Below are positions 1 through 64,000 of a DNA stretch of 64,000 nt, piece by piece. The translations under genes and the position numbers were made by a program. Position 1 is the stretch's first letter, and every line of letters starts with the position of its first letter. Below the pieces are notes generated by a model, which worked only from the letters and a program-made list of their open reading frames with translations, did no database searches and was not told where the DNA came from. The DNA comes from Pseudomonadota bacterium (GTDB lineage: Bacteria > Pseudomonadota > Gammaproteobacteria > Acidiferrobacterales > UBA6901), in contig JAJYEX010000002.1 in NCBI GenBank assembly GCA_021785515.1, positions 281,328-345,327 on the forward strand. The letters are read 5' to 3'.

Positions 1-2
1 CG

Positions 3-140
3 TTGCTGGGAATGGCGTTCTGCCTCTATCTCATGGCCAGCCTACCGCTCGTCACCTGGCTGCGTTTTGTGATCTGGCTGGCCATCGGCCTGGTCATCTA
101 TTTCGGCTACTCCCGCCATCACAGCGCCCTGAACGGGTGA
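3..140 (+). CDS. C-terminal end of an APC-superfamily amino acid permease (partial)
   Basis: Open from the left edge to TGA at 138-140, giving 45 residues. The peptide is one or two hydrophobic helices followed by a short polar tail (YFGYSRHHSALNG). This tail pattern is typical of the C-terminus of cationic amino acid transporters of the APC superfamily (inner-membrane amino acid/proton transport). The start and most of the gene lie outside the window, so substrate and exact family cannot be judged. It converges on glnD, with 18 nt between the stop codons. Confidence 0.5.
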   Translation: MLGMAFCLYLMASLPLVTWLRFVIWLAIGLVIYFGYSRHHSALNG

Positions 141-158
141 CCGCGGACCTCTTTTCCG

Positions 159-2900
159 TCAGATCTCGATGACCTCGCTGCCGCGTGCGGCGCCGTCGCT
201 GGCGTCCCGGTGTTCGGGTTCAAGACGTTCCCGGATGCCCGTGTCCAGGCAGGTCTGGCGGTCGCTGTCGGCAATCAGCTTGCCGTCGCGATCGACGATA
301 TAGAAGATGTCCTCGGCCCTTTCCCCGTAGGTGGCGACCTTGGCCGTCACCAGACGTGCCCGGCAATGCTGCAGGGCGAGCGCGACCTGGTAGAGCAGAC
401 CAGGACGGTCCTGTGCCACAACTTCCATCATAGTCTGCTGGCCATTGGGCGCGGTAGCGAAACTCACCCTGGTAGCGATGCGGAAGTGGCGCAGCGCCCG
501 CGGCAGTCTGGTGCTCCGCAGATCGCGCCCCGGCCTTGGTGCGAGCAGCTGGGCACGCATCGCCGCCTCCAGCTGTTCCAGCTGCTGCGGATCGGTGATG
601 GGTTTGCCGGCATGGTCCAACACGACAAATGTGTCCAGCGCGAAACCGAATCCAGTGGTATGTATGCGTGCGTCAACGATGGAGAGATTGAGGCGGTCGA
701 AGCCGCCCGTGATGACCGCGAACAGATCGTCGCGATCAGGCGTAAACACAAAAAACTCCGTGCCGCCGACGTCAGGATGGGACCGTACCGCAACAAGGGG
801 CAGGTCGGCTGCGGCCGTCGCGCTCATCCGCTCGGCGTGCCACGCCAGGGCATCGGCGTCATGACGCAGGAAATAGTCGCTCTCCATGCGCGACCAGTGC
901 CGCTGCACGAGTTCCGGATTCACACCCCGGTCCGCCAGAATGCGCAGCGCCTCGTCCTTGAGATCGCGGATCCGCTCATCGAGATCGATGGGTCTCGCAA
1001 AGCCGCGACGTAGCACGCGGGCGGTCGCGGTGTGCAGCTGCGACAACAGCCGGTCTTTCCATACGTTCCAGACGTCGGGGCTGGTGGCGCGCATGTCGGC
1101 TACGGTCAGCAGGTACAGGTTGTCCAGGCGCTCCTGGTCGCCGACTTTCTGGGCGAACTCCAGCACCACTGCTGGATCGGTGATGTCCTGGCGCTGCGCG
1201 GTCCAGGACATGACCAGATGGTTGCGCACCAGCCAGCTGACGAATCGCGTGTCATACTCGCTCAGCCCGTGCCGTTCGCAGAAACTGCGTGCCTCCGTTT
1301 CCCCGAGCACGGAGTGGTCGCCGCCTCGTCCCTTGGCGATGTCATGGAACAGTCCTCCCAGGTACAGCCGTTCCGGTTTCACCAGGTGCTGGATCAGGCG
1401 GCTGGCAAGCGGAAATTCGTGGGCAAACTCTGGTACGGTGAAGCGCCGCAGATTGCGCACCACAAACAGCGTGTGCTCGTCGACGGTATAGACATGAAAC
1501 AGGTCATGCTGCATCTGTCCGACGATGTGTCCGAACGCCGGTATGTAGGCGGCCAGTACGCCGTAGGCGTTCATGCGCCGCAACGCGTGGGTTAGCCCCT
1601 GGGGCTGGCGCAGAATCTCCATGAACAGCCCGCGGCAGGCGATGTCCTGGCGGAAGCCGTTGTTGACGCGGTGAAGGTTTTCGCGCAGAAGACGTATCGT
1701 CTGGGCCCGCACGCCCTTGAGATCCGGATTGTGCTCCAGTACCAGAAACAGCTCCAGGATCGCGTACGGGGATTTTTCAAAGACATTCGCGCGCGTTACC
1801 TCCAGGAAATCATCGCGCGCCTGGAATCGCCGGTTGATGGTACGCACCGCTTTTTTCCGGCCGGGGCTCAGGATGGCTTCCTGAAAATGCTGAAGCAGGA
1901 TTTCGTTCAGGAGCGCGAGCTCCTTGACGACACGGTAATAGCGCTTCATGAACTGCTCGACGGCCAGGCTGCCCGGGCGGTTTGTGTAGCCCAGCTGCGC
2001 CGCTAGCGCGACCTGGTAGTCGAACAGCAAACGGTCCTCGCGGTGTCCAGCCAGATAATGAATACCGCAGCGCAGTTGCGCCAGCAGATGCCGGCCGCGA
2101 ACGAGGCTCCGGTACTCGCTCTCGCTCAGGAACTCCAGCGCCACCAGGTCATGGAGCGTGGCGCTGCCGAAGTGGCGCTGGGTCACCCAGGCGATCATCT
2201 GGATGTCGCGCAGTCCGCCCGGGCCTTCCTTGATGTTTGGCTCGAGCCGATAGGCGGTATCACCGAAATGATGATGGCGTTCGATCTGTTCCTGCCATTT
2301 GGCTGCGAAGAATTTGCTGCTCGGCCAGATCCGCTGGGGGCCGGTATTCGTGCGCATGTCCTCAAACAGCTGTGCGTCACCCGCCAGCCAGCGTGCCTCC
2401 ATGAGATTGGTGGCAACTGTGATGTCCTTGCGGGATTCGCGTTCGCAGTCGCGGAGCGTTCGGACGCTGTGTCCGACCTCAAGTCCCATATCCCACAGGA
2501 AACTGAGGAGGCGCCTGGCGAATTCATCCGCGCCGGCACGTCCCCGCTTCTCCAGCAGGAGCAGCAGGTCTATATCGGAGGCTGGATAGAGTTCGCCGCG
2601 TCCGTAACCGCCCACTGCTACCAGGGCGACACGGCCGCAGTCCTGTGCGAGTGCCTGGTGCAGCGTCCAGGCGCGTTTCAGCAACTGGTCGACCAGCCAC
2701 GAATGGACGCCGAGTACGTCCTGCGGTGGAGCACCGTCGAGGTAACGTTGTTTGAGCAGCTCCCGCCCGGACCGCAGCGCCTCGCGGAACAGCGGCAGGA
2801 TTTTCGTCCGCGCCTCGGTCGTGGCTTCGTCCGGCAAAAGCGCGTTGAGATCGGCGTCAAACCGCCGCGAATCGAATATGTCCTGTTTCTGCAGAGGCAT
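159..2900 (-). CDS. glnD: Bifunctional [protein-PII] uridylyltransferase / uridylyl-removing enzyme
   Basis: Senses glutamine in the cytoplasm and uridylylates or deuridylylates PII proteins, thereby steering glutamine synthetase and nitrogen regulation. The 913 residues match the usual ~890-residue family length. The nucleotidyltransferase signature GGYGRGELYPASDIDLL is at about residues 97-113, with the paired Asp residues of the active site. An HD-hydrolase motif (FHDIAKGRGGDHS) lies near residue 520. Two C-terminal ACT-type regions follow (e.g. MMEVVAQDRPGLLYQVALAL). Start ATG at 2900. Its neighbour on the same strand is map, a common glnD-map pairing in gammaproteobacteria. Confidence 0.97.
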   Translation of the reverse strand: MPLQKQDIFDSRRFDADLNALLPDEATTEARTKILPLFREALRSGRELLKQRYLDGAPPQDVLGVHSWLVDQLLKRAWTLHQALAQDCGRVALVAVGGYGRGELYPASDIDLLLLLEKRGRAGADEFARRLLSFLWDMGLEVGHSVRTLRDCERESRKDITVATNLMEARWLAGDAQLFEDMRTNTGPQRIWPSSKFFAAKWQEQIERHHHFGDTAYRLEPNIKEGPGGLRDIQMIAWVTQRHFGSATLHDLVALEFLSESEYRSLVRGRHLLAQLRCGIHYLAGHREDRLLFDYQVALAAQLGYTNRPGSLAVEQFMKRYYRVVKELALLNEILLQHFQEAILSPGRKKAVRTINRRFQARDDFLEVTRANVFEKSPYAILELFLVLEHNPDLKGVRAQTIRLLRENLHRVNNGFRQDIACRGLFMEILRQPQGLTHALRRMNAYGVLAAYIPAFGHIVGQMQHDLFHVYTVDEHTLFVVRNLRRFTVPEFAHEFPLASRLIQHLVKPERLYLGGLFHDIAKGRGGDHSVLGETEARSFCERHGLSEYDTRFVSWLVRNHLVMSWTAQRQDITDPAVVLEFAQKVGDQERLDNLYLLTVADMRATSPDVWNVWKDRLLSQLHTATARVLRRGFARPIDLDERIRDLKDEALRILADRGVNPELVQRHWSRMESDYFLRHDADALAWHAERMSATAAADLPLVAVRSHPDVGGTEFFVFTPDRDDLFAVITGGFDRLNLSIVDARIHTTGFGFALDTFVVLDHAGKPITDPQQLEQLEAAMRAQLLAPRPGRDLRSTRLPRALRHFRIATRVSFATAPNGQQTMMEVVAQDRPGLLYQVALALQHCRARLVTAKVATYGERAEDIFYIVDRDGKLIADSDRQTCLDTGIRERLEPEHRDASDGAARGSEVIEI

Positions 2901-2980
2901 CAGCGCTCCCTAGCCGGATCGTGGCAGCGAATCTGCGGTACTGCTCCGCGCCACCTTTGCCGGCGGCATCTGCCGGTTGC

Positions 2981-3748
2981 CTAAAGGCTGTCTCCCGGCA
3001 GGACAGTCAGCACTTCGTGACCCGTCTCGGTGACCAGTATCGTATGCTCCCACTGTGCCGACAGGCTGTGGTCGCGGGTAACCACGGTCCAGTTGTCCGG
3101 CAGCATCCGGATCTCCCGCCGTCCCGCATTGATCATCGGTTCTATGGTGATGGTCATGCCGGCGGCGAGTTCCATGCCGGTACCCGGATTGCCGAAATGC
3201 AGCACCTGCGGGTCCTCGTGGAACTGGCGGCCGATGCCGTGCCCGCAGTACTCGCGCACCACTGAACAGTGATTCTTCTCGGCGTGCACCTGGATGGCGT
3301 GACCGATATCTCCCAGACGTACACCCGCGCGCACCATCTCGATGCCCTTGCACATGCATTCATGGCTCACCTGGGTGACGCGCCGCGCCTGAATTGACGG
3401 CTCACCGACGAAAAACATCTTGCTGGTGTCGCCGTGGTAGCCGTCCTTGATGACAGTAATGTCGATGTTGACGATGTCCCCTTTTTTTAGGACCCGGTCG
3501 CCTGGAATCCCGTGGCAGACCTGGTGGTTTACGGAGGTGCAGATGGATTTCGGGAAGCCGTGGTAATTGAGCGGTGCCGGAATGGCACCCTGGACGTTGA
3601 CGATGTAATCGTGGCAGATACGGTCCAGCTCGCCGGTGGTCACGCCCGGAAGGACGTGCGGGCGGATCATCCGCAGTACGTCTGCGGCCAGGTGTCCCGC
3701 AACGCGCATTTTTTCCACTTCTTCGAGGGTCTTTATCGTGACGGCCAT
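2981..3748 (-). CDS. map: Type I methionine aminopeptidase
   Basis: Removes the initiator methionine from nascent proteins. At 255 residues it has normal length for the short type I bacterial enzyme without an N-terminal extension. The five metal ligands are visible: two Asp in NIDITVIKDGYHGDTS, His in GHGIGRQFHED, Glu in TITIEPMIN and Glu in QWEHTILVT. It is divergent from rpsB across a 373-nt spacer, the classical map/rpsB arrangement, and 80 nt upstream of glnD on the same strand. Confidence 0.97.
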   Translation of the reverse strand: MAVTIKTLEEVEKMRVAGHLAADVLRMIRPHVLPGVTTGELDRICHDYIVNVQGAIPAPLNYHGFPKSICTSVNHQVCHGIPGDRVLKKGDIVNIDITVIKDGYHGDTSKMFFVGEPSIQARRVTQVSHECMCKGIEMVRAGVRLGDIGHAIQVHAEKNHCSVVREYCGHGIGRQFHEDPQVLHFGNPGTGMELAAGMTITIEPMINAGRREIRMLPDNWTVVTRDHSLSAQWEHTILVTETGHEVLTVLPGDSL

Positions 3749-3928
3749 GGTCGTTGGGTGGTCGCGGAGCGTGCGCAGGCTTCAGTTCGGGTTGTGGAAC
3801 CAGTACAACTGCACTTTACCATAGGACTCGGGTAAAGCTCTTCCGCATCCCCTGTACCGGCAGCCTGGTCTGCCCGGGTCCCCGCTGCCGGTGGGGGGCT
3901 TTCCGGCCCCGGGCTGGCAGAATACACA

Positions 3929-3958
3929 TTGCTGGCAGACCCTCGCCTGTGGTATAAA
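3929..3958 (+). promoter_or_regulatory. Predicted sigma70 promoter of the rpsB operon (extended -10)
   Basis: TTGCTG at 3929-3934 (-35), 18-nt spacer, TATAAA at 3953-3958 (-10), with a TG one base upstream of the -10 hexamer (extended -10). It lies about 165 nt before the rpsB start in the map/rpsB divergent spacer. No other comparable pair was seen there. Transcription would begin near 3965. Confidence 0.7.
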
Positions 3959-3964
3959 GCGACG

Positions 3965-4121
3965 TTTTTAAGGCGTTAATCTCTGGCCTCTGGCGCTGTG
4001 GCGCCCGCGGCCGGAACACACACGTGATCCGTCGAAGGCCATCCGGGTGCTGCCTGGCGCGTTGCGCCGGGGGGTTGGATGTTCCGGGATCACGGCGGAA
4101 AAACCCGACCGGAGTATATCC
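3965..4121 (+). promoter_or_regulatory. Structured 5' leader of rpsB, candidate S2 autoregulatory RNA
   Basis: About 157 nt of untranslated leader between the predicted transcription start and the rpsB ATG. It holds at least two GC hairpins: GGCGC/GCGCC at 3992-4005 (TGTG loop) and CCTGGCGC/GCGCCGGG at 4053-4071 (GTT loop, one G-U pair). Ribosomal protein S2 represses its own operon through the mRNA leader in gammaproteobacteria. That this leader does the same is inference; no primary-sequence motif was checked. Confidence 0.45.
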
Positions 4122-5045
4122 ATGAGTGACGTTACTATGCGCCAGATGCTGGAAGCCGGCGTTCATTTCGGCCACCAGACGCGTTTCTGGCACCCCAAGA
4201 TGCGCCCCTACATTTTCGGTGAGCGCAACAAGGTCCACATCATCAATCTCGAGAAGACCCTGCCCATGTTCAACGAGGCAATGGGCTTTCTCGGCAAGCT
4301 TGCGTCGAACAAGGGAACGATTCTGTTCGTTGGCACGAAGCGCCAGGCGGGCGACATCATCCGCGAGGAAGCCATCCGCTGCGGTAGTCCGTATGTGGAT
4401 CATCGGTGGACTGGCGGGATGTTGACCAATTACAAGACCGTCAAGAAGTCCATAGAGCGGCTGAAGTCCTTGGAGGCTATGGAGCAGGACGGGACCTTCA
4501 GCAAGCTCAACAAGAAAGAGACGCTGTTGCTGACGCGGGAACGCGACAAGCTGAACCGCAGCCTGGCAGGCATCAAGGAAATGGGTGGTTTGCCGGATGC
4601 GATGTTTGTGATTGATGTCGGCCACGAATATATCGCCGTGTCGGAGGCTAACAAGCTGGAAATTCCGGTGGTGGCGGTGGTGGATTCGAACTGCAAGCCG
4701 GACGGCGTGGATTACGTCATTCCGGGCAATGACGATGCGTTGCGCGCCATACGCCTGTATGTCCGGGCAGCGGCGGACGCGATCATCCAGGGACGGCAGA
4801 CGGTGGTGGTCCCGTTGCCGGCCGATGACGAGGAGTTCGTCGAGGTAGCCGAAGAGCCGGCCAAGGTTAAGGTGGCTGCGAGGCGCAAGCCGGTGCCTGC
4901 CAGTGCGTCACAAGACGAGCCGGATCAGGCGCTCGACCGCGACGACGGCGAGGCGAAGCCAGACAAGACGGCGCACCGAACAGCGCGTCCCAAGGCCAAA
5001 GCCCCGGCGAACCGGGGACGGACGAAAGCCGGTCAGGGCGAATGA
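4122..5045 (+). CDS. rpsB: 30S ribosomal protein S2 with long C-terminal tail
   Basis: Component of the small ribosomal subunit. The start is ATG 4122 ([20 protein letters not shown], the standard S2 N-terminus). The frame is open further upstream, but that part does not resemble S2. The conserved body ([37 protein letters not shown]) ends near residue 240, about where E. coli S2 (241 aa) ends. This protein continues to 307 aa with a Lys/Ala/Arg/Pro/Asp-rich, probably disordered tail. It is first in the rpsB-tsf operon and is followed at once by a strong hairpin. Confidence 0.97.
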
Positions 5046-5047
5046 AT

Positions 5048-5070
5048 AAAGGGGGCCTTGCCCCCTTTTT
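5048..5070 (+). terminator. Intrinsic terminator/attenuator between rpsB and tsf
   Basis: Perfect stem AAAGGGGGC (5048-5056) / GCCCCCTTT (5060-5068) with a 3-nt loop and T run to 5070, beginning 3 nt after the rpsB stop. It would trim or attenuate read-through from rpsB into tsf, matching the known excess of rpsB over tsf transcripts in other gammaproteobacteria. Confidence 0.85.
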
Positions 5071-5109
5071 CGTAATGTAACGGGTTATGTCGATTTTTCG
5101 GGGATGCGT

Positions 5110-5991
5110 ATGACGATTACCGCAGGTCAGGTCAAGGAGTTGCGGGAGCGCACCGGGCTCGGGATGATGGAGTGCAAGGGCGCCCTGACGGAAACCAATG
5201 GGGATATGGAGGCTGCAATAGAACTGCTGCGCCGGAAGGCTGGCGCCAAGGTCGAAAAGAAGGCGGGTCGGACGGCGGCGGAAGGCGCCATTGCGGCATA
5301 TCTCAGTCCTGATCGCAGACTGGCCGCCATCGTGGAAGTGAACTCTGAAACCGATTTTGTTGCCAAAGGTGATGAATTCGGGGCGTTTGCCGCGACTGTC
5401 GCGGCCTGTGTGGCAAAGCACGACCCGAAGTCGCTCGAGGCGCTTGCCGCCCTGACGCTGGACGGTGGGCGGACGGTGTCGCAGGTGCGCGAAGGGCTGG
5501 TGGCCAAACTGGGAGAGAACATAGCGGTACGGCGGTTTGTCCGGTATGCATCCAGCGAGGGGCATATCGCCAACTACCTCCACGGACGGCGGATCGGTGT
5601 ACTCGTGGAATTCGTCGGCGGGGACGAGACGCTCGGACACGATCTTGCCATGCATGTGGCCGCAAGCCGGCCGGCGTACCTGGCACGGGAGAACGTGCCG
5701 GCCGAGGTGATTGCGAAGGAAAAGGCGATATTCGCCGCCCAAGCGGCGGACAGCGGCAAGCCGGCGGAAATCGTTGAGAAAATGGTGGCCGGCCGGGTGA
5801 ACAAGTTCATCAGCGAGATAACGCTGGTCGGACAGCCTTTTGTCAAGGACCCCGATATGACGGTGGACAAGTTGCTCAAGAAGGCCGCGGCCAGGGTGGT
5901 ACGTTTCAGCCGTTTAGAGGTGGGCGAAGGCATTGAAAAAGGTGCCAGCGATTTCGCCGCCGAGGTGATGGCGCAGGTCAGGGGAGGCTAG
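5110..5991 (+). CDS. tsf: Translation elongation factor Ts
   Basis: Nucleotide-exchange factor for EF-Tu. The N-terminal UBA-like segment [20 protein letters not shown] and the second signature [12 protein letters not shown] are diagnostic. 293 residues from ATG 5110, normal for the family (E. coli 283). ATG 5104 is also in frame, but its GGGG Shine-Dalgarno is flush against it, whereas it is well spaced for 5110. Follows rpsB after an attenuator hairpin and ends 4 nt before pyrH. Confidence 0.96.
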
Positions 5992-5995
5992 GTCG

Positions 5996-6739
5996 TTGGG
6001 TCGTTCCGCCCCGGATGGTGTCAAGACGGTATATCGCCGGATCCTGCTCAAGCTGAGCGGTGAGGCGCTGATGGGGGAAGATTCCTATGGGATCAACCGC
6101 CAGGTGCTGGAACGGATTGTCGGTGAGATCAAGGACGTCGCCGGTACCGGTGTCGAACTCGCCATCGTGATCGGCGGCGGAAACATTTTCCGCGGCGTCG
6201 CTCCCGGCACCCGTGGCATGGACCGGGCGACGGCCGATTACATGGGCATGCTTGCGACCGTCATGAATGCGCTGGCGTTGCAGGATGCACTTACGCAGTC
6301 GGGTGTTCCGGCGGTGGTGCTTACGGGGCTTGCCATGGATACCGTAGCTGAACCGTACTCGCGGCGGGCGGCGCTTGACCATCTCGCAGCAGGGCGGGTT
6401 GTCATTTTCGGTGCCGGTACCGGGAACCCCTTTTTCACGACCGACACGGCTGCCAGTCTGCGGGGTGCGGAAATCGGGGCGGATCTGGTGCTCAAGGCCA
6501 CCAAGGTCGACGGCGTCTATACAAAGGATCCGGTGCGTCACGCGGATGCGCGACGTTACGAGGTGCTGACCTATGATGAGGCGCTGCAGAACCGGCTGGG
6601 CGTGATGGATGCCACCGCGATCGCGCTGTGTCGCGAGCAGAACATGCTGCTGCGCGTGTTCAGCATCAACTCGCATGGGAGCCTGATGCGGATCGTACGG
6701 GGTGAAAACGAAGGCACGCTGGTCAAACGCGGAGATTGA
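5996..6739 (+). CDS. pyrH: Uridylate (UMP) kinase
   Basis: Hexameric amino-acid-kinase-fold enzyme phosphorylating UMP to UDP with [31 protein letters not shown] and [19 protein letters not shown] are typical. 247 aa (E. coli 241). A TTG start at 5996 is chosen because GGGGAGG at 5981-5987 gives a good ribosome binding site and no ATG or GTG start is available before the conserved motif. Four nt separate it from tsf and it is followed by frr, the standard operon order. Confidence 0.95.
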
Positions 6740-6743
6740 TGCC

Positions 6744-7310
6744 ATGCACGAGGTGATCAGCAAGATCAGTAAGGACTCCGAGGCCAGGATGGCGAAGTCG
6801 ATCGACGCGCTCAAGCAGGCGCTTGAGAAGGTCAGGACGGGCAGAGCCCATGTTGGCCTGCTCGAACACATCCACGTGGAATACTACGGCAGCCGGACGC
6901 CCCTCAATCAGGTGGCCAATGTCGCCGTGGCGGATGCGCGCTCGCTTACGGTTACGCCCTACGACAAGACCATGGTCCAGGCGGTCGAGAAGGCCATCCA
7001 GGAGTCAGGGCTCGGGCTTAATCCGGCGGTAGCCGGGCAGACGATACGCGTTCCCCTTCCGGTGCTTACCGAGGAGCGGCGCAAGGAACTCGGGAAGGTC
7101 GTGCGCAACGAGGGCGAGGACGCGAAGATCGCCGTCCGCAATGTCCGCCGCGACGGCCTGACACATCTGAAGGAAGCGCTGAAGAAAAAGGAGATATCCG
7201 AGGACGATGAGAAGCGTGCGCACGAGACGATACAGAAGCTTACCGACCGGTTTACCGCGGATGTAGACAAGCTGGTCACCGCCAAGGAACGCGATCTGAT
7301 GGCGATTTAG
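6744..7310 (+). CDS. frr: Ribosome recycling factor
   Basis: Splits post-termination ribosomes together with EF-G. 188 residues from ATG 6744 (E. coli 185). Starts [35 protein letters not shown] and the C-terminal helical [16 protein letters not shown] are family hallmarks. The start lies 4 nt after the pyrH stop. The frame is open 42 nt upstream inside pyrH, but that part lacks similarity. Confidence 0.96.
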
Positions 7311-7346
7311 GCGGCAGTGTCGCCGGCCCGGTGCTGCGTCCGATGA

Positions 7347-8171
7347 ATGGGTTTGAAATCACGTTTTAGCGAGATGTCCGAGTCAAGCAAGTCGTCCACT
7401 CCAACGACCGCGGTTCCCCCGGTTGCACGGCTGCCGCTGCACGTTGCGGTCATCATGGATGGCAATGGGCGCTGGGCCCGGAGCCGGGGCCTGCCGCGGG
7501 TCGCGGGCCACCGTCGCGGGGTTGAAGCGGTCCGCGAGCTCGTCTCCGCCTGCGGGGAGAAGGGCATCCGCTACCTTACCTTGTTCGCATTCAGCAGCGA
7601 GAACTGGCGCCGTCCTGAAACCGAAGTGCGCCTACTCCTGCAGCTTTTCGGAGTTGCCCTGGACAAGGAGGTGAAGAAGCTGCATGAGAACAACATCCGC
7701 TTCCGTGTGATCGGTGACCTGTCGGCATTCGGCGAAAAGCTGGTAGAGCGCATACGCCAGGGTGAGGCCCTCACTCGTGACAATTCGGCGCTGACTCTGA
7801 CCATTGCGGCCAACTATGGCGGACGCTGGGATATCAGCCAGGCATGCCGCGAACTGGCGCGCCAGGCGGTCGCCGGAACGCTGGATCCGGAATCGATCAC
7901 TGCCGACAGCCTCGAACCCTACCTCAGCATGTCCAAGATACCCGAACCGGACCTGTTTATACGGACTGGCGGCGAGCAGCGCGTGAGCAATTTCATGTTG
8001 TGGCAGCTGGCCTACACTGAGCTCTATTTTACGCCCGTGCTCTGGCCGGATTTTGACCGCAGCCAGTTTGAAGCCGCGCTGGTATCGTATGCCGGGCGCC
8101 AGCGCCGCTTCGGTCACACAGGCGAGCAGATCGAGGCCGCAGCGTCGGGGAGCACAGGCAAGCGTGCTTAA
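7347..8171 (+). CDS. uppS: Isoprenyl (undecaprenyl) diphosphate synthase, cis-type
   Basis: Makes the C55 carrier lipid for peptidoglycan and O-antigen/EPS by cis-condensation of isopentenyl diphosphate. HVAVIMDGNGRWARSRG carries the catalytic Asp. FAFSSENWRRP and PDLFIRTGGEQRVSNF are signatures. 274 aa with ATG 7347, 20 residues longer than E. coli because of a Ser/Thr-rich N-terminal stretch. ATG 7374 is an alternative start, and neither has a convincing ribosome binding site. Overlaps cdsA by 8 nt. Confidence 0.95.
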   Translation: MGLKSRFSEMSESSKSSTPTTAVPPVARLPLHVAVIMDGNGRWARSRGLPRVAGHRRGVEAVRELVSACGEKGIRYLTLFAFSSENWRRPETEVRLLLQLFGVALDKEVKKLHENNIRFRVIGDLSAFGEKLVERIRQGEALTRDNSALTLTIAANYGGRWDISQACRELARQAVAGTLDPESITADSLEPYLSMSKIPEPDLFIRTGGEQRVSNFMLWQLAYTELYFTPVLWPDFDRSQFEAALVSYAGRQRRFGHTGEQIEAAASGSTGKRA

Positions 8172-8979
8172 GTTGCGGCTCCTCACGGCTGCGGTTCTGG
8201 TGCCGCTGATAGTGTGGGCGACGTTTTACCTCACCACCCCCGAGCTCGGGGCCGTGTTTGGAATTTTTTTCATCATGGCAGCATGGGAATGGACCGGGCT
8301 ATGTGGCCTGACCGCATGGCCATGGCGTGTTTTGTATGTGGTTACGCTGGTCGCCGCCGGATTGGCGTTGTGGCAGGTACCGCTGCTGCCGGTGATGTTC
8401 GCCGGCGTCGCCTGGTGGCTCTGGGCATTGTACGAACTGGTCCATTATTCCGATCTTCGGCAGGGCTTTCTGGCAACCTCTTTCGGGCGGCGTCTGAGCG
8501 GCTTTTTCATTCTGATTCCCGCCTGGATTGCTCCGCTCGCCGTGCATGCGCGCAGCGACGGCGGCCCACGGCTCACGCTGTTCATCCTGGTATTGGTGTG
8601 GATGGCAGATTCCGGCGCATACTTTGTCGGCAAGCCATGGGGCCGGACCAAGATTGCCCCGCATATCAGTCCCGGGAAGAGTCTTGAGGGATTGCTCGGT
8701 GGCGTCGCTATGGTGGCGGTGCTGGCGCTGGTCTGCGGAAAGTACATATGGAAACTGGAAGCCTCGTCCCTGGTGCTCTGGTTGGCGATTGCGGTCATAG
8801 CGGCACTGTTCTCCGTGCTGGGGGATCTGGTCGAGAGCCGTGCCAAGCGCATCGCCGGGGTCAAGGATAGCGGCAGCCTGTTACCGGGACACGGCGGGGT
8901 GCTCGACCGGGTGGACGCGCTTACTGCCGCCGCCCCCGTGTTCGTGTTTGGATGGTTGCTGCTGAGGCCGTTGCTATGA
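8164..8979 (+). CDS. cdsA: Phosphatidate cytidylyltransferase
   Basis: Integral inner-membrane enzyme forming CDP-diacylglycerol from phosphatidate and CTP. Start GTG 8164 inside the end of uppS gives [19 protein letters not shown] and 271 aa with about eight hydrophobic segments. The C-terminal CDP-lipid signature is present ([20 protein letters not shown], with its Asp residues). The open frame extends upstream inside uppS but has no similarity. The stop overlaps the dxr start (ATGA). Confidence 0.95.
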
Positions 8980-10226
8980 GCATGCACAATTCCAATCAGT
9001 CGCCTCGTCGGCGCGCCGAAGGGCCGCGAGGCGTAACGATTCTGGGGTCGACGGGGTCGATCGGGGTCAGCACCCTCGATGTGCTGGCGCGCCATCCGGA
9101 CCGTTTCCGCGTTGTGGCCCTTACTGCCAATACCCAGGTCGAGCGGCTTCTTGAGCAGTGCCGGCAGCACCGGCCGCAGTGCGCGGTTATGCGCGACCGG
9201 CAGGCGGCCGGGCAGCTTGAGGTCCGACTCAGGGAATCAGGCCTCGCGACGGAAGTCCTGTCTGGTGAGGAGGGACTCGCCATGGCCGCAGCGTTGCAAC
9301 AAAGCGGCATCGTGGTGGCGGCGATTGTGGGCGCCGCAGGTCTGATGCCGACCTTGGCCGCGGTGCGTCACGGCAAGCGCGTGCTGTTGGCTAACAAGGA
9401 ACCGCTGGTGATGTCCGGCCATATCTTGATGCAGGAGGCAAACCGTTCCGGGGCCGAGCTGCTGCCGGTCGACAGCGAACATAACGCCATCTTCCAGTGC
9501 CTGCCGGGCGGATACCGGGCCGGGGTTCCGAGCCCCGGAGTACGCAAGATCCTGCTGACCTGTTCCGGCGGACCGTTTCGTACCACGCCGCTTGCAGCGC
9601 TGACGGGTGTCACACCGGAGCAGGCCTGTGCCCATCCACGCTGGGCTATGGGCAGGAAGATTTCGGTCGATTCGGCAACGCTCATGAACAAAGGGCTCGA
9701 GGTGATCGAGGCCAGCCGCCTGTTCGGTATTGCGCCCGACCAGATCGAAATCGTGATCCACCCGCAAAGCGTGGTACATTCACTCGTCTCCTACGCCGAC
9801 GGATCGGTCCTGGCGCAGCTCGGAAATCCCGACATGCGCACACCCATCGCCCATGCGCTGGCATGGCCGGAGCGGATTGAATCCGGTGTCAGGGAGCTCG
9901 ACCTGATAGAGGTGGCGCAGCTGGACTTTGAACGACCCGATCCCCAGCGCTTTCCGTGTCTGCGCCTCGCGACAGAGGCGGCGCGCGCCGGCGGGACTAT
10001 GCCGGCCATCCTCAATGCTGCCAATGAAGTGGCTGTGTCCGCGTTTCTTGGCGGCACCATCGGGTTTACAGATATACCGAGGGTTATCGAGCACGTGCTG
10101 TCGCGAGTTTCGATGAGCGAGGAGAACGAACTCGCCGTGATTCTGGCAGATGATGCGCGTGCCCGCGAGGCGGCGGAACGTTTCATTGTCGGGCACCCAG
10201 GCCGGCTCAAACGAGGTGTGCAGTGA
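8976..10226 (+). CDS. dxr: 1-deoxy-D-xylulose 5-phosphate reductoisomerase
   Basis: Second step of the MEP isoprenoid pathway (DXP to MEP, NADPH). Nucleotide-binding [14 protein letters not shown], then [23 protein letters not shown] and [18 protein letters not shown] with the metal and substrate ligands. 416 aa, slightly longer than E. coli (398) owing to a polar N-terminal stretch. ATG 8976 overlaps the cdsA stop by 4 nt; ATG 8982 is also possible. Overlaps rseP by 4 nt. Confidence 0.96.
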
Positions 10227-11587
10227 CAGCCTTTTTTTATTCAGCAGCGGCGTTTCTGGTGGCGATCGGCGTGCTTGTCATCGTCCACGAGTTTGGACAC
10301 TACTGGGTGGCGCGCCGTCTTGGCGTCAAGGTGCTGCGCTTTTCGGTCGGTTTCGGCAAGCCGCTGTGGTCCCGCCGCTTCGGTGCAGACCAAACCGAAC
10401 TGGTGGTCGCGGCGCTGCCGCTCGGTGGTTACGTCAAAATGCTGGATGAGAATGAGGGCGAGGTGCCACCGGCAGAACTGAACCGGGCATTTAACCGCCA
10501 GCCTCTGCTCAAGCGCGGTGCCGTGGTGCTGGCAGGCCCGGCATTTAACTTTCTGTTCGCGGTGGTGGTGTACTGGGTGCTGTTTTCAGTGGGTATTGCC
10601 GGGATCAAGCCGATTGTCGGGCGGGTGGTGGCAGGGTCGATCGCCCAGAAAGGGGGATTCCGGGTCGGGGATGACATTCTCAGCATTGACGGACGGCCGA
10701 CGCTGAGCTGGAACCAGCAGCGGCTGTTTCTTTTCGAGAAAGCCCTGGACAGGTCGCGCGTCCGCTTCAAGGTCCGCGATCCGAAGGGACGGATCAGAAC
10801 GCGGATACTCGACCTGTCCTCGATCTCCGCGGCGCAGATCAGCTCAGGCATGCTGGAGACCGTGACCGGTCTGTACGGATACGTGCCCAAGGTGACGCCG
10901 GTTGTCGGCACCGTGATTGCCGGAAGTCCGGCGGCGAAGGCGGGCCTCAGGCCCGGCGACCGCCTGGTCAGCATAGACGGTCAGCCGCTAAGTTCATGGG
11001 ATGACGTGGTCTCGACCATACGGGCGAGTGCCGGGCGCCGGATCCACCTTGCGGTCGAGCGGGGTGGCCGCGCAATCACGGTCAGCCTGATACCCGAAGC
11101 GATCGTGAGTGACGGCCAGCGGATCGGGCGTATTGGCGTCAGCGTACGACCGCCGCGGATTCCGCCCGACATGCAGGTGCGTGTCCGGCTCAATCCGCTG
11201 AGCGCGCTGCGCCAGAGCGTGGAGGATACCTGGCTCATGTCCGCCATCACGGTGAGAATGCTGGCAAAGATGGTCGAGCTTAAGGTGTCCACTCACAGCA
11301 TAAGCGGGCCGATCACCATAGCCCGCTACGCGGGCTATACCGCCCGCATGGGCCCGGGGCGGTTTCTCATGTTTCTGGCGGTGATCAGCGTGAGCCTTGG
11401 CGTTCTCAACCTGCTGCCGGTCCCGATTCTGGATGGAGGACATGTTCTGGTGTACCTGATCGAGGCGATCAAGGGCGGTCCCCTGCCGGAGCGGGCGCTG
11501 TACTGGGGCCAGCAGCTTGGTGTACTGCTCCTGGCCGCTTTGATGCTGCTGGCGTTTTATAATGACTTTGTCAGACTGCTTCAGTAG
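10223..11587 (+). CDS. rseP: Site-2 intramembrane zinc metalloprotease RseP
   Basis: Cleaves anti-sigma factor RseA in the membrane during the envelope stress response. GTG start overlapping dxr (GTGA). HEFGH zinc motif at residues 22-26 in the first membrane helix, two PDZ domains in the middle ([15 protein letters not shown] and [15 protein letters not shown]), and the third metal ligand in [13 protein letters not shown]. 454 aa, as in E. coli (450). Directly upstream of bamA, as in most gammaproteobacteria. Confidence 0.97.
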
Positions 11588-11625
11588 CCGAACCACAATT
11601 ACCACATTCCGACATAATACAGATA

Positions 11626-13923
11626 ATGAAAGTACTCCCAGCGGTCCTGGCTCTGTGCATGCTGTTTGCCGCGCCTGCCTACGCGTTCGAGTCCTTTGTC
11701 GTCAAGGACATCCGGGTCGTGGGGCTGGAGCGGATATCGGCTGGTACGGTGTTCAACTACCTGCCGATCAAGGTCGGAAACACTGTTACCACCGCGAGCG
11801 CGAACGAGGCGATAAAGGCGCTGTTTAAGACCGGATTCTTTCGCGACGTCATCATCGACCGAAAGGGAGATACGCTGGTCGTGCGGGTAGTGGAGCGCCC
11901 ATCGATCGCAAACATCAAGCTCACAGGGGTCAAGGAGCTCGACAAGAGCGCGCTCAAGAAGGGTCTGGCGCAGGTGGGACTCGCGAAAGGCCGGGTGCTC
12001 GACAAGTCGGTTCTGGACCAAATGGAGCAGGATCTCAAGGCCCAGTATTTTGCCCGCGGCTACTATGCCGTGAAGATCAAGAGCACTGTGACGCCCCGGC
12101 CGCGCAATCGCGTCGATGTCAATGTCGCGGTTTCCGAGGGACAGGTTGCCAAGATCAGGCAGATCACCATAGTCGGTAACCACAGCTTTTCGGAAAAGAA
12201 GCTGCTCAACCAGTTCAAGCTGAGCACTCCGACCCTGTTCAGCTTTCTGACAAAGAACGACCAGTACTCGAAGCAGCAGCTGACCGGGGATCTGGAGAAT
12301 TTGCGTGCCTTTTACCAGAACCAGGGTTTTCTCAACTTCAACATCGACTCCACTGAAGTGTCGATCAGTCCGGACAAGCGCCAGATCTACATCACCGTGA
12401 ACATAACCGAGGGCCGCCGCTACATGGTCTCCGGATACAAGCTGGCCGGAAACCTGATCATTCCGGCGAAGACCATGCGTACGCTCATCAGCGTCAAGCC
12501 GGGCGCTGTGTTCTCGCGCAAGCAGGTGGTCGACAGTGAAAAACGGATTTCCACGCGTCTTGGCGATCTCGGCTATGCATTTGCGAACGTGAACGCCATG
12601 CCGGAGATCGATCGCAAGAATGCCACTGTGGCGTTTACTTTTTACGTTGATCCTGGCCGGCGCGTGTATGTGAGGCGCGTCAACTTCTTTGGAAATAACA
12701 GCACCGACGATGACGTGCTGCGACGCGAGATGCGGCAATTCGAGGGGGCATCGTTTTCATCTTCCAACATCAAGCTCTCGCGCCGGCTCCTGCAACGTCT
12801 GAGCCTGTTCGACAGCGTGAACGTCGAGACGCCCGCGGTTCCGGGCACCTCCGACGAGGTGGACATGAACGTCAAGGTCAAGGAACGGCTGGTCAACAAC
12901 TTCATGGCCGGAATCGGGTATTCCGACGTGGATCATCTGCTGCTTACGGCGAGTGTGACCTTCCAGAATCTGTTTGGCACCGGCCGGCAGCTGAGTACGA
13001 GCGTAGACACCAGCAGCTATGACAAGCATGTCGATGTCACCTACACCAACCCCTATTACACCCTGAACGGGGTCAGCCGCAGCCTGTCGATCTACGACCA
13101 GCAGATCAACGCATCGGCGGCCTACATTGCAGCCTACGATTCCAGTACCGTCGGTGCTGCGGTGCTTTACGGCATACCGGTCGGGGAGTTTCGCACCGTA
13201 AACATTGGCCTCGGTGTCGAGCGGGTGGCGTTGGGTGTTGACGCCGGCAGCGCCTTGGTTGCCCAGAATTTCGTTGCCAAATACGGCACTGACAACAGTG
13301 TGGTCAAGGGCACCCTGGGGTGGGACCGCAATACCCTCGACAACCCGATCTTCCCGAGGAAGGGTACGTACCAGAACATAGGGGCCGAGGTGACGGTGCC
13401 TGGCAGCAACCTTGAATACTATCTGATCAGGCTGAAGACCGGCGGTTATCAGCCGCTCAGTTCGCGCCTGACCCTGGAGGGGCGCGCCGAATATGATTTC
13501 GGAGGCGGCTATGGAAATACTCAGGATCTGCCGTTCTACAAGAACTTCTATGCAGGTGGCAGCAGCACGGTGCGCGGCTTCAGTCCGGAATCCCTGGGGC
13601 CGAAGGACGTGGGCGGGCCGAACCCGACGCTTCCAGTAGGCGGCGACCGACGGGTGCTTGCCAACGCGTCACTGCTGTTCCCGGTTCCCGGCACCGCGGC
13701 GGACAACAAATCCATGCGCTTGAGTGTGTTCACGGATGCCGGTATGGTGTACGGCACGGGCCAGCCGGTGGAACTCGGGCAGCTACGCTACGCGGCGGGC
13801 CTTGCTTTCCATTGGTATTCTCCGGTGGGGCCGCTCAGTATCAGTGTGGCGGAACCACTGAACAAGAAGCCCGGCGACAATACGGAACTGTTCCAGTTTA
13901 CGTTGGGAACGACGTTCCAGTGA
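11626..13923 (+). CDS. bamA: Outer membrane protein assembly factor BamA
   Basis: Central Omp85-type insertase of the outer membrane. Signal peptide of about 20 residues (cleavage after APAYA), five POTRA repeats to about residue 420, then a 16-strand barrel domain. The lid-loop motif VRGFSPESLGP, conserved in BamA, is present. 765 aa, slightly shorter than E. coli (810). The C-terminus reads LGTTFQ: the usual terminal aromatic of the beta-signal is followed by an extra Gln. Unlike the usual order, no skp/ompH follows; lpxD is next. Confidence 0.96.
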   Translation: MKVLPAVLALCMLFAAPAYAFESFVVKDIRVVGLERISAGTVFNYLPIKVGNTVTTASANEAIKALFKTGFFRDVIIDRKGDTLVVRVVERPSIANIKLTGVKELDKSALKKGLAQVGLAKGRVLDKSVLDQMEQDLKAQYFARGYYAVKIKSTVTPRPRNRVDVNVAVSEGQVAKIRQITIVGNHSFSEKKLLNQFKLSTPTLFSFLTKNDQYSKQQLTGDLENLRAFYQNQGFLNFNIDSTEVSISPDKRQIYITVNITEGRRYMVSGYKLAGNLIIPAKTMRTLISVKPGAVFSRKQVVDSEKRISTRLGDLGYAFANVNAMPEIDRKNATVAFTFYVDPGRRVYVRRVNFFGNNSTDDDVLRREMRQFEGASFSSSNIKLSRRLLQRLSLFDSVNVETPAVPGTSDEVDMNVKVKERLVNNFMAGIGYSDVDHLLLTASVTFQNLFGTGRQLSTSVDTSSYDKHVDVTYTNPYYTLNGVSRSLSIYDQQINASAAYIAAYDSSTVGAAVLYGIPVGEFRTVNIGLGVERVALGVDAGSALVAQNFVAKYGTDNSVVKGTLGWDRNTLDNPIFPRKGTYQNIGAEVTVPGSNLEYYLIRLKTGGYQPLSSRLTLEGRAEYDFGGGYGNTQDLPFYKNFYAGGSSTVRGFSPESLGPKDVGGPNPTLPVGGDRRVLANASLLFPVPGTAADNKSMRLSVFTDAGMVYGTGQPVELGQLRYAAGLAFHWYSPVGPLSISVAEPLNKKPGDNTELFQFTLGTTFQ

Positions 13924-14026
13924 CCGAAGACCGGCGCACGGGCGTGTTCGGAATCGGGGATGGTGAGGCGGCGGCAGGTGCTGCCGGCGGCTGCGGGTGC
14001 AGGGTGTGCGATAATCCGGATCGGCG

Positions 14027-15070
14027 ATGGCGGTGGTGACTCTAGAAGAGCTTGCGCGACGATTTGGCGGGCAGGTGCGGGGGGACGGGTCGCGCGAAAT
14101 TCGCGGTGTCGCGACCCTGGCGGACGCCGGTCCGCACGATGCCGCGTTTGTGGCAAATCCGCAGTTTCATCGTTACCTCGCTACCACGCGTGCGGCTGCC
14201 GTGATTCTCGGGGAAGAGGATGTCCGGCATTTTTCCGGGAACGCCCTGATCGTCGACAATCCGCATCTGTGTTTTGCCCGGGTCGCCGCGCTGCTCCATC
14301 CGGAGCCCCCCTGGGAGGCGGGAGTGCACCCCAGCGCAACCGTGGCGGACGGCGCGCAGGTAGCGCAGACCGCATGGATCGGACCGCATTCCGTGGTGGA
14401 GCAGGGAGCCGTCGTGGAAGACGGCGTGTTCATCGGTCCCGGCTCCTTCATTGACCGCGGAGCCGTAATCGGTGCCGGCAGTCGCCTGGTGGCGCGGGTG
14501 ACAGTGTGTCGCGGATGTATCGTGGGAAAGCGCTGCATAATACATCCGGGTGCGGTCATAGGTAGTGACGGTTTTGGCTATGCGCGCGATGGGGTGCGCT
14601 GGGTGAAGGTGCCGCAGCTTGGACGGGCAGTGCTGGGTGATGACGTCGACATTGGATCGAACACCACTATAGACCGCGGGGCGCTGGGTGATACCCTCAT
14701 CGCGGATGGCGTAAAGCTCGACAACCTGATCCAAATTGCGCACAACGTTCAAATCGGCGAACATACTGCCATGGCGGCGTTTGTCGGTGTCGCCGGAAGC
14801 GTTGTCATCGGCAAACGCTGTACCTTTGGTGGGCGTGCCGGAATTGCCGGACATCTGGAAATAGCCGACGATGTGCACGTTACCGGCACGTCACTGGTAT
14901 CCGGATCCATCACGAAACCGGGGGTTTATTCCTCGGCGATCTCCTCGGAAGAGGCTGGTTCGTGGCGCAAGAATGCGGCGCGGCTGCGCCAGCTGGATGC
15001 GCTCGTGCGTCGGGTCAGAGAACTGGAACACAAGGTGCAGATGCTTATTGAGGGAGAAAAACTTGACTAG
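14027..15070 (+). CDS. lpxD: UDP-3-O-(3-hydroxyacyl)glucosamine N-acyltransferase
   Basis: Third step of lipid A synthesis, adding the N-linked 3-hydroxyacyl chain. Left-handed beta-helix hexapeptide repeats run through residues ~100-310, with the catalytic-His segment [18 protein letters not shown] and [21 protein letters not shown]-terminal helix ([20 protein letters not shown]) is typical. 347 aa (E. coli 341). ATG 14027, 103 nt after bamA. The stop overlaps the fabZ start by 8 nt. Confidence 0.95.
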
Positions 15071-15509
15071 TTTCAATATTTACGACGTTCTAAAACATCT
15101 CCCGCATCGCTATCCATTTCTGCTGATTGACCGGGTTCTGGAATACACGCCCGACGAGTCCCTGGTGGCGATCAAGAACGTTACCATCAACGAGCCGTTC
15201 TTTCAGGGTCATTTTCCGAACCGTCCGGTCATGCCCGGAGTGCTGGTGGTCGAGGCGATGGCCCAGGCATGTGGCGTGCTGTCCTTCAAATCAGCCCAGG
15301 CTCTGCCGACGCAGAATTCAGTCTACCTGTTCGTGGGCATCGACCGGGCGCGCTTCAAGCGTCCCGTTGAGCCGGGTGACCAGCTGTACATACAGGTGTC
15401 GTTGACCCGGAGGATGCACGGGATATACAAGTACCATGCCGACGCCAGAGTGGAAGGTGAACTGTGCTGTAGCGCGGAACTGATGTGCACGTACAAGGAA
15501 TTCGAGTAG
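15063..15509 (+). CDS. fabZ: 3-hydroxyacyl-[ACP] dehydratase
   Basis: Dehydrates 3-hydroxyacyl-ACP in fatty acid elongation and competes with LpxA for substrate. TTG start at 15063 is inferred: GGGAG lies about 7 nt upstream and the protein then begins [20 protein letters not shown], matching family N-termini. Active-site segment [20 protein letters not shown] carries the His/Glu pair. 148 aa (E. coli 151). Overlaps lpxD by 8 nt and abuts lpxA. Confidence 0.94.
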
Positions 15510-16280
15510 GTGATTCATCAGCAGGCAATCGTAGATCCCGCGGCACGTTTGGGAGCGAACGTGCATGTCGGTCCATTTTCGGTCATCGGTCCTGGAGTGG
15601 AGATAGGTGACGACACGTGGATTGGTCCGCATGTCGTCATAAACGGTCCGACGCGCATCGGCCGGCAGAACCGCATCTACCAGTTTTCGTCGCTCGGGGA
15701 GGCCCCGCAGGACCTTAAGTACGCAGGCGAGTCGACACACCTGGAAATCGGCGATCGCAATATCGTGCGCGAGTATTGCACGTTCAGCCGGGGCACGGCT
15801 GGCGGTGGCGGGGTAACCCATATCGGCGACGACAATCTGTTCATGGCCTACGTCCATGTCGCACACGACTGCCATGTCGGAAGCAAGACCATATTTGCGA
15901 ACTGCGCGAGTCTGGCCGGGCACGTGTCGGTTGGGGACTATGCGATTCTCGGCGGATTCACGGGCATTCACCAGTTCTGCCGTATCGGTGCGCACTGCAT
16001 GACCGGCATCGCGACCATAACTTTCAAGGACGTGCCGCCCTATCTTCTCGCATCCGGGAATACAGCCAGACCTTATGGCCTCAATCTGCGCGGACTGAAG
16101 CGGCGTGGCTTCTCCGAGGCCGCCATCGATTCATTGCGGCATGCCTACAAGATCATCTACCGGTCGGGGCTCAAGCTGGACAAGGCGCTTCAGCAGCTCG
16201 ATGTTCTCGCAGCGGAGCACGAGGAAGTCCGGCATCTCGCGGATTTCATCAGGCAGTCGGAACGCGGCATCATACGCTAG
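15510..16280 (+). CDS. lpxA: UDP-N-acetylglucosamine O-acyltransferase
   Basis: First step of lipid A synthesis. GTG start directly after the fabZ stop; 256 aa (E. coli 262). Hexapeptide beta-helix; catalytic His is H119 in HVAHDCHVGSK (E. coli H125). By aligning TGIHQFCRIGAHCMTGI with the E. coli sequence, the hydrocarbon-ruler position G173 corresponds to Ile167 here, which predicts a shorter acyl chain than C14. C-terminal SGNTARPYGLNLRGLKRRGF is conserved. Confidence 0.96.
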   Translation: MIHQQAIVDPAARLGANVHVGPFSVIGPGVEIGDDTWIGPHVVINGPTRIGRQNRIYQFSSLGEAPQDLKYAGESTHLEIGDRNIVREYCTFSRGTAGGGGVTHIGDDNLFMAYVHVAHDCHVGSKTIFANCASLAGHVSVGDYAILGGFTGIHQFCRIGAHCMTGIATITFKDVPPYLLASGNTARPYGLNLRGLKRRGFSEAAIDSLRHAYKIIYRSGLKLDKALQQLDVLAAEHEEVRHLADFIRQSERGIIR

Positions 16281-16295
16281 GGCACGTAAAGAGAA

Positions 16296-17462
16296 ATGCC
16301 GCAATCCAATCCGACCGTGCGCATCGGCGTCGTTGCCGGCGAGATGTCCGGAGACCTGCTGGGCGCGCGCCTAATGGCGGTCCTGCAGCAGCGGCTGCCG
16401 GCGGTGGAATTCGAAGGTATCGGGGGGCCGGAAATGGTGGCGCGCGGCTGTCGCACGCTTTTTCCGATGGAGCGGCTGTCGGTGCTGGGGCTGACCGAGG
16501 TGCTTGGCCGTTACCGCGAACTGCATGCCATCCGTAGCCAGCTGCGACGGCATTTTCTGCAGCATCCGCCCGACGTGTTCATCGGGATAGATTCCCCGGG
16601 ATTCAACTTGGGTCTGGAGCTGGCCCTAAGGCGTGCGGGAATACGTACAGTTCATTACGTCAGTCCGCAGGTATGGGCATGGCGCAGCTACCGTGTTCAC
16701 AAGATTCGCAAGGCAGTGGATCGCATCCTGACACTGTATCCGTTCGAGGAGGAGTTCTACCGGAAGCACGAGGTGCCGGTGGAGTTTGTCGGACATCCGT
16801 TGGCCGATGAGATTCCGCAGGAGGTGAACCGGGATGAAGTGCGGGCACGCCTGAAGCTGCCGCTGGACCGGACCCTGGTTGCGCTCCTGCCGGGGAGTCG
16901 CGTCAGCGAGTTGCGCGCCCATGCCGATGTTTTCGTCCAGACTGCGCTGTGGCTGCACGACCGCCACCCGGACATGCAGTTCATCCTGCCGTTTGTAAAC
17001 CGCGAGACCCGCCAGATATTCGAGGATGCGATCAAGCGGCACAGCGCCTGGGATTTGCCGCTCACGCGTCTTCATGGCCACTCGCGCGATGCCCTGGGTG
17101 CGGCGGATGTGGCGCTGCTGGCCTCGGGGACCGCAGCCCTGGAGGCGCTGCTGATCAAGCGCCTGATGGTTGTTACCTACCGCGTATCGCGCATAAGCTA
17201 CGTGCTGATCAAGATGTTTTCACATATTCGACGCTATTCGATGCCGAACAATCTGGCTGGTCGCGCGTTGGTTCCCGAGTTGTTGCAGGGCGACGCGGTA
17301 CCCAGGAAGCTCGGAATGGAAGTCGAGTATCAGCTCACCCATCCGGGGCTGGCAAGCGAGACGCTTGCGACCTTCGGCCAGATTCACGCGCAGTTGCGGC
17401 GCGGTGCAAGCAAGCGAGCGGCGGACGCGGTGATGCAGGTGCTCGGACGGTCCGCGACATGA
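16296..17462 (+). CDS. lpxB: Lipid-A-disaccharide synthase
   Basis: GT19 glycosyltransferase joining UDP-2,3-diacylglucosamine and lipid X into the lipid A disaccharide at the inner membrane. [45 protein letters not shown] and [11 protein letters not shown] are signature segments. 388 aa (E. coli 382). Starts 16 nt after lpxA. The stop overlaps rnhB (ATGA). Confidence 0.96.
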
Positions 17463-18058
17463 ACCCGGCCTGCGGTGAGCTGTTGGTGGCCGGCGTCGAC
17501 GAGGCCGGCCGCGGCCCCCTGGCGGGCCCGGTGGTGGCGGCCGCCGTGATCCTGGATCCAGGGCGTCCGGTGGCAGGGCTGGCGGACTCGAAGGCGCTGA
17601 CGCCGGCGCGGCGCGCCGAGCTTGCTGAGGAAATCCGCTCCTGGGCCCTGGCCTGGGCGGTGGCAGCCGCTTCCGTCGAGGAAATCGACCGTCTCAATAT
17701 TCTGCAGGCGAGCCTGTTGGCCATGAGCCGAGCGGTTGCCGGTCTTGATCCGGCGCCAGTGCAGGCGCTGATCGACGGCAACCAGCTTCCGCGGCTGCAG
17801 TGTGCGGCCCGCGCGATTGTACGCGGAGATGCCACTGAACCTGCGATTTCCGCCGCATCGATTCTGGCCAAGGTCGCGCGGGACGCCGAGATGTGCGCTT
17901 TGGACGCAGTCTATCCCGGCTACGATTTTGCCCGCCACAAGGGGTATCCGACGGTACAGCACCTGGCTGCCCTGGAACAACACGGCGTCAGTCCGGTGCA
18001 CCGGCGCAGTTTTGCGCCCGTGCGGCGGATTCTGGTAGCGCGGCGTGCAGGCGACTGA
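17459..18058 (+). CDS. rnhB: Ribonuclease HII
   Basis: Removes ribonucleotides from DNA. ATG 17459 overlaps the lpxB stop; 199 aa (E. coli 198). [21 protein letters not shown] supplies the Asp-Glu catalytic pair; [14 protein letters not shown] and [18 protein letters not shown] are conserved. The frame is open upstream in lpxB, but that segment is not RNase H. A 123-nt gap precedes dnaE. Confidence 0.95.
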
Positions 18059-18181
18059 GGGGGGTTGCAGCCGGGCGGATGGCACCCGTTTTGCCTCGGG
18101 GTATGGGAGACGCCGGCGCCGGTCCGGCGGGTTGCGTTTCCAGCCTTTTCCGGATGCCGTTTTTGCGCTGAAATAGGCCTC

Positions 18182-21100
18182 GTGAATCCATCTTTCGTCC
18201 ATCTGCACGTCCATTCTGAGTTTTCGCTCGTCGACGGCATTGTGCGCATCGATGAGCTGGTGGCGAGCGCGGTAGCGCAGGACATGCCGGCGGTGGCGCT
18301 CACCGATCTGGCCAATGTGTTCGGGATGGTGAAGTTTTATCAGGCCGCCGTAGCGGCAGGCCTCAAACCTATCCTCGGCGTTGATCTTTGGGTGGAAAAT
18401 CCGGCTGACCGCAACAAGCCGAGCCGGCTGGTACTGCTCTGTCAGGATGCCACCGGGTACCGGAACCTGTGCCAGCTGCTCACGCTGGCCTACGGCGACG
18501 GCCAGACGGCCGGCCGGCCGTGCATCACGAAGGAGTGGCTCTGGGCCCGCAGTGACGGGCTTCTGGCGCTGTCCGGCGCGCTGGATGGGGATCTGGCCCA
18601 GGCGCTGCTGGCGGGCAACAGCGAGCTGGCAGACAGCCTGGCCGGGGATTACCGGCGGGCCTTCGGCGACCGCTATTACGTGGAGCTGCAGCGGACCGGA
18701 CAGCCGCTGCAGGAAGAGTACAACCGCGCGGCCGTGCGCTTTGCCCAGCGTCATGGCCTGGCGGTGGTCGCGACCAACGCCGTGCAGTTTCTGCGGCCCG
18801 AAGACTTTGAGGCCCACGAGGTGCGGGTGTGCATCCAGGATGGTCGCATCCTGACCGATAGCCGTCGTCCGCGCCGTTATACCGAACAGCAGTATTTCCG
18901 CTCGGGCGAGGAAATGACCGCTTTGTTTCGGGACCTTCCGGAAGCGCTCGAGAATTCCGTCGAAATCGCCCGCCGCTGTAACCTGCGCCTGGGGTTCGGG
19001 CGCTATTACCTGCCGGATTTTCCGTTGCCGCCAGGCAGCAGCGTTGACGAAATGCTGCGTGTTCAGGCGCGCGAAGGGCTGGCGGGGCGCATGGGGTCCC
19101 AGACACAGGAGCAGCCCGAGTCGCGCGCTGCCGAGTATCAGCAGCGGCTCGAACTGGAACTCGGTGTCATCGTGCAGATGGGATTTTCCGGCTACTTCCT
19201 GATCGTCGCTGATTTCATCCAGTGGGCCCGCAACCATGGTGTGCCCGTGGGTCCGGGGCGCGGTTCGGGGGCGGGTTCTCTGGTGGCCTATGCCATGGGA
19301 ATCACGGCCCTCGATCCGATCAAGTACGATCTTCTGTTCGAGCGCTTTCTCAATCCCGAACGTGTTTCACTCCCGGATTTTGACGTCGACTTCTGCATCG
19401 AAGGACGCGACCGCGTCATCGACTACGTCACCCAGCGCTATGGCAAGGAAAAAGTGTGCCAGATCATCACCCACGGCACGATGGCGGCAAAAGCGGTGGT
19501 GCGTGACGTCGGTCGCGTGCTCGATCACCCATATGGTTATGTTGACAAGCTGGCCAAGCTGATACCGATGGAGCTCGACATGACGCTCGACAAGGCGCTC
19601 GAACGTGAGCCGGCGTTGCGGGCGCGCTATGAGGGTGAGGAGGACGTACGGGCTCTGCTTGACACGGCACGCGCGCTTGAGGGTCTGGCGCGTTCGGCCG
19701 GAAAACACGCTGCCGGCGTGGTGATCGCGCCCAGCGCGCTTACCGATTTCATGCCGCTGTACTGCGAACAGGGAAGCAGGCAGTTCGTGACGCAGCTGGA
19801 CATGAAGGACGTCGAGACCGTCGGCCTGGTGAAATTCGACTTCCTGGGATTGCGCAACCTGACCATCATCGACAAGGCGGTAAAGACCGTCAACGCCGCC
19901 CGCGCCAGGCGCGAGGAGTCGCCGCTGGTCATCGAGAGCATCCCGATAGACGATCACGACACATTCGCTCTGCTGAAGTCCTGCCGTACGACCGCGCTGT
20001 TCCAGCTTGAGTCGCGCGGCATGAAGGATCTTATCCAGCGGCTGCAGCCGGACAATTTCGAGGAAATAGTGGCGCTCGTGGCCCTGTTTCGTCCCGGCCC
20101 GCTACAGTCCGGAATGGTTGATGATTTCGTCAACCGCAAGCACGGACGGGAGCGGATTCGGTACCCGCACCCCGCCCTGGAACCTATTCTTAAGCCTACC
20201 TATGGCGTGATCCTGTATCAGGAGCAGGTGATGCAGATTGCTCAGGAGCTATCCGGCTACACGCTGGGAAGCGCCGATCTGCTGCGGCGGGCGATGGGCA
20301 AGAAGAAGCCCGAGGAAATGGCCAAGCAGCGCGATGTCTTTGTTAACGGTGCGGGTGCGCGCGGAGTGGACCGGAAACTGGCAGGCGACATCTTCAATCT
20401 GATTGAGAAATTCGCCGGTTACGGCTTCAACCGCTCGCATTCCGCGGCCTATGCGCTGGTCACCTATCAGACCGCCTGGCTTAAGGCCCATTATCCAGCG
20501 GCGTTCATGGCGGCGGTGTTGACGGCGGACATGGATAAAACGGACAAGGTGGTCACCATGATCGCCGAGTGCCGCAGCATGGGCATCAGTCTGCTGCCGC
20601 CGGACATCAACCGCTGCGACTATGCTTTCGTGCCGCTCGAACCGGACGCCACGGCTGGGGAGCTGGCGGCGGACGGCGAGTCGCAACCGGGCCCGACCAT
20701 TCTTTATGGTCTCGGCGCAATCAAGGGGCTGGGTGAATCGGCCATAGACGCTATCCTCGATGCGCGTCGCAACGGAGGCAACTTCCGCGACCTGTTTGAC
20801 CTGTGCAGGCGCATCGATCTGCGGCGTGTGAACCGGCGGGTGCTTGAGTCTTTGGTTCGCGCCGGTGCGCTGGACGGGCTCGGTCCGGACCGCGCAACCA
20901 TGATGGCTTCCCTTGGCGTCGTGCTTACCGCCGCGAGTCAGTACAGCAAGAACCGCGATGCCGGGCAGGACGACCTGTTCTCGGCTTCCAATGCCGCGGC
21001 AGAGGCGCCTCGTCAGGTGGAGGCGGTCCCGTGGAGCGAGGAGCAGCGTCTGCAGGGGGAGAAGGAGACGCTCGGTCTGTACCTCACCGGGCATCCTATC

Positions 21101-21697
21101 AGGCGCTACGAAGCTGAACTGCGTCATATTACGGACAACTGCTTGTCAGACCTCAAGCCCGTGGATGACCGTTCAGTGGTCGTGGCCGGTCTGGTGGTCG
21201 GCATGCGCACGATGCAGACGCGTCGCGGGGACCGCATGGCGTTCATCACGCTGGATGACCGCACCGGGCAGGTGGAGCTTGCGGTATTTTCGGATTTGTA
21301 CGAACGCCATCGCGAGCTCCTGGGAAAGGACAACCTTTTGATCGTTGAGGGGCGGGTAAGCGTTGACGAATATACCGGCGGTTTCCGCATGAGCGCGGAG
21401 AAGATCTACGACATCGATCAGGCGCGCGAGGCGATGGCGAGCCGCCTGGAAATTGACGTCGACCTGCAGCTGGCGGGCAATGGCTTTGCGCGTGAACTAC
21501 AACAGATACTGGAGCCGGCAACACCCGGACGGTGCCCGGTTCACCTGCAGTACAGCAGGCCGGACGCCGAAGCCCAGATCGTTCTCGGCGAGAAATGGCG
21601 GATCACCCCCAGCTCCGCGGTGCTGGAACGGCTGTCGCAGCTTGCAGGGCAAGAGCATGTACGTTTAATCTACGCCGGGGCGCCGCCGCAGGTTTAG
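18182..21697 (+). CDS. dnaE: DNA polymerase III alpha subunit
   Basis: Replicative DNA polymerase (C-family). GTG start 18182 gives [20 protein letters not shown], matching the family N-terminus; the frame is open 117 nt upstream but without similarity. 1171 aa (E. coli 1160). The PHP domain at the N-terminus keeps HLHVH, but the next metal motif reads TDLAN, so PHP catalysis is doubtful, as in E. coli. Polymerase Asp residues in LPDFDVDFC (~res 400); OB fold in the C-terminal third ([20 protein letters not shown]). Followed by accA after 2 nt. Confidence 0.97.
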
Positions 21698-21699
21698 TC

Positions 21700-22662
21700 A
21701 TGAATCCCAATTTTCTCGATTTTGAACAGTCTATTGCCGATCTCGAAGCCAAGATCGAGGCGCTGCGTTTTGCTGACAAGAACAGCGAACTGAACATCAA
21801 CGAAGAGATCAACCGCCTGCGACTCAAGAGCCGCAAGCTCACGGAATCCATATTCACGTCACTCACGCCGTGGCAGATTTCGCAGCTGGCGCGTCACCCG
21901 CAGCGTCCCTATACCCTCGACTATATTGAGCGCATCTTTACCGATTTTCAGGAGCTGCACGGCGACCGGGCATTTGCCGACGATCCGGCAATCGTGGCCG
22001 GCATCGCGCGGTTGGACGATCGCGCGGTCGCGGTAATCGGGCATCAGAAGGGGCGGGACACGCGCGAGAAGGTGCGACGCAATTTCGGAATGCCCCGGCC
22101 GGAGGGTTACCGCAAGGCGATGCGTGTGATGAAAACGGCGGAGCGTTTTCAGATGCCGGTCATCACCCTCATCGATACGCCCGGGGCGTATCCCGGTGTT
22201 GGCGCCGAGGAACGGGGGCAGAGCGAGGCGATCGCCCGCAACCTGTATACGATGGCGTCGCTCAGGACGCCCATCATCGCCACTGTGATCGGCGAAGGGG
22301 GGTCCGGCGGCGCGCTGGCCATAGGCGTTGGCGACCGCGTGATGATGTTGCAGTACTCGACTTATTCCGTGATTTCTCCGGAGGGTTGCGCATCCATTCT
22401 CTGGAAAAGCGCGGACAAGGCCGCGCTGGCGGCTGAGGCGATGGGCATTACTGCCGACAGCCTGCTCAGGCTGGGGCTGATCGACAAGATCGTATCCGAG
22501 CCGCTCGGCGGTGCCCACCGGGATGTCAGTGCCATGGCTGCATCGTTGCGGCAGGCTCTGCTGTTGAGTCTGGAGCAGCTGCGTGGCATGTCGGTCGAGC
22601 AGCTGCTGGCCGCGCGGTATGCGCGGCTCATGCAGTACGGCAAGTTTGACGAGACCCGATAA
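21700..22662 (+). CDS. accA: Acetyl-CoA carboxylase carboxyltransferase subunit alpha
   Basis: With AccD transfers the carboxyl group from biotin to acetyl-CoA, the first step of fatty acid synthesis. ATG 21700, two nt after dnaE; 320 aa (E. coli 319). N-terminal coiled coil, then [39 protein letters not shown] and [17 protein letters not shown] (oxyanion Gly-Gly). Overlaps the proposed tilS start by 17 nt. Confidence 0.96.
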
Positions 22663-24025
22663 ACGCTTCTCGGCCGGTTCCCTCGGGCAGGTGCTGTTCG
22701 GGGATTTGGGCTTCGCGGCGGACTGCTCCTTCGTGGTTGCCTACAGCGGGGGTCTCGATTCCCATTCCCTGTTGCACGCGCTGGCGGCGCTGCGTGCGGT
22801 GACGCCGCTGCGCCTTCTGGCTGTCCATGTCGATCACGGATTGCAGGCGGCTTCTACCGAATGGTCACGCCACTGCCTGCAGGTCTGTGCAGGATTGGAG
22901 GTTCCCTGCCGCGTGGAGCGGCTGGAAGTCCGGCCGCTGCGCGGAGAGGGGCTGGAGGCGGCGGCACGCGATGCCCGCTACGCGGCTTTGGCGCGGCATT
23001 TGAGCGGTGACGCAGTGCTGGTGACGGGGCATCATCAGGACGATCAGGCCGAGACCGTGCTGCTGCAGCTGCTACGGGGAGGCGGGGTGCACGGGCTTGC
23101 GGGAATGCCGCAGGTCGCGCCATTTGCATCGGGCCGCATGGCCAGGCCGCTGCTCGGTTTCAGCCGCGCAGCCTTGCGTACCTATGCGCTGGACCAGGGC
23201 CTGGCGTGGATCGAGGATCCCAGCAATATCGACCCGCGGTACCGGCGCAACCGGCTGCGCCAGGAGCTCATCCCGCAGCTGGAAATGTATTGGCCGAGCG
23301 TGCAGGCGGTGCTGGCGCGTAGTGCCGTGCACGCGTCCGAGACGGCCCAGCTCCTGGATGAAGTCGGGGCCCTGGACCTCGATCGCTGCCTGGCACGCGA
23401 CATCCGCGACACATGTGGGCAACGGCGGTCAGCGCCTCTGTCGGTCACGGCGCTTACGGTCCTGTCGCCGGCCCGCAGACGCAATGTGCTGCGCTACTGG
23501 ATGAGGACGGAGGGCTTTCTTGCCCCGAGTGCCGCGCATCTGGAGGAAATCGAGCGCCAGCTCGCGCACCAGCCTGTGTCCCGCCACGCGCGCATCACCT
23601 GGCCGCAGACCGAGATCTGGCGCTACCGCGACGAGCTGCATCTCATGGTGCCCATGGCCGCCATGGCCGCCGACCTGGAGCTCGGCTGGGATCTGCGCGC
23701 GCCGCTGGTCATTCCAGGGACCGGCTGCCGGCTGCGGCCCATGCAGGCCTGGGGGCGAGGTTTGGCGCTGGAGCGGCTTGCCGGACGGGCGGTACAGGTA
23801 CGCCTGCGCCGCGGGGGCGAATCCTGCCGGCTTCCGGGCAGGGCGCACCATCAGAAACTCAAGAAGCTGTTGCAGGCCCGTGGGATTGAACCCTGGCTGC
23901 GGGACCGCCTGCCTTTGGTATATGTGGACGGGGAGCTTGCGGCGGCGGCCGATCTGTGGGTGTGCGAGCCCTACGCCGCCCGGGCCGAGGAGCCTGCGGT
24001 GGTCTTTGTCTGGGAACACTGTTAG
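22646..24025 (+). CDS. tilS: tRNA(Ile)-lysidine synthetase
   Basis: Converts C34 of tRNA-Ile(CAU) to lysidine using ATP and lysine. PP-loop ATPase motif [15 protein letters not shown] near residue 37, then HVDHGL and [20 protein letters not shown]-terminal substrate-binding domain with [21 protein letters not shown]. The start is uncertain: TTG 22646 (459 aa, overlapping accA) or GTG 22691 (444 aa); family proteins are about 430 aa. Position after accA is the usual gammaproteobacterial order. Confidence 0.92.
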
Positions 24026-24080
24026 TACGGGGTAATGGGTGGCGCTCGTTTCCGTTGTGTGTGACCCGGGCATCTGGTAA

Positions 24081-26647
<2,567 letters not shown>

Positions 26648-26701
26648 GATTCCCCGGCCGGCCAAATCGGGGATATAACAAGCAGCACTATCTGTGTCTA
26701 A

Positions 26702-28024
<1,323 letters not shown>

Positions 28025-28170
28025 TGTCATCGGCGAACCGTGTCACCTGGACCGGAGGGCGCGCGATGGAGGGTGGGACGGGGCGGTGGCCAAGGTGTGC
28101 GGGTAGGCGGGCCTCGCGTGCCAGTGCAGGGACTTTACAGGTCTGTTGATGGTACGACCGAGACGGAGTT

Positions 28171-28177
28171 AAGGAGG
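28171..28177 (+). promoter_or_regulatory. Consensus Shine-Dalgarno AAGGAGG deciding the ftsB start
   Basis: A perfect AAGGAGG at 28171-28177 stands 6 nt before GTG 28184, which is in frame with the FtsB-like membrane helix and core 36 codons downstream. None of the later in-frame starts (ATG 28268, GTG 28289) has a site of comparable quality. Confidence 0.7.
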
Positions 28178-28183
28178 CGGAAC

Positions 28184-28618
28184 GTGCAGAACACGGCTGA
28201 TACGGTGCATCGCGCTCGGTTTCCATTTGTCTCGCAGGTGTTACGGCACGGGGTCCATCTGCCCGGGATGGAACCGGATGGCGCTGCAGTGAGAATCGCC
28301 ATCTACCTGCTGACCGGGCTGCTGCTGGTGTTGTTGCAATACACGCTGTGGTTCGGTACCGGAGGGGCAGTCAGTCTATGGCGGCTGAAGCGCGAAATCG
28401 CTATCCAGAAGGTGCAGAATGCCAAGATAAGCGAGCGTAACCAGGCGCTTGACGCGAAGGTGCTTGATCTCAGGCAGGGGCTGGCATCAGTGCAGGATCT
28501 CGCACGATCTCAGCTCGGCATGGTGAGGAAGAATGAAACCTTCTTCCAGATTGTCCAGCGCGACAGTGCGAACCCTTCGCATCGTGACGAGCTGCAACGC
28601 AGCCAGGCGGTTCCGTGA
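28184..28618 (+). CDS. ftsB: Cell division protein FtsB with N-terminal extension
   Basis: Bitopic divisome protein that forms a complex with FtsL and FtsQ. The core IAIYLLTGLLLVLLQYTLWF (membrane helix), then a periplasmic coiled coil and LARSQLGMVRKNETFFQIV, matches FtsB (E. coli 103 aa). From GTG 28184 the protein is 144 aa, with about 35 residues before the position equivalent to the E. coli Met. If GTG 28289 is used instead, the protein is 109 aa. The strong ribosome binding site favours the long form. It converges on ygfZ with 16 nt between; ispD, usual next, is absent. Confidence 0.88.
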   Translation: MQNTADTVHRARFPFVSQVLRHGVHLPGMEPDGAAVRIAIYLLTGLLLVLLQYTLWFGTGGAVSLWRLKREIAIQKVQNAKISERNQALDAKVLDLRQGLASVQDLARSQLGMVRKNETFFQIVQRDSANPSHRDELQRSQAVP

Positions 28619-28634
28619 CCCTGGGGTGATGCCC

Positions 28635-29702
28635 TCAGATACCGGCCGACGCCGATCCTAGTTCGAGCGGATAGGGCATTTCAAGGAGCGTCAGTCTCGG
28701 GCCAGAAGGGCTGTCGAGATGCAATTCCCCATTGCGGATGCTGCTGATCTGAACTACCGCGAGCAGATCGAAGCCGCCCTCGAGGCCTGACTGGGAATCC
28801 ACGACCGTTCCCGCCGATTGTTCCACAAAATCGGGCGCATAGACCGGTGCTCCCGGTTGCGGACGTATCTCGGTCTGGACCCGTGCGCGGACCATACGCT
28901 GCTTGAGCCGACCCAGATAATGCATGCGGGCCACGATCTCCTGCCCGGGATAGCAGCCTTTGTTGAAACTGATTCCCCCGACGAGATCGAGATTCGCCAT
29001 CTGCGGGACAAACTGCTCCACGGTGCCGGGCAATACCGTCGGCGTGGCGGCCGCCAGGTCGAGCCACGACCAGGATGACGCGCCAACCGGTAAAAGCCGC
29101 GCACGCAGTTGAGTCCACAACCGCATCATCGCAGTCGCCTGGCCGATGAGTTCAAAACGAGGCACGGGTCCGGCAAACCTCAGGACCGTGATTTGCGCAT
29201 GCGTCACGCAGGCGTTGGCCAGGTCAGGAACTGACAGCCCTACTGCCGACAGGATGTCTGCCGTATCCGGCCCGGCGACGCCGATACGTACCCATTGGGT
29301 CCCGACATCCTCAAGTGTTACTTTGGCCCGCAGCACGAACATGCGCAGGCGTTTAAGTGTCGGCTCCATCAGGTCGGCGGGCAGCTGCAAGAAATAGCTG
29401 TCGTCGCGTATGAATATCCGGAAAATAGCCAGCATGCGCCCCTGTGGGCTGCAGTACGCGGCGATCTCGCCGGACGTGGCACTGACCAGTCGGATATCGT
29501 TACTGAGCTGGCCCTGCAGAAAGCTGCCGGCATCCTCACCGGTAGCCCGGATCAGGGACAGGTGTGACAGGTCTGTCACGACATTGCCGGTGGCAACGCG
29601 GTGGCGTTCCAATTGCGAGTCCCCAAAGTGGCTGACTTCGCCATCGGCCAGCACGCCGCCAGCCGTCTTCAAAAATTCCAGCCATTCCTGGTTCATTTGC
29701 AT
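28635..29702 (-). CDS. ygfZ: tRNA-modifying/iron-sulfur maturation protein YgfZ (GcvT-like folate-binding)
   Basis: Folate-dependent protein supporting Fe-S enzyme maturation and tRNA thiomethylation in E. coli. The family signature KGCYPGQEIVARMHYLGRLK is present. ~355 aa from ATG 29702 (MQMNQEWLEFLKTAGG); E. coli 326. ATG 29696 and an upstream in-frame ATG at 29789 are alternatives, but the extra residues look unrelated. Last gene of the core block before the EPS region. Confidence 0.9.
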   Translation of the reverse strand: MQMNQEWLEFLKTAGGVLADGEVSHFGDSQLERHRVATGNVVTDLSHLSLIRATGEDAGSFLQGQLSNDIRLVSATSGEIAAYCSPQGRMLAIFRIFIRDDSYFLQLPADLMEPTLKRLRMFVLRAKVTLEDVGTQWVRIGVAGPDTADILSAVGLSVPDLANACVTHAQITVLRFAGPVPRFELIGQATAMMRLWTQLRARLLPVGASSWSWLDLAAATPTVLPGTVEQFVPQMANLDLVGGISFNKGCYPGQEIVARMHYLGRLKQRMVRARVQTEIRPQPGAPVYAPDFVEQSAGTVVDSQSGLEGGFDLLAVVQISSIRNGELHLDSPSGPRLTLLEMPYPLELGSASAGI

Positions 29703-30392
29703 GTGCTTGCTCTGCGTTTTTGCAGCCGCGCTTTCCAACTCAAGATGTTGGGGAACGCAACCCGATCGGGGCGCCATGGACGGCCGCATCCCGAATGTAC
29801 ATTATACCGCGGGCCGGTGTGGCCGCTGAATTTCACCCAGCGCGGTCGGTGTCATCGCCAGCCGCGCCGGTCGTCGGTGACCGGATCGCACAGTGCGGTC
29901 GCCACGTACAGTGAAGGTGTGCCTCGATTTTCTCTCTATTTGCCACCTTATTGCAAACGGATTAAGCGACAGAAATGCGAGTTCTAGCCGTCGTTGCAGC
30001 CGGAGGCATCACCTTGTCGGCCGGTGTGCTGTCCCGTACCGCCCTGCGGATTTGTTCAACAAATGGGCGTCATTGGTGCTGGCCCATCGATAGTCGCTCC
30101 CAACTTCTTTCGGTAACCAGCAGCTCGACGCAACACGTTTTTCCGATTTCCTAATTCTTTGGTAAGATACCCGGTCAGCCCATTCCCTGCCGTTACCGAA
30201 CACATGCGCAGGTACACCTGCACATGTTATGCTGTCGTCGCAACGACCTATTACCCAGCACCAATGGTGACGGCTTCGTAACTCCGTATATTTACGGATG
30301 CAGGGCTCGGTCGGGCATGGTGTCTGTGACAGAAGATTGTCTAACAGAACCGAGTTCAGATTCCATCCACCAAATACCTGGAGTCGTTGGCG
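29703..30392. other. 690-nt spacer between core genes and the EPS region, no gene seen
   Basis: Contains the ygfZ upstream region and the leader of the first glycosyltransferase. Only short open frames without recognisable products. A near-perfect palindrome ATTTGTT-C-AACAAAT is at 30050-30064. Base composition becomes more AT-rich here than in the core. Confidence 0.6.
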
Positions 30393-31535
30393 ATGGCCGG
30401 AGTTTTGCTGGTCGCAAACTGGAAGTCGGACGTCGGGTATGCGTGGTGGTTGATGGAAAATTTCTGGGTGCAGCTGTCGGTAATGGCGGAAGGACGGGGC
30501 ATAAAGAGCGAGCTGATCTACCCTGAAATCAGAACAATACCGGAGACCATTGAAAAATCGCCAATTGAGATACACACCCTGAATTACGGCCAGAATACCT
30601 TGGCGGGTTTTCTGGGATTGGCGCGCTTCATACTGAAGTATCGCATCGCGTACATATACCTGACCGACAAACCGTTTTTCAGCTTGAAATACCTGATGCT
30701 TAGGACGCTGGGTGTCCGCAGAATCATTGTTCACGATCACAGTCCGGGAGAACGTACCACATCATCGGGCGTAAAGCATCTGATCAAATGTGTCATGAAC
30801 GCTCTGCCGTGGGTTACCGCGGATGCAATCATCGCGGTTACTCCCTACGTAAAAAACCGCCACGTCAACTTATTGTGCGTTCCCGCGCGCAAGTCGCGTC
30901 TGGTCACCAACGGCATTTCTCCCATCGGCCGCGATCCAGCGCTGCGCTATTACTGTCACGACTTATTTGGACTGCCGCACGATGCCATCGTGGTCCTGAC
31001 TACCGCTCGCGCCAGTCGATACAAGCAGATTGATTTTGTCATTCGTTGTGCCGATGTGCTGCTGAATCGTGACCGGATTGAACGGGTCTATTTTGTCTAT
31101 TGTGGCGACGGTCCCGATATGACCCGTCTGCACGATCTCGCCCAGTCTCTTCATTTGGAGGACCACTTCTTGTTCGCAGGAAATCGCACTGATGTAACGA
31201 AAATCGCCCAATCGTGCGATATCGGTTTTCATCCCTCAAAGGGCGAGGTCGGCTATTCTCTTTCCATCCTCGAGTACATGAGCGCCGGCCTGGCTACAGT
31301 ACTTTCCGACAATCCGTCTGTCTGTGGCGCTACGCGCGATGGCCAGACCGGGGTGCTGTATCGTGAGAACGTGTTGGAATCGGCCTGTGACGCGCTGCGT
31401 CGTCTGATCGCCGATGACGACCTGAGAAGGCGGCTAGGTACTGCTGCAGGCGCAGCAGTGGCAAGCGACTACCCTATTGAGAAGACAAATCGTGAGTTTA
31501 CGGAGGTGGTATCAAGCGTTTTCTTTCAGCGCTGA
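30393..31535 (+). CDS. Glycosyltransferase family 4 protein (EPS region)
   Basis: Predicted cytoplasmic GT-B glycosyltransferase adding a sugar to the lipid-linked EPS repeat unit. The C-terminal domain shows the GT4 pattern: YFVYCGDGPDMTRLHDLA, LFAGNRTDVTKIAQSCDIGF, and ILEYMSAGLATVLSDN with its conserved Glu. 380 aa from ATG 30393, with GGAG at 30381-30383 as ribosome binding site; a TTG six nt upstream is possible. It converges on the next glycosyltransferase and is the only plus-strand gene in this arm. Donor and acceptor sugars are unknown. Confidence 0.8.
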   Translation: MAGVLLVANWKSDVGYAWWLMENFWVQLSVMAEGRGIKSELIYPEIRTIPETIEKSPIEIHTLNYGQNTLAGFLGLARFILKYRIAYIYLTDKPFFSLKYLMLRTLGVRRIIVHDHSPGERTTSSGVKHLIKCVMNALPWVTADAIIAVTPYVKNRHVNLLCVPARKSRLVTNGISPIGRDPALRYYCHDLFGLPHDAIVVLTTARASRYKQIDFVIRCADVLLNRDRIERVYFVYCGDGPDMTRLHDLAQSLHLEDHFLFAGNRTDVTKIAQSCDIGFHPSKGEVGYSLSILEYMSAGLATVLSDNPSVCGATRDGQTGVLYRENVLESACDALRRLIADDDLRRRLGTAAGAAVASDYPIEKTNREFTEVVSSVFFQR

Positions 31536-31652
31536 TACCCAGTGTGTCTTGTCTTGTGGTACCAGGGGGGCGACGCTCAGGACGAGGCTGCATTGCGAAT
31601 CCGACGCGTTGTCGCGTTTCTTGTCATCTACGCCAGCACGGAAGTTCACGAT

Positions 31653-32813
31653 CTATTTTCTGGATAAAGCCGCCTTGTGTGCCAACGCGGCCCGATAAGA
31701 TTCAATTGTTTTGGCGGCAATCGTGTCCCAGCCAAACATCGCTTCGGCCCGCGCGCGACCACGGGTGCTGAGGGTCTTTCTGGTCGGTTCGTCTGACAGT
31801 AAATTCAGTATGGCCTCCGCCAGGGCCGATGTATCATTTTGGGGAATCCATTGTGCCGCGTCACCCAAGTGATCCGGCAATCCCGCGCATTTTGTTGCAA
31901 TGACCGTGGCACCGTACGAAAGAGCATTGACCGCTGGCCACCCACCAAAGCTGCCGGTATAGGGAAGCACACATAACATTGCTTCGCGATATGCGTCGGC
32001 CGTTTCCTTCACGCCTATCTGATGGCGCCAGTGTACCAGACCGGTCAGATCGAATTGTTCGACAAGCTTCAGTGTGCTTTCCGGCGCCACATCTCCGTAG
32101 TGGCCGTGAATGACCAAATGAGGCGTATCGTCACCTAATTTATTTCTAATTGTGGCCATAGCCTGAAACAGGTTGTCTAGCCCCTTGCCACGATAAATAG
32201 TGTGACCGCCATAGAAAATAATGCCGTGTTTGACGCCCGTTGCTGGTGGCCCGAGCTCAATTCCATGTTCCACAAGATCAATTCTCGTGCCATCCACCCC
32301 CATATCTAGCAGTTTCTGTCGCAGGTCGGACGCGTGGACGATGATACGGTCAGCGAGGTTATAGGCCAGGTTGGAGTCAACGCAGTCCAGTTGATACTGG
32401 TCGAGTTCATGAACCGTAACAACCCGAGCAGCATGTGCCGGCAACTTGAGCCAACTGAACACTGCTGCCGATCCGAAGGCATTGAGTACCTGGTGAAAGT
32501 GGAGAATCTCTGCGTCGTCGGCGTGGTGGAGATACCGCTTTGCCCGTTCCCGATACATAAACCGAAATGCCTTCGTTCTCAGCCAGTATTTCACGGGATT
32601 TGAGGACTTGAAGTAGTAGACATGCGGAAATCGGAAAAACTCGCACCGGTGATCCTGAAATTGACCTTTGATTTCCATACTGTCACCGCACCCGCAATTA
32701 GAACTTATCACACCCACTTCTGAACCAAGCTTTCGTTCCAAAGCGCCTCGCAAACCGTCCGTATACTCACCGAACGAAGTAGCATACCAGCAGGAAATCA
32801 TCTTTATTTTCAT
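31653..32813 (-). CDS. Glycosyltransferase family 4 protein
   Basis: GT-B fold: N-terminal Rossmann start MKIKMISCWYATSFGEYTDG and a C-terminal donor-binding part with VHWRHQIGVKETADAYREA, PYTGSFGGWPAVNALSYGAT and GLPDHLGD. 386 aa. YGGHTIYRGKGLDNLFQAMA is the usual post-linker strand. Last gene of the minus-strand EPS arm reading from 41 kb to 31 kb. Specificity cannot be read from the sequence. Confidence 0.8.
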   Translation of the reverse strand: MKIKMISCWYATSFGEYTDGLRGALERKLGSEVGVISSNCGCGDSMEIKGQFQDHRCEFFRFPHVYYFKSSNPVKYWLRTKAFRFMYRERAKRYLHHADDAEILHFHQVLNAFGSAAVFSWLKLPAHAARVVTVHELDQYQLDCVDSNLAYNLADRIIVHASDLRQKLLDMGVDGTRIDLVEHGIELGPPATGVKHGIIFYGGHTIYRGKGLDNLFQAMATIRNKLGDDTPHLVIHGHYGDVAPESTLKLVEQFDLTGLVHWRHQIGVKETADAYREAMLCVLPYTGSFGGWPAVNALSYGATVIATKCAGLPDHLGDAAQWIPQNDTSALAEAILNLLSDEPTRKTLSTRGRARAEAMFGWDTIAAKTIESYRAALAHKAALSRK

Positions 32814-33481
32814 CTATTTGCCATCTCGTAATGAACCCGTATTTTTCGTTGAACCCGAACCCAGATACTAAATACACGCAAACAATACACCAGTAGATCG
32901 AACCGCTTCGAGCGATTTTGCAGGTCCGCGAACTATTCGCGTTGGCGTATGCCGAGCATCAGCCTCGGGGGGGCGATCCCAAATAAATCAAGTAAGTCAG
33001 CCCCGAAAAATAGTTTGTAGAACGACGTGTAATCGCGGCACAGTCAAGATCGAGCGTCAGCCGATCATCCAAGAATTGCGGGAACCACCAACATATGAGC
33101 AATGGCATCACCACCCTATGGCGCGCATAAAAAATTCGCAAAACCACCGCATCAGGACTTCGAAGTTCGCGGTTAGCTTCCAGTTGGAACGGGGCCACAC
33201 CACAAGCTTGTGGTGCCCAACTTTCACGTGTCTGAAAGGTTTAACCTCGCACCACACGGAGAGCATGAACTGTATGACGAGTGAAAAGGGGATGTAGCCC
33301 GCGGTTACCTCCCGAATCGAGAGGACCGCTGCCGGGTGGCTCGACTTCAACTGAGACGATCGAGCATCGATGCTCTTTCATGCAAAAAATCCGGTCAGAA
33401 TATGCCCCTGTACTGCTTTATTCATATTGCTATGTTGAATGCCATACACCCACGACCGTCAAAGGCCGCAATCATCCTCGT
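32814..33481. other. 668-nt spacer, no gene supported; holds an 18-bp palindrome
   Basis: Short frames on both strands (for example minus 33108-33350, 80 codons) show no recognisable family and no ribosome binding site. A perfect 18-bp palindrome is at 33198-33215. The segment may be remnant DNA of the decaying EPS arm. Confidence 0.5.
33198..33215. repeat. Perfect 18-bp palindrome CACCACAAGCTTGTGGTG
   Basis: Uninterrupted two-fold symmetric site in the non-coding gap between a glycosyltransferase and a GNAT gene. There is no T-run after it, so it is not a terminator. It could be an operator or the relic of a mobile end. Confidence 0.5.
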
Positions 33482-34576
33482 TCATCTCAGCATCGCTTTC
33501 CCAAAATAGCGCAGCAGGCGGTATGCAGTGCACACACGCGACCGGACAGTTCGCTGTCCAAGGAAAAGACGCAGCGAAAGCCTTGCGGTATCGGTCCAAT
33601 GGAATTTGTACTCCTCTGGGCCCTTGAGAAAATCATAGCACGTATACTTTTTCTCGATTGCAGTCTCAAGACTTTTCCCGATAAGCGCGATTCCGACACT
33701 GATGCGATGATCAAACGTTCTGTCTGTCGCCATGAGTAGTAGGTGCAGGGTTTTTTCGTAAACAAGATGCACGAGCGCGGCAACATCCTTATTCTCGGCA
33801 ATAAGAAAGTCGATCTGCAACGTTACAGCGGATTCCGGACGGCAAAACTGTTCAAGAAATTTACGCAGATAGGCGCCGTCATAGCCACTTTTTGCCTCGT
33901 ATAACCTAAAAAACCGCGCGAGCGCTTCAGATGAGTCCTGTCCGCTAAGGCTGACAAGGCCTACCCCCTGGTGCCTGTCCAGGCGTCTCCACGACCGGCG
34001 ATAGCGCGCAGCGGACATTTTCGCGAAAAAACTCTCGACACTGTCCGGCAAAATCGCCCGCGGTATATACGCGTGGCGCTGAATCTCAAAGAACTTCCCT
34101 GCCTCATCTAGCTGGTTCATGAAGTAGAACAAGAACAGCGAGTCTGACAGAAAGTCACTGAGTGACAGCTGATCCCATTCCCCATGGCCATCTCCGAACA
34201 GGAATCCATAAATTGCCTCAGCCGCATCCTGTTCGCATCCGTGCCGTGCAACGACGTCCAGATAGTCCGAGCCCGTTTCCGGTGTTCCCAAGAAGCGAAT
34301 TTCTCGAGATTTTAGCCCCGCACAGCGCGTAACTTCGATATACCATGGTGCCGCCGCTATCAGTTGATCGGCTTCCCGGATAACGACAACAAAGAGGCGG
34401 CGATTGCCCGTAAGAAAACAGCGAATCCAGCTTTGGATCCAGTCGTAAGTCAGAAACATCGACTTAGCCATCGAGCTGTCAAGGAGCGCGTCCCATTGAT
34501 TGGCAAGCACGGTCCAGTCTTCAGCTGTGCGAATTACACTGACGTTGTATTTGCTATTCACCGAGAGCGCCACCAT
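33482..34576 (-). CDS. GNAT/FemAB-fold (BioF2-like, CelD type) acyltransferase of the EPS region
   Basis: 364 aa with the BioF2-like acetyltransferase organisation: LANQWDALLDSSMAKSMFL and TYDWIQSWIRCF at the start, SAARYRRSWRRLDRHQG in the centre, AALVHLVYEKTLHLLLMATD and YDFLKGPEEYKFHWTD at the end. Such proteins occur in cellulose/EPS clusters and are thought to acylate the polymer or an attached group; the substrate is unknown. It is the fold-level counterpart of the FemAB-like gene at 54.9 kb in the other EPS arm. Confidence 0.75.
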   Translation of the reverse strand: MVALSVNSKYNVSVIRTAEDWTVLANQWDALLDSSMAKSMFLTYDWIQSWIRCFLTGNRRLFVVVIREADQLIAAAPWYIEVTRCAGLKSREIRFLGTPETGSDYLDVVARHGCEQDAAEAIYGFLFGDGHGEWDQLSLSDFLSDSLFLFYFMNQLDEAGKFFEIQRHAYIPRAILPDSVESFFAKMSAARYRRSWRRLDRHQGVGLVSLSGQDSSEALARFFRLYEAKSGYDGAYLRKFLEQFCRPESAVTLQIDFLIAENKDVAALVHLVYEKTLHLLLMATDRTFDHRISVGIALIGKSLETAIEKKYTCYDFLKGPEEYKFHWTDTARLSLRLFLGQRTVRSRVCTAYRLLRYFGKAMLR

Positions 34577-34883
34577 TGATAAGGTTGAAGCATGTGTGCG
34601 CGAGGCCGCGCAAAATGCGATGAAACCTCCACATTATCCTCGCGCACGGAGATCTTGAGCGAATTCCGATGGACACGCATTGACCTGCCACACCGAAATT
34701 GATGTCGATTCCGCCTGGCATCGATGGCGAACTCACCCGTGTTGCAGGGTTGTCGTTGAAATAGGAGGGGGTATATGCAATCTCACGAAAAACGTTGCTT
34801 GGAGCGTCAAAGACGACCATGAGGTTTCTCTTTTATGGACTTTATTGGTGGCTTATGGGTCCTTTCGGCAAGGCCCCCATCCT
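34577..34883. other. Spacer between the GNAT gene and the ISL3 element, nothing recognised
   Basis: About 307 nt upstream of the minus-strand GNAT gene; it may contain its promoter. No coding sequence or repeat was recognised. Confidence 0.5.
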
Positions 34884-34891
34884 GAAATAAT
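34884..34891. repeat. Target-site duplication GAAATAAT (left) of the ISL3 element
   Basis: The same 8 bp occur directly after the right end at 36278-36285. Eight-bp duplications are typical for ISL3-family insertions. Confidence 0.92.
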
Positions 34892-36277
34892 GGCTCATCG
34901 TGAAAACGAGTGGGTAAAAGTTGCTCATTTCTCATTCAAATCTGAGGCAGCATCGTGGTAAGGATCTTGAGCCTCAGGTATTCCTCATCGCGCAATCCGT
35001 AGGCGCGGCGCTGGAGGACGCGGATCTTGTTGTTGAGCCCCTCGACGAAGCCAAGCGAGACTTTGTTCTCGGGGTGGCAGTAAGCCGCGATGCCGTCCCA
35101 GTGCCGCTCGATCATCTCGGCGAACTTCTCGTAAGGCGAGAGGCGCTGCCACTTGAGGCTTGCCCGCCAGTTTTCGAAGAACTTGCGCGCCCATGCTTCG
35201 CGCTCGTAGTCCCAGAGTTGACCGAAGGACTCTTTGAGCAGGTAGGCGGTGTTCAGGCGCTTATTAGCGGCCAGCAGCCGCTTCAGGTTCTTGTGTGCCG
35301 TGCCGGTGAGGTTTTGCGGATGCGACAGCAATGTATATTTCTGTCCCTTGATGAAGTGGTGTTGCTTGCCTTGAAGGCGCGCGTACTCGGATTTTCTGAC
35401 CTTATCCAGCGCCTCGCCCAGGTGCTTCATGACGTGGAACTTGTCGAACAGGATCGCCGAGCGCGGGGCGTTCTTCTTTGTCGAATTGCGAAACGGTTTC
35501 CACATGTCCATGACGGTGAGCCGTATGCGCTGGGCCTTCTTTTCCCCGAGAAATCGATAGAATTCATCCATGCTCGCTTCGCTTCTGTCCTCACCGCCGA
35601 ACCAGATCGGGCGGCGGCGAATGAGGTCGCTCACCACGATGCGGTAGGTGTGGCCCTTCCTGATCGAGACCTCATCGATCCCGAGGACCTTTGGTCCCGG
35701 AGTCCCGATGCGTCGCAGCTGTTCACGCATGTAGTCCATTTCCAGCCGCTTGACCGTCTGCCAGTCCAAATGCAGCTCGGCGGCGACGTCCCGGATGGTG
35801 CCGGCGCGACAGCGCCGGCCCACGTAGCGCGCAAAGCGTTTCGTGTGCAGGGCATTGTCGAGCAGAAAATCCAGCCGCTCGCGCTTCACCGTGCCGCACT
35901 GGCGGCAGGCCATCCGCCGCACCTCGATGTCGAGGTAAATGCGGTAGTCGGCGCAGGCGAGATCCCGCACCCGCCGGCGCTTGCGGTCGTACCAGGCGTG
36001 ATGCGCCGTGCCACAGGCACCGCACACCGTTTTTTTCCCCGCCGCACGAGCGTGATGAGGCGAGCACCCGGATCACCGAAGATCCCCTCCACGCGTTGCA
36101 GCGGGCGAAAACCGGGGAAAGTATATGCATCCGCCAATCGGCGGCGTTTGATTGATTTGGCCATCCGCCCATCATGCCAAATTTCCGCACCTTCTCAACG
36201 GGCATCAAACCCTGTAGAAATAGGCATCGCAGCATGATTGTGCAGCGTTTTTTACCCATACGAAATCACGAAGACCC
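34892..36277 (-). mobile_element. ISL3-family insertion sequence, complete (1386 bp)
   Basis: Ends are imperfect inverted repeats: left GGCTCATCGTGAAAACGAGT..., right (reverse complement) GGGTCTTCGTGATTTCGTAT..., with about 25 of the first 33 positions equal. They are flanked by an exact 8-bp duplication GAAATAAT. One transposase gene on the minus strand occupies the element. Removing the IS restores a plain spacer upstream of the 36.3-kb glycosyltransferase's stop codon, so no EPS gene was interrupted. Confidence 0.93.
34936..36164 (-). CDS. ISL3-family transposase, two frames joined at an A7 tract
   Basis: DDE transposase of the ISL3 family. The N-terminal part (MAKSIKRRRLADAYTFPG..., from ATG 36164) is in one frame. 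The zinc-finger and catalytic part (VCGACGTAHHAWY onward, to TAA 34936) is in the -1 frame. The switch is at the T7/A7 run 36030-36036, where the heptamer A AAA AAA in frame followed by C permits -1 slippage giving ...RRGKKTVCGACG. Catalytic Asp in VLGIDEVSIRKGH, Asp in TVMDMWKPF and Glu in GFVEGLNNKIR are present. Either a programmed frameshift or a one-base indel; joined length about 410 aa fits the family. Confidence 0.85.
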
Positions 36278-36285
36278 GAAATAAT
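36278..36285. repeat. Target-site duplication GAAATAAT (right) of the ISL3 element
   Basis: Exact copy of 34884-34891, fixing the right boundary of the element at 36277. Confidence 0.92.
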
Positions 36286-36303
36286 TAGCCGCAAGAAGAT
36301 GTC

Positions 36304-37308
36304 CTATTTTTGTAATTCTGTGCAGGCGCATTGTAATATGTCTTTTAGCATTCGCTCTTCACTTCCGAGGGAGAGCGCAAACCGCTGACCCGTCTTCCCT
36401 AATAATTCTCTGCGCGCGCGGCTATTCCACAAATGAACGATAGCCTCCGCCAGTGCCAACGCATTATTCGGGGGTACTATCTCCGCTTCATTCTTCGTCA
36501 GGATGTTTCGTGTCGAAACCCCCTCCGTAATTATTACCGGTTTGCACAAAGCCATCGCTTCCAAACAAACACTTATCCCGGCAGCCTGAATAACGTCCCT
36601 TTGTATAGGTATAACAACTATTCGTGCTTCGGCTATATGTTGGTACCACAGGCGTTTATCTAATTGATGATCCACTATGATTTCAACATTCTCTGGAATA
36701 TCCTCTTCATTTACCAATGTTCCATGGTATCGGGCCAGATCTATCTTTGGCATCACAATTTTTGTGGGGACGCCCAGCGTGCGAACAGCCGCAAAAAGCG
36801 TTTCGTAATCACGATGACTTACGCCACCAGAAACAAGATAATTTCCATCTTTCGATGCGTAATGCGCCCGGTCATTGTAGTTGTTCGCCTTGAACGGGAC
36901 ATATGAGAACTTAGTGGCTGGTAAATTGTAATATTTCTGGTAACCGCTGACATCCTTGTGGACACAAATAAATCTGTCCACGCCGCTCAATAATATCCCG
37001 GTTAACCAGCATTTGATTCGTCCGCGTAGACCGTTTGGACGATGTAACACCGCATCAAAAAATACAAATAACGTCGTTCGACGCATTATCCGCTTGATCA
37101 CGAACGCCACAAGCATGTGGTCAATACGCGGATTAAATGCAATAAAGGCGTCATATTGTCTGACTTGGGCAAGTAGACGCACGCTGTTAAGTGCATGCTG
37201 CCATTTTCCAGATGACGATGTCTGCACGTAATCTAGGTCTATTTGCGTCGGAAGAAAGTTTTTGACTTTCTTAGTCGACAGAAATTTGAATTTTCGTTCG
37301 CAATTCAT
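36304..37308 (-). CDS. Glycosyltransferase (GT4-like), possibly 5'-truncated
   Basis: 334 aa of a GT-B glycosyltransferase. The C-terminal donor domain is clear (ARIVVIPIQRDVIQAAGISVCLEAMALCKPVIITEG). The N-terminus lacks the usual MKI-type first strand and starts amid a basic stretch, and a stop codon lies 14 codons upstream in frame. The gene may have lost its first part or use a non-ATG start. It is distinctly more AT-rich than the core genes, suggesting separate acquisition. Function in EPS repeat-unit assembly is inferred from context. Confidence 0.65.
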   Translation of the reverse strand: MNCERKFKFLSTKKVKNFLPTQIDLDYVQTSSSGKWQHALNSVRLLAQVRQYDAFIAFNPRIDHMLVAFVIKRIMRRTTLFVFFDAVLHRPNGLRGRIKCWLTGILLSGVDRFICVHKDVSGYQKYYNLPATKFSYVPFKANNYNDRAHYASKDGNYLVSGGVSHRDYETLFAAVRTLGVPTKIVMPKIDLARYHGTLVNEEDIPENVEIIVDHQLDKRLWYQHIAEARIVVIPIQRDVIQAAGISVCLEAMALCKPVIITEGVSTRNILTKNEAEIVPPNNALALAEAIVHLWNSRARRELLGKTGQRFALSLGSEERMLKDILQCACTELQK

Positions 37309-38008
37309 ATTTTTGGCTGGTGCACGAATTCTGGCGTGATTTTACGCACTACATGACGGCGAGAGACAGTAATACGGGTATAGCGTCACTCGCGTGCATT
37401 TTCCGCAGTGGTCATCGGCGATGTGCCAGACCGCAGACGTGAACGGACGATCCAGACGGTAGCGTCTTGCATGGAGATCCTGATGTTGCTCCAACAAATT
37501 CAGTTGGCTAGCCGCTTCTTGCTCGAAACAGTTCGCTGAGTAAGCGGGATTCGCGCAAATATGGTCAATTTTGACATCTGTAGGATTTATACAGAGGGGA
37601 CGGGAATACCCAGTCATTATTATGAGAATCGTGACGGGCACGTGAACTGGCACGGCGATTCAGATCCGAGTTTTACCAGTCACTCGCCCCTCCTCGCTGC
37701 GTTACCGGCGCGCACGGTCCCGGAATCGAGATTGCGGTTATGCGATCATGACTTGTTTTCCGACAACGCCGGTGTGCTTATGTCCAGCGTCCTGTGGCTG
37801 GCGTCGGTTTTGCTCGATGGGTCAGGTCAGAAGTGAAAACTCGCCGCACCGACTGATTCCGCACAAAAGAACACTTTAACCCCGAGCCGTGGTTTATCCC
37901 GGATAGGGTGTGTAAAGAGTGCCGCTCGTTGTAGCTATGTTGTACCGCCCGGACTTTCATTCGAACGCATCATCACACGGCGGTTGAAGTGTCCCTGATG
38001 CTGCAGCA
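37309..38008. other. 700-nt gene-free gap in the minus-strand EPS arm
   Basis: Only short, unsupported frames on both strands. It contains GACGGTAGCGTC near 37455, a weaker plus-strand look-alike of the ops core described at 53.8 kb, but with no gene to control downstream on that strand. Probably degraded EPS DNA. Confidence 0.5.
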
Positions 38009-39286
38009 CTAAACACCTGACACTGCACGGCAATAGACTTCTTCCATTCGCCGCGCGTACTCATCCGCGTTGTATTTGGCGAGTACTTTGTGCTGTCCGG
38101 ATTTTCCCATCTTGTCGCGTAACTGCTTGTCTTGCAGCAAAGTGCGGATGGATTCGGCCAATGCGGGGGTATCCGTCGGATCAACGATAAACCCGTCCTT
38201 GCCGTCGTCAATGATTTCCCGTGGAGCACCAAGATTGGATGCTACCACCGGAATTCCACAGACCATGGCTTCCGTTATCACCAGGCCGAACGGCTCCGGA
38301 CGGGTTGACGCGTGAACCACTACGTCCATGATGGCATAGAGTTCGGCGACCTTGGTTATGTAGCCGGTAAAGACAAACCGACTTTCCAGTCCCTGTTCCC
38401 GTACGAGATCATGCAGACAGTCCCACAGTTTTTCGTCGCCATCTGACACATCCCCGACCACGAACGCAATGGCCTCAGGCATACTTCTTAGTACCTCGCT
38501 TGCTGCCAGGATAAATTCGCGATGGCCTTTCCATCCCACAATGCGTCCGAATATTCCGAATACGCGGTGTTCTGGTTTTAGATCATAACGGGCTCTGACT
38601 GACTGCGCCACGATAGGATCGACGCTCATATTCTCGACAGGATTTGGGATGACCGTGATCATCTGTTCCGGAACGCCGCTTTTTATTAGATCGGACTTGA
38701 TATGAGTCGATACTGCCACAAATTCATCAGCCCTGCGCGCTAGGAAACGTTCCAGGAATCCAAAGTGACCGGATCCATGGGCGTGAACAATGATGCGACG
38801 TCTCAGTGCCCAGGCCACTAGACCCGCCCGCGTATTGTCGAGTACGTTGTTCAGATGAATGATGTCCGGTTTTTCACGAACAACGCATTTTCCGAGCCGC
38901 CATACGTACACTGAATTAATCGCCGCTGAAACCAGAGACACGGCGTACATGGCTGGACGCATGATCAGACTGGACATAGGCATCCGGCGCAGCCATCGGG
39001 TTATCCGGGCGTGGTCGGCATAGCTCATTGGATGCTTAATAACCTCAACGTCTCCCCAATCGCCAAAGTGGTTCTCTAGAATCGAGACGTCCATTTCGCT
39101 AACCACGTGACTCTCGACTTTCGCCGGATCAAGTGCGCGCACCAGACGCGCAGCCACAACGATGGAGCCACCAAATGAGGTTGCCTGATCAACAATCAAA
39201 ACGCGGATTTTCCGTCCGTGCACTTTACTCTCTCCTGTAACCGCAATTGCATGGCCGCTCATCGCCGATGCGGCCGATTTAATCAA
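38009..39286 (-). CDS. Glycosyltransferase family 4 protein, paralogue of the 56.1-kb gene
   Basis: 425 aa. N-domain RKIRVLIVDQATSFGGSIVV; C-domain VFGIFGRIVGWKGHREFILA and PFGLVITEAMVCGIPVVASN with the GT4 Glu pair. It matches the plus-strand gene at 56081-57337 over its whole length (RVLI.DQA..FGGSIVVAARLVRALDP, FGDW, IFGRIVGWKGHREF), so the two are paralogues in mirrored positions. Start is ATG 39286 or ATG 39262. The IS630 element lies only 8 nt upstream of ATG 39286 and probably displaced its promoter. Confidence 0.85.
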   Translation of the reverse strand: MIKSAASAMSGHAIAVTGESKVHGRKIRVLIVDQATSFGGSIVVAARLVRALDPAKVESHVVSEMDVSILENHFGDWGDVEVIKHPMSYADHARITRWLRRMPMSSLIMRPAMYAVSLVSAAINSVYVWRLGKCVVREKPDIIHLNNVLDNTRAGLVAWALRRRIIVHAHGSGHFGFLERFLARRADEFVAVSTHIKSDLIKSGVPEQMITVIPNPVENMSVDPIVAQSVRARYDLKPEHRVFGIFGRIVGWKGHREFILAASEVLRSMPEAIAFVVGDVSDGDEKLWDCLHDLVREQGLESRFVFTGYITKVAELYAIMDVVVHASTRPEPFGLVITEAMVCGIPVVASNLGAPREIIDDGKDGFIVDPTDTPALAESIRTLLQDKQLRDKMGKSGQHKVLAKYNADEYARRMEEVYCRAVSGV

Positions 39287-39294
39287 TACTACTA

Positions 39295-40455
39295 GTGTAG
39301 TGCTTCATAATTAAATGAACTAATATGGTCCTCTCTTGTCTCAGTGATAGAGTACAAAACAGGAGACCATCGATGCGCGCCGCCGCCCCCATCACGTTGA
39401 CCGACGAGGAACGGACCAAGCTCACGCAGCTGGCAAGATCGCGCACAGCCAGTGTGCGGCTTGCTGTGCGCGCGCAGATAATCCTGCGCGCGGCGAAGGG
39501 AGAGTCCAACGAGGCGATCGCAGAAACACTCGGTGTCGGGCGTGTGCAGGTCGGGCGCTGGCGGCAGCGGTATGCACAAGGCGGTCTGGCGGCGATTGCG
39601 AAGGATCGCCCTCGAGGCGGACGGCCGGTACGAGTAGATAGTGCCCGCATCGTGCACCTCACCACCCAGACCAACCCCGAGGGGGCCACGCACTGGAGCA
39701 CCCGGACGCTGGCCGCGAAGGTGGGGGTAAGTGACACCACGGTGCTGCGTATCTGGCGTGCCCACGGACTGAAACCCCATCTGGTCAGATCCTTCAAGGT
39801 CTCGCGCGACCCCGCCTTCGTCGAGAAGCTCGAAGATATCGTCGGGTTGTATCTCAACCCTCCAGAGCACGCGCTGGTGCTCTGTTGTGACGAGAAGGGC
39901 CAGGTGCAGGCGCTCGATCGGACCCAGCCGGGGCTGCCCCTCAAAAATGGCCGGGCAGGCACGATGACCCATGATTATAAGCGTCACGGCACCACCACCC
40001 TCTTTGCGGCCTTGAGCATGCTGGACGGTCAGGTCATCGGTCAATGCCAGAAGCGTCACCGCCACACCGAGTGGCTGGCGTTCCTGCGCCAGATCGACCA
40101 CGAAACCCCAAAAGACAGAGACCTTCATCTTGTCTGTGACAACTATGCCACCCATAAGCATCCCAAGGTGCGGGCCTGGCTTGCCAGACATCCGCGCTTT
40201 CATATGCACTTCACGCCGACCTCGGCGTCCTGGCTTAACAGGGTCGAGCGCTTCTTCCGCGATATCACCACCGAACGGCTGCGTCGCGGCGTCTTTCGCA
40301 GCGTGCCGGAATTGACCACCGCCATCAAAGAGTACATCACCGTACATAACGAGAATCCGAAGCCTTTCATCTGGACGGCCAAGGCCGGGGACATCCTTGA
40401 GAAGGTGATCCGGGCCAATCGGCGCTTAAGTTCCAGACAGAATGAAGCACTACAC
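39295..40455 (+). mobile_element. IS630-family insertion sequence, complete (1161 bp)
   Basis: Terminal inverted repeats GTGTAGTGCTTCAT (left end) and ATGAAGCACTACAC (right end) are perfect over 14 bp. The element is flanked by TA at 39293-39294 and 40456-40457, the TA target duplication of the IS630/Tc1/mariner superfamily. It sits between the 38-kb glycosyltransferase and the sugar-transferase remnant at 40.9 kb, splitting the old minus-strand operon. Confidence 0.93.
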
Positions 40456-40458
40456 TAG
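39373..40458 (+). CDS. IS630-family transposase
   Basis: DDE transposase with N-terminal helix-turn-helix (NEAIAETLGVGRVQVGRWRQR) and catalytic residues in VLCCDEKGQ, VCDNYATHKH and WLNRVERFFRD. ATG 39373 is chosen because GGAGA lies 7 nt upstream and the protein begins MRAAAPITLTDEERTK; an in-frame extension to 39325 is less likely. The stop codon TAG (40456-40458) is completed by the duplicated TA and the first flanking base. 361 aa, seemingly intact. Confidence 0.92.
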   Translation: MRAAAPITLTDEERTKLTQLARSRTASVRLAVRAQIILRAAKGESNEAIAETLGVGRVQVGRWRQRYAQGGLAAIAKDRPRGGRPVRVDSARIVHLTTQTNPEGATHWSTRTLAAKVGVSDTTVLRIWRAHGLKPHLVRSFKVSRDPAFVEKLEDIVGLYLNPPEHALVLCCDEKGQVQALDRTQPGLPLKNGRAGTMTHDYKRHGTTTLFAALSMLDGQVIGQCQKRHRHTEWLAFLRQIDHETPKDRDLHLVCDNYATHKHPKVRAWLARHPRFHMHFTPTSASWLNRVERFFRDITTERLRRGVFRSVPELTTAIKEYITVHNENPKPFIWTAKAGDILEKVIRANRRLSSRQNEALH

Positions 40459-40873
40459 TCACTAGTGTCTGACCATATAAAGTATTGGGACTTGTTCAAG
40501 CCGGAAACGTCTGATACTTACGGATGTGCAACTCCAGGATTGAAACCGGCGCCATCTCGATAATCGACAAAACCTGCGGTCTCCCGGCCTACGGTATTCT
40601 CGTCGTACTTATTTACCATACGTAATTGCCGGCGGGACGGTGCTCATGCGTACTGCAACCATGCGCCACGTTATGATCCGTGGGGCGCTGCGTGCCACAA
40701 GCGTGCCGCCAGGGTACGCTACCGCATGCAAAGCCGCGCTTCGCACCGAACCAACCGTTCTAACGCTGTCGCGCAGCCAGTGTGGAGTCCCGATCCAATG
40801 CGCCTCAGCGCAGCGCCATCGCCTTGCGGCCGTCCGCAACCCGGCGCGGACGCGGGCATACCACCGAATTCAG
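40456..40873. other. Gap between IS630 and the sugar-transferase remnant, no gene
   Basis: About 420 nt without a supportable gene; short frames on both strands show no family resemblance. Confidence 0.5.
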
Positions 40874-41360
40874 CTACTTCGAACCCTTCTCGAAAAGAGT
40901 AACCTGCGCCGTCTGCAACAGGGTAGCCAGGTCCAGAAATAGACTGCGATTCTGCATGTAGTATAAGGTCATACAGCAACTTTTCTATTACTTCCCGATG
41001 CAGATGCACCGTATGAGCAGCGTATCTGGGCCCAGCCCGTGATCCCAGGTTTCACGTTGTGACGGCACATGAAGAAGGGAATCTGCTGCGACAGCTGTTC
41101 GACGAAATACGGCCTTTCCGGTCGTGGTCCGACGAAACTCATTTCCCCTTTGAGGACATTGAATATCTGCGGCAGTTCGTCGATGCGCAGCTTGCGGATC
41201 ATGCGGCCCACCCGCGTGACACGGTCATCGCGCTGGCTCGCCCACCTCGGCTTGCCGTCCTGTTCCGCATCAACACGCATGCTGCGAAACTTGAGCACAT
41301 CGAACGGAACATTGCCCAGGCCAACCCGCTGCTGCCGGTAGAGGATAGGCCCCGGACTGT
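40874..41360 (-). pseudogene. 3' remnant of an undecaprenyl-phosphate sugar transferase (epsB/wcaJ-like)
   Basis: The 5' part (41360-41001 on minus) encodes LKFRSMRVDAEQDGKPRWAS to GWAQIRCSYGAS, identical base for base to part of the intact gene at 52342-53742. The remaining 127 nt are homologous but diverged: after a frameshift they read NRSLFLDLATLLQTAQVTLF and end at TAG 40874-40876, against NHSLFLDLVVLFQTVQVILF in the intact gene. Upstream of 41360 similarity stops. So this is a broken paralogue whose central part was overwritten by, or copied from, the intact gene. Confidence 0.88.
41001..41360 (-). repeat. 360-bp inverted repeat, copy 1 (in the sugar-transferase remnant)
   Basis: Reverse complement of 53258-53617. 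I compared the full length by eye and saw no difference. Flanking sequence is either diverged (left) or unrelated (right). Confidence 0.93.
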
Positions 41361-41987
41361 TACGGCGTTGTGTGCAGACCGACTATTGCCTATTTTGCAA
41401 GCTCGGTACGGCTTTCCCTTCCCGCAGCGAAAACCAGCGTACAGGCAGCCAACATCGGTAACTATATGGTCATGCCTAGTCTACAATCACTTATAATTTT
41501 ACATGAGTCTGCGTTTGGCGCAAAAGTACTGGATGGTAGGTGCGACCCAGTAACCCATTGTTGTGCCTCGTAATTCCTTTCATCAAGGTGCGCGACGGCC
41601 GACTATGTTCCGTTGTGCTGCCGAAGTGATCCAAATGGTTTCGGACCCGGACATTTAGCAATGTACGGTAGGGCGCTGTGTGGCTACACGGGCGCAGTGT
41701 TCACCCTCCGCACCGGATTTCGGCGCCAGGATGGGGCGCAATTTAGATTGCAAAATGCCCGGACGGTGCTCCTGAACGCCGCCCATCTTTACCGCACGTA
41801 TGTGCGCCGGCCCTCGATAAACGCGACGGGACGTCCAAGTCTCCCTCGCGCACTCGGTCTCGGCGCACTCTTTGTGCCTGCGCATGCGCTTCGGCACTGC
41901 CGCGGCCGCCCTGCTGCGGCGAGCGGCACGCATTTCCGATGCGCGCCAAAGCGCTCGCCTGCACAATGGCTGGACGGCGTTTCAGTT

Positions 41988-42049
41988 GTCCTTGCAGGTG
42001 GCCTTTGGCCACCCGCCCGGACCCTACGCCTCCCGCGGACTACGCGCCC
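41988..42049 (+). repeat. Degenerate intergenic repeat, copy 1
   Basis: Begins GTCCTTG and ends with TACGCC.CCGCGGACTACGCGCCC, as does the segment at 62946-63010. The last 16 bases (CGCGGACTACGCGCCC) are identical in both; the middle differs but is similarly C/G-rich. Includes the GGTGGCC/GGCCACC hairpin. Confidence 0.45.
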
Positions 42050-42532
42050 TCGCTTCGCTTTCCATGGCGCGCAGCGGTTGAGGTGTCCTTGCCTGTTCGA
42101 ACGTGCAGACTATCGTCTTGGATAGCCTATTCCGAGACAGCGCGTAGGATCGGCGTATTAGGAATAGCATCATTTAGAATCAACGGTTTGGGATATGAGC
42201 AAGCCTGCTTTAATGCCGTTTGAACCGGCAGTGATTTAATATTCTGCGACACAGGAAGATCATCGTTTTCGCGGACGCGCGGAATTCGAGAATAGGGTAT
42301 TGATGCAATCCTAACAAGCACGACCGTTGTGCTGGCTTGCAGGCGCAACGATGTGCGTGTTTGGTGATGGGCAACATGAACGGCGAAGTGGAACAGTTTC
42401 TTTCGAATTTCGGGGGTGGGACTGCCACGCAGTATTGTGCATTCAGAGGTTATTGTAATGACATCCGGCGCACACTTCGGTTCTTCGTGTAAGGGTTATC
42501 GCTTCGACGGGACCGAACTGGCAGACCATTTT

Positions 42533-42535
42533 GTC
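42533..42535. repeat. Target-site duplication GTC (left) of the IS3-family element
   Basis: GTC is repeated right of the element at 47117-47119; 3-4 bp duplications are typical of IS3. Confidence 0.75.
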
Positions 42536-42598
42536 TGACCCTGCCCCAGTTTCACGTACATCAGATTCTTGGTATTTTTCTGATGAACGGAGGAATGA

Positions 42599-42883
42599 AT
42601 GGGCAGGAAAGAGAATGTACCGAACCGGCAGTACACGCTGGAATTCAAGGTTGAGGCGGTGCGGTTGGCCGAGTCCATTGGCGGCAACCAGGCGGCCAAG
42701 CGCCTGGGAATCCCGGATTCCAGCATCTGGAACTGGATCCGGCTGAGCCGCGCGGGCAAGCTCAAAGCAGCGGATCCTTCGGCGGTGCCGATCCGGCGCG
42801 CCCCCACCGAACTGGAAGCCGAGAATGCTCGGCTGCGACGGGAATTGGCGGACGCGAAGCTGGATGTCGAAGTACTAAAAAAA
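42599..42883 (+). pseudogene. IS3 OrfA, interrupted at its 3' end
   Basis: 95 codons of OrfA with the DNA-binding helix-turn-helix (FKVEAVRLAESIGGNQAAKRLGI, PDSSIWNWIRLS) and the leucine-zipper-like ELEAENARLRRELADAKLDVEVLKK. Good ribosome binding site AACGGAGG upstream of ATG 42599. The host sequence stops at the A7 run 42877-42883, where IS3 elements have the -1 frameshift site. The frame then reads by chance into the inserted element to 42931. Confidence 0.9.
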
Positions 42884-42898
42884 TGTATGGTCCGCCCC

Positions 42899-43146
42899 CC
42901 ATTGGCAAGCGTCCGTTCGAAGATGAGATAAACCCGTTCGCACCAATGTATCCGGCCTCTCGATGGAGGCTTCCGCCTCCGGGCCCTGATGGGAATCCGC
43001 GCAGAGTCGTCCTAAAAAGCGACCCGGACTCGACTTCGGTCCACTTTTTCTCTCAGGTTCTCGACCCTGCCGCTAAACGGTTATCGCCATCGCCTCTTGA
43101 ACGCTCGCAAACGCAGGTAAGTCGTAATCTCTTTGACGCCTTGGTG
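42899..43146 (-). ncRNA. Candidate guide (bridge/seek) RNA region of the IS1111-group element
   Basis: IS110-family elements encode a structured guide RNA in one non-coding end; in the IS1111 group it lies downstream of the transposase gene. Here the long non-coding end is that one (248 nt between the transposase stop and the sub-terminal repeat). It contains hairpin-forming stretches, e.g. GGAGGCttcCGCCTCC at 42966-42979 within a larger palindromic segment. No secondary-structure model was calculated; the assignment rests on position. Confidence 0.45.
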
Positions 43147-43637
43147 TCAGGCTGCTGCGGCGCACTCCACCCCGGCGGCTGGTCTGGCCTCATAGGGGAC
43201 GCTTTTCGTCAGCACGGCCCAGGCGATGCGCGCGTTCTTGTTCGCCAGCGCACAGGCTACGACATTGGAATGCGCGCGATTGCCTAACGCCACTACCCAC
43301 CCGCCCAGGGCATCGGTGCGCCCCGTGCTGTGGGAGAGCACTGCCCGCGCCCCGTGGATCAAGAGCATGCGCACGTAGCTGTTGCCGCGCTTGGAGATCC
43401 CGAGGAGCTTAGGCTTCCCCCCGGTCGAGTATTGCCGGGGCACGAGCCCGAGGAAGGCGGCAAGCTCCCTACCTGAGCGGAAGGCCTTGCCATCGCCTAT
43501 CGCTGCGATCATGGCGCTCGCCGTGAGTGGCCCGATGCCTGGGATCGTCATGAGGCGCTTGCAGGCGGGATCGTTGCGCGCCTCGCGCTCAATTTCGCCA
43601 CTCAGGCGGTCGATGTGCACATCGACCGCTGCAAGCG
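43147..43637 (-). pseudogene. IS110/IS1111 transposase, C-terminal exon-like part
   Basis: C-terminal Transposase_20 part: CKRLMTIPGIGPLTASAMIA, SGRELAAFLGLVPRQYSTGG, KRGNSYVRMLLIHGARA. Joined to 45535-46096 it restores one 350-aa frame (..ELREDR|PLAAVDVHIDRLSGE..), which fixes the intron boundaries. The intervening intron lies in antisense to this gene, so it cannot be spliced from the transposase mRNA and the gene is dead. Confidence 0.9.
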
Positions 43638-45534
43638 GTGTGCCGAGCATGCTCGACAGCTCGGGGGTGAAAGTCCCCTTCACAACCTGATGGAGGTGAA
43701 GTGATAGCGAAGCGCAAGGGCGTCGCCGCGAGGCGGGGTCTGAAAGAAGCGCGGAGCAAACGTACGAGCCGATGTACAAGAACCGGATGTGAGGCATCGG
43801 TGCCGGGCGAGCGGGCCACTGACCGCGAAGCCCATATCCATCAAGGGCACTGGGTGTAGATTCGGCGGTTGCGTACGGAAGGCGGTCGAGCTTGACCATC
43901 GGGAGATCTGCCGTCGGTCTGGGATACCCTGGACTTAAGGATCGAGTGATCGGTCCTGACCGGGCGGCAGAAGTCAGTAGCGGGCATAGTAGCCGGGTCT
44001 CCGGCGAAGGCCCAAACGGTCCTCGGCGCAGCCGAGGGTAATGGGAGCGGCGAGTAAGCGGTGCGACTCATGGGCGACAAGCGGCAGAAGAACCAGTCTC
44101 AACTGGCCTTCGCGGGAGGGACTGAGGGTGAAGCCCGCAAGTCCTTCTCGGAAGGGACCGAATCGCCCACGGCGAAACACGCAGCAGAAAGCCCGGTCAT
44201 TGGTGAACAGTTGATGGAGGAAGTCTGCGGGCGGGAAAACCTAAAGCAGGCGTTGGCAAGAGTCAAGGCCAATAAAGGAAGCGCTGGCGTGGATGGGATG
44301 ACCGTCCAGCAGTTGCCCGAGTTTCTTAAGGCAACACTGGCCAGCCCTCCGGGAACAGCTGTTGGGTGGAACCTATAGGCCGCAACCGGTGAGGCGGGTG
44401 CAAATCCCCAAGCCAGACGGTGGGAAGCGCAATCTCGGCATCCCGACGGTGCTGGATCGATTCATCCAGCAGGCGGTGATGCAGGTTCTGCAGGGCAGAT
44501 GGGACCGGACGTTCTCCGAGTCGAGTTATGGGTTTCGGCCCGGCCGGGCGAGCAATCAGGCGGTGGCAAAGGTACGGCAACACATCGGCCGAAGGCTACC
44601 GTTGGGTGGTGGATCTCGATCTGGAGAAATTCTTCGACCGGGTCCACCACGACCGGCTGATGGTGAGAATCGCGCAAAGGATCGGTGACAAGCGATTGCT
44701 GAAACTGATCCGGGCGTTTCTGCAAGCCGCAGTGATGGAGAACGGGCTGGTGAGTCCGGTGGATGAGGGCACGCCGCAAGGCGGTCCTCTGTCCCCGTTG
44801 CTCAGCAATATCGTGCTCGTGTGAGTTCGATCGGGAGTTGGAGCATCGTGGACTTCGGTTCGTACGGCTCACGCGGATGACGGTAACATCTATGTCCGCA
44901 GCCGTCGGGCCGGAGAACGCGTGATGGCGAGCGTGACGCAATTCATCACGCTGAAGCTCAGGCTCAAGGTGAACCAGACAAAGAGCGCGGTAGCGCGGCC
45001 ATGGGAACGGAAGTTTCTGGGCTTTAGCTTCTCCTCGCATCGCAAGCCGCGCTGGCGCATTGCGCCCCAGGCGCTGGTCCGATTCAAGGAACGAGTCCGG
45101 GAACTGACGCGTCGGACACGGGCAGTGAGCATCGAGCGAATGGCAAAGGACCTGACCCGGTATCTGCGGGGCTGGATCGGCTATTTCGGTAAGTGCGAAA
45201 CGCCCGGGGTGTTGCGAGGCCTTGAGGAATGGATCCGGCACAGACTCCGGTCTGTCATCTGGACGCAGTGGAAGCGGGGGAAGGTGCGTTATGCTGAGCT
45301 GCGCACACGGGGCGTGCGCGTGGAGCTTGGCCCGCAAAAACGGCGGGCAGCGCCCACGGCCCATGGCGGCTGGCGCAAAGCCCGGCCCTCACCATCGCAC
45401 TGCCCAATGCCTACTTCGACTCGCTCGGGATTCCGCGATTGGCTTCACGCCGATGATTCAACCCGCCGAACCGCCCGGTACGTGACCCGTATGCCGGGTG
45501 GTGTGACAGGGAAAGCGGGCGACTGCCTACCTAT
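43638..45534 (+). mobile_element. Group II intron (1897 bp) inserted antisense in the IS1111-type transposase gene
   Basis: The 5' end GTGTGCCGAGCATG is the group II consensus GUGYG type; the 3' end is ...CTACCTAT. Domain V is visible near 45468-45512 (CGGTACGTGACCCGTATGCCG core followed by a GGTGGTGTGA pattern), and a reverse-transcriptase frame fills domain IV. Excision restores the transposase reading frame exactly. Intron strand is plus, transposase strand minus. The encoded RT is broken, so mobility would need a helper in trans. Confidence 0.92.
44070..45456 (+). pseudogene. ltrA: Group II intron reverse transcriptase/maturase, multiply frameshifted
   Basis: RT motifs are spread over several frames: [20 protein letters not shown], then [20 protein letters not shown] and [15 protein letters not shown], then [19 protein letters not shown] and EGTPQGGPLSPLLSNIVL, then maturase X-domain LGFSFSSHRKPRWRIAP and TRYLRGWIGYFGKCETP, ending TIALPNAYFDSLGIPRL. 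Frame breaks lie near 44330, 44592, 44822-44868 and 45378. The catalytic YADD box is now preceded by a 2-nt insertion and reads HADD. Not functional as it stands. Confidence 0.9.
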
Positions 45535-46096
45535 GTCGATCTTCGCGCAGCTCACAGAGCAGCGTGCGCATGCGGTCGGTAAGCCCGTTCTCGGCATCCT
45601 CAAGCAGCCCGGGCAGCGCACCGCGGATCTGCCCAACCCCCCGGGCGACGGGCAGGCCGTACTCTAGCAGGAACGCCCGGATCTGGTTGATGAGCATCGT
45701 GCGGTTTGCGATGAGCCCGTGGCGCACCCGGTGCAGCGCCTGGAGATCCTGCTGATCTGGGGTCTTGATCGGCACAAAGCGCATGGTAGGGCGCGTCACC
45801 GCCTCGGCAATGGCCTCGGCGTCGAGGAAGTCCGACTTGTTGCCCTTCACGTAGGGCTTGACGAACTGTGCGGCCATGAGGCGCACGGTATGGCCGGCTT
45901 CCGCAAAGCGCCGTGCCAGGTGCTGGGAGCCCGGACAGGATTCCATGCCGATGAGACAGGCGGGAAGATTGGCGATGAAACGCATGAGCTTCTCGCGGGT
46001 GAGCTTCTGCTTCAACGCAGGATGTCCACGCCCATCGAGCCCTACGAGATGAAAGGTGGATTTGCCGATGTCGATGCCCAGTGTTGTAATGTCCAT
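45535..46096 (-). pseudogene. IS110/IS1111 transposase, N-terminal part (DEDD RuvC-like)
   Basis: Starts MDITTLGIDIGKSTFHLVGL (ATG 46096) with the first catalytic Asp, then GMESCPGSQHLARRFAEAGH and NKSDFLDAEAIAEAV carrying the other acidic residues. The frame is cut after CELREDR by the antisense group II intron and continues at 43637. With the C-terminal part it totals 350 aa, the family length. Confidence 0.9.
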
Positions 46097-46190
46097 GGAT
46101 GGTTTGCCTCCTTCGGTTGGGTGGGTACATTGAAGCCCCACCAGTATGGCCCCCTCGAGGCCGAAAGAAGAGGGGCGGACCATCCCATTA

Positions 46191-47086
46191 GCGGCGGCGT
46201 TCTTCGCGAGGGGGTCGCGGTGAAGTACGCCTGGATCGACGAGCATCGCGACCGGTTTGCCGTCACCCGGATGTGCCGGCTGTTGACGGTTTCGCGCACA
46301 GGATATTGCCAGTGGCGAGAACGGGCACCGAGCTCGCGGACCATCGCCAACTCGGTTCTGGACGTGCAGGTGGCCGCGATCCACGCGGGCAGCCGCCGCA
46401 GCTATGGGCGCAATCGGATTCTTCGGGCCTTGCGTCAGCAGGGAACAACGCCGGGCCATGAGCGGGTACGCCGCAGTCTGCTGCGCCAGAAGCTTCGCCC
46501 GGTGTACCGGCGGCCGTACCGCGTGACGACCGATTCGAATCACACCAAGTCGATTGCCCCCAACCTCCTGGATCGACGGTTTTCTGGCTGGCCGGTGAAC
46601 CGTGCCTGGGTGGGTGATATCATGTATATCGCCACCGCCGAAGGCTGGCTGTACCTGGCCGTCATCACGGACCTTGCCAGCCGCCGTATCGTTGGCTGGT
46701 CGATGAGCGAGCGGATCAAAGCCGATCTCGTCTGCCAGGCGCTCAAATCGGCGTACTGGCGGCGCAAACCCGGCGCCGGTTTGATCATGCACACCGACCG
46801 CGGGAGCCAGTACGCCAGCCACAGCTACCGGCAGTTGATCAAAGACTACTACCGCCTGATTCAATCGATGAGCCGGAGGGCCAACTGCCGGGATAACGCG
46901 GCGATGGAGAGCTTCTTCAAGACGCTGAAGGTCGAGCGCGTGAATCAGGTTCGGTACGAAACCCGGGCGCAGGCACGCATCGATCTGGTCGATTGGATCG
47001 AAGGCTTCTACAATTCGCAATGCCTGCATTCGGCGATCGATTACCAGGCACCGAACCAGTTGGAAAAGCAGTGCAACGCTGTATAG
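46191..47086 (+). pseudogene. IS3 OrfB (DDE integrase domain), separated from OrfA
   Basis: Begins GGVLREGVAVKYAWIDEHRD in the -1 frame relative to OrfA, then the rve integrase core with NRAWVGDIMYIATAEG (Asp), MHTDRGSQYAS (Asp) and DNAAMESFFKTLKVE (Glu), ending TAG 47084-47086. The catalytic domain is undamaged, but the frameshift window joining it to OrfA has been destroyed by the inserted element. A GTG at 46219 could start a lone OrfB. Confidence 0.88.
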
Positions 47087-47116
47087 CCTGGTGTACGTCA
47101 AATCGAGGCAGGGTCA

Positions 47117-47675
47117 GTCAGTCGTAGAGATAGCGGCAAACTGCTTGCCGGTATGTTTTGTGTTTTCAGGCTATGCGGGAACCGGTTACGGTTGGAAAAT
47201 CAGGATATCTTTTGGTTATGCCCGCAATTCATAATAAACTGGCAGGCGTTTGACTTTCTGGTTCAGCCGTCATGAAACACAGTGGGTCCGACTAACGCCG
47301 CATCTGTATATTTAAGGGTACGGTACTCATGTGGGCCATCGCAGGAAGTTTGCGATTAGGCGATTGGTCGAGTCGAAGATCAAGCGTCATCGTAACGTAC
47401 GTTCGAGGATGACTGGGCCTCGGCTGGGCAAGACAGCGTGCTCAGCTGCTACATGAGAACCTGACGTTGTTCGATAGCTACCGGGTGCGATGGGCTGCGC
47501 CGGAAGCATGCCTGGCATGATGGGCCTCATAAGGCCTGGTGCGACACATACAGGAAACGGCTTGCGAAATCCCCCCGCTCCGTTTGAGGTAGCGGGGCTG
47601 GAGACACGGCGTGGCTGAGATAAGGCGTCACGTTTAAGGGTGCGCCGATGGTGACGCAATCCCGGGGCAAGAATC
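47117..47675. other. 560-nt spacer upstream of the Wzy-like gene; hairpin and GGTAGC motif
   Basis: No gene. A 7-bp stem CCCCGCT (47573-47579) / AGCGGGG (47591-47597) overlaps the string AGGTAGCGGGG at 47587-47597, which recurs at 57368-57378. The promoter of the 47676 gene is presumably here; none is obvious. Confidence 0.5.
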
Positions 47676-49031
47676 ATGGCGAACATTCAAACTGACCTGA
47701 CCGACTCCAGCGGTACTGATAACCCCGGTGCGCGGGAGTTTTACGCCGTCAGGATGGGAAAAATTTGGGCCGCGGTGAAACGTGAGCCCTTGTCGTTCTG
47801 GGCCATCAACCTGTACTTGCTGCTAGAGTACGTCCGGCCGCAATCGTCCTACCCAGCGTTCGACATTCTTCCGTGGGATAAGGTCGCGCTCATTATTGCG
47901 CTCGTCTCGTACTTGAGCGAACCGCGTGTCGCCACGGTCAGAAATGGCGCAGACAAACTGATGATCCTTTTTCTTTTCGCTGTTCTCTCATCTTCGGTGT
48001 TGGCGACACATCCGTCCATCGCATACGCTCATTTGATGAGCGGCTTTATAGATTGGCTGGTAATTTATTTTCTTATAACGCGGATTGTCGTGTCGGAAAG
48101 ACGGTTCTTCATATTTTTTCTCGCCTTTCTTGTTTACAATTTCAAGATGTCCCTGCACGGATTCCGAAGCTGGGCAGAAAGGGATTTTGCCTGGGAGAGC
48201 TGGGGTGTAACCGGGGCCCCGGGCTTCTTCCAGAATTCCGGCGAGTTCGGGATTGAACTCTGCATCTTCCTCCCGTTGTCCTATTACTTTATCGCCGCGT
48301 TGTGGCCATACTGGGGAAAGATAAAGCGTCTGTTCTTTCTGCTGTTCCCGTTAACGGCTATCGGATCGATTCTCGCCACGTCGTCACGAGGTGCGGTGCT
48401 TGGCAGCGGCGCGGCCGTCTTATTCATAGTGATGCAGAGCCGCCGTTACCGCGTCCGGGCGCTCCTGGTTGCTGCAGGAGTCCTGGCCATTTCCTACGTT
48501 GTTATCCCGCCTCAATTCATGGCACGTTTTGGCCGCTCCGGCACCGACAAGACTTCCATTGAGCGGCTTGTACGCTGGAAAGACGGCATAAGCATGTACG
48601 AAAAGCATCCGTATTTCGGCATCGGATATTTTAATTGGGACCGGTACTATGAAGACCATTACTCCACTATTAGGGGTGGGTTCGGTCTCCCCCACAATAT
48701 TTTCATACAAGCGGGCGCCGAACTGGGCACGTTCGGGCTTGCCGCGTTCATCATGCTGATCATCGGGGCGTTCGTAAACAACTACAAGGTTCGCAAGCTT
48801 GTGTCAAAGTCGGAAAACCCATTCTTGTACAGTACCGCACAAGGGCTCGATGCGGCGATGATCGGACTGCTCGTGAGCGGGTCGTTTATTACAGTGCTTT
48901 ATTATCCCTACTTCTGGATAGACCTGTCCTTTGTCGTTGCATTGCGGGCAGTGGCGGAACACGCCGCGCGGAACAAAGCAGTTGCCTCCGATGTGTCGGG
49001 CGAATTTATCGCGCATCCGCCGTCGGTTTGA
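47676..49031 (+). CDS. O-antigen ligase / Wzy-type polymerase family membrane protein
   Basis: 451 aa with about ten to twelve hydrophobic helices and the Wzy_C-type signature region LATSSRGAVLGSGAAVLFIV, followed by a periplasmic loop with WKDGISMYEKHPYFGIGYFN and GFGLPHNIFIQAGAELGTFG (the HN motif of O-antigen ligases and polymerases). Predicted inner-membrane enzyme that polymerises or transfers lipid-linked repeat units on the periplasmic side. It is the only such gene in the window, so it is the likely polymerase for the EPS made by the flanking genes. It sits isolated between two mobile elements. Confidence 0.82.
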   Translation: MANIQTDLTDSSGTDNPGAREFYAVRMGKIWAAVKREPLSFWAINLYLLLEYVRPQSSYPAFDILPWDKVALIIALVSYLSEPRVATVRNGADKLMILFLFAVLSSSVLATHPSIAYAHLMSGFIDWLVIYFLITRIVVSERRFFIFFLAFLVYNFKMSLHGFRSWAERDFAWESWGVTGAPGFFQNSGEFGIELCIFLPLSYYFIAALWPYWGKIKRLFFLLFPLTAIGSILATSSRGAVLGSGAAVLFIVMQSRRYRVRALLVAAGVLAISYVVIPPQFMARFGRSGTDKTSIERLVRWKDGISMYEKHPYFGIGYFNWDRYYEDHYSTIRGGFGLPHNIFIQAGAELGTFGLAAFIMLIIGAFVNNYKVRKLVSKSENPFLYSTAQGLDAAMIGLLVSGSFITVLYYPYFWIDLSFVVALRAVAEHAARNKAVASDVSGEFIAHPPSV

Positions 49032-49399
49032 AGGGACCTTCGCGAATCTTCATCGAGTAGCTTGGCGTACTTAATCCTTGGCGGAAATCAGTACGGCGTG
49101 TTGGCCGTGACCTCTGCACCTTGGCCTGCACGGCATACCGGTACTGGTCACAGTCATGACCCGCAGATCGCCAGCAGGCGAGCAGGACCCTGTGCCTGAT
49201 CACCGATGTGGCGGCGGCCTGACGCCGCTTCGCGCGGCACTTAAAAAAATGCGGGTTGCCCTATGTCTCCGACGGCGTACGGGTCCGTGCCGCACTCGTC
49301 TTGGCGCGCAGCGTCAGATTTATGCTGGGCTAGAATGCGATCAAGTATGATTAGGCGCAGACAGACCGGGTGCATAATAACCACATGTTAGGTATTATG
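49032..49399. other. 370-nt spacer between the Wzy-like gene and IS1634, nothing recognised
   Basis: No supportable gene or clear terminator. A purine/pyrimidine-skewed AT-rich stretch precedes the target-site duplication at 49400. Confidence 0.5.
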
Positions 49400-49405
49400 T
49401 TTAGT
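49400..49405. repeat. Target-site duplication TTTAGT (left) of the IS1634-family element
   Basis: The same hexamer follows the right end at 51335-51340; 5-6 bp duplications fit the family. Confidence 0.85.
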
Positions 49406-51334
49406 CTGAAGTTGCCTCCCTAACCCCCCAAAAAAGCCCCCCTAACGCTCAGGAAATCAAGCGCTTGGGCATTTTCTGATCTGTGGGAATGTAGGCATGT
49501 AATGCTTGTTATCATGCTTTATATTGTATGTTAGTTGTGGTATGTAGTAGGCATGCATATCCATATCGTGCCCAATCGTGGCTCGCGCCCCACCATCCTG
49601 TTGCGGGAATCCTACCGCGAGGGGAAATCGGTGAAGAAGCGCACAATCGCCAATCTCTCGCATCTGCCGATGCGCCAGATCGAACTCCTGCGCGCGGTCT
49701 TTCAGGGCGCGGATCTGCAACCGGCAGGTCTGGGGTTCGTGGTGGAGCGCTCGCAAGCCCAGGGGCATGTGGAGGCAGTGCGCAGGATGATGGCGCGCCT
49801 GGGCCTGCCTGCGCTGATCGCCGGTAGGCCGTGCCGGGAGCGGGACCTGGTGCTCGCCATGATCGCCTCCCGCATCCTCGACCCCCAGACCAAGCTCGCC
49901 ATGACCCGCTCCTGGCAGGCCACCACGCTTGCGGAGACCTTCGGGGTGACCGAGGCCGATGAGCAGGACTGCTATGCCGCCATGGACTGGCTCCTTGCGC
50001 GCCAGGACCGCATCGAGAGGAAGTTGGCGACCCGCCACCTCAAGGCCGATGGGCTCGTGCTCTATGATCTTTCTTCCAGTTACTTTGAAGGCGCGACCTG
50101 TCCTCTAGCCCAGAGGGGCTACTCGCGCGATGGTAAGCGCGGGACCTTGCAGGTGAACTACGGGCTTCTGACCGACGACCGGGGCTGCCCGGTGGCGGTC
50201 ACCGTGCATGAGGGCAACACCGCCGACCCCACGACCCTCCTGCCCGAGATCGAGCGCATCAAGGACAACTTCGGCATCGCGCAGTTCGTGATGGTCGGCG
50301 ACCTCGGCATGATCAGCGCTGCCGCGATCGCCGATCTGCGGGAGCAGGGCGCCATCGGCTGGATCACGGCCTTGAAGAGCCCCTCGATCCGTGCCTTGGT
50401 CGAGGACAAATCTCTGCAACCCGATCTCTTCGATGAGAAGAACCTCTGCGAGATCACCCACCCCGACTATCCGGGAGAGCGGCTCATCGCCTGCCGTAAC
50501 CCCGAGCTTGCCAAGCTTAGGCGCCATAAGCGCGAGGAGCTCTTGCAGGCGACCGAAGACGGTCTCATCCAGATCGCTACCCGTATCGCCGCTGGACGTC
50601 TTGCGGGGCAGGACAAGATCGGCTTGGCGGTCGGCCGTGTGATCAACCGCTACAAGATGGCCAAGCACTTTACCCTCACCATCACCGACACGACCCTGGT
50701 CTTTGCCCGCAAGATCGAGGCCATCTGCCTCGAGGCGGCGCTCGATGGGATCTACATCATCCGCACCTCGGTCACAGCGGACCGCCTGGACAGCGCGAGC
50801 TGCGTGCGCCACTACAAGTCCTTGTCCCAGGTCGAGCGGGCGTTTCGCTCGATGAAGACGGTCGATCTCAAGGTCCGCCCGATCCACCACCGTTTGAGCG
50901 ATCGGGTGCGCGCCCACATCTTTCTCTGCATGCTCGCCTACCATGTCGAGTGGCATCTGAAGGAGGCCTGGCGCCCACTGCTCTTCGCCGATGAGGATCA
51001 AGCCGCCAAGGCCATTCGTGATCCGGTCGCCCCGGCCGAGCGCTCGGTGGGCGCCAAAGCCAAGGTCGCCCGTCGGCACCACGGGGACGGCACACCCATC
51101 CACAGCTTCCCGACACTTCTTGCGCAGCTCGCCACGATCGTGCGCAACACCTGCCGCACGTCCGCTGAAGCGGATGCGCCGACCTTCTCCGTGACGACGC
51201 AATCCAATCCGCTGCAAAGGCGCGCCCTGGATCTCATCGACACCCTTACCGTGTAGGCAGGGCGCGGAACAACGCTCCTCTCACAACGCCTTGAGAGGCC
51301 GAAGGAAAACATGTTTCGTTCGGGGCAACTTGAG
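49406..51334 (+). mobile_element. IS1634-family insertion sequence, complete (1929 bp)
   Basis: Ends CTGAAGTTGCCTCCC (left) and, in reverse complement, CTCAAGTTGCCCCGA (right) form short imperfect inverted repeats. The exact hexamer TTTAGT flanks both. One long transposase gene on plus. Removing the element leaves an ordinary non-coding junction, so no gene was hit. Confidence 0.88.
49553..51256 (+). CDS. IS1634-family transposase
   Basis: Large DDE transposase (567 aa from ATG 49553, MHIHIVPNRGSRPTIL; an in-frame ATG 49535 would add six residues). Catalytic Asp in LVLYDLSSSYFEG, Asp in FVMVGDLGMISA and Glu in SLSQVERAFRSMKTVDL; the long insertion before the Glu is typical of IS4/IS1634 relatives. 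Reading frame intact, so the element may be active. Confidence 0.92.
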   Translation: MHIHIVPNRGSRPTILLRESYREGKSVKKRTIANLSHLPMRQIELLRAVFQGADLQPAGLGFVVERSQAQGHVEAVRRMMARLGLPALIAGRPCRERDLVLAMIASRILDPQTKLAMTRSWQATTLAETFGVTEADEQDCYAAMDWLLARQDRIERKLATRHLKADGLVLYDLSSSYFEGATCPLAQRGYSRDGKRGTLQVNYGLLTDDRGCPVAVTVHEGNTADPTTLLPEIERIKDNFGIAQFVMVGDLGMISAAAIADLREQGAIGWITALKSPSIRALVEDKSLQPDLFDEKNLCEITHPDYPGERLIACRNPELAKLRRHKREELLQATEDGLIQIATRIAAGRLAGQDKIGLAVGRVINRYKMAKHFTLTITDTTLVFARKIEAICLEAALDGIYIIRTSVTADRLDSASCVRHYKSLSQVERAFRSMKTVDLKVRPIHHRLSDRVRAHIFLCMLAYHVEWHLKEAWRPLLFADEDQAAKAIRDPVAPAERSVGAKAKVARRHHGDGTPIHSFPTLLAQLATIVRNTCRTSAEADAPTFSVTTQSNPLQRRALDLIDTLTV

Positions 51335-51340
51335 TTTAGT
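51335..51340. repeat. Target-site duplication TTTAGT (right) of the IS1634-family element
   Basis: Copy of 49400-49405, fixing the element's right end at 51334. Confidence 0.85.
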
Positions 51341-52341
51341 CTCATTGCCGGTTCGAACTGCGTTCAAACAGCTTTACCCGTTTTACAAACAATTGATTTT
51401 CAATGGTATTATTCCTGATCCGCCGATCCTGCTGTCTGCCACAGAATAGGCTGTCGGCGGATGACGAGTATCTTCGAACAGATAAGGACCGTCACAACTG
51501 CTGCAAAAATGGGCATTTTGGAACCTTTTAACTTTTCTGGTGCCTATGACGCAGCCGACGACACCCCCAGGGCCCAGATGAATTTCTCGAGACTGGCTCT
51601 GGACAAGGTTGATTTAGGCTAATGTTAAAATGAATAGTGTCCGGACGTTTACTAAAACGACGTCCGTTGGCTAGCGGAGAACGCTTGAATGGCATTCGTG
51701 ATGAGGGGGCGGTTAAGCGATTAATCTGATGGAATCTGTCTCAACATGGATAGGGGCTGAGTCTATCGCATTTCATGCAGGTGTTCGCTGGGCGCGGAGA
51801 TGGGCGATGCGTGGAGCCCTCGAAGCTTAAACGCAGGGTTCTAAACGAACAGCCGAGGCTCATGGGGGTGGATGTGTAGGCAAAATGAATGCACTTAAGG
51901 ACTCGGGTGCGCGAGGGCGGCTTGGAGGTCGCGTCGTGTGTCCGTGAGGGGCGGTGCACATGCGGTTTGCTGGCTGTAACTCCGCTCGCGTTCCGGTGCA
52001 GGTGGCTTGGGCATTTGCCCGATCCAGCGCCGTATCCGGAGGGCACAAAAATGAAACGGCAATCAATTCAAAACCTCGGGGACACAGAGCGCTGGGATCG
52101 TAATAGCGATTGATTGGGTAGCAGTGACCGGTATAACAACGGGTAAGGTGTACATTTAATTAACAACCATTGCGCTGGCCAGCGCAGGTTTGTCTGGTTT
52201 GGAGAGCAGGGTAGCCGCCGTCCGATGCCCATGCCTGCGCGGCAGAGGGATGGCAAGCGACTATTAAAAAAAGAGAAAACGGGGCCCCGTATTGCAGCGG
52301 TTTCGCTGTCACGCAGTATTGGGCGTCTAGGGGTGTGCTGC
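51341..52341. other. 1-kb gene-free region upstream of the main EPS operon
   Basis: No supportable gene; the open frame at 51889-52113 has no family resemblance. Probably holds the promoter and leader of the sugar-transferase gene. An inverted repeat GGACGT/ACGTCC with an 11-nt loop lies near 51642-51664. I searched for a sigma54 -24/-12 pair and found none with correct spacing. Confidence 0.5.
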
Positions 52342-53742
52342 ATGATCCGAATTTTCAAGCATTACATGCCGGCGTCGCTGCTGGTTCTCGGGGTTGTGGA
52401 GACTGCCATACTGTTCCTGTCGATGTACGCCGGGGCCGCGATCCGGTTTTGGGGGCAGTTTCCGGCAGCAATCCACTTCGGTCTGGTGTTTCCGATTTAC
52501 CCCAAGGCGATCGTGTTCGCAGCGGTGATGCTCGGGATCATGATCGGGACGGGTCTCTACCAGCGCGAACATCAGCCGCAATCCTGGCATTACGGGCGGC
52601 TGGGAGTCAGCTTCTTTGCCGGACTGGCTGCTATGGCCTTGATTTTCTATGCGGTGCCGCAGCTGTTTCTTGGCCGTGGGGCGTTCAGTATTGCCTATAT
52701 CGTTGCTTTTGGGGGTATCGCCCTTGCCCGCCTAGCCTATTTTAATCTGACCAGCGATGGTGCCAGCAAGCGGCGTGTGCTCGTGCTCGGAACGGGAACG
52801 CGGGCGGCTAAGATCGACGCTCTGGAGAAGTCGGCGAACGGGCGGCATGGATTTCATGTTGTCGGGTACCTGGCGCTTCAGGTCGGGCATCACTTTGTGC
52901 CGAAGGACAAAATCCTTGAGGAGGACATGCCGCTGTGCACCATTGCACAGAAATACGAGATCGATGAGATCGTGGTCGGTGTGCGCGACCGCAGGGGCGG
53001 GGGGTTGCCGATAAATGATGTCCTGGCGTGCAAGCTCAACGGCATCGACATCATAGACCTGCCATCCTTTTTTGAGCGCGAGACCGGGTACGTGCAGCTC
53101 CAGTCGATGAATCCCAGCTGGCTCATATTCTCTGACGGTTTCGATAGTGGTCCACTTCGCGACGCTAGCAAGCGGCTGTTCGACGTGGTCGCGAGCGTGG
53201 CGCTGCTCGTGGTCGCGCTGCCGGTAATGCTCATCACTGCCTTTCTCGTCAAACTCGACAGTCCGGGGCCTATCCTCTACCGGCAGCAGCGGGTTGGCCT
53301 GGGCAATGTTCCGTTCGATGTGCTCAAGTTTCGCAGCATGCGTGTTGATGCGGAACAGGACGGCAAGCCGAGGTGGGCGAGCCAGCGCGATGACCGTGTC
53401 ACGCGGGTGGGCCGCATGATCCGCAAGCTGCGCATCGACGAACTGCCGCAGATATTCAATGTCCTCAAAGGGGAAATGAGTTTCGTCGGACCACGACCGG
53501 AAAGGCCGTATTTCGTCGAACAGCTGTCGCAGCAGATTCCCTTCTTCATGTGCCGTCACAACGTGAAACCTGGGATCACGGGCTGGGCCCAGATACGCTG
53601 CTCATACGGTGCATCTGTGGAAGAGGCAATCGAGAAACTGCAGTATGATCTCTACTATGTCAAGAACCACAGCCTGTTCCTCGATTTGGTCGTGCTTTTT
53701 CAGACCGTACAGGTGATTCTTTTCGGCAAGGGATCACGATAG
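52342..53742 (+). CDS. Undecaprenyl-phosphate sugar phosphotransferase, EpsB/WcaJ type
   Basis: Initiates EPS repeat-unit synthesis by moving sugar-1-phosphate from a UDP-sugar to undecaprenyl phosphate. 466 aa: four or five N-terminal membrane helices, a CoA-binding-like Rossmann part (RRVLVLGTGTRAAKIDAL), then a membrane helix and the bacterial sugar transferase domain (FDVLKFRSMRVDAEQDG, KLRIDELPQIFNVLKGEMSF, GPRPERPYFVEQL, KPGITGWAQI). It resembles the exosortase-A-associated EpsB subgroup. ATG 52342 with AGGGG upstream. Bases 53258-53617 are shared with the remnant at 41 kb. Confidence 0.92.
   Translation: MIRIFKHYMPASLLVLGVVETAILFLSMYAGAAIRFWGQFPAAIHFGLVFPIYPKAIVFAAVMLGIMIGTGLYQREHQPQSWHYGRLGVSFFAGLAAMALIFYAVPQLFLGRGAFSIAYIVAFGGIALARLAYFNLTSDGASKRRVLVLGTGTRAAKIDALEKSANGRHGFHVVGYLALQVGHHFVPKDKILEEDMPLCTIAQKYEIDEIVVGVRDRRGGGLPINDVLACKLNGIDIIDLPSFFERETGYVQLQSMNPSWLIFSDGFDSGPLRDASKRLFDVVASVALLVVALPVMLITAFLVKLDSPGPILYRQQRVGLGNVPFDVLKFRSMRVDAEQDGKPRWASQRDDRVTRVGRMIRKLRIDELPQIFNVLKGEMSFVGPRPERPYFVEQLSQQIPFFMCRHNVKPGITGWAQIRCSYGASVEEAIEKLQYDLYYVKNHSLFLDLVVLFQTVQVILFGKGSR
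53258..53617 (+). repeat. 360-bp inverted repeat, copy 2 (inside the intact sugar-transferase gene)
   Basis: Same sequence as the reverse complement of 41001-41360, covering the central sugar-transferase domain coding region. The two copies face each other across 11.9 kb. Confidence 0.93.
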
Positions 53743-53835
53743 CAGCGTTGCAGGTGGAGTGCAGAAGCAGCCGCGCGTGACGGCGTGCCTGCGCGATGTT
53801 GTGGGTGTTTTTCAGTGCGAAGCGTGGCTTTGCAT

Positions 53836-53846
53836 GCGGTAGCGTG
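53836..53846 (+). promoter_or_regulatory. ops-like element GCGGTAGCGTG in the EPS operon leader
   Basis: Matches 11 of 11 bases of the core of the ops/JUMPstart element (GGCGGTAGCGTG; only the first G differs). ops pauses RNA polymerase and loads the anti-terminator RfaH in long polysaccharide operons. It lies 57 nt before the ATG of the deacetylase gene, on the operon strand. No rfaH gene is in the window, so function is inferred. Confidence 0.5.
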
Positions 53847-53902
53847 ACTGGGTCTCAGGGTCCGCTCGTTACCACAGGCGGGTCCGCAGGGATAGGAATT
53901 CG

Positions 53903-54862
53903 ATGAACAACCAACAGGCTAATGTGATTGACAGCTCGCGCCACCGAAGTACATCTGCGACTTCGGAGGCCAGCGAGGCCGTGATTACGAATGCGATGAC
54001 CGTGGACGTGGAGGATTACTTCCACGTCTCTGCCTTCGCCAAGGTCATAGATCCAGCACACTGGGACCGCTACAACTGGCGCGTGGAAGACAACACTCGT
54101 CGGCTGCTCCGTCTGCTGGCCCGCCACGATGTCCGGGCAACGTTTTTCGTTCTTGGCTGGGTCGCGCAGCGCTGCCCGGCGCTGGTGCGCGAAATTGCTG
54201 GTGCTGGACATGAGATTGCCTGTCACGGGTTGACGCACAGGCTTGTGTACGAACAGACGCCGCGCGAATTCCGTGAGGAAACGCAGACCGCCAAGATGCT
54301 GTTGGAGGACATTGTGCAGGTAGCGATCAACGGTTATCGTGCGGCCAGTTACTCCATTACCGCCAGGTCCCTGTGGGCCATCGATATCCTCGCCGAACTC
54401 GGCTTCCGGTACGATTCCAGCATATTTCCGATACGACATGACCGCTACGGCATTCCGGGCGCGTCACGCATGCCGTACTATGTGCAGGGTGCGCACGGAG
54501 CGCGGCTTCTGGAGTTTCCGCTCAGCACCAAGGATTTTGGGCCGGTGCGTTTACCCGTTGCGGGTGGCGGCTATTTCCGGCTGTTTCCGTATGTGGTAAC
54601 GCGCACCGCGCTTGCCAGCATCAATCGAAGAGAAAGGCTTCCGTTCATTTTTTACTTGCATCCCTGGGAAGTCGATCCCGGGCAGCCGCGGATCGCTGCG
54701 AGTCGCCTGTCCCGTTTCCGCCACTACACGAATTTGGCGAAATGTGAATGGCGGCTGGATCAACTGTTGGGCGAATTTCGTTTCGGGACGGTGTGTGACA
54801 GTCTTGCAGGACTGGGTCTGTGGCCCGCCGCCGATGTGCGGACTGTGTCTAGGTCAGCCTGA
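53903..54862 (+). CDS. Polysaccharide deacetylase, DUF3473 (XrtA-associated) type
   Basis: CE4-fold deacetylase predicted to remove acetyl groups from the EPS. TVDVEDYFHVSAFA at the start carries the catalytic Asp and metal Asp region; HEIACHGLTHRLVY supplies the His-His motif. The C-terminal DUF3473 part FYLHPWEVDPGQPR and FRHYTNLAKCEWRLDQLL is typical of the exosortase-A-associated subfamily. 319 aa; TAGGA ribosome binding site 5 nt before ATG 53903. Preceded by an ops-like element and followed at once by the FemAB-like gene. Confidence 0.9.
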   Translation: MNNQQANVIDSSRHRSTSATSEASEAVITNAMTVDVEDYFHVSAFAKVIDPAHWDRYNWRVEDNTRRLLRLLARHDVRATFFVLGWVAQRCPALVREIAGAGHEIACHGLTHRLVYEQTPREFREETQTAKMLLEDIVQVAINGYRAASYSITARSLWAIDILAELGFRYDSSIFPIRHDRYGIPGASRMPYYVQGAHGARLLEFPLSTKDFGPVRLPVAGGGYFRLFPYVVTRTALASINRRERLPFIFYLHPWEVDPGQPRIAASRLSRFRHYTNLAKCEWRLDQLLGEFRFGTVCDSLAGLGLWPAADVRTVSRSA

Positions 54863-54884
54863 AGCTGTGCTGCAGGACCAGGAG

Positions 54885-55910
54885 ATGGAAATCGCCTCCG
54901 TTGATTCCGGATCTGAGACGGAATGGGACGCATTCGTTGATCGCCAGCCGCAGGCGAGTCTTTATCACCTGTCTGCATGGCGCGGGATCATCCGTGAGGT
55001 GTTCGGGCACGAGGTGATCGGTCTTGCGGCGCGCAATGCGGCGGGTGTGGCAGGGGTGTTGCCGCTTGTACGGCTGCGTAGCCGCCTGTTCGGCGACTAT
55101 ATGGTGTCGATGCCGTATTTCAATTATGGTGGTGCCCTGGCCACATCGGCGGCGCTTGCAGGTCGGTTGATGACTGCAGGCGCGGCGCTGGCCGAAAGAG
55201 CCGGGTGCGGGCATGTGGAGTTCCGGGATACAGTGGTGCGTGACGGTTGGGCAGCTCGGACCGACAAGGTTGCTATGCAGTTGGAACTGCCCGGTACGTA
55301 CGATCAGCTATGGAGCGCGCTCGGATCGAAACTGCGCGCACAGGTGCGCCGGCCCCAGAAGGAAGGCTGTGAAGTACTGCACGGCGGCGCGGATCTGCTG
55401 TCCGGATTTTATACGGTGTTCGCGCGTAACATGCGGGATCTCGGAACGCCGGTATATCCGCGCTCGTTTTTCGACGCTATTTTGCGTACCTTTCCGGAGC
55501 GGGCCACAATTGTTCTTGTGCGGCACGAGCGGCGTCCCGTTGCGGCCGGACTGCTGCTCGGATTCCGGGGTGTGCTCGAAATTCCTTGGGCGTCGTCCCT
55601 TAGGGAGCATAATTCGTTGGGTGTGAATATGCTGTTGTACGCAGAAGCCCTGCGGACTGCCATCGAGCGCGGCTACCGGATTTTCGATTTTGGCCGCAGT
55701 TCGGTGGATAGTGGAACCTATCGGTTTAAGAAACAGTGGGGCGCTTCTCCGCGGCAGCTGTATTGGCACTACTGGCTGCCCAAAAACCGGGAACTGCCGC
55801 GGCTCACACCGGACAACCCCCGGTATCGGCTCGCGATCGCGGCCTGGCAGCGGCTGCCGGTATGTGTTGCAAATCGGCTTGGACCGCGGATTGTCAAGTA
55901 TCTGCCGTGA
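54885..55910 (+). CDS. FemAB-family (XrtA/PEP-CTERM-associated) acyl/aminoacyl transferase-like protein
   Basis: 341 aa with the FemAB/GNAT double fold: TEWDAFVDRQPQASLYHLSA, PYFNYGGALATSAALAG, KLRAQVRRPQKEGCEVLHGG, EIPWASSLREHNSLGVNMLL and FDFGRSSVDSGTYRFKKQWG, the pattern of FemAB proteins in exosortase-A EPS loci. They are presumed to attach an amino acid or acyl group; the substrate is unknown. Start ATG 54885 (MEIASVDSGSETEWD); GTG 54867 is possible. Only 22 nt separate it from the deacetylase. Confidence 0.85.
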   Translation: MEIASVDSGSETEWDAFVDRQPQASLYHLSAWRGIIREVFGHEVIGLAARNAAGVAGVLPLVRLRSRLFGDYMVSMPYFNYGGALATSAALAGRLMTAGAALAERAGCGHVEFRDTVVRDGWAARTDKVAMQLELPGTYDQLWSALGSKLRAQVRRPQKEGCEVLHGGADLLSGFYTVFARNMRDLGTPVYPRSFFDAILRTFPERATIVLVRHERRPVAAGLLLGFRGVLEIPWASSLREHNSLGVNMLLYAEALRTAIERGYRIFDFGRSSVDSGTYRFKKQWGASPRQLYWHYWLPKNRELPRLTPDNPRYRLAIAAWQRLPVCVANRLGPRIVKYLP

Positions 55911-56080
55911 GCGAACCTCGGATCCGGGGCGGGGCAGCGCGTGCCACGGTGCGAGGTAAGTGCGAATGCGAACAGGGGACGGAAAGTGACGTCGGCTGCC
56001 AGAGGATGGAGCGGTGCCGGATCAGTTTTGATGGCGCAGGCATGCGCGTGCTATCCCGGACAGATCCATAGCGGTGCGGC

Positions 56081-57337
56081 GTGAATGTGATGAGGACTAC
56101 GTTACCAGATGCAGGCAGGGAGATGCCACATCGTAAGATCCGTGTACTGATTATCGATCAAGCGATCGCCTTCGGCGGATCCATCGTGGTGGCCGCGCGA
56201 CTGGTGCGTGCGCTGGATCCCAATCTGGTCGATAGCCGCGTGGTAAGCGAAATGGATCCCGAGATCCTGCGTGTCCAGTTTGGCGATTGGGATCGTGTGG
56301 ATGTCGTGCGGCACACCGTCACTTACACCCATCATGCCCGCGTCATGCGCTGGGTCAGTGAGATGCCGTTATCCGGCCTGCTCATGCGTCCGGTCATGTA
56401 TGCCACATCGCTGGTGTCGGCAGTGGCCAACGTTGTCTATGTCTGGCGGATTGCATTGCGGATCGTTATTGGCAGGATTGACATTGTCCACATGAATAAC
56501 GGGATGGACAACTCGGAGGCAGCGCTAGTGACATGGCTGCTCAGACGCCGCATTCTGGTTCACTGTCACGGGCCGGCGCCGATGGGGCTGCTGCGCCGTT
56601 TTCTGGTGCGCCGGGCGCATGGGTATGTGGCGGTATCCAATCATATCAAGGACTATCTGGTCGCGCACGGGGTCGCTGCGCAGAATGTCGAAGTGATCCC
56701 CAATCCAGCCGAGAAGATGACCATAGACGAGGGCCTGGTGCGCTCGGTGCGGGCCCGTTATCACCTGCGGCCCGAGCAGCGGGTGTTCGGAATTTTCGGG
56801 CGGATCGTCGGCTGGAAGGGTCATCGCGAATTCGTGCTTGCGGCAAGCGAGGTGGTCAAGCGCATGCCGGAGGCGGTCGCATTCATCGTCGGCGATGTCT
56901 CGGATGGGGACCGCCGGCTGTGGGACGATCTGCAGGAGTTGGTGCGGCAACAAGGTCTTGCCGATCGGTTCGTGTTCACTGGCTATATTGCCCGTATTGT
57001 CGAGCTGTACGGAATCATGGATGTGGTGGTGCACGCTTCCACGTGGCCCGAACCCTTCGGTCTTGTCATCATCGAGGCGATGGGCTGTGGGATTCCGGTG
57101 ATTGCGTCCAATCTCGGGGCGCCAAGCGAGATCATAGATGACGGCAAGGATGGTTTGATTGTGGACCCGAAGAATACGCCGGCTCTAGCTCAGGCGCTGC
57201 TGGATCTGCTCGGGAACGAGTCTCTGCGCCGGGATATGGGGCAGCGGGCCCGCCAGAAAGTGCTGAGCCGATACGGGGCCGAAGAATACGCGAGCCGCAT
57301 GGAGGGAGTTTATCGCCGCGCCATGGGGATGTGCTGA
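56081..57337 (+). CDS. Glycosyltransferase family 4 protein
   Basis: 418 aa, GT-B fold: RKIRVLIIDQAIAFGGSIVV, HMNNGMDNSEAALVTWLLRR, VFGIFGRIVGWKGHREFVLA and PFGLVIIEAMGCGIPVIASN with the donor-binding Glu. Full-length paralogue of the minus-strand gene at 38009-39286. GTG 56081 start is used; ATG 56123 (MPHRKIRV) is an alternative. Likely adds one sugar of the EPS repeat unit on the cytoplasmic face. Confidence 0.87.
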   Translation: MNVMRTTLPDAGREMPHRKIRVLIIDQAIAFGGSIVVAARLVRALDPNLVDSRVVSEMDPEILRVQFGDWDRVDVVRHTVTYTHHARVMRWVSEMPLSGLLMRPVMYATSLVSAVANVVYVWRIALRIVIGRIDIVHMNNGMDNSEAALVTWLLRRRILVHCHGPAPMGLLRRFLVRRAHGYVAVSNHIKDYLVAHGVAAQNVEVIPNPAEKMTIDEGLVRSVRARYHLRPEQRVFGIFGRIVGWKGHREFVLAASEVVKRMPEAVAFIVGDVSDGDRRLWDDLQELVRQQGLADRFVFTGYIARIVELYGIMDVVVHASTWPEPFGLVIIEAMGCGIPVIASNLGAPSEIIDDGKDGLIVDPKNTPALAQALLDLLGNESLRRDMGQRARQKVLSRYGAEEYASRMEGVYRRAMGMC

Positions 57338-57730
57338 TGGTTAGGTAGCCAGCTTTCTCTACCAGTCAGGTAGCGGGGTGGTCGGGTACCGCTGCGGCGC
57401 ACGTGGCCATTGACAGCGCTGGCCCCGGGACGCCACTGGCACAGGAGATTGGCGGAAGTGATCTACGATTGAACAATGGCATGATCATCGTGTGCGTGGA
57501 AACCGACAAGGTGCTCTATGAGTGGCGATTACTGGGCGACTTGACGCGGCTTTTTGCGACGCTCATTCGATAATGCGAAGTACCGATACACCATTCATCT
57601 GTTTTTGCGACGTAGGCGAGGGCCAAATGGAAAGTTTGGGGTTTATGTGGAATTACTTCGGGAGAGGGCGTCGTTTTGAAACAAGCTGTCTTCTTGACAA
57701 GGATTGGCTGATGGGTAGCACGATTTGTTT
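57338..57730. other. 390-nt spacer before the flippase; repeated AGGTAGC strings
   Basis: No supportable gene. AGGTAGC occurs at 57343-57349 and again at 57368-57374; the second is part of AGGTAGCGGGG, which is also found at 47587-47597 upstream of the Wzy-like gene. Confidence 0.5.
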
Positions 57731-59245
57731 GTGAGCCAACAGCCGTTGCCGAGTGGCGGCGTGAGTCGCGAAACCAAAACGCTGGTGCGGCATACAGCGA
57801 TCTACACGGTTGGAACATTGCTGCGCAATCTGGCCAGCATTATCATGCTGCCGATATATACGCGGCACTTGAGTCCATCGGACTATGGTGTGATCGAACT
57901 GCTGTCGACGACAGTGGATTTGTTTGCAGTCGTATTTGGTCTGCGGGTCGGAGAGGCGATATTTCGATACCACGCGAACTACCAGGAGACACGGGACAAG
58001 AACGAGGTGATATCGACCGCCCTGATTCTTGTGGCAGGCCTGACGCTGTTCGGCCTGTTGCTGATCTGGGTTTTTGGTCGTGAGCTTTCGCTTGTGGCGT
58101 TTGGCACGACAAGGCGCGCTACGGAACTACGGCTTTACGGCCTCACGCTTCCGCTTGCCGCGATTATCGAGCTGGTTTTTATCAGTCTGCGGGCTGAGCA
58201 GCGGGCGTGGTCGTTTGTCGTGCTCAGCACCCTGCGACTGACGTTGCAGCTCGGCTTCAATATCTACTTTGTTGTGCTCGAGCAGATGCGAGTGATCGGC
58301 GTGGTGTACAGCGCGCTGCTTTCAGGCAGCATCATGGTTGCTGTGTTGACGGTCTATATGCTGTCGCGGACAGGGCTGCGGTTTTCGAGCAACAAGGCGC
58401 GCGAATTTGTGGCGTTCAGCTGGCCACTGGTCCTGTCTGCGATCGCTACATTCTTCTTTACAAGCAGTGACCGATATTTCCTGCGTCATTTCGGCGATGT
58501 CGCGGAAGTGGGTATATACAGCCTTGGATACCAGTTCGGCTACATGCTGCTTGCCGTCGGCTGGAGTCCGTTTGCTGGAATCTGGGACAGCCAACGCTAT
58601 GTAGTGCTGAAGAGCGCTGATCCGCAGAGGCTGTTCAACAACACGTTCGTCGTAATGAGCGCGATTCTTATTTTTGGGGCGCTGGGCATCTCGATCTTTT
58701 CAAAGGACGTGCTGCGGATTATGTCCAGCCGCCACTTTTGGAGGGCCTATCAGGTAGTACCGATGATTGTCACTGCTTACGTCTTCCAGGCATGGACGTC
58801 GTTCAGCAACGTTGGGCTGCTGCTGCGCGGCAAGACATTGCACATGTTCTTTGCAACCATAGTGGCTGCTCTGGTTGCCAGTACGGGATATGTGATTTTG
58901 ATTCCGCGATACGGAGCAATTGGCGCCTCGATCGCAACGCTGTTCGGATTTATCACCCGGTTCACGTGGATATACAGCGCATCGCAGTCCGCATACAACA
59001 TGGGGCTGAGGTGGTGGAAGGTGATCAAGATCGGCGTCGTGGCGGTCGCGGTCTATCTGGTCTCGCCCTTTGTTCCGGCGGGAATTGTCTGGGCAATTGC
59101 ACTGCATGCCGTGGAGATGGTGGTGTTCATTGCGCTGCTGCTTATGCTCCCAGTTTTTGATGAGCAGGAGCGCTCCCGGATCCTGGCGCTAATCCGCAAT
59201 CCGCGCGCGATTCGGGCCATTTTTACGGAGGTCAGGGAATCGTAA
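57731..59245 (+). CDS. Oligosaccharide flippase (Wzx/MATE-like, polysaccharide export family)
   Basis: Moves the lipid-linked repeat unit across the inner membrane. ~504 aa with twelve to fourteen membrane helices; the start segment KTLVRHTAIYTVGTLLRNLA and MLPIYTRHLSPSDYGVIELL is characteristic of the RfbX/Wzx-type flippase family. GTG 57731 is preferred over TTG 57725; the ribosome binding site is weak. Together with the Wzy-like protein at 47.7 kb it implies a Wzx/Wzy pathway. Confidence 0.88.
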   Translation: MSQQPLPSGGVSRETKTLVRHTAIYTVGTLLRNLASIIMLPIYTRHLSPSDYGVIELLSTTVDLFAVVFGLRVGEAIFRYHANYQETRDKNEVISTALILVAGLTLFGLLLIWVFGRELSLVAFGTTRRATELRLYGLTLPLAAIIELVFISLRAEQRAWSFVVLSTLRLTLQLGFNIYFVVLEQMRVIGVVYSALLSGSIMVAVLTVYMLSRTGLRFSSNKAREFVAFSWPLVLSAIATFFFTSSDRYFLRHFGDVAEVGIYSLGYQFGYMLLAVGWSPFAGIWDSQRYVVLKSADPQRLFNNTFVVMSAILIFGALGISIFSKDVLRIMSSRHFWRAYQVVPMIVTAYVFQAWTSFSNVGLLLRGKTLHMFFATIVAALVASTGYVILIPRYGAIGASIATLFGFITRFTWIYSASQSAYNMGLRWWKVIKIGVVAVAVYLVSPFVPAGIVWAIALHAVEMVVFIALLLMLPVFDEQERSRILALIRNPRAIRAIFTEVRES

Positions 59246-59318
59246 AGTCGGTGCACGGTCCGTTTGCAAGCGTCGCGACGGTTTCCAGGTCAGTTTCTTA
59301 GCAGGAAAGTCTTTTGAG

Positions 59319-60191
59319 ATGGTTATGCGAGAATCCCCGGAGGTAAATTTGTTTATTATCGGTGCCATGAAATCGGGCACAACGTCGCTGCACAATTATC
59401 TTGCGACACATCCGGACATATTCATGTGTGAGCCGAAGGAGCCCGGGTTTTTTGTCGAAGAGCTGACCTGGGCCAAGGGGCTGGATTGGTACCGCAGCCT
59501 GTTTGCTGATGCGCAGGGTAAGGCAGTGGTCGGAGAGTCGAGCACGCATTACACCAAGCTGCCAGTCTATCGGGGGGTGCCCGAGCGGATTGCGGAATTC
59601 AATCCCAATGCGCGCTTCATCTACCTTATGCGTGATCCCGTTGACCGCGCCGTAAGCCATTATTGGCACAACGTGCGCGATCTGACGTCGGGTCGGGAGC
59701 GGAGGGACATGCTTACGGCTATGCAGCGCGATCCACAGTACGTGGCATTCAGCGATTATGCGATGCAACTGAAACCTTATATGGAAATTTTCGGGCGTGA
59801 GCGGATATTCGTTGCAACCTTCGAACGGATGGTTGCGGATCCGGCTGGCGTAGTAGGCGAGATATTCAGCTGGCTGCGGGTGGATGGAAGCTTCCAACCG
59901 GAAGATCTGCACAGGCGCTGGAACGCGGCACCCGAGGAATTGAGCCGTGTGCGTGGTCTCGGTATTCTCAATCGCATTCGCTATTCGCGCGCCTGGGACA
60001 GGCTGGCGCCGGCCATGCCGGGCAGGCTGCGGCGGCTCGGGATTTTTCTAGCGGAAAAACCGGTGGGGCGTGCGTCCCAGGATGAGACCGCCGCGCAACG
60101 GTATTTGCGGCCGATTCTGCGGGGTCGGGTTGAGGAGATCAGATCTTTGCTGGGGCGGGATTTCAATGAGTGGATCACACTCTACCGCTAG
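59319..60191 (+). CDS. PAPS-dependent sulfotransferase family protein
   Basis: 290 aa. The 5'-phosphosulfate loop is FIIGAMKSGTTSLHNYL (Lys18, Thr21/Thr22), and the 3'-phosphate binding motif is RFIYLMRDPVDRAVSHYWH. Predicted to transfer sulfate from PAPS to a hydroxyl of the EPS repeat unit; a non-carbohydrate acceptor cannot be excluded. GCAGGAAAG lies 9 nt before ATG 59319. It follows the flippase after 73 nt. Confidence 0.87.
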   Translation: MVMRESPEVNLFIIGAMKSGTTSLHNYLATHPDIFMCEPKEPGFFVEELTWAKGLDWYRSLFADAQGKAVVGESSTHYTKLPVYRGVPERIAEFNPNARFIYLMRDPVDRAVSHYWHNVRDLTSGRERRDMLTAMQRDPQYVAFSDYAMQLKPYMEIFGRERIFVATFERMVADPAGVVGEIFSWLRVDGSFQPEDLHRRWNAAPEELSRVRGLGILNRIRYSRAWDRLAPAMPGRLRRLGIFLAEKPVGRASQDETAAQRYLRPILRGRVEEIRSLLGRDFNEWITLYR

Positions 60192-61041
60192 GGGCTCGAA
60201 CCGGCGTGCATTACCTCAACAGGTACCGTGTGCCTGCACAGAATCCCGTCAAGATCACACCCGAACGGCATGATGTCTAGGAGTCGGACAGGGTGATCGA
60301 AACACGGAGAACCGGCCGGGAGATCCGAGAACTCATGGGGCCGGGAGGGCCGCAATGCTGATGCCCGCAGGGCCTATCAGGTACAAAGTAGACCTTGCCC
60401 CCAGTTATTGTAAAGCGGCTGTGATGTCGGGTTAGTGGAGCGGACGCCGGCGGATCCAGGCGAAATTGCGCACCCCGTGCGCTCGGCCCTTGCCGCTGGC
60501 CATGTCTTGCATCCGATGCAGATGGTTTTGCATGATTCAGCGTCCCCGGTTTCTGGCCGTGAGTTTCGCCCGGCCCGTGATCACGTGTTGTGACTGGCGA
60601 CGAGGCAGATCGGATCGGAGGTTTTCTTCTGCCGCCGGACATGGAGAATCTTTCGGTCCGCGCAGGCAACCTGGGCGGCAGGGGGGAGTGGCCATATCTC
60701 GATGACCGGGTGTGCCGAGTCTGCACGCGTTTTATGGGCCTTATCGGTCGAACGTACTCAGCAGACCGGTTTTCAGGCGAAGACGTTGCTGTTGGCCTTG
60801 ATGTTGGCGGGTTGTCTTTTAAAATGAAAATATGCCAGAAAAGAACAAAAATTGATGGGTGTTCTTTTCTACATCCTAACTAAGGACTTGAGCCGGTGAA
60901 CGATGGAGTCCTGGGGTTGCCAGCGGTGCCAATGACACGCGCCTGGGCTGCGTATAGACTGTACGGGTCGCGGACCGCTTTTGGACGTGGGATCAGCACG
61001 GGTTTCCGCAACCGTTCCGGATTGGACTGCAGGTCCTTGCG
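60192..61041. other. 850-nt spacer, no gene supported; AT-rich island with an 11-bp inverted repeat
   Basis: The open frame on minus 60277-60726 is rich in Arg/Pro/Ser and has no family resemblance. Around 60820-60880 the sequence becomes AT-rich and contains an inverted repeat. This is the likely regulatory region for the deacetylase/phosphatase pair downstream. Confidence 0.5.
60837..60870. repeat. Inverted repeat AGAAAAGAACA / TGTTCTTTTCT with 12-nt loop
   Basis: Perfect 11-bp arms (60837-60847 and 60860-60870) in an AT-rich patch, ending about 170 nt before the deacetylase start at 61042. There is no T-run after it; its symmetry suits a regulator binding site or an RNA hairpin. Confidence 0.6.
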
Positions 61042-62091
61042 ATGATCCAGCGCGCCAAGGGAGTTCTGAAACAGATTGCGGTTCGTGCTCTGGCCCACCC
61101 CAGGGTATGCACGGTCGTCAACCCACTTACCGGATGCCTGGGGACGGTGTTTATGCTGCACCGCTTCGAGGATCCGGATCGGGGCATGCCCGGATACCCA
61201 GTAGCGTTTGTGGGGCAGGTGTTGGAGCATCTGCGACGCCGGAACTGCCCGTTGGTATCCCTGCGGGATCTTATCGATGGTTTGAATCGCGGATCCCTCC
61301 CGCTAGGGCACAGCGTAGCCTTCACCTTTGATGATGGCACCTATGATCAAGCGGAAATTGCGGCACCGGTTTTCAGTCGCTACGACTGTCCGGTTACAGT
61401 GTTTCTGATTACTGGGTTTGTAGACAACAAGTTGTGGCCGTGGGACGACCGTGTTGCCTATGCCATCCAGAAAACCACTCGTACATCCGTTACGGTTCAG
61501 GCTGGCAGAGAAACCCTGTCATACGACCTTCGTACCGACGCGCGACGCGCTGCGGCACTCGATGATCTGCGGCTGCGCTGCAAGTTACTACCGCAGGCGG
61601 AATTCCATGCCGTGCTCGAGCGTCTACCCGAGGCGACGAGCATGATCATACCGGAAGCGGTGCCGAACGGTTACGCAGCCATGACCTGGGACGATGCGCG
61701 AGTCCTGGAACGCGGTGGGTTGTTTTCATTTGCGCCACACTCGGTAAGCCATCAGATCCTCCCCGGTATGGCGGACGATGCTGCGCGGAGCGAGATTACG
61801 GAATCCTGGCAGCGTTTGCAGCAGGAGCTATCTAACCCGCTACCGGTTTTCAATTTTCCGAGCGGACGGTTCGGGGTCCGCGAGGTTGGCTTTGTGCGCG
61901 ATGCCGGGTTTTTCGCGTTTGTGACCACGGAGGCGGGTTACGTTTATTCCTGCCGCGATACGCGGTCTACGAGTCTTCCGTGGCGCCTTGACCGGTTTGT
62001 TCTGCCCGACACGCTTGAGGATTTTTTGCAGTACAGCACATGGATTGAGTGGGGGAAGCAATGGGTTCGTTCCAAGATGCGCCTTTTATGA
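61042..62091 (+). CDS. Polysaccharide deacetylase family protein (CE4)
   Basis: 349 aa. GTVFMLHRFED at the start, catalytic VAFTFDDGTYDQAEIAAPVF (TFDDG), metal His pair in FAPHSVSHQILPG, and FNFPSGRFGVREV near the end. The sequence lacks a signal peptide, as do many EPS-locus CE4 proteins. It differs in layout from the DUF3473-type protein at 53.9 kb. Its stop overlaps the next gene by 4 nt (ATGA), so the two are probably co-translated. Confidence 0.85.
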   Translation: MIQRAKGVLKQIAVRALAHPRVCTVVNPLTGCLGTVFMLHRFEDPDRGMPGYPVAFVGQVLEHLRRRNCPLVSLRDLIDGLNRGSLPLGHSVAFTFDDGTYDQAEIAAPVFSRYDCPVTVFLITGFVDNKLWPWDDRVAYAIQKTTRTSVTVQAGRETLSYDLRTDARRAAALDDLRLRCKLLPQAEFHAVLERLPEATSMIIPEAVPNGYAAMTWDDARVLERGGLFSFAPHSVSHQILPGMADDAARSEITESWQRLQQELSNPLPVFNFPSGRFGVREVGFVRDAGFFAFVTTEAGYVYSCRDTRSTSLPWRLDRFVLPDTLEDFLQYSTWIEWGKQWVRSKMRLL

Positions 62092-62723
62092 AGGCGGATC
62101 CGGTTCGGACAGGTTTCGATCGCTTTCCGTCAAGTCTGGCTCAGCGCATGGTACCGTGGCGGAGATGGTCGCAAAGGGTCGCGTGCCAACACGGCGGTAA
62201 GCGGGCGATGGCGGCCTACTATCGCTATCTGCTGGCTTACCACGCAGGATTCGGAAGAAAACTTGGGCGCATTGACTGGTCACGAGTCGATCGTGTGGTG
62301 TTTGTGTGTATGGGCAACATCTGCCGCAGCCCTTACGCCGAGGCGATGGCTTCTGCTGGTGGTGCGCGGGCTGTGTCGGCAGGTCTCGTCGCCCACACTG
62401 GTGTGCCCGCGCATCCGGATGCCATCCGCAACGCGGAGCGACGCGGCGTCGATCTGCGTCTGCATACAGCCAAGCGCATAGATGATCTGAGTATCAACGA
62501 ATCCGACCTGCTCATTGGCATGGAGCCGCCGCAGGCATGGAAACTTCAGCGCAGCGCGGGCGTGGGTGAGTCTGCTCCCCAGGTGACGCTGCTCGGACTC
62601 TGGATTGACCCGGCGGTACCCTATATCGCGGATCCGTTCGGGTGTGAGGACGACTATTTCCAGACCTGCTATTCGCGCATCGATGCAGGTGTCTCGGCGA
62701 TATTGGCCCTTATCGAACGCTGA
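62088..62723 (+). CDS. Low-molecular-weight protein tyrosine phosphatase-like protein
   Basis: 211 aa from ATG 62088. Phosphate loop VVFVCMGNICRSPYAEAMAS (C74-x5-R80) and the general-acid region IADPFGCEDDYFQTCYSRID define the family. In EPS loci such phosphatases (Wzb type) dephosphorylate BY-kinases and thereby control chain export. No Wzc-like kinase is in the window. An N-terminal stretch of ~70 basic/aromatic residues precedes the catalytic domain; ATG 62061 would extend it by nine residues. Confidence 0.85.
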   Translation: MKADPVRTGFDRFPSSLAQRMVPWRRWSQRVACQHGGKRAMAAYYRYLLAYHAGFGRKLGRIDWSRVDRVVFVCMGNICRSPYAEAMASAGGARAVSAGLVAHTGVPAHPDAIRNAERRGVDLRLHTAKRIDDLSINESDLLIGMEPPQAWKLQRSAGVGESAPQVTLLGLWIDPAVPYIADPFGCEDDYFQTCYSRIDAGVSAILALIER

Positions 62724-62945
62724 GCCGGATTGGCAGACATGCCCTTCCTGGATCAACGATTTGTGTGCCGGCTCTGGCGATGTGCCATCGGATCCCGGAG
62801 TCGCGTTCGCGCCCTCAGCCTCAGGCGCGCTTGTTGCTTCTGCGTGTTGGCTTCGGCGTGTTTCGGCCACATCGCTTATGGAGTGGCGCGTCTTTCCGGT
62901 GCGTGCCAGGCATTCGATGCGCGATGACCCAGCGGCATCTCGGAC

Positions 62946-63010
62946 GTCCTTGGCAGGATGGTCTAACGGCCCCTCGCCGGGAACGTACGCCCTCCGCGGA
63001 CTACGCGCCC
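62946..63010 (+). repeat. Degenerate intergenic repeat, copy 2
   Basis: Counterpart of 41988-42049. Shares GTCCTTG at the left and TACGCC.TCCGCGGACTACGCGCCC at the right; it overlaps the 3' end of the neighbouring minus-strand deacetylase. Confidence 0.4.
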
Positions 63011-64000
63011 GTGTTTCGCGCTCCCTGGTATGCGGCAATTGCGAGTCTCGCCAAGAGCGAGATTTCGTCGCGACTGATGTCTTCGTGCACCGAAACCCGG
63101 CGGATCATGTAACGGTCGTCGTGGATGTTGTGCCAGCCAGGTCGGGTCGAACAGGCCGCGAGGTAATGGTTCGCGACCAGGGCACGTGCTGCCGGGGTGG
63201 TGTCCCCGTTCGGATAGCAGAACAGCGGGGCCGTGCATCCGGTATGATTCTCGATAACATGCCGGGACGCAACGATTTCGTCATACATCTGCTCCGCGGA
63301 CAGCGAATCGGACAGCCGTGTGTGCCGGCGCGTGTGGGAGCCGATAGAGATGAGACCACTGGCCGTCATCGTGCGAATCTGCTCCCAGTCGAGAAGTTCG
63401 GCAGCCGGCTGCGTCGCGTCGCCAAGCTGCCCACCCATGGCGTCGGCGTGCGCGTGGAGTGTGGCATCATCATGGTGCTTGCAGGCCGTAATGATGAGAT
63501 CCAGCTGCTCCGGGTTGAGTTGCGCGGGATGCGACGGCAGCGGAATGCCGAGTCCTCGCAGCCATGCAAACTCCCCGAGGGTATAGGTCTGGTCCCCATG
63601 GCGGTCGAGCCCACGGCGCAGCAGTCCCGCGAGGCGTTCGGGCCAGAACAGGCGCTTGGTGCCGACCATGTCAGAAACTACAAAGATGGTTGCAGGCACC
63701 TGTTCCGCCGCCAGCACCGGGTAGGCATATTCGAAGTTGTCGGCCCATCCATCGTCGAACGTGAGGGCAAACGCGCGTTCCGTCAACAGTGCGCCGTTCC
63801 GGGCTGCCTGAATCCATTGGTCGAGTGGCACGGGATCGAAGTGGCGTTTGAGTATTCTGAGATGACGGTGCAGGGTCTCGGGATGGACATACATTCCCGG
63901 CTGTTCCGCTTGCAGGCGAGAGTCCCCGGGAGGAAGCACGCGGTGGTACATGAGGACAATCAGGGTTCCGCGGCGGGCACGCCAGAACGCCGGTGCGGTT
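63001..64000 (-). CDS. Polysaccharide deacetylase family protein (5' end beyond window)
   Basis: Frame open from the stop at 63001-63003 to the right edge. The visible N-terminal strand ARRGTLIVLMYHRVLPPG continues upstream of the first Met, so the true start lies outside. CE4 motifs: ALTFDDGWADNFEYAYPVL, ISIGSHTRRHTRLSD (H-x3-H metal pair), LFCYPNGDTTPAARALV. At least 333 aa. It converges on the phosphatase gene. Likely a third EPS-modifying deacetylase. Confidence 0.88.
   Translation of the reverse strand, partial: TAPAFWRARRGTLIVLMYHRVLPPGDSRLQAEQPGMYVHPETLHRHLRILKRHFDPVPLDQWIQAARNGALLTERAFALTFDDGWADNFEYAYPVLAAEQVPATIFVVSDMVGTKRLFWPERLAGLLRRGLDRHGDQTYTLGEFAWLRGLGIPLPSHPAQLNPEQLDLIITACKHHDDATLHAHADAMGGQLGDATQPAAELLDWEQIRTMTASGLISIGSHTRRHTRLSDSLSAEQMYDEIVASRHVIENHTGCTAPLFCYPNGDTTPAARALVANHYLAACSTRPGWHNIHDDRYMIRRVSVHEDISRDEISLLARLAIAAYQGARNTGA

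Follow-up and report, generated by a model that had tools for sequence, protein, structure and literature searches.

The sequence comparisons suggest that part of an intact epsB-type sugar transferase gene (gene B) was recently copied in one direction onto an older pseudogene (remnant A) elsewhere in the window, i.e. the whole stretch of 64,000 nucleotides analysed here, and we regard this as the probable origin of a 360-bp patch that the two loci now share. According to this proposal, the copying was anchored on the 3' side of the patch, and the 5' end was either lost later or joined non-homologously. The argument turns on the following features:

52225-53742, plus strand: gene B, an intact XrtA/PEP-CTERM EpsB_2 sugar transferase gene (549.5 bits against the curated TIGR03013 cut-off of 393.35).
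53258-53617, plus strand: putative donor stretch, 360 bp within the intact epsB-type gene, residues about 345-465, inside the Bac_transf domain.
41001-41360, minus strand: putative recipient stretch, the identical 360-bp patch in remnant copy A.
40874-41000, minus strand: tail of remnant A, diverged, frameshifted and with a stop codon, recognised by homology to B, to the remnants in G024 and to relatives.

The Bac_transf domain of gene B comprises residues 316-499, and orthologues of the gene are present in the relatives G002, G003 and G024. Translation more likely starts at the ATG at 52342 than at 52225, for a product of 466 aa; the ORF of the G024 orthologue is also 466 aa long.

In the pairwise comparison 41001-41360 (minus) and 53258-53617 (plus) are identical at 360/360 bases, and a search of the whole assembly found the patch in these two places only, with no third copy. 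Over 487 aligned columns all 47 differences between A and B lie beyond column 360, an arrangement with a probability of about 10^-30.7 when columns are shuffled. Past the patch, 40874-41000 and 53618-53742 agree at 77/122 columns in a four-sequence alignment and at 80/125 columns (64%) in a seven-sequence alignment. The sequence-only reading had described the two stretches as identical base for base and the flank at 40874-41000 as homologous but diverged and frameshifted, and had proposed aligning both loci nucleotide by nucleotide; the alignment bears out both descriptions, the frame of A being broken because of two 1-base insertions, one on the border of the patch and the other within CTTATAC.

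The same reading had placed sharp edges inside old paralogues, and this holds for the 3' edge of the patch but not for the 5' edge. At the 3' edge patch gives way to tail in register to within 1 nt, where the corresponding codon of the gene lies, and the longest stretch that B, G003 and G002 share without a change, 20 bp at 53581-53600, ends 17 bp inside this edge. Given this register and the nearby invariant run, homologous pairing suits the 3' side. At the 5' edge the gene homology of A ends at 41360/41361, and the 300 bases of A beyond 41361 give alignment scores against B, G003 and G002 that are no better than those of shuffled sequence. A 22-residue tblastx match upstream of the G003 gene was not upheld in that region by local alignment against shuffles. 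The patch has one conversion-type edge, the 3' edge, and not two. A search with the 3' junction returned 0 matches among the viral contigs searched, a collection that may omit near records.

An edge without homology could also mean that a 360-bp piece of B was put beside the tail of A by illegitimate recombination or mobile-element activity, without any pairing. Such a plain insertion fits the several mobile elements nearby and the 6-bp TGCATC tandem located at the 3' join; a changeover this exact, to within 1 nt at the corresponding codon, would, however, be improbable without pairing, and we consider this explanation unlikely. We favor one-way copying, in which the intact epsB stretch would have been transferred onto the frameshifted C-terminal remnant by RecA-type strand invasion, with the conserved gene block just inside the 3' edge as the likely anchor. 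The trigger may have been a break in remnant A that was under repair or, alternatively, uptake of a B-containing fragment, and the 5' limit could have arisen (i) when A was later truncated within the converted tract or (ii) by a non-homologous join in the same event.

The sequence on the 5' side of A contains four features of relevance to this limit, one of them with its counterpart upstream of B:

41361-41796: 436 bp adjoining the patch at its 5' edge, without a match in the other 56 genomes of the order that were searched or in the plasmid collection.
41797-42076, minus strand: 280-bp structured interspersed repeat, recognised by its repeat matches in the assembly and its fold z-score.
42121-42234, minus strand: block upstream of A, 83/114 (73%) identical to 51342-51455 (plus strand).
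51342-51455, plus strand: block upstream of B, homologous to 42121-42234 (minus strand) and 86 bp after an IS1634 transposase frame.

Similarity of A to the B side resumes further out in two short blocks, 41797-41885 and 42121-42234. The former is part of the dispersed 280-bp repeat, which has 17 matches of at least 209 bp in the assembly (its own locus included), sharp ends in the copies examined and a fold z-score of -6.67. The latter gave no match in the stretches of G002, G003 and G024 tried, and because a matching block lies upstream of both loci, it suggests that remnant A was formerly a longer copy. Classical gene conversion involves recipient homology on both sides of the tract; on the present sequence such homology is found on the 3' side only, and the 5' homology may have been lost later. 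For this reason we term the event conversion-like.

Gene B and remnant A lie in two polysaccharide arms, which include the following genes:

53903-54862, plus strand: XrtA-system polysaccharide deacetylase, next after gene B (TIGR03006, 394.3 bits against a cut-off of 276.2).
56081-57337, plus strand: GT4 glycosyltransferase of the B arm, paralogue of 38009-39286.
38009-39286, minus strand: GT4 glycosyltransferase of the A arm, paralogue of 56081-57337.
39325-40458, plus strand: IS630-family transposase in the A arm, where the B arm has the deacetylase and FemAB genes (NF033545, 277.7 bits against a cut-off of 100).

In the B arm gene B is followed by the XrtA deacetylase gene, a FemAB-like gene, the GT4 glycosyltransferase gene and a flippase-type gene, and the same gene order is found in G002, G003 and G024. 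What is left of copy A is its C-terminal part, which lies in a second arm, inverted and partly decayed, that contains the remnant, an ops-like element, the IS630 copy and a GT4 gene; no other remnant of an epsB-type gene, and no array, was found in this assembly. The counterpart of window positions 28285-29660 sits 2 kb before B in G002, whereas the two are about 22.5 kb apart in the window, and the A arm is located, inverted, within this extra stretch. The GT4 proteins of the two arms share 65% amino-acid identity, and no further identical patch was seen in this gene pair, in which the longest identical run is 13 bp. The best reading is that the two arms belong to an XrtA-type exopolysaccharide cluster, with arm B intact and arm A an older duplicate in decay. 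Given that the first two thirds of the gene are missing from A, which is still frameshifted, the effect of the patch on the cell is probably nil.

An ops/JUMPstart-like element follows both copies:

40713-40753, minus strand: ops/JUMPstart-like element that follows remnant A and agrees with the B element at 34/39 positions; it is also part of a six-copy alignment.
53813-53846, plus strand: ops/JUMPstart-like element that separates gene B from the deacetylase gene, with a sub-threshold match to RF01707 and conserved in relatives.

The B element covers positions 1-38 of the 38 positions of the RF01707 model at 15.9 bits, which is below the Rfam gathering score of 35, and it is conserved in G002, G003, G024 and R2 (one of the G024 remnants). 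The ops 12-mer, which we take to be GGCGGTAGCGTG, is matched at 12/12 positions in G002, at 11/12 in B and G003 and at 10/12 in A and G024. The ops-like copies agree at C3, G4, T6, A7 and G8, the positions named in PMC6391919. The same source has ops/JUMPstart lying in untranslated leaders of operons that RfaH activates; the B element sits between epsB and the deacetylase gene, outside any known leader. An RfaH gene is present in the genome (TIGR01955, 169.5 bits against a cut-off of 144.5); a literature search for exosortase together with RfaH gave no match.

The gene order of the arms also bears on whether the two loci are correctly assembled. The assembly is a draft of 22 contigs and many short reads are shorter than a 360-bp exact inverted repeat, so that the B stretch could have been placed into locus A, or the 5' side, patch and tail of A misjoined. 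The wiring of B is backed by orthologues with the same gene order; the 5' wiring of A is not, its flank being without a match in the relatives able to check it. Against such an artefact, the A tail and the A element are homologues of the B sequence and not the B sequence itself, and the tail starts in register with the end of the patch, which is not what a misjoin at random should produce. Mobile elements were considered as a sign of a long-read assembly, but the three stretches concerned are single at high identity and uninformative either way: the next copy of the IS630 element is 75% identical, IS1634 has no other copy, and the nested stretch 42400-47300 was matched only in short pieces, none above 76%, apart from a 24-bp match to itself. 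In total, we consider an assembly artefact possible but unlikely. The sequence pattern is real, and the event behind it is probably real as well.

Differences counted by codon position against the G003 orthologue provide information on the direction of copying. At positions 1+2 the patch differs from G003 at 11/240 sites, the B tail at 4/79 and the A tail at 17/79 (patch versus A tail, p 2.3e-5; A tail versus B tail, p 0.004; patch versus B tail, p 0.77). Because the excess is confined to the A tail, these counts suggest that the patch belonged to a working gene until recently and that the A tail was already decayed; thus, the A tail had probably lost selection before the patch arrived, and the patch is still typical of a working gene. 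Judged by these codon positions, copying most likely proceeded from B to A. Plain distance gives no direction, because at third positions the A tail (14/40 differences from G003) is no further away than the B tail (18/40). This is the observation that would allow A to be the source and B the recipient; the patch, however, is like the B tail and without the positions 1+2 excess of the A tail, and we regard the reverse direction as highly improbable. As regards whether copying left the donor unchanged, third-position identity between B and G003 is similar along the gene (55.0% in the N-terminal part, 59.2% in the patch and 56.1% in the tail); that between B and G002 is less even (52.1%, 55.8% and 41.5%, respectively).

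The two patches are inverted repeats about 12 kb apart, as would be left by an inversion through crossover between inverted copies. A crossover swaps flanks, though, and does not by itself erase differences, and if the inversion were undone, the frameshifted tail of A would presumably end up attached to the functional N-terminal half of B. We find an inversion scarcely credible as the origin of the patch and retain copying from B to A. In the one genome of this species examined, 0/360 differences set an upper 95% bound of about 0.8% on change since copying (rule of three); for comparison, the B and G003 tails differ at 45% of third positions. The original suggestion of a recent conversion from the intact gene onto the remnant, or the reverse, therefore survives in part: recent one-way copying fits and the direction from B to A can be argued from the codon positions, but homology flanks the tract on one side instead of two.

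G024, a member of another family of the same order, has an intact copy and, downstream of it on one contig, two C-terminal remnants, R1 and R2. (Contig-end matches in G022 and G016 were left out of the comparisons.) Since 5'-truncated remnants occur there without an identical patch, A could have been truncated either before or after the event. R2 adjoins a copy of the 280-bp repeat and is also next to an ops-like element. The A tail is 64.0% identical to B, 62.9-72.0% to R2, G002, G003 and G024, and 74.4% to R1, the row most identical to it; yet B is equally identical to R1 (93/125 each). A 1-base insertion and three substitutions occur in both the A tail and R1 but not in B, G003, G002 or G024, and this insertion is the best single hint that the A tail and R1 share a common descent. 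Tail columns that join A with a single other row number four for R1, one for R2 and none for B, and 21 are private to A. In the 271-column part of the patch covered by R1, by contrast, 18 columns join A only with B and A differs from B nowhere, so that tract and flank conflict in their histories (18 versus 0 columns joining A and B only).

Separate trees were built for patch and flank, as recommended at the outset. In the patch tree A and B form one row by identity. In the tail tree (122 columns) A joins R1 with a weak support of 54/74, the paths A-R1 and A-G024 are equal in length (0.44 each), and the test rejects neither a grouping of A with B (p-AU 0.251) nor one that unites the four intact genes to the exclusion of A (p-AU 0.27). 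One could speculate that truncated C-terminal copies of epsB are retained in these clusters because the intact gene recombines with them again and again, in which case exchange might tune or repair the sugar transferase that initiates exopolysaccharide synthesis; we consider this very unlikely.

The kind of DNA event proposed here is ordinary and already known, and the present case is a tidy example of it. If the assembly is right, it represents a natural instance of working sequence being passed to a decayed pseudogene, with a likely anchor visible at the base level and with one homologous and one non-homologous boundary. Such patches can mislead gene trees of these transferases in draft genomes. 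A literature search for "intragenomic gene conversion" with bacteria and paralogs gave no match. In silent-cassette systems such as pilS/pilE and vlsE, partial copies of an expressed gene lack the 5' part and engage in recent sequence exchange. Remnant A is similar in both respects; unlike in these systems, the exchange seems to have had the intact gene as its source and the silent copy as its target, and a single remnant was found instead of an array.

Intrachromosomal (ectopic) gene conversion between bacterial paralogues is described for tuf (PMC6053082) and for rRNA operons (PMC8022953). As in these accounts, part of a paralogue is homogenised in one direction and the tract is at odds with its flank. 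The present case differs from them in that (i) there is one homologous flank only, (ii) the recipient is a truncated pseudogene, and (iii) the neighbouring paralogous GT4 pair is without such a patch. Homology-facilitated illegitimate recombination, described for incoming linear DNA in PMC3240628, resembles the junctions seen here in combining a homologous switch at one end with a non-homologous join at the other, although the 5' end could also reflect later truncation; in contrast to that process as described there, the source of the patch matches a gene of the same genome.

The XrtA/PEP-CTERM sugar transferase epsB occurs in G024, a relative from another family of the order, as an intact copy with remnants downstream of it.

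L070 (G024:C162) 1587-3029, intact epsB
L070 12630-13034, C-terminal epsB remnant downstream of the intact copy
L070 14669-15104, C-terminal epsB remnant downstream of the intact copy

Over the 271-column part of the patch, the intact epsB of G024 and that in L010, a stretch of the relative genome G003, are 93.7% identical, whereas G003 and gene B of the window, which belong to one genus, reach only 85.6%, below the cross-family value; it is possible that the cluster moved between families by transfer. The ATG at 52342 of gene B agrees with a 466-aa frame in G024, and the listed start (52225) is probably too early, by 52225-52341.

One of the two G024 remnants directly adjoins a copy of the 280-bp repeat listed next; after this remnant come an ops-like element and then a deacetylase fragment.

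41797-42076, 280-bp interspersed repeat, structured on the minus strand
42599-47086, nested mobile elements: IS3-family element, IS110-like frame, group II intron

Of the repeat's 26 matches in the assembly, 17 span at least 209 bp, its own copy counted (69-100% identity); boundaries are sharp in the copies examined. Its minus strand is strongly folded (z -6.67); no Rfam family matched. AANGA comes after the repeat on the plus side in 5 of 9 copies and is perhaps an insertion target. The IS3-family element, tested on its second frame, is apparently interrupted by the group II intron and the IS110-like frame, the latter assigned by eye.

53813-53846, plus strand, ops/JUMPstart-like element directly 3' of epsB
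40713-40753, minus strand, ops/JUMPstart-like element 3' of epsB remnant A

The element is conserved at both window sites and in the stretches L003, L014 and L070. Two results count against RfaH control: folding of the 121-nt stretch around the element does not exceed that of shuffled sequence (z 1.23), and the element is absent from R1, a G024 remnant. Its JUMPstart match is below threshold (15.9 against 35 bits), and our literature search found no paper combining exosortase with RfaH. The genome has an RfaH gene (TIGR01955), and control of the XrtA/PEP-CTERM cluster by RfaH is suggested; the element next to epsB terminates in TGCGGTAGCGTG, which matches the ops motif at 11 of 12 positions.
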